Part shown: positions 1 through 32,844 of the stretch, in pieces
How the letters are laid out: every line of letters begins with the position of its first letter
How positions within the stretch are numbered: position 1 is the first letter of the stretch
DNA from: Clostridiales bacterium
GTDB lineage: Bacteria > Bacillota > Clostridia > Tissierellales > GPF-1
DNA: 32,844 bases
Assembly (NCBI GenBank): GCA_013619125.1
Contig: JABXKS010000096.1
Coordinates: forward strand, 1-32,844
Direction: 5' to 3'
Made by a program: the position numbers and the translations under genes
The notes under the pieces: generated by a model
What the model saw: the letters and a program-made list of their open reading frames with translations, nothing else
The model's database searches: none
Told to the model about the DNA's origin: nothing

Positions 1-48
1 CGTCATAATCAGCATCAATACCAGTAGTACAGACAAGGTTCGCTTCAT
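1..48 (-). CDS. N-terminus of a secreted or membrane protein (5' fragment)
   Basis: Only the first 16 codons are inside the window: a basic start (MKRT) followed by an unbroken hydrophobic stretch rich in Leu, Val and Met, as in a signal peptide or first membrane helix. The ATG is preceded by a GGGGGA ribosome binding site at good spacing, and a TATACT -10-like hexamer lies at 85-90. The nitrilase terminator at 199-230 separates it from the upstream gene, so it is probably its own transcription unit. Function cannot be inferred from so little sequence. Confidence 0.6.
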   Translation of the reverse strand, partial: MKRTLSVLLVLMLIMT

Positions 49-198
49 GATTTGTTCCCCCAATTGTTTTTAATTTCACAATCTAGTATATCGGGAATCA
101 ACTTTTTTGTATTTACATAAATCACGGTTTTTTTGCGCAAATCAACACAAGACAATCCGCATCATTCTCGCCTTTTACGCTTCAAACCTTACAATCAT

Positions 199-230
199 AA
201 AAAAAATAAGCGTCTCACCAGAGACGCTTA
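199..230 (-). terminator. Intrinsic terminator after the nitrilase gene
   Basis: A perfect 10-bp stem (TAAGCGTCTC, loop ACCA, GAGACGCTTA) at 207-230 is followed on the minus strand by a run of T at 206-199. It starts 15 bp after the nitrilase stop codon. Confidence 0.9.
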
Positions 231-244
231 CCCATATATTCCAC

Positions 245-1168
245 TTACTTTTCATGCACGATGAGTTCAAAAACATCGGGGCGGCTATAATGACCGCATG
301 GATCAAAATCGATTCTGCTGAGAACAACCTGATCCAAATCTAAATCTGCAATAACGAGTTCCTCTTTATTCCAAATCGGCTCTACCACATATTTCCCAAA
401 TGGATCGACGATGCAACTGCCGCCAGGACACATGTTGTCCGGCTGATTTTCAAGTTCGTCATAACAATTTAAATCGGTGGGATACATGTCTTTCGTCACA
501 TATTGATTACATCCAATAACGAAACATCTTCCTTCCAAAGCAATATGCTTCATGGTTGACTGCCATTCTTCCCTTGAATCCGCAGTCGGTGCAATGTAAA
601 TCGTGATCCCCTTCGCATACATCGCAGCTCTTGCAAGCGGCATATAATTTTCCCAGCAAATCAGAGAACCCATGACTCCGAATGGGGTATCAAGAGTTGT
701 CAGTGTACTGCTGTCGCCCTCGCCCCAAATACATCTTTCTGTTCCTGTCGGTTTTAACTTCCTGTGTTTCCCCAAATATTGTCCATCTGGACCAAAAAAG
801 ATATTGGTGCAATACAGCGAGCAGTTTACAGCATCGCGTTCAGTCACACCCATTGACAAGTACACACCGGCTTCCTTGGCTGCTTCACCAAGAAGATTCG
901 TTTCATAGCTTGGAACAATAATGGAGTTGTCGTAATACCGTTTCCAATCCAGTCGGCCTTCCATGGTTCTACTCCCCACGACAAACCCATAAGAAAATCC
1001 CCTGGGATATGCGGGTATAAACGACTCTGGAAATACAACAAGATCAGCACCTTTTTCTCCTGCTTCTTTTATAATACCTAGTGCCTTTTGGATCGTTTTC
1101 TCCATGTCCAAAATAACTGGAGATACCTGTGCAACTGCAACCCGAAGCGTTTGTTCTGTCCGTTTCAT
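245..1168 (-). CDS. Nitrilase (carbon-nitrogen hydrolase superfamily, branch 1)
   Basis: A cytoplasmic hydrolase of about 307 residues that should convert organic nitriles to carboxylic acids and ammonia. The family catalytic triad is visible: Glu48 in FPESF, Lys137 in KHRKLKPT and Cys171 in the nucleophile motif ICWENYMPL. The CWENYMPLAR context and the ERCIWGEGD stretch after the Lys motif are typical of true nitrilases and cyanide hydratases rather than amidases or beta-ureidopropionases. I chose the ATG at 1168 because AAGAGGAG sits about 9 nt upstream; a TTG three codons earlier would abut that site. It follows the metallophosphoesterase gene by 49 bp with no terminator between, so the two may be co-transcribed. 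The natural substrate is unknown: plant-derived arylacetonitriles and aliphatic nitriles both fit the family. Confidence 0.9.
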   Translation of the reverse strand: MKRTEQTLRVAVAQVSPVILDMEKTIQKALGIIKEAGEKGADLVVFPESFIPAYPRGFSYGFVVGSRTMEGRLDWKRYYDNSIIVPSYETNLLGEAAKEAGVYLSMGVTERDAVNCSLYCTNIFFGPDGQYLGKHRKLKPTGTERCIWGEGDSSTLTTLDTPFGVMGSLICWENYMPLARAAMYAKGITIYIAPTADSREEWQSTMKHIALEGRCFVIGCNQYVTKDMYPTDLNCYDELENQPDNMCPGGSCIVDPFGKYVVEPIWNKEELVIADLDLDQVVLSRIDFDPCGHYSRPDVFELIVHEK

Positions 1169-1217
1169 CAAATTCAACTCCTCTTAAAAATGTGATCCAT
1201 ATCTTACCATTTTTATT

Positions 1218-1871
1218 CTAGCATAAAAGATCATCTTCATGGACATTTATACTGACAACTTCAATAATCTTTCCATTGTTGTCAATCCGAATCGCTGTCA
1301 GCTTTGCGCCATATACGGCGGCAGTGTCAATGTTCCAAGTATTGCTGTCCTCATCATAGCGCGGACCGACCGGATTAGGCGTATGCCCGATGATCTGCAT
1401 CTTCCCAATATTCCTCTTCTTGCTTCTGTTCCAGATAATGCTGTTTGCGCCCCTTAGATCATAGGGATCCTTCGCAGCTTCAGCGATCCCCGCGTGGCTG
1501 ACAAAGATATGCTCATTCTCAAAATAAAGCGGCAGGGTTTTAAACCACGCTAAATCTTTCAATGGATCATAGCCTTTTTCTTTATAATCCTTGATTGTAT
1601 TCGACCCGCATTGCCAGAGCCAATTGTCATTCGGTTCATGATCAAAGTGTGTGATAAATTCATGTTCGTGGTTTCCCATAATCACGATTACGCGATCCCC
1701 ATGCTGTATTTTCAAATTTCTTACATACTCAACCGTCTCCGGCACATAGCATCCCCTGTCAATCAGATCCCCAAGAAAGATCAGGGTTTCATCCGCTTTC
1801 CAATTCTGATCCAAAATCTCCTTCAGGGTATTCAAACAGCCGTGTACATCGCCAACAATGAATAATCTCAT
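1218..1871 (-). CDS. PPP-family metallophosphoesterase (serine/threonine phosphatase-like)
   Basis: A 217-residue protein with the full calcineurin-like metal-binding set: GDVHG (Asp8, His10), GDLIDRG (Asp34), GNHE (Asn66, His67), SHAGI and GHTPN. This is the PPP subgroup that includes lambda phosphatase, PrpA/PrpE and ApaH, so the substrate could be phosphoproteins or diadenosine polyphosphates; the motifs alone do not decide. The length matches single-domain bacterial PPP proteins. The ATG at 1871 is chosen over one 24 codons upstream because GAGGAG lies just before it and the family usually starts a few residues ahead of the first Asp motif. The upstream neighbour is an MDR oxidoreductase, the downstream neighbour a nitrilase; no shared pathway is evident. 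Confidence 0.88.
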   Translation of the reverse strand: MRLFIVGDVHGCLNTLKEILDQNWKADETLIFLGDLIDRGCYVPETVEYVRNLKIQHGDRVIVIMGNHEHEFITHFDHEPNDNWLWQCGSNTIKDYKEKGYDPLKDLAWFKTLPLYFENEHIFVSHAGIAEAAKDPYDLRGANSIIWNRSKKRNIGKMQIIGHTPNPVGPRYDEDSNTWNIDTAAVYGAKLTAIRIDNNGKIIEVVSINVHEDDLLC

Positions 1872-1979
1872 CTCACTCTCCTCGTTACTTCTATTTATCA
1901 ATACAAGCACGTTGAAATGGTTGCGTTCCTGAATCGCATCCATGCGTTTTTCCAGTAAAAAAGAAGCCCGCTCAATCTT

Positions 1980-2963
1980 TTATTCATGATCAATCGACAC
2001 ATTAATGATTACATTTCCTTTTTTATGCCCCGTTTCAACATACTTAAAAGCCTCCACTATATTCTCCAATGGATAGCTTCTGTCAATCACAACTTCCAAG
2101 TCACCAGATTGAATCAATTGTTTTAAGAAGTCTAAATTTTCTACACTTGGAACAGCATCTGCCGTTTTGATTTTTTTGTCACCCACGATTGATGTCCAAA
2201 TCATTTGAAATAATTCTTGTCCAGCACCTGCTAGATAAAGACCTTTCGGTTTGAGCGAACCTTTGCATCGGGAAAAAGAAATTTTATTAACAACATCGTA
2301 AATGATGTCATACTCTTCTTTCTGCTTCGTAAAATCTTCTTTTGTATAATCAATTACTCGATCCGCTCCTAATGATTTTACCCGTTCAACATTAGAAGAG
2401 CCGCATACTCCTGTTACTTCAGCACCATAGTATTTCGCGAGTTGTACCGCAAATGTTCCAACCCCTCCAGATGCACCATTGATTAGAATTTTTTGCCCAG
2501 ATTGAACCCTTCCAACATCTCTTATAAAAACCAACGCTGTATTCCCCGCTAATGTTAGTGCCGCTGCCTCCGCCCATGACATTTCTGCCGTTTTTTTCGT
2601 GATTGCCCGATTCTCAGCTATCGTGATGTATTCCGCATGAGTTCCAACTTGAGGTTCTGGCGTTCCAAAAATATGATCTCCGACATCGAAAAGTTGGACA
2701 TCTTTTCCCACCGCTTCAACTTCACCCGCCATCTCGACACCGAGCCTTTGTCTTCTTGGTTTGAAGACTCCCAGAGAAATACGAAATGGAATTCTAGCCC
2801 ACTTTGGTGCAAATGTTAAATTTCGAAGATTACAATCGGTAGTTGTAACTGTTGTTGCCCGAATCTTTATCAATAACTCATTGTCTTTAGGAGTTGGTTT
2901 TTCAACTTCCACAAGTTGAAGTTCATCCGGCGGACCAAATTGTGTATGCAATATCGATTTCAT
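1980..2963 (-). CDS. Zinc-free MDR oxidoreductase (quinone oxidoreductase-like, NAD(P)H-dependent)
   Basis: A 327-residue medium-chain dehydrogenase/reductase. The N-terminal GroES-like half carries the LGVEMAGEVEAVG signature (about residues 74-86). The Rossmann half has the nucleotide motif GASGGVGTFAVQLAK (163-177) and a typical C-terminal YPLENIVEAFKYVETGHKKGNVII segment. The structural-zinc cysteine cluster of classical alcohol dehydrogenases is missing, so it belongs with quinone oxidoreductases and reductases of activated double bonds. The start is set by GGAGG upstream of the ATG. It follows the small membrane protein gene by 51 bp and probably shares its promoter. The physiological substrate is unknown; a detoxification role is an inference from the family. 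Confidence 0.9.
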   Translation of the reverse strand: MKSILHTQFGPPDELQLVEVEKPTPKDNELLIKIRATTVTTTDCNLRNLTFAPKWARIPFRISLGVFKPRRQRLGVEMAGEVEAVGKDVQLFDVGDHIFGTPEPQVGTHAEYITIAENRAITKKTAEMSWAEAAALTLAGNTALVFIRDVGRVQSGQKILINGASGGVGTFAVQLAKYYGAEVTGVCGSSNVERVKSLGADRVIDYTKEDFTKQKEEYDIIYDVVNKISFSRCKGSLKPKGLYLAGAGQELFQMIWTSIVGDKKIKTADAVPSVENLDFLKQLIQSGDLEVVIDRSYPLENIVEAFKYVETGHKKGNVIINVSIDHE

Positions 2964-3014
2964 AAAAAGCCTCCAAATTTAGTTGCTTTGTGACGGATTC
3001 ACTCATCTGCTCGC

Positions 3015-3380
3015 TTATAGCACCCACTTCCATGAATACCAAATGATCAAACTATTAAATACTAAACTAACGCCAATTAGAAAGTTGTCATAAGCCCCTT
3101 TGTAAGGCAATCCAAATAGATTGAAAATGATTAGTACGATAGACACAATAATATTTACTCGGCGAACCAGAGGATACTTAAGCGTTAAGGTCAATACAAT
3201 CATAATAATCGGGATCAACATGATACATGCAACAAACAACCACATGCCTTGGGATTGAGTAACGCCGTCAATTTTCCCAGCTTCAAAATCGCCTGCAAAT
3301 ATTCTCAACACATCCCCCAAAAGATAGATTAGCATCAGCGATGTCCACAATCCAGATATAATAATTCTTGAATTTTCCAA
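3015..3380 (-). CDS. Small four-helix integral membrane protein (resembles the DUF6326 family)
   Basis: A 121-residue, strongly hydrophobic protein with four predicted membrane segments, roughly residues 8-27, 46-66, 74-94 and 99-118. The only extended polar stretch is the first loop (AGDFEAGKIDGVTQSQG). Length and the opening segment (MENSRIIISGLWTSLMLIYL, then GDVLRIF) recall the uncharacterised DUF6326 proteins; this is from memory and not verified. The start codon is TTG at 3380, supported by an AAGGAAG site about 10 nt upstream; the nearby ATG at 3387 is out of frame. It is the first gene after the promoter at 3437-3466 and precedes the MDR oxidoreductase by 51 bp. Function unknown. Confidence 0.75.
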   Translation of the reverse strand: MENSRIIISGLWTSLMLIYLLGDVLRIFAGDFEAGKIDGVTQSQGMWLFVACIMLIPIIMIVLTLTLKYPLVRRVNIIVSIVLIIFNLFGLPYKGAYDNFLIGVSLVFNSLIIWYSWKWVL

Positions 3381-3436
3381 ACTTCATCACTTCCTTTCCC
3401 ATTGTTTCCACACTCTTCTAAATCATAATTTCCGCA

Positions 3437-3466
3437 TTCTATCCGTCTATGTTTGTTATAGACAAA
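3437..3466 (-). promoter_or_regulatory. Promoter with embedded dyad for the membrane protein/MDR operon
   Basis: On the minus strand a TTGTCT -35-like hexamer (3466-3461) and a TAGAAT -10-like hexamer (3442-3437) are 18 bp apart. Between and overlapping them lies the perfect inverted repeat GTCTAT-AACAAAC-ATAGAC (3464-3446). A dyad covering the spacer is the usual position for a repressor such as TetR or MarR, or for a MerR-type activator. No regulator gene is adjacent. Confidence 0.4.
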
Positions 3467-3502
3467 GACTGCTATCCAGAAACAGGCTAGTTCGTTTATA
3501 CC

Positions 3503-4963
3503 CTATGATTCGATTTTCTTCCAAAACATTCGATTTTCTCTTTCGGGTAATGCCAATGATCCCTTCCCCCGTTCGGTGACTTCCGATTCGTCAATGTTCA
3601 TTTCCCGTGCGATGATTTTTGTCACTCGTGGTGTACAAAACATCCCCTGACATCGGCCCATCGTACACCGCGTTCTTCTTTTAACGCCATCAATATGCTC
3701 AATGAGTATTCCTCTATGAAGGGAATCAACAATTTCCGCCTCTGTTACCAGCTCACACTTGCAAATGATATTTTTCTCTGGATCAGGATCATCCACTCTC
3801 CCAGTGAACCCATCATCTTTCGGGATAATTATCGGCTTTCGATTGCAATCAAAGGACTCCTTCTTTTCAAGGTTAAATCCACTCTTTTCCAATATTCCCG
3901 CCACGTGCACCGCAATCGCTGGACTTGATGTGATTCCAGGCGATTCAATCCCCGCAACATTGATAAATCCCTTAATTATGCTCTCTTCAATAATAAAATC
4001 ATGTCGTGAACTGGACGCTCGAAGCCCTGCAAAAGATGTCAGCGTGTACTTCACATCAAAATCTTTAACGGACTGTCTTGCTGTATTGACGATATAGACA
4101 AGTGCATCCAGACTCGTTCCAACCGCTTCTGCATCATCGACTTCTTGTGCATTTGGACCCAGCATTAGATTACCGTGATAAGTCCTTGTTACAAGGATCC
4201 CCTTGCCTTTATCCGATGGGGTTTGAAACAATACACCGTTCGCCAAATGACCCTGGTTTTTATTCAGTAATATATATTCCCCTCTACGCGGATGGATACT
4301 AAATTCATCCAAACCCAACATTCGTGGAATCGTATCGCTATATAGACCCGCCGCATTAATCACATAACGGCCCTCGAACTTTGCCTGATTAGTTTCCACG
4401 GTAAAACCGTGCTCATTCTTTTCGATCCCAATCACTTCGGTATTCAGTTTCAGAACAACGCCGTTATGAATGGCATTTTCTGCAAGCGCAATTGTATATT
4501 CATAAGGAGAAGTTACCCCGGCAGTCGGACAATACAAGGCATACTTGACCTCAGGATTCACATGCGGCTCCATCTTTACGATTTCATCGTGTTCGAGTAT
4601 CCGCAGATCATCAACCCTATTTTTGCTTCCATTTTCCATTAATGCCTTAAGCACACCCAAGTCTTTTTCGTTGTAGCCCAATACCATGGATCCGCATTCC
4701 AGATACCCGAAATTCAATTCTTTATCTAGTTGTGCAAACATCCGATTCCCTTTCCTTGAAAAGGTTCCTTTAAGCGATCCATGTTTTGCATCATATCCGC
4801 CATGCACGATCCCACTATTTGCTTTTGAAGCGCCATTGCTCACATCATTTTCTTTTTCAAGAAGAAGGACCCTGCCTTTATATCTAGACAACTCCCTTGC
4901 TATGGAGCAACCGATTACCCCTGCACCCACAATAATCACATCATAGTTCTTTTTGTTATTCAT
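3503..4963 (-). CDS. FAD-dependent oxidoreductase with C-terminal BFD-like [2Fe-2S] domain (GlpA-like)
   Basis: A 486-residue DAO-family flavoprotein. The FAD-binding Rossmann motif is VIIVGAGVIG (residues 9-18), with the ribose-binding acidic residue in LLLEKE and the glycerol-3-phosphate/2-hydroxyglutarate oxidase-like segment SNGASKANSGIVHGGYD. The C-terminus carries a BFD-like domain with cysteines at about 401, 403, 433 and 438 (C-x-C...C-x4-C) plus Cys443, expected to bind a [2Fe-2S] cluster. In anaerobic Firmicutes such GlpA-like proteins often sit beside an NAD/FAD partner, a DUF1667 protein or glycerol genes; none is present here, so glycerol-3-phosphate or 2-hydroxyglutarate are only candidate substrates. 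The ATG at 4963 has GGGGAGG 5 nt upstream; a GTG six codons earlier has no site. Confidence 0.85.
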   Translation of the reverse strand: MNNKKNYDVIIVGAGVIGCSIARELSRYKGRVLLLEKENDVSNGASKANSGIVHGGYDAKHGSLKGTFSRKGNRMFAQLDKELNFGYLECGSMVLGYNEKDLGVLKALMENGSKNRVDDLRILEHDEIVKMEPHVNPEVKYALYCPTAGVTSPYEYTIALAENAIHNGVVLKLNTEVIGIEKNEHGFTVETNQAKFEGRYVINAAGLYSDTIPRMLGLDEFSIHPRRGEYILLNKNQGHLANGVLFQTPSDKGKGILVTRTYHGNLMLGPNAQEVDDAEAVGTSLDALVYIVNTARQSVKDFDVKYTLTSFAGLRASSSRHDFIIEESIIKGFINVAGIESPGITSSPAIAVHVAGILEKSGFNLEKKESFDCNRKPIIIPKDDGFTGRVDDPDPEKNIICKCELVTEAEIVDSLHRGILIEHIDGVKRRTRCTMGRCQGMFCTPRVTKIIAREMNIDESEVTERGKGSLALPERENRMFWKKIES

Positions 4964-5010
4964 AGCTTCCTCCCCAATCACCTATCTTTGTATGGGACCA
5001 TCCCGAGTAC

Positions 5011-5027
5011 TTGACTCGTCTAGTCAA
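5011..5027. promoter_or_regulatory. Inverted repeat upstream of the FAD oxidoreductase
   Basis: TTGACT-CGTCT-AGTCAA forms a 6-bp perfect dyad about 50 bp upstream of the start, with a smaller GGGA-CCA-TCCC dyad at 4995-5005. On the minus strand the distal arm reads TTGACT, a -35 match, but I find no good -10 at the right distance. It may be an operator or a leader hairpin. Confidence 0.25.
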
Positions 5028-5059
5028 CCTGCTTTCTTCTGTTCTACTACCCCCTACGC

Positions 5060-5120
5060 AAAAAAATCCCCCAAAAGCATTCAGATTTGTCAATTAATCT
5101 GTCCGCGATTAGGGGATTTA
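5060..5120 (-). terminator. Terminator after the ABC-F gene
   Basis: On the minus strand AAATCCCC pairs with GGGGGATTT at the far end, enclosing an inner CAGATT...AATCTG stem, and is followed by seven T. It starts about 25 bp after the ABC-F stop codon. Confidence 0.75.
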
Positions 5121-5143
5121 CTATGATTGTTACTAGCAGGCCG

Positions 5144-6883
5144 TTAAAGTTTCTTAATCAGCTCTTCCAATTCTTCAGATAAAACTTTTGCAGCCTCAAA
5201 ATCAGTTGCTTTCAAAGCCAATGCAATTTCCGTTTCTACCGCTTTTTTCTTTTGTTCCAAGGCCAAATCATCTTTATCAAAATGATTCTTATAAATCATC
5301 TTTCTAAATTTCCGCATCGTCATTTTTCGAATCGTCTTGCCTTCAATGAGTAACACATAATCCATACAATTCATAATTGAATAGTAATCATGGGAAATCA
5401 TAAGGATCGCACCGGTATAGTTTTCCATGGCCTTTTCCAGTGCCAATTGGGAATATGTGTCCAAATGACTCGTCGGTTCATCGAGAAGCAACAGATTCGC
5501 TCCACTCGCGGAAACCTTAGCCAATTGAAGAATGTTCTTTTCTCCACCAGATAAAGATCCGATTACTTGATCGACGCCTTCTCCTTCAAACCCATAGTTT
5601 GAAACATGGGATCGAATTTCATCATAGGTATTAAATCCGGCTTCGAAGAACTCTTCCATGATTGTGTTGGATACATCTAAGACCTCTCCTTGAAGTTGAG
5701 ATAAATAAGCAACGTGAACATCATCAGAGATTTGGATTGCATCAGATTTATTTTGATAGATTTCTCTCAATAGCGTCGTCTTTCCCGTTCCGTTTGGACC
5801 AATCAGAGCGACCTTATCCGTCGCTTTCATCTCAAAGCTAACCTTCTCTAAAAGCAACTCATCAAAGGCAACACTGTAATCATCCACTGTTAATGCAATT
5901 GGATCCGAAATTTCAGTGTCAATTGCCAAACTAATCTCCGGCTGCTTCATCTCTACAAATGGCGCTTTAACTCTTCGTGCTTCCAATCGTTCTTGAACCT
6001 TCACCCTCGCATTTAAGGCTTTTCCATTGGATACATCGTCAAAAATAGTGGCACGAAATCGTAGTTTGTCGATTAAACGATCATTGCGCTCAATTTCTTC
6101 ATCATCGGCAAGTGAAAGTTCTTGCAACTCAATTTTGGCTTGAAGCAAGGAAAAATTATAGTCCACAAATCGTCCATCAAACTCTTGGAGCTCCCGATTT
6201 TCAAGGTGTAAAATTTTGTTAAAGCAATGATTCAACAGAAATCTATTATGCGTAACAATCAGCAAAATTTCTTTGTGAGCATTAATCAGATTTTTAAGCG
6301 CAATTAAATTCCCAAAATCCAAAAATACATCCGGTTCATCCATAATCATAAGATCCGGATGCGTAAGCATTTCACGAATGACTTGAACCAACTTGAATTC
6401 TCCACCGCTAATTTCCGAGATCATCAAATCCTTGTGCTTGCCTAGGTTTGCAAGATTGAGTTTTTTATTGATCTTGCTTTCAAAATCATCTCCACCAATT
6501 GCATCGAATGCATCCAAAGCCTGTTGATATTTCTCCAGCAGGGGTTCAAGATCCGAAGTGGTTTCCATCTCTGTACAAATCGTTGTGATTTCATTTTGGA
6601 TTTGAATGTGGTTTTTCCCTATATATTCAAAAACCGTCGTGTCTTCTGTCTTGTCTTGCTGCGAAAACTGGCTGACATATCCAATTCTACAAGTGGGGTC
6701 AATCTCTAGCTTGCCGTCGAATAGATATTTTTCTGGATCTAGGATCATATCGATCAGCGTACTTTTTCCGCTGCCGCTTGTACCAATAAACGCGCAATGT
6801 TGACCCTTTTCCAACGCAAAAGAAATCTCATTATATAGATCTTTTTGCGGAAATGAGTAGGACAAGTTATCAACTTTTATCAT
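5144..6883 (-). CDS. ABC-F family ATPase (ribosome-associated; possible antibiotic ribosome-protection protein)
   Basis: A 579-residue soluble protein with two ABC ATPase domains and no membrane domain. Domain 1 has Walker A GTSGSGKST (34-42), signature ISGGE (158-162) and Walker B LMIMDEPD (178-185). Domain 2 has Walker A GPNGTGKTT (362-370), signature LSGGEKN and Walker B LLLLDEPTSHLD (464-475). The charged linker between them (about 243-325) fits the ABC-F interdomain arm that reaches the ribosomal P/E site, and there is a coiled-coil-like acidic C-terminal tail. The first Walker B/D-loop (DEPDVFLDF) departs from the usual DEPTNHLD. ABC-F proteins either tune translation or displace macrolide, lincosamide or pleuromutilin-type drugs. 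The attenuator-like leader favours the second role, but subfamily placement needs a tree. The ATG at 6883 is preceded by AGAGGGA. Confidence 0.88.
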   Translation of the reverse strand: MIKVDNLSYSFPQKDLYNEISFALEKGQHCAFIGTSGSGKSTLIDMILDPEKYLFDGKLEIDPTCRIGYVSQFSQQDKTEDTTVFEYIGKNHIQIQNEITTICTEMETTSDLEPLLEKYQQALDAFDAIGGDDFESKINKKLNLANLGKHKDLMISEISGGEFKLVQVIREMLTHPDLMIMDEPDVFLDFGNLIALKNLINAHKEILLIVTHNRFLLNHCFNKILHLENRELQEFDGRFVDYNFSLLQAKIELQELSLADDEEIERNDRLIDKLRFRATIFDDVSNGKALNARVKVQERLEARRVKAPFVEMKQPEISLAIDTEISDPIALTVDDYSVAFDELLLEKVSFEMKATDKVALIGPNGTGKTTLLREIYQNKSDAIQISDDVHVAYLSQLQGEVLDVSNTIMEEFFEAGFNTYDEIRSHVSNYGFEGEGVDQVIGSLSGGEKNILQLAKVSASGANLLLLDEPTSHLDTYSQLALEKAMENYTGAILMISHDYYSIMNCMDYVLLIEGKTIRKMTMRKFRKMIYKNHFDKDDLALEQKKKAVETEIALALKATDFEAAKVLSEELEELIKKL

Positions 6884-6900
6884 TTTATTCCCTCTCTTTA

Positions 6901-7032
6901 TCAAAAAAAGAGCTTATAAAAATAAGCTCTTTCATCATTAATCGTCCCAATCGTAATTTTACAATTGACGAAATTATCTGTATGGTTTTTATTCGAGCAT
7001 ACTCTGGTAGCATAACACCTTTTGCCATTCAT
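6901..7032 (-). CDS. 43-codon upstream ORF in the ABC-F leader (putative leader peptide)
   Basis: This short ORF begins at an ATG with AAAGG 6-7 nt upstream. It runs through the whole terminator hairpin and ends at a TGA just after the T-run, 17 nt before the ABC-F start codon. The peptide begins MNGKRCYATRVC and ends in a basic, aromatic stretch (RAYFYKLFF). Short ORFs like this in the leaders of ABC-F and Erm resistance genes act as ribosome sensors: drug-stalled ribosomes change the RNA fold and let RNA polymerase read through. Translation here is unproven. A TTGAGA/TATAAA promoter-like pair at about 7042-7069 would start transcription close to this ATG and leave out the binding site. Confidence 0.45.
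   Translation of the reverse strand: MNGKRCYATRVCSNKNHTDNFVNCKITIGTINDERAYFYKLFF
6903..6932 (-). terminator. Leader terminator (candidate attenuator) ahead of the ABC-F gene
   Basis: On the minus strand AAAGAGCTTAT-TTTT-ATAAGCTCTTT forms an 11-bp stem running into a string of T, located between the upstream ORF and the ABC-F ribosome binding site. The next upstream gene (the subtilase) ends more than 200 bp away, so this is better explained as an attenuator than as that gene's terminator. The upstream sequence ATAAGCT (7057-7051, minus strand) is complementary to AGCTTAT in the first arm and could form a competing antiterminator. Confidence 0.65.
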
Positions 7033-7137
7033 TACAAACCTTTATATGGAAGCTTATTGTGTTCTCAACCCTGCACATCCTTCTAAGAATTGTCTGTTGA
7101 TTGAAAATCGTGTTTAAAAACATCGTTGAACCCGTAT

Positions 7138-8022
7138 TTACTTGGAAATCGGAAAATTCAACTCTGACAATCTGAGTAAGGCAGCATCCGCGTTTAGCGC
7201 GCCCCAGCCACTGTTTATGTCGTATCCCGCTTGATTTAAATCAACCGCTGAGTCACAGAGAATACTTCGGATTTCTTCCGGTGTAAGATCCGGGTCTTCC
7301 GAGACCAGCAAAGCCACTGCACCCGACACATAGGCCGTCGCATAGGAGGTGCCGGATCCAAAAGTGGTTTTCCCCTCTGTGGTAGATGCAAGCTTGAGTC
7401 GATCCCCAGGGGCACAAATGAAAACAGAATCATTACACTGGGAAAAGCGGGCGACTTCCCCGTTTCTTTTTAAAGCGGAAACACCCAACACAGTCTCATA
7501 GGCCGCAGGGTAATAGATGTTTTCCGGGTAATATTGATTGGCATTCCCCACCGAAGAAATTAGGATAATGCCCTTTTCCTCCGCGTATTCCACCGCTGAT
7601 TGAAGCTCTTCCCCCGCCGACAAGGTGCCCGCGCTAATGTTGATAATCTGACAATCGTAAAGATCAATCGCATCACGAATCGCCTGCGCCAGCAACTCGC
7701 TGTCGCCAGCAAGCTTTTCTCCATCCGCTGTTTTTGTTGCGATAACAAGGGGAACAAGCTTTGCTTTGGGCGCAATCCCTTTGATATGAACCCCGTCCGC
7801 CCCTAAGATAATGCCCGCCACCGCCGTTCCATGGCCGATCCAATCTTGGGTGCCTGCGGGAGGGCGAAGATAATTGACTCCCTCAGCTAAATTTGCCGAA
7901 TCAAAGGCTTCAACAGCAATTCCAGTATCGATCAGTGCAATCCTTACCTCCGCATCTTCTGCATAGGCAGTCTGCCAAAATAGTATGATCAACAAAATGC
8001 AAACCAACCATCTTTTTTTCAT
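7138..8022 (-). CDS. Secreted subtilisin-like serine protease (S8) without an evident propeptide
   Basis: A 294-residue protein beginning with a clear signal peptide (MKKRWLVCILLIILFWQTAYA). The subtilase catalytic set follows: Asp32 in ALIDTGI, His64 in GHGTAVAG, Asn160 (oxyanion hole) in SSVGNAN and Ser226 in GSGTSYATAYVSGA. Only about ten residues separate the predicted cleavage site from the catalytic Asp motif, so the usual ~75-residue I9 propeptide that chaperones folding is missing. The mature part is close to the size of a bare subtilisin core and has no wall-binding domain. The ATG at 8022 has GGGGGAAG upstream; translation from earlier codons would bury the signal peptide. The gene starts 59 bp after the stop of giant gene A, across a GC-rich hairpin, so co-expression is likely. 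Processing of the neighbouring giant proteins is an inference. No convincing terminator is seen after it. Confidence 0.9.
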   Translation of the reverse strand: MKKRWLVCILLIILFWQTAYAEDAEVRIALIDTGIAVEAFDSANLAEGVNYLRPPAGTQDWIGHGTAVAGIILGADGVHIKGIAPKAKLVPLVIATKTADGEKLAGDSELLAQAIRDAIDLYDCQIINISAGTLSAGEELQSAVEYAEEKGIILISSVGNANQYYPENIYYPAAYETVLGVSALKRNGEVARFSQCNDSVFICAPGDRLKLASTTEGKTTFGSGTSYATAYVSGAVALLVSEDPDLTPEEIRSILCDSAVDLNQAGYDINSGWGALNADAALLRLSELNFPISK

Positions 8023-8044
8023 CTTCTCTTCCCCCTTCCCAGAA

Positions 8045-8069
8045 CCCCTGCCCGTCGTGCGGGCAGAGG
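8045..8069 (-). other. GC-rich intergenic hairpin between giant gene A and the subtilase
   Basis: On the minus-strand RNA a 10-bp stem with one G-U pair (CCTCTGCCCG / CGGGCAGGGG, 5-nt loop) lies between the two genes and ends about 22 nt before the subtilase start. It is not followed by a T-run, so it is not a standard terminator. It could be a processing or stability element, or partial attenuation. Confidence 0.45.
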
Positions 8070-8081
8070 CTCGATTAGCCA

Positions 8082-11000
8082 TTAATTACACAGGTCTTTA
8101 ATATTTGATGCATTATCGATAATCGTATTTGCTTTGGTTGGTGCCGTACCGCCATAGCCACTTACCGTTCCTTCAAAATACAAAACGTTGGTACCAAGCC
8201 CACCCGTCAGGGTAAAGGCAGTCGGTGATAACGCGGTTCGAATTTTAACATTGCTCGCACTGGCTACAATTTCATCAAATACCAGTGCAATCACAATTTT
8301 GTCCCCATCATTATATGTCGCGTTGGCCATAGGCGCTATCCCAAGCAGACTCGGCTCTTTTACATCCTTTGGCTGGGCATAGAGCTTGGAACTGTTAAAG
8401 ACCCATTCCTGTCTAAGCCAAGCACCACAGTAAGCCGCAAGGGAGATGCCACAGGTTTCATCTAACCCGTAGAGAACATAATCCCCTTGGTCCTGGCCAC
8501 TCGCCCATTTGATATCGAAAATTCTAACACTTCGACCTGTGCCGTCTGCAGGTATAAGTCCAGCAGAGTTGGGCAAATCAACATTGAAGGATGTCTCATC
8601 ATCAATATCTGAACTGAATCCAAACTGCAATGCGGCTTTTGTGTTACTTGGTACATTAGGCACGCTTGTTCCTACATCGCTTGAAAAACTTGGACTCGTC
8701 GTACCCGATAGAAATAAGACATATCGGCGCATGCGTTTCCCGTTATCGCGGCTATTAAAATCTTGTAATTGAACCTTCATAGCCGAAGCTGTATTGCGAA
8801 TATAGGTTTGTAAGGTCGAGCTGTACGCACTATTACTCAAAACGGGACTAGCTATATTACCATAATACGTCTGCCTCTCATCCGATGCTTCCTTAATCGT
8901 CCTCGATCCTGTGCTAGCAGCAATTTTCTGATAATTGTTCAACTTATTGCTGTCCACAACCATCGATGCATTCTTTGCCATGGTTCTCGTCATGCGGGTT
9001 TGCGTGCCTAAAGCGCCCCCACCTTCCACCTTGTAAAGATCAAAGAAATACACCCGGTCCACATTGGCATAGCTTGTTGCCACCTTACCCGCATAGGCCG
9101 TGCTTACGGCATTTTCTTGAATAGTGATCGTTTTGGATGATTCTCCCTGTCCAAAGACCACCGAACTATTTGCATGGGTGAAATGGGTGCCCCCAATGGC
9201 AGATCCGTTCTGGGTGCGGTAATACACCCGTTGACTTTCGTCAAACCCGCCGGTGCGGGTAATGGTGAATGTGTTATTGCTCCCTGCCGATACGGTGAAT
9301 ACCCCATAGTGCTTCCATAAAGCATAAAAGGCAAGATTGCCTGAAGTGCCGGCTTGAATCGTAGTCACTGCCGATCCTGCAAATTCTGAATTCTGATACC
9401 ATCCACTAAAGACATATCCGCCACCACGGCTTGGATCCTTCAAAACAATTCCTTGGCTTTCCACGGTATAGGTCACTGGATTAGCGGCATTCGTGCCACC
9501 ATTCAGTTCATAGGTGATTGCATAGGTGATCGGGCTCCATAGCGCATAAAGATTGACGATCCCTCCATCGACCAAGCTTGCATTGATCATGGACGCTTCG
9601 TTGTTATAGGCCTTGCCGCCATTTGCAGAAGTAGCCCATCCAACAAAGTCATATCCCTCTCGAGCAAAGGCATTTGCATGCAAAGCTTGACCCGCATCGA
9701 CTGTAAAGATCTGGGCAGCCATTGTGCCTTCACCCTCGTTTGCATTGAAAACAACCCGATATGAATTGGCCTTCCATTTCGCATAGAGGGTTCGGTTTCC
9801 ACTGCTTCCCTTTGGTATGGCTGGACTGCCAGCCGGTGTTCCAAACCCACCGTCTATAAACCAGCCATCAAATCCATAACCCGTTTTTCCCGGTTCCCCT
9901 AGGCGGATGTCCGCGGATTCGATCGTATACTTGCTTGGATTGTCGCTACTATTGCTTCCCCCATTCAGTACGTATGAGATCTGATAGTTCACAGCCACCC
10001 AGGTTGCCATATAGGATTGAATTCCAATCGTAGAGGATAGAATTTCCGTCACCGTTCCGCTGCCATCGGTCCAACCAGTAAAGGTGTATCCGGTTCTGCT
10101 GATTTTATCCGCTGCCGGCAAAATAGCAACAATCCCATAGGTGTACGAAGACAATCCGCTCCCCTCAGACAAGGTGCCTCCATTGGTATTCAAAGTAACC
10201 TGATACGTTTTTGGCACCCAACCCGCGTAGAGGTCGACAGGTCCGATCTCGGACGTTGAAATGGATGTGATCGGAATGCTACAGGCTTCATCCCTATACC
10301 AGCCGGTAAAATTATATCCGGTTCGCGTCGGTGTTCCAAGGACCAGTCCAATTTCAAACACATAGGTGTTTGTATTGTTCGCGTGGTTGCTCGCTTCCTC
10401 CAAATACTTATAGGTGATCGCATATGAATTTGCAGACCAACTGGCAAGATAGGTCTTGCCTTCTGTATCCGTCGTCAAAATCCGATCGATTTTCTCTTCA
10501 CCCTCATACCAACCCTCAAAGGTATATCCCGTTTTCGCCAAATCCACAGGCAATACGGCACCAACCCCATAGGTGTATGTTTCAATGTTTCCACTCTGGA
10601 TTGCGCCTCCATTCGGATTCAAGCTAACCGGATAAGTTAAGGCTGTCCAGGTCGCTGTATAAGTCAGATTTTCCGTTGGCATCGTTGATGCCGGTTCTCT
10701 ATCCCATCCGTTAAATGCATGTCCGATCTTGCTGGGTACCGGTTCGATGATCGGGCTGCCATAATCAACATTTCCCTGGGTATACTCCCCTTGGGCCGTA
10801 CCGCCGGTTAAATCCCAAGTCAAGGTGAAGGCCAAGACCTCCCAATGTGCGTACAGGATATGATCCCGCGCGATGGAAACAAGGCTGTTTGATTCGATCT
10901 TTTCGCCGTCGTTGGAAGTGGATGTGTACCAGCCAGTGAACTGATATCCGGTCTTGCTTGGAATTGGCAAATCGCCATAGGCATTGTCATAGGTCACGGC

Positions 11001-14000
11001 TAATCCGCCAATACCCGCCTCATTAAAACCGACAATATAAGAGTTAGCCGTCCAAGCCGCTGTATAGATCAGATCCTCGGCAAGCATGGTCTCAGCCACC
11101 CCTGGATTCCATCCAGCAAATGTATAGCCTGCTCGAGTTGGAATCGGTGCGATTAGCTGCGTGGCGAAATCAACCTCTCCAAGGGTATAATCGCCTCCGG
11201 CAGTTCCACCAGAGAACTCCCAGGTCAAGGTGTAGCTTTTCGCTGTCCAATGGGCATAGAGCCTATGATCCTCTGCAATTGCAACGAGAGTCTCCCCTTC
11301 GATTTTTTCACCATCGTCTGCATTAGATGTATACCATCCATCAAACCGATACCCGGTCTTGTCCGGAATCGGTAATGTCCCATAGGTTTCGCCATAGATT
11401 ACGCTCATACGTCCCAGGCCAGCTTCATTAAAGTCAACCCAATAGGCATTTGGCGACCAGGCCGCCGTATAAGCCAACGCTTTGGCAGGCATCGTTTCAG
11501 CAGGCGTTTGATCCCAAACATAACTTTCGCCCGTTTTGACAAGAATCGGCGCTACAATCGGCGTGCCAAAACAAATCATTCCGCTTTCCGTGTAATCGTT
11601 GGTTGTCGCCCCTTCATTGCGGTTCCACACCAATTCATAACGATTGCGTACATACTGGAAATCGACTGTCGACAATTGGCTGTTTAAAATTACTTCCTGC
11701 GTCTCTGGTGTCGTAAAGCCAGTATATTCATTTTCAGGCGCAACTTCGATCGTAGAATCAAAGGTTCCTGTTTCTACTGTACTTGCCTCTGTCAACAAAG
11801 CCCAACGGTCTTTCTCATCTGTATAGGTCAATCGCTCTTGATAATAGCGAACCGTATAGGTTTTTTCTCCCGCCGACCAGGCCGCTGTCAGCAACACGTT
11901 TTCCGTTGGCATATTGCCGGTAAAACTACTCTCCGCTAGCTGCCATGCATCGAAGTAGTAGCCCTCTTTCTCCGGTAGATTGGGATAACGAACGGTTTCT
12001 CCATGCTTGTAGCTCTCTTGTTCGCCGTAGGATTCTCCATCGACTTCATAGTCAACCGTAAAAACGTCCCGGTTGTAATACAGATTTAGAACAAGGCTGC
12101 CATCTGCATCGATTGTTCCCGATTCCTGTGATCTACCCGCATCATAAATGAAATAATCATACACTTCTTCGGTGGCGATAACAGCTTCATCCGTGTAGCC
12201 CACTAGCATTTCTGTATCGGCTAGGGTATATCCGTCATCGTCGGCATTTTGAAGAAGGTGCCTGATTTGATAGGCAATGCCGCTATTGGCTATGATTGTT
12301 CCGAAAACAACCAGATCTTCCGCAGGCATGGTTTCCGGAATATCGATCCCGGTTTCAAGACCTGGTTCTGCATACCATTCAGAGAAGGTATATCCCTCTT
12401 CTTCCACCACTGGAGGGATAATCGGCGCTCCATATTTCACGACTCCCTGGGTATAGAATCCTCGCATGCTGCCTTTTAGCAGGTTCCAATTCAAGACATA
12501 CGTATTTCGATCGTAACGAATCTCGACTACTGTGCTGCCGTCCCCTGCAATCCCATTCTGGACAACAACGCCAGCGGTAAAGCCGGTGTAGTCATTTGCA
12601 GATGCTTCGGTCTCCGTATCCGTGGTGCCGGTTCGAGTTTCAATTTCTTCGATCGTATATCTGCCTTTTAAATCTTCCCGAATATGTTTCACGGTATAGG
12701 CAGTATCACGATCAGCCACCCAACTAGCCGTATATGCCTTGTTGCCTATTTCACTTTCCGTAATAAAAGCGACTTGCTCCGTTCCTTCTAACCAACCATC
12801 GAACGCATATCCCGCTCGAGTGATATCGGTAGGCAGAGGAGCACCAATTCCATAGGTGTAGGCGTCAAAATTTCCTGTGTTGATGGTACCACCAGCTGTT
12901 TCCAACTCGATCTCATAGATATTGCGGCTGTAATCGATACGGATCACGGTGCTGCCATCCCCAGAAATCACAGCTTGCTCCCATTCCTTACCCGAAAAGC
13001 CCGTATAGTCATTGGCATTCGCAGCCGTTTGTGTATCGGTAACCCCAAAAAGCTGATCCGCATTCACAAGGGTGTAGCCTCCCGACACATTCTCTTGATA
13101 GTGCTCTACCCGATAGGCAGTGTCGCGGTTTGGTATATATGCACCATATACCGATTGATTTTCACTTGGCATCGTTTCTGTTTGATACGCTTCCGTCAGC
13201 GCTTCATCCACTTTCCATCCCGTGAATACATATCCCGCCTTTCTCGGTACAATCGGCAAGGCAATCCGCTCATCAAAACGATATGTTTTTTGACTGTCAT
13301 CACCGTTGCTGATTTGATGAATCATCACATACTCGTTTCGCAGATAATGCATTTGAATGACTAGGGAACCATCACCGGCAAGTGCAACACGTTCAACCCT
13401 CTTCCCATTCACCCATGATTTTTCATAACTTATGCCTTCTTCGACCCTCGCAAAGCTGGTCACGTCAAGACTTTCATCGGTGACACCCGCTCCCTGATCA
13501 GTTCCTACCAAATCATAGTCATCTCCCGTGGTCTGTTGCCTATAATGCTCAACAGAAAATGGCGTTCCTTGATTCGGGATTAAGGCACCATAAACGGTCA
13601 CATCCTGTGCTGGCATCGTTTCGCCAAAAACAAAAGCTTCCGTTCCTTCCAGATTACTCGTCCATCCCGAGAAGGTATATCCGTCTTTTGCTGGTTCCCT
13701 TGGTTGGGCGACAAGTGCATCATATCGATAAATGGTTTCACTGTCCTCGCCATTTTCAACAAGATACTCAACCTGATATTCATTTCTCAAACAGTACAAT
13801 TTAACGACTAGGCTGCCATCTCCTTTGATTTCTGCGCTGGCAACCGGTTTTCCTTTTACGGTTGCTTTCTCAAAAGAGATTCCTTCCCAATTTTTTGCAA
13901 ATCCCTGAAGCAACAACTCTTGATTCGTATTCCCAATTCTCTCTTCAATCTCACTTAGGGTCGTTCCGTCCCCCGTTGTGTTTTGAATATAATGCTCAAT

Positions 14001-17000
14001 CCGATAAGAGGTGTCCGCCGCAGGACTCCATTGGGCAACAAATACCAGATCGTTTGCCGGCATATTTGCAGGAACTTCTTGGTCCCAAGATGCAAATTCA
14101 TACCCCCTTGCACCAAACTGCGGTGCTACAATGGATTTGCCAAATTTGAATTTGCTAACCGTCGCCTCTCCGCCGGCTTCCCCCGGGTCAAAAGTTGCCG
14201 TGAAGCTATCACGGGAATAATAAATCTTTCCAACAGCACTGCCATCCGGCAAGACCATTAGGTTCTGCGCTTCCGGAGAATGAAATCCAGAATAAGTATT
14301 TGGCACAAGCTTGGCAAAACTATCTGTTGTCCCAGCAAGAATTTGCGTGTCTCCCTCAACCAAGGTATAAAGATAATTGTTTAAATTCTGTTGATAATGT
14401 TCAACCCTATACACGGTATCTTCCCTAGGGAGCCATTTCGCATACACAATAACATCTTGGTCCGGCATGGTTTCCGGCCATTCATAAGCCTTCTGATAGG
14501 TATTGTCCGTATACCAGCCGTCGAAATCATACCCGCTCTTCACCGGCTCGTCGATTGCTGCAACCGGCGTGTTATACGGCATAACAATCATGGGTACTGC
14601 ACTGCCTCCGTTTGTCTCAAAAGCGATCGTATAGCCATTGTTTAATTCATCCCAATGAATCTTTACGACACGTTGAATTGGTGCGGAGGTAAAAGCCAAC
14701 GCACTTCCCGCCCATACAATGACTAGCTCGCCTTCCTCGATCGGCTCCCCTTCATCAGGAATGACCGAAAGCGTATTGGTCTCTGTATCATAGGTGAATG
14801 CATCATTGGTTGTTTCTATTGTAAAGCAAGAAGCATCATCATAGTGTTCTTCGTCCTCTTCCCCCGTTTTCAGATCCATGTAACTCATTAAAAACAGATC
14901 GTCGGAAACGGTCAAGGACCGGATCTGTTTTTTCAAGAACAAATCAGCCGTCTCTTCATATCCAAAATCCTGCACACTTTTTTGCACACCTGCCGACCAC
15001 AATGGCCATTCGTTCTCATAGAGTGTTGGATTGTATGCCAGGGTTCCCGCACCCACCTGCGCCTCGAACTGAATCTCCAAATAAACGCCCACTTCAAGGA
15101 AAAAGGCCCCTGCATACCCGCTGCTCCGACCCTTCGAGGCCGTATATTTCAATTGATAGTAAAAATAGCCCCACACACGGGTATAGATCCCAGATTCCGC
15201 CGAAAAGCCGACACTGGCAACTTTCGAGGAAATCAGTGCCACCTTGACTTCAACGACAATTCCCGCTCTCAGGCCCATGGTGCCCATGGCATAGAAGGTA
15301 AACTCATACACCTCTTCTGAAAGGTCGATGACATCGCTGGTCACATTTTGTGCGAAGATCTCAACCGTATAGGAGTATCGCTTGGCATTCTCATAGTAAA
15401 AATCGCATCCCAAGGAGATATTCATATCTGCTGAAACAGCAAAATTCACCCCAAGTTCAACCACGATCACATAGATCGGCGGGATGGGAATGACCTGCTT
15501 GACAATCTCTTGTTCAAATAGATTCACCCAATCGCTTTCCGTCTCCAGCATGGCCTTGTACTTGTCGCTCAATCCATCGGCCACGGTGCCACCATCGCCG
15601 CTCATGGAGTCTTTCTTGTCCAACAGGCTCCTCAGCTCATCGCTGATATTTTGCAATTCCTTATTTTCCGTCCATACATTGTCTTCCTTTTCCTTAGTCA
15701 CAATGCTGGCGTTAATCCCAATGCCAGTGAAATTGGCAATATCCATATTGGCCGTTACTTCGTATTCCGAAATTGTCGGGAACATTCCCCACCATTTCCA
15801 AACCGCGCCGCCGTCCACGTTGATACTGACATGGACTTCCTCTTCAAAGGTGCCCGTCACCGTAATGACAATTTCCTTGTCCTCGGCCGCCACAATCGTA
15901 ATTTTAACCCCCACATCCAGGGTCAGCCGCACGCCGGAGGCATCAAAATGCTGCAAGTGCGTAGAAATATTCGCATGCAGCTTATCCAATTCCACCTCGA
16001 CCCTAGATTCGCTCCCCAACAGCTGCAGCTCCTCTGGATCAATGGGCGTTCCATCTTCTGAGAACAACTCATAGCCGGTTAGCTCGAAATCCTCGCTCAA
16101 TTGGGTAAATGAATCGGTTTTCAGGGCTAGATCCGATAAATAAAGAGCTGCTTCATCCGCAAATCCACTCTCGATGGCCTGCCGCTCGATATCCGCTTCC
16201 AAGGCTGCCACATCAGCTTCTTCCAAGAGGGTTTCCCCGCTCATGGGTTCGGTATTGTACATGTCCATGGCAGCAAGGATCTCTTCCAGGGTTACCTCTT
16301 CATACTCCATCACCAAGAATTCCTCATCCTGGCTGATTGAAACAATGACGCCATACCCGTTCATTACGGCATTGGCTCCGAAAGGACCCTGATAAAAGGC
16401 GATGAAATCACCCACATCCACCGTGGTTTGGGAATCCAATCCTAAAGGTGCATACTGGTCATCCGAATAGACCATCACCGCCTCAAGCACGGTAAGGGAA
16501 TGATTGGTTGGATTTCCGTCTGTATCTTCCGCCGGATTCAAGGGCAACACATCCGGTGTAAACAAAACGTCTTCCGCCGCTGCATTTTCAAAGGCGTAGG
16601 TATTGTCGCTCGCCTCGGTAATGGTTACATAGGCAATGGCGCCGTCCGCGCCGTCTCTGGTATCGTCGAGCACGCGCAGATCAGGCCGAATGCCCTGATA
16701 GATCGTAACGGTACTGCCAACTTCAAGGCTTCCCTCATACGTAAAGCTGCCTTCCGTAAAATTGGACATGGCCTCATCCCCGTCGCCGCCCACTGCGGCA
16801 AGGGGTGTCGCCAAGGTTTCCACTGCCTCACCCTCTTGAATCAGATTGCTGATTTGCTCAAAGGGAAGATAATTCATATCCGGGCTCAAGGCCAGATTCA
16901 ACACATCCTCTTTGGCGATGGTGAAATTAAAGGTACGCACCGATGACGCAAAACCTTGAAAGATCAGATTTTCAGATTCTAGGCTCATCTTATAGGTAGA

Positions 17001-18137
17001 ACCCTCTTCAAAGCCTCCCTTTCCAGAAATGATAAATAGGGTGCCGTCACCTTCAACTTGAATGATGTCCATTTGATTCGGACTATTTATGTTTTTAATA
17101 GTAACTAGGGATTCAACCTGGGCTGGGCTCATTGAAGCCATCGCTTCAAGGGCAATTGTAAAGTCTGTTCCCTGATCTAGAGCACTGGCGAATTTAGGGG
17201 TCGCCAACTCAACCAATGGCGCCACTTCCCCATATTTTGCATACAAGATAAGGTCATGGGTTAAGGTGTCGCTGTTGTATACCTTATTTTCAAGATTTTT
17301 ATCATAATACCACCCTGAGAATATCTCATTTTCTTTGAAGGGAATTGGCAATTTTTCCAGGACCGATCCCCGTATCAAATGCTGCACTTCAATTTTACTG
17401 CCGCCGTTGGACACATAGGTAACACTCTGACTTGTCACATATGATCTCATCTTGCGTACTTCTGTCTGCGTTTGAGCCCCTATGTATTGACTGGAAAAGA
17501 GTTTATTCATACGCACGGAAAAGGTTGCCCCTTCCGCTCGTGTCGCATTACCCTTAGGTTGAAAATATCCCGCTTCGTCGCCAATGAACAAGCCGCTGTT
17601 CCACAATGTCATCACGGCATCCTTTGCATAGGATTCAATCGTTTCAAAGTCCACAGGGATTTTTTCGGCTGTCCCTTCAGGATAATCAATCCCATAGGCA
17701 TCAAAAAAACGAACCGTAAAGGTTGCCATCTGCTCCCGTGTAATCAATCCATCGGGATCAAAGCGATTGTCCCCAACACCTTGTGTAATCCCTTGCTCCA
17801 CGGCCCAGCGAACATAAGGCGCAAATTCATCATTCGCCTGAACATCCACGAATCGATCGGATTCCCACAGTTCACCAGCTTCCACACCCGCTATACGTCC
17901 CATCGCCGTAATAAACACGGCACGGGTCATCGGGTCATCAGGAGAAAAAACATCATTGCTTGTACCAGAAAAAAGCGTCGTGTCGACGGCTTCCAGGATC
18001 GCATCATAATACCACTCATTTTGATCGACATCCTTAAATAATTCATCCCCATTGTCATTCAAAGCAAATGCTGACACGGGTATGACATTCAGCAGCATCA
18101 ACAGGCAAAGCAACATGCTAATGATTCGTTTTTTCAT
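8082..18137 (-). CDS. Giant SLH-anchored surface protein, copy A (InlB B-repeat/MucBP array, 3351 aa)
   Basis: A secreted cell-surface protein of roughly 370 kDa. The signal peptide ends near VSAFA (residue ~25). Three SLH domains follow (about 33-83, 94-148, 165-213), with the motifs TRAVFITAMG, TREQMATFTVRF and TRAEGATFSVRM, expected to bind pyruvylated secondary wall polymer. One InlB-type repeat sits at 240-302. Residues ~303-1167 form a beta-rich region I cannot assign, with a WKWWG motif. An array of about 18 InlB B-repeats (GYxFxGW core) runs from 1168 to 2941; the first seven are interleaved with MucBP-like YRVEHYxQN modules. Then come a Calx-beta-like domain (~2945-3040) and a ~310-residue C-terminus ending in DLCN. 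An adhesin or matrix protein is likely. The ATG has GGGAG upstream. It is a colinear paralogue of copy B and lies directly upstream of the subtilase. Confidence 0.9.
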   Translation of the reverse strand: MKKRIISMLLCLLMLLNVIPVSAFALNDNGDELFKDVDQNEWYYDAILEAVDTTLFSGTSNDVFSPDDPMTRAVFITAMGRIAGVEAGELWESDRFVDVQANDEFAPYVRWAVEQGITQGVGDNRFDPDGLITREQMATFTVRFFDAYGIDYPEGTAEKIPVDFETIESYAKDAVMTLWNSGLFIGDEAGYFQPKGNATRAEGATFSVRMNKLFSSQYIGAQTQTEVRKMRSYVTSQSVTYVSNGGSKIEVQHLIRGSVLEKLPIPFKENEIFSGWYYDKNLENKVYNSDTLTHDLILYAKYGEVAPLVELATPKFASALDQGTDFTIALEAMASMSPAQVESLVTIKNINSPNQMDIIQVEGDGTLFIISGKGGFEEGSTYKMSLESENLIFQGFASSVRTFNFTIAKEDVLNLALSPDMNYLPFEQISNLIQEGEAVETLATPLAAVGGDGDEAMSNFTEGSFTYEGSLEVGSTVTIYQGIRPDLRVLDDTRDGADGAIAYVTITEASDNTYAFENAAAEDVLFTPDVLPLNPAEDTDGNPTNHSLTVLEAVMVYSDDQYAPLGLDSQTTVDVGDFIAFYQGPFGANAVMNGYGVIVSISQDEEFLVMEYEEVTLEEILAAMDMYNTEPMSGETLLEEADVAALEADIERQAIESGFADEAALYLSDLALKTDSFTQLSEDFELTGYELFSEDGTPIDPEELQLLGSESRVEVELDKLHANISTHLQHFDASGVRLTLDVGVKITIVAAEDKEIVITVTGTFEEEVHVSINVDGGAVWKWWGMFPTISEYEVTANMDIANFTGIGINASIVTKEKEDNVWTENKELQNISDELRSLLDKKDSMSGDGGTVADGLSDKYKAMLETESDWVNLFEQEIVKQVIPIPPIYVIVVELGVNFAVSADMNISLGCDFYYENAKRYSYTVEIFAQNVTSDVIDLSEEVYEFTFYAMGTMGLRAGIVVEVKVALISSKVASVGFSAESGIYTRVWGYFYYQLKYTASKGRSSGYAGAFFLEVGVYLEIQFEAQVGAGTLAYNPTLYENEWPLWSAGVQKSVQDFGYEETADLFLKKQIRSLTVSDDLFLMSYMDLKTGEEDEEHYDDASCFTIETTNDAFTYDTETNTLSVIPDEGEPIEEGELVIVWAGSALAFTSAPIQRVVKIHWDELNNGYTIAFETNGGSAVPMIVMPYNTPVAAIDEPVKSGYDFDGWYTDNTYQKAYEWPETMPDQDVIVYAKWLPREDTVYRVEHYQQNLNNYLYTLVEGDTQILAGTTDSFAKLVPNTYSGFHSPEAQNLMVLPDGSAVGKIYYSRDSFTATFDPGEAGGEATVSKFKFGKSIVAPQFGARGYEFASWDQEVPANMPANDLVFVAQWSPAADTSYRIEHYIQNTTGDGTTLSEIEERIGNTNQELLLQGFAKNWEGISFEKATVKGKPVASAEIKGDGSLVVKLYCLRNEYQVEYLVENGEDSETIYRYDALVAQPREPAKDGYTFSGWTSNLEGTEAFVFGETMPAQDVTVYGALIPNQGTPFSVEHYRQQTTGDDYDLVGTDQGAGVTDESLDVTSFARVEEGISYEKSWVNGKRVERVALAGDGSLVIQMHYLRNEYVMIHQISNGDDSQKTYRFDERIALPIVPRKAGYVFTGWKVDEALTEAYQTETMPSENQSVYGAYIPNRDTAYRVEHYQENVSGGYTLVNADQLFGVTDTQTAANANDYTGFSGKEWEQAVISGDGSTVIRIDYSRNIYEIELETAGGTINTGNFDAYTYGIGAPLPTDITRAGYAFDGWLEGTEQVAFITESEIGNKAYTASWVADRDTAYTVKHIREDLKGRYTIEEIETRTGTTDTETEASANDYTGFTAGVVVQNGIAGDGSTVVEIRYDRNTYVLNWNLLKGSMRGFYTQGVVKYGAPIIPPVVEEEGYTFSEWYAEPGLETGIDIPETMPAEDLVVFGTIIANSGIAYQIRHLLQNADDDGYTLADTEMLVGYTDEAVIATEEVYDYFIYDAGRSQESGTIDADGSLVLNLYYNRDVFTVDYEVDGESYGEQESYKHGETVRYPNLPEKEGYYFDAWQLAESSFTGNMPTENVLLTAAWSAGEKTYTVRYYQERLTYTDEKDRWALLTEASTVETGTFDSTIEVAPENEYTGFTTPETQEVILNSQLSTVDFQYVRNRYELVWNRNEGATTNDYTESGMICFGTPIVAPILVKTGESYVWDQTPAETMPAKALAYTAAWSPNAYWVDFNEAGLGRMSVIYGETYGTLPIPDKTGYRFDGWYTSNADDGEKIEGETLVAIAEDHRLYAHWTAKSYTLTWEFSGGTAGGDYTLGEVDFATQLIAPIPTRAGYTFAGWNPGVAETMLAEDLIYTAAWTANSYIVGFNEAGIGGLAVTYDNAYGDLPIPSKTGYQFTGWYTSTSNDGEKIESNSLVSIARDHILYAHWEVLAFTLTWDLTGGTAQGEYTQGNVDYGSPIIEPVPSKIGHAFNGWDREPASTMPTENLTYTATWTALTYPVSLNPNGGAIQSGNIETYTYGVGAVLPVDLAKTGYTFEGWYEGEEKIDRILTTDTEGKTYLASWSANSYAITYKYLEEASNHANNTNTYVFEIGLVLGTPTRTGYNFTGWYRDEACSIPITSISTSEIGPVDLYAGWVPKTYQVTLNTNGGTLSEGSGLSSYTYGIVAILPAADKISRTGYTFTGWTDGSGTVTEILSSTIGIQSYMATWVAVNYQISYVLNGGSNSSDNPSKYTIESADIRLGEPGKTGYGFDGWFIDGGFGTPAGSPAIPKGSSGNRTLYAKWKANSYRVVFNANEGEGTMAAQIFTVDAGQALHANAFAREGYDFVGWATSANGGKAYNNEASMINASLVDGGIVNLYALWSPITYAITYELNGGTNAANPVTYTVESQGIVLKDPSRGGGYVFSGWYQNSEFAGSAVTTIQAGTSGNLAFYALWKHYGVFTVSAGSNNTFTITRTGGFDESQRVYYRTQNGSAIGGTHFTHANSSVVFGQGESSKTITIQENAVSTAYAGKVATSYANVDRVYFFDLYKVEGGGALGTQTRMTRTMAKNASMVVDSNKLNNYQKIAASTGSRTIKEASDERQTYYGNIASPVLSNSAYSSTLQTYIRNTASAMKVQLQDFNSRDNGKRMRRYVLFLSGTTSPSFSSDVGTSVPNVPSNTKAALQFGFSSDIDDETSFNVDLPNSAGLIPADGTGRSVRIFDIKWASGQDQGDYVLYGLDETCGISLAAYCGAWLRQEWVFNSSKLYAQPKDVKEPSLLGIAPMANATYNDGDKIVIALVFDEIVASASNVKIRTALSPTAFTLTGGLGTNVLYFEGTVSGYGGTAPTKANTIIDNASNIKDLCN
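9315..14636 (-). repeat. Coding repeat array of copy A (InlB B-repeats with MucBP-like modules)
   Basis: Residues 1168-2941 of copy A are about 18 diverged units built around GYxFxGWY...YTAxW. MucBP-like units (YRVEHY, YRIEHY, FSVEHY, YRVEHY, YTVKHI, YQIRHL, YTVRYY) occur only in the first part of the array. The repeats are recognisable in protein but too diverged in DNA to be simple tandem repeats. Unit count is by eye. Confidence 0.8.
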
Positions 18138-18207
18138 TTATCCAACTCCCTTTTTTTATTACAGATCTCTACGAATACATAATAATCCCCATTATTCACC
18201 TTAATAT

Positions 18208-18254
18208 ATCATACAACTTAACATTTGTATATTTATGGTAATTTTTCCATAAAT
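18208..18254 (-). promoter_or_regulatory. Promoter region of copy A with 8-bp dyad at the -35 position
   Basis: A TATGAT -10 candidate (18213-18208) has no good -35. Instead the perfect inverted repeat ATTTATGG-AAAAATTA-CCATAAAT (18254-18231) begins exactly where the -35 hexamer would lie with a 17-bp spacer. A symmetric element replacing the -35 suggests control by a dimeric DNA-binding protein. It is unlike the direct repeats found ahead of copy B. Confidence 0.4.
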
Positions 18255-18279
18255 TATTTAAAAAAACGCCTCTATTCGC

Positions 18280-18315
18280 AAAAAAGCAAGCCGCCCCTTG
18301 ATCCAGACAACTTGC
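18280..18315 (-). terminator. Terminator after copy B
   Basis: On the minus strand GCAAGTTG pairs with CGGCTTGC (8 bp, two G-U) around a 14-nt loop, followed by six T. It lies about 40 bp after the copy B stop and upstream of the copy A promoter, so the two giant genes are probably separate transcription units. Confidence 0.7.
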
Positions 18316-18357
18316 CTTCTTTTTGATATTCCGTTCATTTTCTTGTTTTCAACTCAA

Positions 18358-21300
18358 TCAGTTGCACAAATCTTTAATATTGATTGCGTTATCGATAATC
18401 ACATTATCCTTAGTCGGTGCCGTTCCGCCGTATCCGCTTACGGTTCCTTCAAAATACAATACATTGGTACCTAATCCACCGGTCAAGGTAAAGGCCGTCG
18501 GTGACAATGCCGTTCGAATTTTAACATTACTCGCACTGTTAACAATTTCATCAAATACCAATGCGATGACAATTTTGTCCCCGTTGTTATAGGTCGCATT
18601 TGCCATCGGTGCAACCCCAAGCAGAGTTGGCTCTTTCACGTCTTTCGGTAGGGCAGAAAGTGTTGCACTCTTAAAGTACCACTCATGATTCAACCATCCA
18701 CTACAATACCCAGTAAGTGATATGCCGCAGGTTTCATCAAATCCGTAGAGAACATAATCTCCACGGTCCTGACCGCTTGCCCATTCGATATCAAATATTT
18801 TAACACCTCGACTTGTACCGCTCGCCGACACGTAGCCCGGTTGGGCAGGGAAATTAACGCCGAAAACAGTTTCATCATCCACATCGGATGCGAAGCCAAA
18901 TACCAAAGCTACTTTTGTACCGCTCGGTAGAGCCGGTACCGTTGTTTCTTTATCACTATTAAAACTTGGACTCCCCGTGCCGCTGTTGAACAAGACAAAT
19001 CGGTACATGCGATTTCCATTATCTCGACTATAAAAATCGGTCAACCTAACCTTCATGGCAGAAGCCGTATCTTTGATATAGGTTTGCAAGTTCGCATTAT
19101 ATTGGTTGTTATTCAAAACCGGACTGCTGAGTCTAACATATTCCGTCGTATTCCAATCACCACCTGCATTTTCAGCAACTTTCCAATCCCCATAATTAAC
19201 ACTTGCGAGCCATTTGTAATTGTTTAGCATACTGCTGTCAATCGCAAAATTGGCATCCTTTGTCATGGTTCTCATAGCACGAGTCTGAGTACCCAGGGCC
19301 CCGCCGCCTTCTATCTTATAGAGGTCTAGAGAATACACCCGGTCAGCGTTGGAATAACGGGTTGCCACCTTTCCCGCATAGGCCGTACTTACCGCATTTT
19401 CTGAAATGGTGATCGTTTTAGCTGATTCTCCCTGTCCAAAGACCACAGATCCATCCACATGAGTGAAGTGGGTACCACCAATGGCAGACCCATTTTGCGT
19501 GCGGTAGTACACCCTTTGATTCTCATCAAAGCCTCCGGTGCGGGTAATCGTAAATGTATTGCCGTTTCCGGCAGATATCGTAAATACGCCATAGTGTTTC
19601 CACTGCGCATATAAAGCTAGATTCCCTGAAGTACCGGCTTGAATACTGGTCACCCGGGTATCTGTAAACGCAGAATTTTGATACCAGCCGCTAAAGACAT
19701 ACCCACCCTCACGGGTTGGATCCTTCAACGCAATCCCCTGACTTTCAACGGTATAACCCGTCGGATTAGCCGCATCCGTGCCACCATTCAGCTCATAGGT
19801 AATGGTATAGGCAATCGGACTCCATAGGGCATACAGATTGACGATCCCCGCATCCACCAGGGTAGCATTGATCACAGATGCCTCGTTGTCGTAGATCTTA
19901 CCTCCGTTAGCAGACGTGGCCCACCCAACAAAATCATATCCCTCACGGGCAAAGGTATTTGCTCGTAGTGTTTGTTCCACGTCAACCGTAAAGTTCTGGG
20001 CAGCCATTGTACCTTCCCCCTCGTTCGGAGTAAAGACGACCGTGTATGGATTCGCCCTCCAACGCACATAGAGCGTAACATTTCCAGTGCTTTCATTTGG
20101 AATTTCAGGACTTTCCACAGATGTTTCAAATCCATCGTCTTTGAACCAGCCGTCAAATGCATATCCCACTTTTTCCGGCTCTCCCAAGCGGATATCCGCA
20201 GATGCAATCGTATATTTACTTGGATTGCCCTCACTGTTGCTTCCGCCGTTGAGTTCATACAAAATGTTATAGTTCACGACCAACCATGTCGCCGAATAGG
20301 ATTGATCTCCTGTCGTTGTTAATGGAATTTCGGTTACTGTCCCACTGCCATCTGACCAGCCAGCAAAGGTATAACCCATCCTGCTGATTTTATCCAATCG
20401 AGGCAAAGCCGCAACAATCCCATAGGTGTACGAGGAAAGTCCACTTCCCTCGGACAAGATGCCTCCATCTGTATTCAAAGTGACCGAATAAACTTTCGGC
20501 ACCCAACCCGCGTAGAGCCCAACAGGTCCCATCTCAGTTGCTGAAATAGACAAGACTGGGATGCTAAGCGCTTCGTCTTCGTACCAGCCATTAAAATCAT
20601 GGCCGGTTCGCGTCGGTGTTCCAAGGACCAAGCCAATTTCAAACACATAGGTGGCTCCATTGTTCGGATGGTTGTTTGCCCCCTCCATGTTGTAATAGGT
20701 GATTGGATAAGAATTAGCGGACCACTTGGCAAGATAGGTCTTGCTTCCCGTATCCGTTGCCTGAATTTGTTCGATTTTCCTTTCGCCATCATACCAGCCC
20801 GTGAAGGTGTATCCCGCTTTCACCATGTCCGCAGGAAGTGGGGCACCAATCCCGTAGGTATATGCATCAATGCTTCCATTCTGAATGACGCCCCCATTCG
20901 GGTTCAAGGTGACCGAATAGGTTAAAGCTGTCCATGTTGCCGTATAGGTCAGATTTTCTGTTGGCATTGTGCTTGCCGGTTCTGGTTCCCATTCGGCGAA
21001 AGAATGACCGATTTTGCTTGGTACCGGTTCGATGATCGGGGTTCCATAATCAACATCTCCCCGGGTATAGTCCCCCTGGGCTGTCCCACCGGTTAAATCC
21101 CAGTTCAAATGGAACACCAAAACCTCCCAATGTGCGTATAAGATATGGTTCCGCGCGATAGAAACAATGCTGTTTGATTCGATTTTTTCACCATCATCCG
21201 CATTGGATGTATACCAGCCATTGAACCGATACCCGATTTTGCTTGGCACTGGCAAATCACCATAGGCTGTGCCATATGTCACACCTAAGCCACCTGCACC

Positions 21301-24300
21301 AATCTCATTGAAGCCGACCACATAGGATTTAGCTGTCCAGGTTGCTGTATAAATCAGATTCTCAGCCGGCATAGTATCGGCCACTCCAAGATCCCAACCT
21401 GCAAATGCATAGCCAGTCTTGGTTGGCACCGGTTCAATCAGAGGTGTATCGAAATCGACATCCCCCGATGTAAAATCACCTTCTGCTGTACCACCTGACA
21501 GCTCCCAGGCAAGGGTGTAACTTTTCGCTGTCCAATGAGCATAGAGGATATGATCCTCTGGGATTGTCACAATACTCTCTGCTTCGATTTGTTCAGCGCC
21601 ATCAACAGAAGATGTAAACCAACCATCGAAACGATACCCCGTCTTTTCAGGCACGGGCAAGGCCCCATAGGCTTCACCATAGGTTACACGAATACCTTCC
21701 AACCCAGCTTCATTAAATCCCACGCGATACGAATTCGCAGACCAGTTTGCCGTGTATGCCAATTCTTCTGCAGGCATCGTTTCATCAATTGTTCGATCCC
21801 AGACATAGCTTTCGCCCGTTTTGACAAGAATCGGTGCAACGATCGGCGCGTTAAACTTGATCATTCCGCTTCGAGTGTAATTATTAATTGAAGATCCCTC
21901 ATTGAGGTTCCACACCAATCCATATTGCTTGCGCGTATAGTGGAAATCCACGGTAGACAATTGACTGTTTAAGATCACGTCTTGCGGATCTGGCGTCTCA
22001 AAGCCGACAAATTGTTTTTCCGGCACGACTTCTATGGTTGTGTCGAAGGTACCAACTTCGATCACACTCTCGTCAGCCATTAAGGCCCAACGGTCCATCT
22101 CGTTCGTATAGGTCAGCCGTTCTTGATAAACCCGGAGCGTATAGGATTTTTCTCCCGCTGACCAAGTCGCTGTCAACGTGATATTTTGAGTAGGCATATT
22201 GCCTGCAAATAATGCACCCTCCAGCTGCCATGCATCGAAGAAATAGCCTTCCTTCTCTGGTGGATTTGGATAACGAACGGTTTCTCCATGTTTGTAGCTC
22301 TCTTGCTCGCCGTAGGACTCTCCATCCACCGCATAGTCAACGGTAAAGATTTCTCGATTGTAATACAGCTTTAGAGCAAGACTGCCGTCAGCATCAATGG
22401 TACCTAATTCCTGAGATCGATCGGCGTCATAAATGAAATCCTCATAGAATTCTTCGGTGGCGGTAACGGCTTCATCCGTATAGCCCGTCAAATTTTCTGT
22501 ATCGGACAGGGTATATCCGTTATCATCGGCATTTTGAAGAAGATGCTCGATTCGATACGGAATTCCACTATTAGCCGTGATCGTCCCGAATAGAATCAGG
22601 TCCTCTGCCGGCATGGTTTCTGGAACCTCAATCTCGGTTTCAAGGCTTGCTTCTTCATACCATCCAGAGAAGGTATAACCATCTTTACTCACTTGCGGTT
22701 GGGTAATTGGCTCACCAAATTTAACCATTCCATCTGTATAAAATCCCCGCATACTGCCATCAAGCAGATTCCAGTTCAAGAGATACTCGTTTCTCTGATA
22801 TCGAATTTCAATCACGGTTCCCCCGTCGCCCGATATCTGACTCTGAATAACGGGACTAGGGGTAAAACCGATATAATCATTTGCATAAGCTTCCGTTTCG
22901 GTATCGGTTGTTCCATATTGGATTTCCGTTTCTTCGATCGTGTATCGACCACTCAAGTCTTCTCGGATGTGTTTTACCCGATAAGCCGTATCGGTTTCAG
23001 GCAACCAAGTAGCCGTGTATTGTTTGCTTCCCGTTTCGATTTCTGCAATATAGGCGACCTGCATCGTTCCTTCAAGCCATCCATCAAAGATATACCCTGC
23101 CCGAGTAATATCGGTCGGCAATGATTCGCCAATTCCATAGGTGTAGACATCAATATCTCCACTATGGATCGTACCGCCGGCAGTATCCAAGTCCACCTCA
23201 TAGATGTTGCGGTCGTAATCAATTCGAATGACTGTCCTTCCATCTCCCGAAATAGCAGCCTGATTCCATGCTTTCGCCGTAAAATCCGTATAGGACTCAG
23301 CCATAGCTGTAGTTGGTGTATCGGTAACCCCTGCAAGCTGATCGGCTTTTACCAAGGTGTATCCATCCGACACATTCTCTTGATAGTGCTCGACCCGATA
23401 TGGGGTGTCGCTATTGGGGATAAATTCACCATAGGCCATCAGATTTTCATTCGGCATTGTTTCCACCTGAAAATCCTCTGTGAGCGACTCATTACTTTTC
23501 CATCCAGTGAAGATATATCCCGCCCTAGATGGTACAACTGGCAATGTAATTCGCTCTTCATAGCGATAGGTCTTTTGACTATCGTCCCCATTCTTGATTT
23601 GATGCATCATCACATATTCATTTCGAGTGTAATAGAGTTGAATCACCAAGGACCCGTCACCAGCAATGGTGGCGTTTTCCACCGTTTTACCCTCTACCGT
23701 TGCCTTTTCGTAACGCTTGCCCTCTTCCTCTCGTGCAAAACTTATCACATCAAGGCTTTCATCGGTAATACCCGCTCCTTGATCGGTCCCAGCCAAATCA
23801 TAGCCCGTTCCTGCGGTGTTTTGAACATAGTGTTCGACATGGAATTCCGTCCCTTCATTGGGGATCAGCACGCCATAAACGGTCAACGCGCCGGCCGGCA
23901 TGGCCTCGCCAAAAACAAAGTCTTCCGTTCCTTCCAAATTGGTTTTCCACCCCGAGAAGGTGTATCCCTCTTTCGCAGGGGTCATTGGCTGTGCAATGCG
24001 CTCGCCAAAACGATAAGAGATGCTGCGGTTTTCTCCATTTTCAACCCGATACTCAACCTGATATTCATTTCTTTTATCGTACAATTTAACGACCAGGCTG
24101 CCGTCACCCTTGATTGAAGCGCTGTCAGTAACTTTTCCCTCAACGGTTGATTTTTCAAAGGTCAGTCCTTCAACCGACCTTGCAAAATCAGAAATGCGCA
24201 ATGTTTGATTCGTCGTTCCACTTTTTTGTTCAATTTCACTTAATGTATATCCGTCCCCCGTGGTGTTTTGGATATAATGCTCAACCCGATACACCGAATT

Positions 24301-27300
24301 CTTTCCAGGATTCCATCGAGCGACAAAAACCAAATCTTCTGCCGGCATGGTATTCGGAATTTCTTGGTTCCAGGATGAAAATTCATACCCCTTCGCATTG
24401 AACTGCGGCGCCACAACTGTCTTTCCAAATTTGTACTTGCAAACTGTCGGTTCACCGCCTGGCTCTCCCGGATCAAAGGTTGCTGTAAAACTATCACGAG
24501 AATAATAGTACTTTGTAACGGCACTGCCATCCGGCAAGATGCTTAGGTTTTGCATTCCTGGAGAATGGAATCCAGCATACGTCATTGCTACAGGCCCGAC
24601 AATCCTGTCCGTTGTCCCATAGAGACTTTGGGTATCCGTCTCAACCAAGGTATAAAGATAATTGTTTAAATTCTGTTGATAATGCTTAACCGTATACACC
24701 GTATCCTCGCGCGGAATCCACTTGGCGTATACAACCACATCTTCATTCGGCATGGTTGCCGGAATTTCATACGCAGTTTTAAAGCTATTGTCCGTATACC
24801 AACCGTCAAAGTCATACCCCTGCTTTATTGGCTCGACTGCTCCTGTGATCGGTGCATTGAACCGCTCTAAAATCATCGGTACCGCACTGCCGCCGTTGGT
24901 ATCAAAAATAATCGTATAGCCATTATTCAGATTATCCCAATAAATATCCACAGATCGTGTAATCGGAGCCGAGGTAAAAGCCAGCGGCGCCCCCGCCCAG
25001 GTAATCACAAGCTGTCCTTCTTCGACCGGATCACCCGGGTCCGGATCAACCGAAAGCGTATTGGTTTCGGAATCATATGAAAAGGCGTCATTTGTAGTTT
25101 CAATCGTAAAATGGGTCGCATCATCGAATACTTGATCGTCCACATCCCCTGTTTTAAGATCCATGTAACTCATCCTAAAAAGGTCGTCAGGAACCGTGAG
25201 GGAGCGAATCTGCTTTTTCAAGAGCAGCTCGCCGGTCTCCGCGTATCCAAAGTCCTGAACATTATTCTGCTCACCTGCCGACCACAACGGCCACTCATTT
25301 TCATAGAGTGTTGGATTGTAACAGAAGGTTCCGGCAAAGGCCTGCGCCTCAAATTGAATTTCCAGATAGATTCCCAATTCAAAATACAACGCTCCCGCAT
25401 ATCCACTGCTCCGCCCCTGAGAGGCGGTATATTCCAATTGATAGTAAAAGTATCCCCAGACGCGGGTATAAACCCCCGCTTCCGCCGAGAATCCGACACT
25501 GGCAGCCTTGGTGGTAAAGAGTCCAACCTTGATTTCCGCGATAATACCGGCTTTCAGTCCCATGGTGCCCATGACGTAGAAGGTAAACTCATAGTGCTCT
25601 TCCACCATGTCGATCACATCGCTGGTCACATTCTTTCCAAAGACTTCAACGGTATAGGAATATCGCTTTGCATTTTCATAGTAGAAGTCGCATCCTATAG
25701 AGATGTTCATATCCACTGAAACTGCAAATTTCACGCCTAGTTCAACCACGATAATATAGATCGGCGGAATCTGAATTTCTTTACTGAAGATATCTTTTTC
25801 AAAGAGATTGACCCAGTCGCTTTCCGTGTCAATCATCGCCTTGTACTTATCTGCCAAGCCATCGGCTACGGTACCTTCACCACCGCCGATCAGCGGATCC
25901 TTTTTATCCAGAAGTTTCCTTAGCTCGTTGCTGATATTTTGAAGCTCCTTGTTATCTGTCCATACATTGTCTTTCTTTTCCTTTGTCACAATGCTGGCAT
26001 TGATCCCAATCCCCGTGAAGTTAAACAGGTCGGTATTGGCCGTCACTTCATATTCCGAGATGTATGGAAAAATTCCCCACCATTTCCAGACTGCTCCTCC
26101 GTCCACATTGATGGCGATCCGCACTTCTTCTTCGAAGGTACCGGTCACCGTGATTACAATTGCTGTATCGTCATTGACCGAGATCTTAATTTTGACTCCC
26201 ACATCAAGGGTAAGCCGTACGCCAGAGGCATCAAAATGCTGCAAGTGAGTAGAGATATTCGCCTGCAATTTATCCAATTTCACCTCGACTTTGTTTCCGC
26301 TACCCAGCAGTTGCAATTCCTCGGGGTCGATTAAATTCCCATCTTCAGACATTAGTTCATAGCTGGTCAGCTCAAAATCTTCACTTAATTCCGTGAACGA
26401 ATCCGTTTTCAAAGCGAGTTCAGACAAATACAAGGCCGCTTCATCCGCAAACCCGCTGTCGATCGCCTGCTGCTCGATATCGGCTTCCAATGCCGCCACA
26501 TCGACTTCTTCCAACAGGGCATCGCCACTCATGGAATCAGTATTGTACATATCCATTGCCGAAAGAATTTCATCCATTGTAGCATCCGTATATTCGATGA
26601 CCACAAATCCATTTTCACGGCTCAGCGAGGTGATCAATCCATATCCAGTCACATTGGCATTCGGGCCAAACTCTCCCTCATAAAATGCGACATAGTCGCC
26701 AATATCAACCGTTGTCTGGGAATCCAGTTGCATCGGTGCATACCGGTCGTCGGAATATTCCATCGCAGTTTCATTGACCGTAAGAGAACGGTCAACGGGG
26801 TTTCCGTCGGTATCCTCTACTCGATTCAAAGGAAGCACATCCGGCGTAAACAAGACATCTTCCGCTTCTGCGCTGACAAAAGTGTATGTATTCCCGTTTG
26901 CTGCTGTAATGGTCACATAGGCAATCTCGCCATCCGCACCGGCTCTCGTATCATCCAATACGCGCTGATCGGGCCGAATTCCGTTATAGATCGTAACCGT
27001 GTCGCCGATTTTCAGCATTTTATCATAGGTAAAAGTACCTTCTGTAAGGTCGGAAAGCGCAGAACTGTTTGTGCCACCCACGGAAGCCAGGGGAGTCGAC
27101 AAGGTTTGAACCCTTCGCCCCTCTTGACTGAGACTGCCAACCTGGTCAAATGGGATATAGATCATATCCGGACTTAGGGCCAGGTTCATCACATCCTCTT
27201 TGGCGATGGTAAAGTTGTAATTGCGGACAGAAGGCCCAAATCCTTGAAAATACAATGCCTCATTTTCAAGGGTAATTCTGTAGGTTGCCCCCGCTTCAAA

Positions 27301-28425
27301 TCCACCGATACCTGAAAGAATAAAAGCACCACCATTCCCTGTTACCTGAACGAAGTTCTTTTGGTTGGGACTATTCAAGTTTTTGATCGCAACAGATGCG
27401 ATTACCTGCTCATTGGTCATCACACTCAAGGCTTCCACGGTAATCGAGAAATTGGTATCCTGATCCAATGCGCTGGCGAAAGACGGAGTTTCTGACTCTG
27501 CCAAAGGTGCTGCATCCCCATATTTTGCGTAAAGGGTGATGTCCTCAGTTAGGATATCGTTGCTATAAACACGATTTTCAAAATTTTTATCGTAGTACCA
27601 CCCTGAAAATATTTCGTTTTCCTTATACGGGATCGGCAGCATCTCAAGGGACGAACCCTTTCTAAGGTGTTGCGTTTCAATATCACTACCGCCGTTAGAA
27701 ACGTATTCAATGTTGTAATTGATTGAATAGGTTCTCATCTTTCCCGGTTTTTCCGGTGTTTGAGACTGTGCGATTGCGATTGCAAAAATCTGATTCATCC
27801 GCACCGAAAAGGTTGCCCCCTCGGCACGAGTTGCATTGCCTTTTGGATTGAAAAATCCCTCTCCATCTCCAACAAACAGCCCGCTGTTCCAAAGCTTCAT
27901 TACCGCATTCTTTGCATAGTCTTCGATCTTGTCGTAATCAGCCGGAGCCGCTTTCACGATGGTCTGCGGGTAGGGAATTTTGTAGGCATCAAAAAAACGA
28001 ACGGTAAATGTCGCCATCTGCTCCCGTGTAATCAGACCATCGGGACTGAATATATGGTTACCCACCCCTTGACTAATCCCTTTATCAGCCGCCCACATGA
28101 CATAGGGTGCGTAGTCGGCATTTGCCTTTACATCTGAAAAGAATCCGTCTTGTACTGGATAGCTGTTTTCAACTTCTGCAATATGCCCGATCGCCGTTAC
28201 ATACATGGCGCGAGTCATCGGATCATTCGGTGCAAAAGTATCGGATTTTATACCCGAAAAAAACTCATTTTCCACTGCGTCGAGAACGGATTCGTAAAAC
28301 CAGTCAGCTTGATTGACATCGTCAAACGGCTCACTCTTGTTTCTCTCCATCGCAAAAGCCGATAAGGGCACCGTATTCAATAACATTAACAAGCAAAGCA
28401 TCATACTTACAATTCGTTTCTTCAT
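18358..28425 (-). CDS. Giant SLH-anchored surface protein, copy B (InlB B-repeat/MucBP array, 3355 aa)
   Basis: This paralogue has the same order of parts as copy A: signal peptide (MKKRIVSMMLCLLMLLN, cleavage near LSAFA), three SLH domains in the first ~215 residues, one InlB-type repeat, an unassigned region to ~1168, and an InlB/MucBP array at residues 1169-2942 that has the same length as in copy A. A Calx-beta-like domain and a C-terminal domain ending DLCN follow. Most positions look identical by eye. The most different part is about 3045-3160 (for example NYGDWKVAENAGG), while the last ~75 residues are almost the same. The start at 28425 matches the copy A signal peptide and has GAGGG about 10 nt upstream; an in-frame ATG 15 codons earlier has no binding site and would put charged residues before the signal peptide. 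It is the first gene downstream of the kinase/LytTR operon, with LytTR-like sites in its promoter. Confidence 0.9.
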   Translation of the reverse strand: MKKRIVSMMLCLLMLLNTVPLSAFAMERNKSEPFDDVNQADWFYESVLDAVENEFFSGIKSDTFAPNDPMTRAMYVTAIGHIAEVENSYPVQDGFFSDVKANADYAPYVMWAADKGISQGVGNHIFSPDGLITREQMATFTVRFFDAYKIPYPQTIVKAAPADYDKIEDYAKNAVMKLWNSGLFVGDGEGFFNPKGNATRAEGATFSVRMNQIFAIAIAQSQTPEKPGKMRTYSINYNIEYVSNGGSDIETQHLRKGSSLEMLPIPYKENEIFSGWYYDKNFENRVYSNDILTEDITLYAKYGDAAPLAESETPSFASALDQDTNFSITVEALSVMTNEQVIASVAIKNLNSPNQKNFVQVTGNGGAFILSGIGGFEAGATYRITLENEALYFQGFGPSVRNYNFTIAKEDVMNLALSPDMIYIPFDQVGSLSQEGRRVQTLSTPLASVGGTNSSALSDLTEGTFTYDKMLKIGDTVTIYNGIRPDQRVLDDTRAGADGEIAYVTITAANGNTYTFVSAEAEDVLFTPDVLPLNRVEDTDGNPVDRSLTVNETAMEYSDDRYAPMQLDSQTTVDIGDYVAFYEGEFGPNANVTGYGLITSLSRENGFVVIEYTDATMDEILSAMDMYNTDSMSGDALLEEVDVAALEADIEQQAIDSGFADEAALYLSELALKTDSFTELSEDFELTSYELMSEDGNLIDPEELQLLGSGNKVEVKLDKLQANISTHLQHFDASGVRLTLDVGVKIKISVNDDTAIVITVTGTFEEEVRIAINVDGGAVWKWWGIFPYISEYEVTANTDLFNFTGIGINASIVTKEKKDNVWTDNKELQNISNELRKLLDKKDPLIGGGEGTVADGLADKYKAMIDTESDWVNLFEKDIFSKEIQIPPIYIIVVELGVKFAVSVDMNISIGCDFYYENAKRYSYTVEVFGKNVTSDVIDMVEEHYEFTFYVMGTMGLKAGIIAEIKVGLFTTKAASVGFSAEAGVYTRVWGYFYYQLEYTASQGRSSGYAGALYFELGIYLEIQFEAQAFAGTFCYNPTLYENEWPLWSAGEQNNVQDFGYAETGELLLKKQIRSLTVPDDLFRMSYMDLKTGDVDDQVFDDATHFTIETTNDAFSYDSETNTLSVDPDPGDPVEEGQLVITWAGAPLAFTSAPITRSVDIYWDNLNNGYTIIFDTNGGSAVPMILERFNAPITGAVEPIKQGYDFDGWYTDNSFKTAYEIPATMPNEDVVVYAKWIPREDTVYTVKHYQQNLNNYLYTLVETDTQSLYGTTDRIVGPVAMTYAGFHSPGMQNLSILPDGSAVTKYYYSRDSFTATFDPGEPGGEPTVCKYKFGKTVVAPQFNAKGYEFSSWNQEIPNTMPAEDLVFVARWNPGKNSVYRVEHYIQNTTGDGYTLSEIEQKSGTTNQTLRISDFARSVEGLTFEKSTVEGKVTDSASIKGDGSLVVKLYDKRNEYQVEYRVENGENRSISYRFGERIAQPMTPAKEGYTFSGWKTNLEGTEDFVFGEAMPAGALTVYGVLIPNEGTEFHVEHYVQNTAGTGYDLAGTDQGAGITDESLDVISFAREEEGKRYEKATVEGKTVENATIAGDGSLVIQLYYTRNEYVMMHQIKNGDDSQKTYRYEERITLPVVPSRAGYIFTGWKSNESLTEDFQVETMPNENLMAYGEFIPNSDTPYRVEHYQENVSDGYTLVKADQLAGVTDTPTTAMAESYTDFTAKAWNQAAISGDGRTVIRIDYDRNIYEVDLDTAGGTIHSGDIDVYTYGIGESLPTDITRAGYIFDGWLEGTMQVAYIAEIETGSKQYTATWLPETDTAYRVKHIREDLSGRYTIEETEIQYGTTDTETEAYANDYIGFTPSPVIQSQISGDGGTVIEIRYQRNEYLLNWNLLDGSMRGFYTDGMVKFGEPITQPQVSKDGYTFSGWYEEASLETEIEVPETMPAEDLILFGTITANSGIPYRIEHLLQNADDNGYTLSDTENLTGYTDEAVTATEEFYEDFIYDADRSQELGTIDADGSLALKLYYNREIFTVDYAVDGESYGEQESYKHGETVRYPNPPEKEGYFFDAWQLEGALFAGNMPTQNITLTATWSAGEKSYTLRVYQERLTYTNEMDRWALMADESVIEVGTFDTTIEVVPEKQFVGFETPDPQDVILNSQLSTVDFHYTRKQYGLVWNLNEGSSINNYTRSGMIKFNAPIVAPILVKTGESYVWDRTIDETMPAEELAYTANWSANSYRVGFNEAGLEGIRVTYGEAYGALPVPEKTGYRFDGWFTSSVDGAEQIEAESIVTIPEDHILYAHWTAKSYTLAWELSGGTAEGDFTSGDVDFDTPLIEPVPTKTGYAFAGWDLGVADTMPAENLIYTATWTAKSYVVGFNEIGAGGLGVTYGTAYGDLPVPSKIGYRFNGWYTSNADDGEKIESNSIVSIARNHILYAHWEVLVFHLNWDLTGGTAQGDYTRGDVDYGTPIIEPVPSKIGHSFAEWEPEPASTMPTENLTYTATWTALTYSVTLNPNGGVIQNGSIDAYTYGIGAPLPADMVKAGYTFTGWYDGERKIEQIQATDTGSKTYLAKWSANSYPITYYNMEGANNHPNNGATYVFEIGLVLGTPTRTGHDFNGWYEDEALSIPVLSISATEMGPVGLYAGWVPKVYSVTLNTDGGILSEGSGLSSYTYGIVAALPRLDKISRMGYTFAGWSDGSGTVTEIPLTTTGDQSYSATWLVVNYNILYELNGGSNSEGNPSKYTIASADIRLGEPEKVGYAFDGWFKDDGFETSVESPEIPNESTGNVTLYVRWRANPYTVVFTPNEGEGTMAAQNFTVDVEQTLRANTFAREGYDFVGWATSANGGKIYDNEASVINATLVDAGIVNLYALWSPIAYTITYELNGGTDAANPTGYTVESQGIALKDPTREGGYVFSGWYQNSAFTDTRVTSIQAGTSGNLALYAQWKHYGVFTISAGNGNTFTITRTGGFDENQRVYYRTQNGSAIGGTHFTHVDGSVVFGQGESAKTITISENAVSTAYAGKVATRYSNADRVYSLDLYKIEGGGALGTQTRAMRTMTKDANFAIDSSMLNNYKWLASVNYGDWKVAENAGGDWNTTEYVRLSSPVLNNNQYNANLQTYIKDTASAMKVRLTDFYSRDNGNRMYRFVLFNSGTGSPSFNSDKETTVPALPSGTKVALVFGFASDVDDETVFGVNFPAQPGYVSASGTSRGVKIFDIEWASGQDRGDYVLYGFDETCGISLTGYCSGWLNHEWYFKSATLSALPKDVKEPTLLGVAPMANATYNNGDKIVIALVFDEIVNSASNVKIRTALSPTAFTLTGGLGTNVLYFEGTVSGYGGTAPTKDNVIIDNAINIKDLCN
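19600..24921 (-). repeat. Coding repeat array of copy B (InlB B-repeats with MucBP-like modules)
   Basis: Residues 1169-2942 of copy B show the same unit order as copy A, including the seven MucBP-like modules and one degenerate unit (GESYVWDRT, matching GESYVWDQT in copy A). Both arrays measure 1774 residues between the same landmarks (GYTI at the start, KHYG just after the end), so no net unit has been gained or lost since duplication. Confidence 0.8.
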
Positions 28426-28542
28426 TTTCAGTACGCCCTCTTTTCTTTTATTCACATCTGGTATTTTCATATGTAATAAATTTCTTGCCTATTTCTTTTA
28501 CGAGCCGATCTGCTGCACGGCAATAAGAAAACACTATTCCCG

Positions 28543-28562
28543 TTTGATTTAACGAAATCAAA
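28543..28562. other. Hairpin in the long 5' leader of copy B
   Basis: TTTGATTT-AACG-AAATCAAA is a perfect 8-bp inverted repeat in the ~165-nt leader between the candidate promoter and the copy B start. It lacks a terminator T-run on the minus strand. Its function is unknown; it may affect mRNA stability or bind a protein. Confidence 0.3.
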
Positions 28563-28596
28563 AAACAAATATTCCCAATTATCTACCGTTTAATTT

Positions 28597-28658
28597 ATCA
28601 TAAAGGAAGAGTCGCAACTGATTTTGGGGTAATTGCCCTATTTTTCGGGGTAATTGCC
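28597..28658 (-). promoter_or_regulatory. LytTR-type direct-repeat operator and promoter of copy B
   Basis: On the minus strand GGCAATTACCCC occurs twice without mismatch (28658-28647 and 28637-28626), start to start exactly 21 bp, two helical turns. The downstream repeat abuts the -35 position of a TATGAT -10 (28602-28597). The hexamer at the -35 position is AAAATC, a poor match, as expected for an activator-dependent promoter. Paired direct repeats of about 9 bp with 12-bp gaps next to a weak -35 are the known target layout of LytTR regulators such as AgrA, ComE and VirR. A LytTR regulator gene lies about 1.4 kb upstream. Confidence 0.65.
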
Positions 28659-28662
28659 GATA

Positions 28663-28707
28663 ACCAAAAAAAGGCAAACTGTCAGTTTGAATCGACAGTT
28701 TGCCTTT
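28663..28707 (-). terminator. Terminator of the LytTR/kinase operon
   Basis: AAAGGCAAACTGTC and GACAGTTTGCCTTT form a perfect 14-bp stem (28670-28683 with 28694-28707, 10-nt loop), followed by T residues on the minus strand. It begins 10 bp after the kinase stop codon and insulates the copy B promoter. Confidence 0.92.
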
Positions 28708-28716
28708 ATCATTTTC

Positions 28717-30072
28717 TTAAAATTCCCGCCTTGCGTTCAGTACAATTTGCGTAATAAAATACCCGTTTTCAATCGAGAATCCCGCTATACCATCATACTC
28801 CTCCGCGGTATAGAAAATACTTTTCGTCCCTGTTCCTCCACCTTGTTTTTGAGTGAGCGGCAATTCCCCATTGAAATCAATATTCGGGATGCAGCTATTC
28901 TCTACGTGAATGCGCAAACGCCGATCAAAAAACTTAGCCCTCACGATAATTTCTTTTTTATCCTCTGAAGGAAGTCTCAAACAACCTTCCAATGCATTTT
29001 CCAAAGCATTTCCAAGAACACAGGTGAGATCAACGTTATCGATGCCTATCTCCTCCGGTATATTCACATGGAATTCCGATTTGATATTTTCCTTCTCTGC
29101 ACGATCAGCATAGAGGTTGAACAAACTATTGGCAATTGGATTTTTACAGAATTCCTGGGTATAATCGGCATCCAGTGCAGCATCATAGCTTTTCATGTAG
29201 GCTTTCAGTTCCTCTATTTCTTCACTTTGCAACATCCCGCTAATCACTGCATTATGGTGATGCATATTGTGCCGTTGCTCAAAGGCCAGCTCCGACGCAG
29301 TCTTTTGTCGTTCCAACTCCAATTCCCAAAGCTTTTCCTGCTGTGACATCAACAGCTGCCTCTTTTCCAAAAGGTACTTTTCCACGATGGCATTTGCCTG
29401 AACATACAACAGGTAATAGACCGCTATAAACAGCAAATAGACAGCAAACGTGATGATTTTATACCAACTGCTGCTATCCCATTCCCAGTAGGGTACGGGA
29501 TAGTAGAGAAGTAAAATCTGAAGAAGTAAAAAAACGAGGGGGACAAGTGTCGCCGCCCTCCATTCTTTGTCTAGGATCTCCACTAGCCGATGTACTCGAG
29601 GTCGAACCAATTTGAAGAGCAGGAATATGATGCTCGCAAAGATAAGCGTTCGCAGGATGATATACACCATAACTTTCTGTACGCCTTCCAAGTTCATGGA
29701 CAGATTATTACCGATATAACTAATGGAAATATAGATATTGACAAAGGTCAGAAAATTAAAAAGAGAGACAAACAAGGCATTCCCCGAACAGATCAGATAC
29801 CAGATCGAGAACGCTATAAGAATGATCACAACGGCATATCCCCCCACCGCTTGCGCTCCAAAAGCAGCAAGCGCATAAAAAAACACGCTCATACTCAAAA
29901 CCATAAAGGAGAGGGCAACGATAATTCGTTTTTTTACTGGCTCACGAAACTGCATGACCGAGGCCGACATAAGTGAAAAACCAACGATAGATTCCAAAAA
30001 TGAAAAAAATACTAGAGCAGCATAGAACATGGTCCACCTTCTTCCAATTGATTGCCCTGCTTCAACATCCAT
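28717..30072 (-). CDS. GHKL-type sensor histidine kinase (AgrC/LytS-like)
   Basis: A 451-residue membrane kinase. Residues ~15-225 hold about six membrane helices with very short loops and no separate extracellular sensor domain, as in AgrC-type peptide sensors. A coiled-coil-like linker (~228-262) leads to the phosphoacceptor region QRHNMHHHNAVI (His268 likely), and then to a GHKL ATPase with N-box GNALENALEGC (354-364) and G-box GGGTGTKS (411-418). The start is uncertain: the ATG at 30072 has AAGAAGAG upstream, while the ATG at 30030 has the better GGAAGAAGG and begins directly with the first helix. It lies 27 bp after the LytTR regulator gene, so the two form a pair. No agrB, agrD or other peptide gene is seen nearby, so the signal is unknown. 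Confidence 0.9.
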   Translation of the reverse strand: MDVEAGQSIGRRWTMFYAALVFFSFLESIVGFSLMSASVMQFREPVKKRIIVALSFMVLSMSVFFYALAAFGAQAVGGYAVVIILIAFSIWYLICSGNALFVSLFNFLTFVNIYISISYIGNNLSMNLEGVQKVMVYIILRTLIFASIIFLLFKLVRPRVHRLVEILDKEWRAATLVPLVFLLLQILLLYYPVPYWEWDSSSWYKIITFAVYLLFIAVYYLLYVQANAIVEKYLLEKRQLLMSQQEKLWELELERQKTASELAFEQRHNMHHHNAVISGMLQSEEIEELKAYMKSYDAALDADYTQEFCKNPIANSLFNLYADRAEKENIKSEFHVNIPEEIGIDNVDLTCVLGNALENALEGCLRLPSEDKKEIIVRAKFFDRRLRIHVENSCIPNIDFNGELPLTQKQGGGTGTKSIFYTAEEYDGIAGFSIENGYFITQIVLNARREF

Positions 30073-30099
30073 ACAACACTCTTCTTGGAGCCATTGAAC

Positions 30100-30819
30100 T
30101 TACATTTGAAAACGTAAAAACTCTTCTTTGAGTTTTTTATAAGACCTGTAGGGGTATGCAATCTGCTCCCCCGTATCAAATGAAATGGCTTTCTTGGAAA
30201 CCTGGCGAATATATTTAAGATTCAAGTTCAACGAGGCACCGCATCTGATGAAAAACTTATTCACTGAGAGCAGGGTAAAAAGTTCCACCGATGTCATTCG
30301 CACCTCCGATTTCTGACCTTGAATGGTATGAATCCACTGATAGTTGTTTCGGCTTGTTTCGGTGTACACCACATCTCTAGGCGCAATGCGTGAGACCCCC
30401 TCTGATGTCTTAAGAATGATCCTCGCTCGCCGGTCTACCTCAATGCGCTTCATCACCTGATCCAACGCTGCAAAAAGAGCTTCATTCCGATACGGCTTCA
30501 CTAGATATTGTGCAGCATTCACTTCAAATGCTTCCAAAGAATGGTCTCGAGACGTGGTGAGAAAAATGATCTCACCCTCATCACCAAGGATTCTCAACTC
30601 TCTTGCTACATCGATCCCTTTGATACCACTCATATATATATCAAGAAGCAGCACATCAAAACCACCATTCTCCTCCACAAAGGATAAGAGCTCAAATGAC
30701 GCAGAGAAGGTATGAATCTTAATTTCATATTGTGGATGCTCTTTAATATATTGTAAAAGTAAGCCTTTGGTGCGCTCAATTTCTTGGGATTCATCGTCAC
30801 ATATTGCAAGTTCAATCAT
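30100..30819 (-). CDS. LytTR-family response regulator
   Basis: A 239-residue two-component regulator. The receiver domain (1-~125) shows the acidic pair Asp8/Asp9 (ICDDE), phosphoacceptor Asp60 (LLLDIYMSG), Thr88/Thr89 and Lys108 (YLVKPY). The LytTR DNA-binding domain covers about 135-237, including FFIRCGASLNLNLKYI, a typical LytTR core. Such proteins bind paired direct repeats about two helical turns apart and activate virulence, bacteriocin, competence or cell-surface genes. The gene is first in the operon with the GHKL kinase. The nearest promoter carrying such repeats is that of giant gene B. The ATG at 30819 has AAGGG about 10 nt upstream. Confidence 0.93.
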   Translation of the reverse strand: MIELAICDDESQEIERTKGLLLQYIKEHPQYEIKIHTFSASFELLSFVEENGGFDVLLLDIYMSGIKGIDVARELRILGDEGEIIFLTTSRDHSLEAFEVNAAQYLVKPYRNEALFAALDQVMKRIEVDRRARIILKTSEGVSRIAPRDVVYTETSRNNYQWIHTIQGQKSEVRMTSVELFTLLSVNKFFIRCGASLNLNLKYIRQVSKKAISFDTGEQIAYPYRSYKKLKEEFLRFQM

Positions 30820-30843
30820 TTGATCACAGCCCTTCTACTTGTT

Positions 30844-30890
30844 AATATATACCATTCCAATCGAAACTTTCAATTGTTACTTGAACAAGT
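30844..30890 (-). promoter_or_regulatory. Promoter of the LytTR/kinase operon with an upstream palindrome
   Basis: On the minus strand TTGAAA (30873-30868) is followed 18 bp later by TATATT (30849-30844), or 16 bp later by TATATA. Directly upstream is the 12-bp palindrome ACTTG-TT-CAAGT (30890-30879), a possible operator. No LytTR-like paired repeat is seen here. Confidence 0.5.
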
Positions 30891-30962
30891 CTGCTGATTC
30901 CGTATTTGCTTTCAATAATTGTATCGTCGGATCGAGATCAACCTCTACGTATAATTGCCTAC

Positions 30963-31070
30963 AAAAAAAAAGACCAAAGTCTTTTTCTTTTGGTACCGAC
31001 CCCCAAAGATTAGATTTCACTCTAACTTTTGGGGTTAAGCACCTCTCGCATTCTAGAGATTGGTCTTTTT
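30963..31070 (-). ncRNA. Fold-back element: candidate structured leader RNA or riboswitch-like terminator
   Basis: The element is bounded by perfect 11-bp inverted repeats (AAAAAGACCAA at 30967-30977, TTGGTCTTTTT at 31060-31070). On the minus-strand RNA it folds into an outer stem, a small CUCU/AGAG hairpin and a long arm (ACCCC-AAA...GUUAGA with UCUAA...UUUGGGG). The 3' part offers an alternative hairpin (ACCAAA/UUUGGU) followed by up to eight U. The outer stem and this terminator share the same 3' strand, so they exclude each other, which is a riboswitch-like arrangement. I match it to no known riboswitch class. It could simply be an elaborate terminator for the DUF2179 gene, which ends 40 bp upstream, or a small MITE-like element. 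Confidence 0.45.
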
Positions 31071-31109
31071 ATGTGTTCCTATTTTCTTATTCACGCATTC
31101 ATTTCCGCA

Positions 31110-31739
31110 CTATTTTTTCAAAGTCTTCATCAACTCAATCGATTCATTTTTCACCTCTTCAAGGCTTCCCATCATTCCAGGATGTATGACTTCACTTTCT
31201 TTCATTTGCTTAGACCTTTGCTTCATGCGGCGATTCATCAATTCTGACAAATAACCCCCTTTAAAGGTTTTCGGCTCATAGGAAATAATAAATGCCTTCG
31301 GTTCATGTTTATCAATGACTCGATTCAATTCCTTTTCTCTTCGCCTTCTCGTCAGAATCTCCAATCGAAATCGACATCCATCTCGCCCTTCGCCTTGAAA
31401 AACAGTAACGCCATATCCCAGAGACCTTAATTCATCAACAAGCGCTTTATTCGGATGATTGATATTAACAGAAATAGAAATAAACCCAATTGCCATTTTC
31501 TGTTCGACAAATACGCCGACAAAAAGCCCCAGCGCAAACCCCAAAGCATAAACGATCATTTCAATGGTATTCTGTTCCCCGGATAAAACGATGGTCAAAC
31601 CAAACACATAGATAAATGCCTCTAAAAACCCAAAAATCGCAGTTAATACCTTCAGATTCTTCACCATGGTAATGGTTCGTAACGTTAATAGTGGCACATA
31701 TATTAATTGTATAAGTATAATCAGCAACAGCTTACTCAT
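31110..31739 (-). CDS. DUF2179/DUF5698 (UPF0316-type) membrane protein
   Basis: A 209-residue protein with three N-terminal membrane segments (about residues 3-25, 32-53 and 60-80). A soluble C-terminal domain follows (ISISVNI...GYGVTVFQGEGRDGCRFRLEILTRRRRE...IISYEPKTFKGG), matching the PII-like DUF2179 fold shared by the UPF0316 and YitT families. The biochemical role of this family is not established. The ATG at 31739 follows a GAAGAAG stretch; a GTG five codons upstream is possible but has a binding site only at zero spacing. It has its own promoter-like sequence and is followed by the fold-back element, so it appears to be monocistronic. Confidence 0.85.
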   Translation of the reverse strand: MSKLLLIILIQLIYVPLLTLRTITMVKNLKVLTAIFGFLEAFIYVFGLTIVLSGEQNTIEMIVYALGFALGLFVGVFVEQKMAIGFISISVNINHPNKALVDELRSLGYGVTVFQGEGRDGCRFRLEILTRRRREKELNRVIDKHEPKAFIISYEPKTFKGGYLSELMNRRMKQRSKQMKESEVIHPGMMGSLEEVKNESIELMKTLKK

Positions 31740-31809
31740 GTCTTCTTCAAGCACCTTTCACAACTTATCCAGTCGTCCTTTTCGTATATTATTATTAATC
31801 TGTTTTACT

Positions 31810-31837
31810 ATCATAGCACAGAAAAAAAAACATGCAA
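31810..31837 (-). promoter_or_regulatory. Promoter of the DUF2179 gene
   Basis: TTGCAT (31837-31832) and TATGAT (31815-31810) are 16 bp apart on the minus strand, about 70 bp upstream of the start, with a run of nine T in the spacer. It follows the terminator of the upstream GGDEF gene, as expected. Confidence 0.5.
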
Positions 31838-31847
31838 GAACTGAATC

Positions 31848-31880
31848 AAAAAAAGAACTTTCAATCTCTGAAAGTTCTTT
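31848..31880 (-). terminator. Terminator after the diguanylate cyclase gene
   Basis: AAAGAACTTTCA and TGAAAGTTCTTT pair perfectly over 12 bp around a 5-nt loop (31852-31880), with a T-run following on the minus strand. It lies about 80 bp after the stop codon. Confidence 0.85.
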
Positions 31881-31958
31881 CCACCATCACATTTTATTTT
31901 CCAACCGCTCAATTTTTTACTGTTTCTTTTCCATATTTCACAATCAACGAAATGACTC

Positions 31959-32844
31959 TTAACATGATTGGTTCGCTGAAATGCCCGCTTCCACTCGGTA
32001 TGCCTCCCCGCTTTCTTGGTCAGCATGAGTTTTAGCCTTGTACATTTCTTTATCCGCAATCCTGAACAATTCATCTAACGTTCTTGCCTGATCTGGATAG
32101 ATTCCAAATCCAAGAGAAATCGATACAGGTGCTTTCAACTCCTCATAAATCTGCTCATTAACCCGTTGAATCGAAGTACCAATCCTTTCTGAGATGCGCT
32201 CCCTAGCGAGTTCGGAGTAATTACTGATTAGTATAATAAACTCGTCTCCCCCGTATCGGCAAAAAGTGTCCTCCGTACGAATGCTCTTTTTCACCTCCGC
32301 AGCAACCAATTTGAGAATCTCATCGCCAAACAAATGACCGTAGGTGTCATTGAACGATTTAAAATGATCCACATCCAATAGAACCACCGCAAACTTAAGA
32401 TCATATCGTTTTGCTCTTGCCATCACTTCATCGGCCTTAATTCTGTAATACCTCTGGTTGTAAATATTAGTTAAATCATCGCAAATGGAATTCTCATATA
32501 ATCGCTTGTTCGCTATTTCATTCTTTCTCACATAATCATATAAGTAATAGATAGAAATCAGCGTGGCTATTTGAAAAGCCATCACGGCATTGGTATGATA
32601 ATCATCAAATTTTGTTATTATGGCCACTACTACAAAACCAATCACATAGAAAAAGCTGACAAAGATCGCGCCCATTTTTTTATACTCGATAACCATATAA
32701 TAGGTAACAAAGATCAAAAGAATCATGCTAAGCAACTTCAGATTAAAATCAATACCTTGAAAAGGGTAGGCACCCGTAACCAGACATACAATAAAGGCAA
32801 AAAAGAAAAAACGCGGACTTTTCCAGTTCGATGATTCCTTGTTC
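31959..32844 (-). CDS. Membrane-anchored diguanylate cyclase (GGDEF), 5' end outside the window
   Basis: The reading frame stays open to the window edge, so at least 295 residues are visible and the true start lies beyond it; a TTG at 32735 is internal. Several hydrophobic segments (starting FFFFAFIVCLVTGAYPF and LLSMILLIFVTYYMV, then two more) form a membrane anchor, with no separate periplasmic domain visible. The cytoplasmic GGDEF domain carries the metal-binding LLDVDHFKSFNDTYGH segment and an intact GGDEF active site (CRYGGDEFIIL). The RxxD product-inhibition site (RTED) lies five residues ahead. It should therefore be an active, feedback-inhibited synthase of cyclic di-GMP from GTP. Cyclic di-GMP commonly controls adhesins and biofilm, but no c-di-GMP riboswitch or receptor was recognised in the window. 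Confidence 0.88.
   Translation of the reverse strand, partial: NKESSNWKSPRFFFFAFIVCLVTGAYPFQGIDFNLKLLSMILLIFVTYYMVIEYKKMGAIFVSFFYVIGFVVVAIITKFDDYHTNAVMAFQIATLISIYYLYDYVRKNEIANKRLYENSICDDLTNIYNQRYYRIKADEVMARAKRYDLKFAVVLLDVDHFKSFNDTYGHLFGDEILKLVAAEVKKSIRTEDTFCRYGGDEFIILISNYSELARERISERIGTSIQRVNEQIYEELKAPVSISLGFGIYPDQARTLDELFRIADKEMYKAKTHADQESGEAYRVEAGISANQSC

Follow-up and report, generated by a model that had tools for sequence, protein, structure and literature searches.

A conserved tandem repeat upstream of a giant surface-protein gene as a predicted operator of the neighbouring LytTR response regulator in a Clostridiales bacterium

Organization of the locus

The window analyzed here, i.e. 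the whole stretch of 32,844 nucleotides from a Clostridiales bacterium, carries a two-component system next to the genes of two giant proteins, A and B. Along the minus strand the order is response regulator, sensor kinase, a hairpin, two copies of GGCAATTACCCC, an extended -10, a leader and gene B (Table 1). The preliminary description of this DNA had noted perfect 12-bp direct repeats 21 bp apart, and both copies proved to be exact; they are separated by 9 bp, and the repeat match in the window stretches to 15 of 16 bases. It had also placed a LytTR regulator and its kinase in the neighbouring operon, in agreement with our domain calls, which give a LytTR response regulator and a GHKL kinase. 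The hairpin sits 3' of the kinase gene and sets it apart from the gene B promoter. Gene B most likely starts at 28425 and not at the first in-frame ATG at 28470, because the MKKRIV of its orthologs begins there. The transcript would start near 28585, leaving a leader of about 160 nt. Between a DUF5698/DUF2179 gene and the regulator, at 31000-31034, lies an imperfect inverted repeat, CCCCAAAAGTTAGA...TCTAATCTTTGGGGG, possibly a terminator or the end of a mobile element.

Table 1. Features of the predicted operator region and its neighbourhood in the window.
Feature	Position	Strand	Remark
LytTR response regulator (239 aa), predicted to bind the operator	30100-30819	minus	Pfam Response_reg + LytTR
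GHKL (HATPase_c_5) sensor kinase	28717-30072	minus	Pfam; about six hydrophobic segments at the N-terminus (hydropathy)
Terminator-like intrinsic hairpin	28670-28707	minus	15-pair stem, then T run
Upstream half-site GGCAATTACCCC	28647-28658	minus	exact match; counterparts in 18 tandem sites of 12 genomes, window included
Downstream half-site GGCAATTACCCC	28626-28637	minus	exact match; 21-bp spacing in all 18 sites
Extended -10 TGA-TAAATT = TGATAAATT	28592-28600 (hexamer 28597-28592)	minus	no recognisable -35
Gene B, 3355 aa, predicted target	18358-28425	minus	Pfam: 3 SLH domains + 16 Listeria-Bacteroides repeats

Rarity and conservation of the tandem site

The repeats had been put forward as a candidate binding motif. 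In the genome of 3,418,141 bases, GGCAATTACCCC occurs twice, both times in this tandem, and a search for the tandem with up to three mismatches found only the site before gene B. A relaxed search with a 10-mer pair and up to three mismatches returned four other places. All had three mismatches, and one was this same site read on the reverse strand; since the backwards control gave two, no second target in the genome is credible at this setting. Within the window there are two perfect 12-bp direct repeats at lags of 12-40, namely the predicted operator and one at 3508 with a lag of 20, which lies within an ORF. Dinucleotide shuffles of 28426-28716 contained such a repeat at lags of 12-40 in 24 of 20,000 cases and at lags of 20-22 in 4 of 20,000. 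No Rfam match was found within the window.

The preliminary description had named conservation of the repeats in relatives as a point to be checked. A first set of 60 genomes (own included) held five complete regulator orthologs, with identities of 90% (G002), 85% (G001), 63% (G053), 62% (G021) and 61% (G045). Using a 12-mer word derived from the window alone and lags of 10-32 bp, we detected a tandem pair at all five loci, each time at 21 bp. Five more orthologs of 56-63% identity came from a second collection (L052, L055-L058), and the pair was again present in 5/5, with sites picked at lags of 20-22 bp. A phylum-wide draw of 398 genomes (own included) added one more ortholog, G385 (57%). 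This twelfth genome was tested after the motif had been fixed and carries TGCAATTATCCC-9-AGCAATTACCCC between the kinase gene and a giant SLH/List_Bact gene. The 21-bp tandem is thus found at 18 sites in 12 genomes, i.e. in the window and in 11/11 other genomes with a complete ortholog (56-90% identity), beside the regulator, the kinase or a surface-protein gene. The kinase orthologs adjoining the regulator are 56-86% identical, and at least seven of the 12 site-bearing genomes are labelled as metagenome assemblies. Loci L050, L051, L053 and L054, whose contigs equal those of L038, L039, L040 and L041 in length, show the same sites as these and were counted once. One site with four mismatches (L057:7614) came solely from a relaxed local scan and not from the genome search with three mismatches. 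The lag profile was built on sites already picked and is not an independent test of the spacing.

In a leave-one-out matrix, built without the site's own genome (for the window, without its genus), the 18 sites scored 28.2-43.6. Disregarding all positions up to 60 bp from a site, the highest score in the rest of each locus was 2.2-12.4. The pairwise identity of 17 sites was 0.84 over the 24 operator bases and 0.31 over the 60 bp upstream.

As a control, 159 kb of DNA around the genes of more distant regulators (39 loci) contained no tandem site at lag 21 with up to five mismatches. These control loci were selected by similarity to the regulator, mostly with about 1.5 kb of flank each; in the loop alignment at least one of them (L064) does not resemble LytTR, and L020 and L026 are represented only in part. 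Across the order (249 genomes, up to three mismatches) the pattern is rare, with 15 places in 13 genomes, and the backwards pattern gave one match, in G016. Orthologs of at least 61% identity were found, at E 1e-20 and among at most 11 candidates per genome, in seven genomes of the order, and six of these account for eight of the 15 places. The seventh, G059 (L042), gave no pattern match; in it the contig ends within the regulator gene, for which reason it is not counted among the 12. The remaining seven matches, with two to three mismatches each, lie in seven genomes without such an ortholog. Five of these fall in reading frames of more than 150 aa (L067-L070 in one conserved long frame, L066 in another) and two (L065, L071) in no frame of that length.

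Promoter geometry, regulator and target genes

Downstream of the repeats the preliminary description had seen a -35 with no consensus match. This part stands, as the best match there is 1/6; the promoter itself is better read as the extended -10 TGATAAATT, 28 nt past the second repeat. At this offset of 28-29 nt, which was first read off the site alignment and then scored, TGnTAnnnT is present at 15/17 sites (0.14 of 17 expected from shuffles) and TAnnnT at 17/17 (1.8 expected). In G385, found after the offset had been set, TGCTATATT lies 28 nt past the second repeat. At none of the 17 sites does a -35 at 16-18 bp match in more than 3/6 bases, as expected for activator-dependent promoters. In published LytTR systems the repeats are 9 bp long, their spacers mostly measure 12 bp and the -35 tends to follow after 10 bp (PMC6193735, excerpt), and the -10 should therefore follow at about 32-33 nt; counted from the 9-mer half-site, the hexamer here starts 31 nt downstream. 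The predicted arrangement is that of an activator standing in for the -35.

The regulator matches Response_reg with 55.2 bits and LytTR with 28.7 bits, both above the cut-off, and thus combines the receiver and LytTR domains of a LytTR-family response regulator. D8, D9, D60 and K108, which we take to be the functional residues of the receiver, are invariant in 11 aligned rows. Among solved folds, the predicted structure (mean pLDDT 83.8, pTM 0.58) matches ComE best over the full length. A profile search with the LytTR domain returned 3d6w with an E value of 0.0042 and, weakly, AgrA with 0.13-0.15. In the profile alignment R192, C193, G194, A195 and S196 correspond to R198, C199, H200, N201 and S202 of AgrA, numbered as in the available text of PMC4227749. 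There FhRhHRS is given as the most conserved LytTR motif; the regulator departs from it, with RCG instead of RhH in the contact loop. The assignment to the LytTR family rests on the domain match and stands, since accepted members depart from the motif too, AgrA for example with N in place of R. Position 194 is G in 12/12 orthologs, and position 195 is A or V in 11 of them and S in G385. In the 39 control rows position 194 is H in 30, G in four, Q in two, N in one and a gap in two, and position 195 is R in 28/39. Because four control rows (L060, L061, L076, L077) have G as well, this residue alone is not unique to the clade. Two of these, L060 and L061, which are Oscillospiraceae/Clostridia regulators of about 34% identity, share the CGAS loop; no GGCAATTACCCC pair or related operator is visible near them. 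The twelve orthologs form one clade in a tree of 20 rows, with support of 94/98, just below the tool's mark of 95 and 80.

AgrB was not found beside the regulator-kinase pair in the 11 genomes searched (G385 not among them), so that the agr-type arrangement, with AgrB encoded together with kinase and regulator, is not seen. Six of the 11 hold no AgrB anywhere; in the other five it lies on other contigs or, in G001, about 1.47 Mb away. An AgrB-made peptide is therefore unlikely as a general signal, and quorum sensing of this type was rejected.

Eight of the 12 genomes have a site in the junction between regulator and kinase (L039, L040, L041, L052, L055-L058); none was found there in the genus of the window (0/3) or in G385. 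In nine genomes (window, G001, G002, G053, L052, L056, L057, L058, G385) a site stands between the kinase and the gene that follows it, and in G021 an unlinked site precedes an SLH/List_Bact-repeat gene. Nine of the ten non-kinase genes behind a site encode SLH, List_Bact or LRR repeats. SLH domains together with List_Bact repeats are present in six of these genes (window, G001 in its first 2000 aa, G002, G021, L057, G385). In L056 and L058, where the retrieved DNA ends within the reading frame, the gene shows List_Bact repeats alone, and that of G053 (Sedimentibacter) combines LRR_5 with SLH. In one relative a PAS-GGDEF gene (L052:7404-8792) takes the place of a surface-protein gene behind the conserved operator, which suggests that the output may there feed into cyclic-di-GMP signalling. 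The retrieved contig of L055 ends within the kinase, and in G045 (L040) no site or target was seen beyond the kinase. With the matrix, none of 11 loci showed a tandem site ahead of the regulator gene itself; a single GGCAATTA occurs there in the window and is missing from the upstream stretches of G001 and G002 that were compared.

Genes A (8082-18137, 3351 aa) and B are tandem paralogs, and their products show an identity of 60% in the first 400 aa and of 74% in the last 499. In the stretch before gene A (18138-18357) no tandem operator was detected with the matrix, and the two giants are therefore probably under different control. Directly 3' of gene A lies a Peptidase_S8 (subtilase-family) gene (7138-8082). 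Its homolog in G002 (82%) follows the giant gene, and that in G045 (L040, 49%) lies upstream of the regulator gene; it perhaps encodes a processing protease travelling with the system.

Proposed switch and comparison with known LytTR systems

We interpret the repeats as the operator of the neighbouring LytTR regulator and as the activation site for gene B, and we put the probability of this whole explanation, which is drawn from sequence comparison, at roughly 0.87. The preliminary description had already read the repeats as a candidate LytTR operator, and the conservation of the pair, its linkage to the regulator clade and the near-fixed distance to the -10 support that reading. The membrane kinase would sense a signal, upon which the regulator would be phosphorylated and bind both half-sites head-to-tail, on one face of the DNA and two helical turns apart. 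The bound regulator would then recruit RNA polymerase to the extended -10 promoter that lacks a -35 and thereby turn on, rather than repress, gene B and its SLH/List_Bact-repeat product. In those genomes where an operator copy precedes the kinase gene, this copy would add positive feedback.

The same site could also serve repression, with the regulator abutting the promoter and blocking RNA polymerase until the kinase signal releases it. The operator indeed ends directly at the -35 position, and CoxC is a LytTR repressor whose operator overlaps the -35 (PMC11347149, excerpt). However, with no -35 of at least 4/6 the 17 promoters should be weak unaided, the sites before the kinase would give negative feedback where LytTR systems are described with positive feedback (PMC6193735, excerpt), and the excerpt of PMC11347149 itself describes most regulators of the LytTR type as activators that bind upstream of the -35. 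We therefore regard a repressor as unlikely. We give even less weight, as a very improbable case, to another, unlinked transcription factor that controls surface-protein and kinase genes through the repeats. The regulator is a predicted ligand of the site, and seven genomes of the order match the pattern without a close ortholog, yet none of these stray matches has fewer than two mismatches and five of the seven lie in long reading frames, whereas the sites accompany the regulator clade in 12/12 genomes and lie inside the regulator-kinase unit in eight of them.

That the repeats arose by chance, belong to a mobile element or form part of an RNA structure or terminator is hardly conceivable. 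The window does hold the other perfect repeat at 3508, and the half-sites are partly self-complementary, 16/34 matching their own reverse complement at 8/10 positions. Against this, the GGCAATTACCCC tandem is confined to one place in the genome, and the 21-bp pair is conserved between genomes while its flanks diverge. Genome uniqueness, conservation and shuffles thus led us to discard a chance or mobile repeat; an inverted-repeat site was rejected with perfect palindromes in only 2/34 half-sites, and an RNA element in view of the Rfam result.

On the activator reading, the system is by all predictions ordinary LytTR logic with a lineage-specific word. What sets it apart is an altered contact loop, a C-rich word of 12 bp and its dedication to giant surface proteins. 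We hold it somewhat less probable than not that these features amount to a separate LytTR specificity class, in which Gly plus Ala/Val/Ser replace His/Arg in the loop, the C-rich half-site GGCAAWTRCCCC is correspondingly longer and the system serves mostly one target, as a dedicated switch for the display of giant, adhesin-like SLH/List_Bact proteins. In that case giants A and B would be expressed under different conditions, gene A being without the operator. The analysis yields an operator that can be searched for concretely in a two-component system not characterised before, and it points to giant surface proteins, a class found here in mostly uncultured anaerobes, as what this system probably controls. 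Moreover, a changed LytTR contact loop paired with its own DNA word offers a test case for how beta-type DNA-binding domains read sequence. In title-level literature listings we found no paper on the pairing of such a regulator with giant surface proteins and none joining LytTR, S-layer homology and response regulator; the letters of the 12-mer GGCAATTACCCC turned up in three papers, all unrelated by title.

The combination of a GHKL kinase and a LytTR response regulator resembles AgrA/AgrC of Staphylococcus aureus and ComE/ComD of Streptococcus pneumoniae, whose partner kinases we take to be of the GHKL type. The AgrA loop reads FFRCHNS and that of the regulator FIRCGAS, and with 42 bits the regulator remains far below the NCBI cut-off for AgrA of 400 bits. 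A further paper, PMC6222199, concerns an OmpR-type regulator in its available part and was set aside.

LytTR sites have been described, in excerpts of PMC4847170, PMC6193735 and PMC2766830, as 9-11-nt repeats with 11-13-nt spacers, and according to the first of these they share geometry and not a consensus. The site studied here fits this geometry, as 21 bp from start to start equal a 9-mer plus a 12-bp gap, the whole conserved word being 12 bp, and it lies just upstream of a promoter with the predicted -10 at 28-29 nt. YpdB of Escherichia coli is likewise a LytTR response regulator, and its yhjX promoter oligonucleotide contains GGCATTTCAT twice, 21 bp from start to start as here (PMC4847170, excerpt). 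GGCATTT is common to that site and to the half-sites of G021 and L055. In contrast to our system, YpdB works with a LytS-type kinase and has another target and a differently ending half-site.

Similar features were described, in the available part of PMC6193735, for HdrR and BrsR of Streptococcus mutans and other LytTR Regulatory Systems. They also employ a LytTR regulator and repeats of mostly 9 bp with a 12-bp gap, i.e. 21 bp from start to start, just upstream of promoters, several of which have an extended -10 as found here. Their half-site ACCACTTAC matches 6/9 bases of GGCAATTAC. Feedback sites on their own genes are shared as well, here before the kinase and not before the regulator. However, HdrR and BrsR belong to regulator/membrane-inhibitor pairs, whereas the system described here consists of a receiver-domain response regulator and a GHKL kinase, has a 12-bp repeat ending in CCCC and has a giant surface protein as its predicted target.
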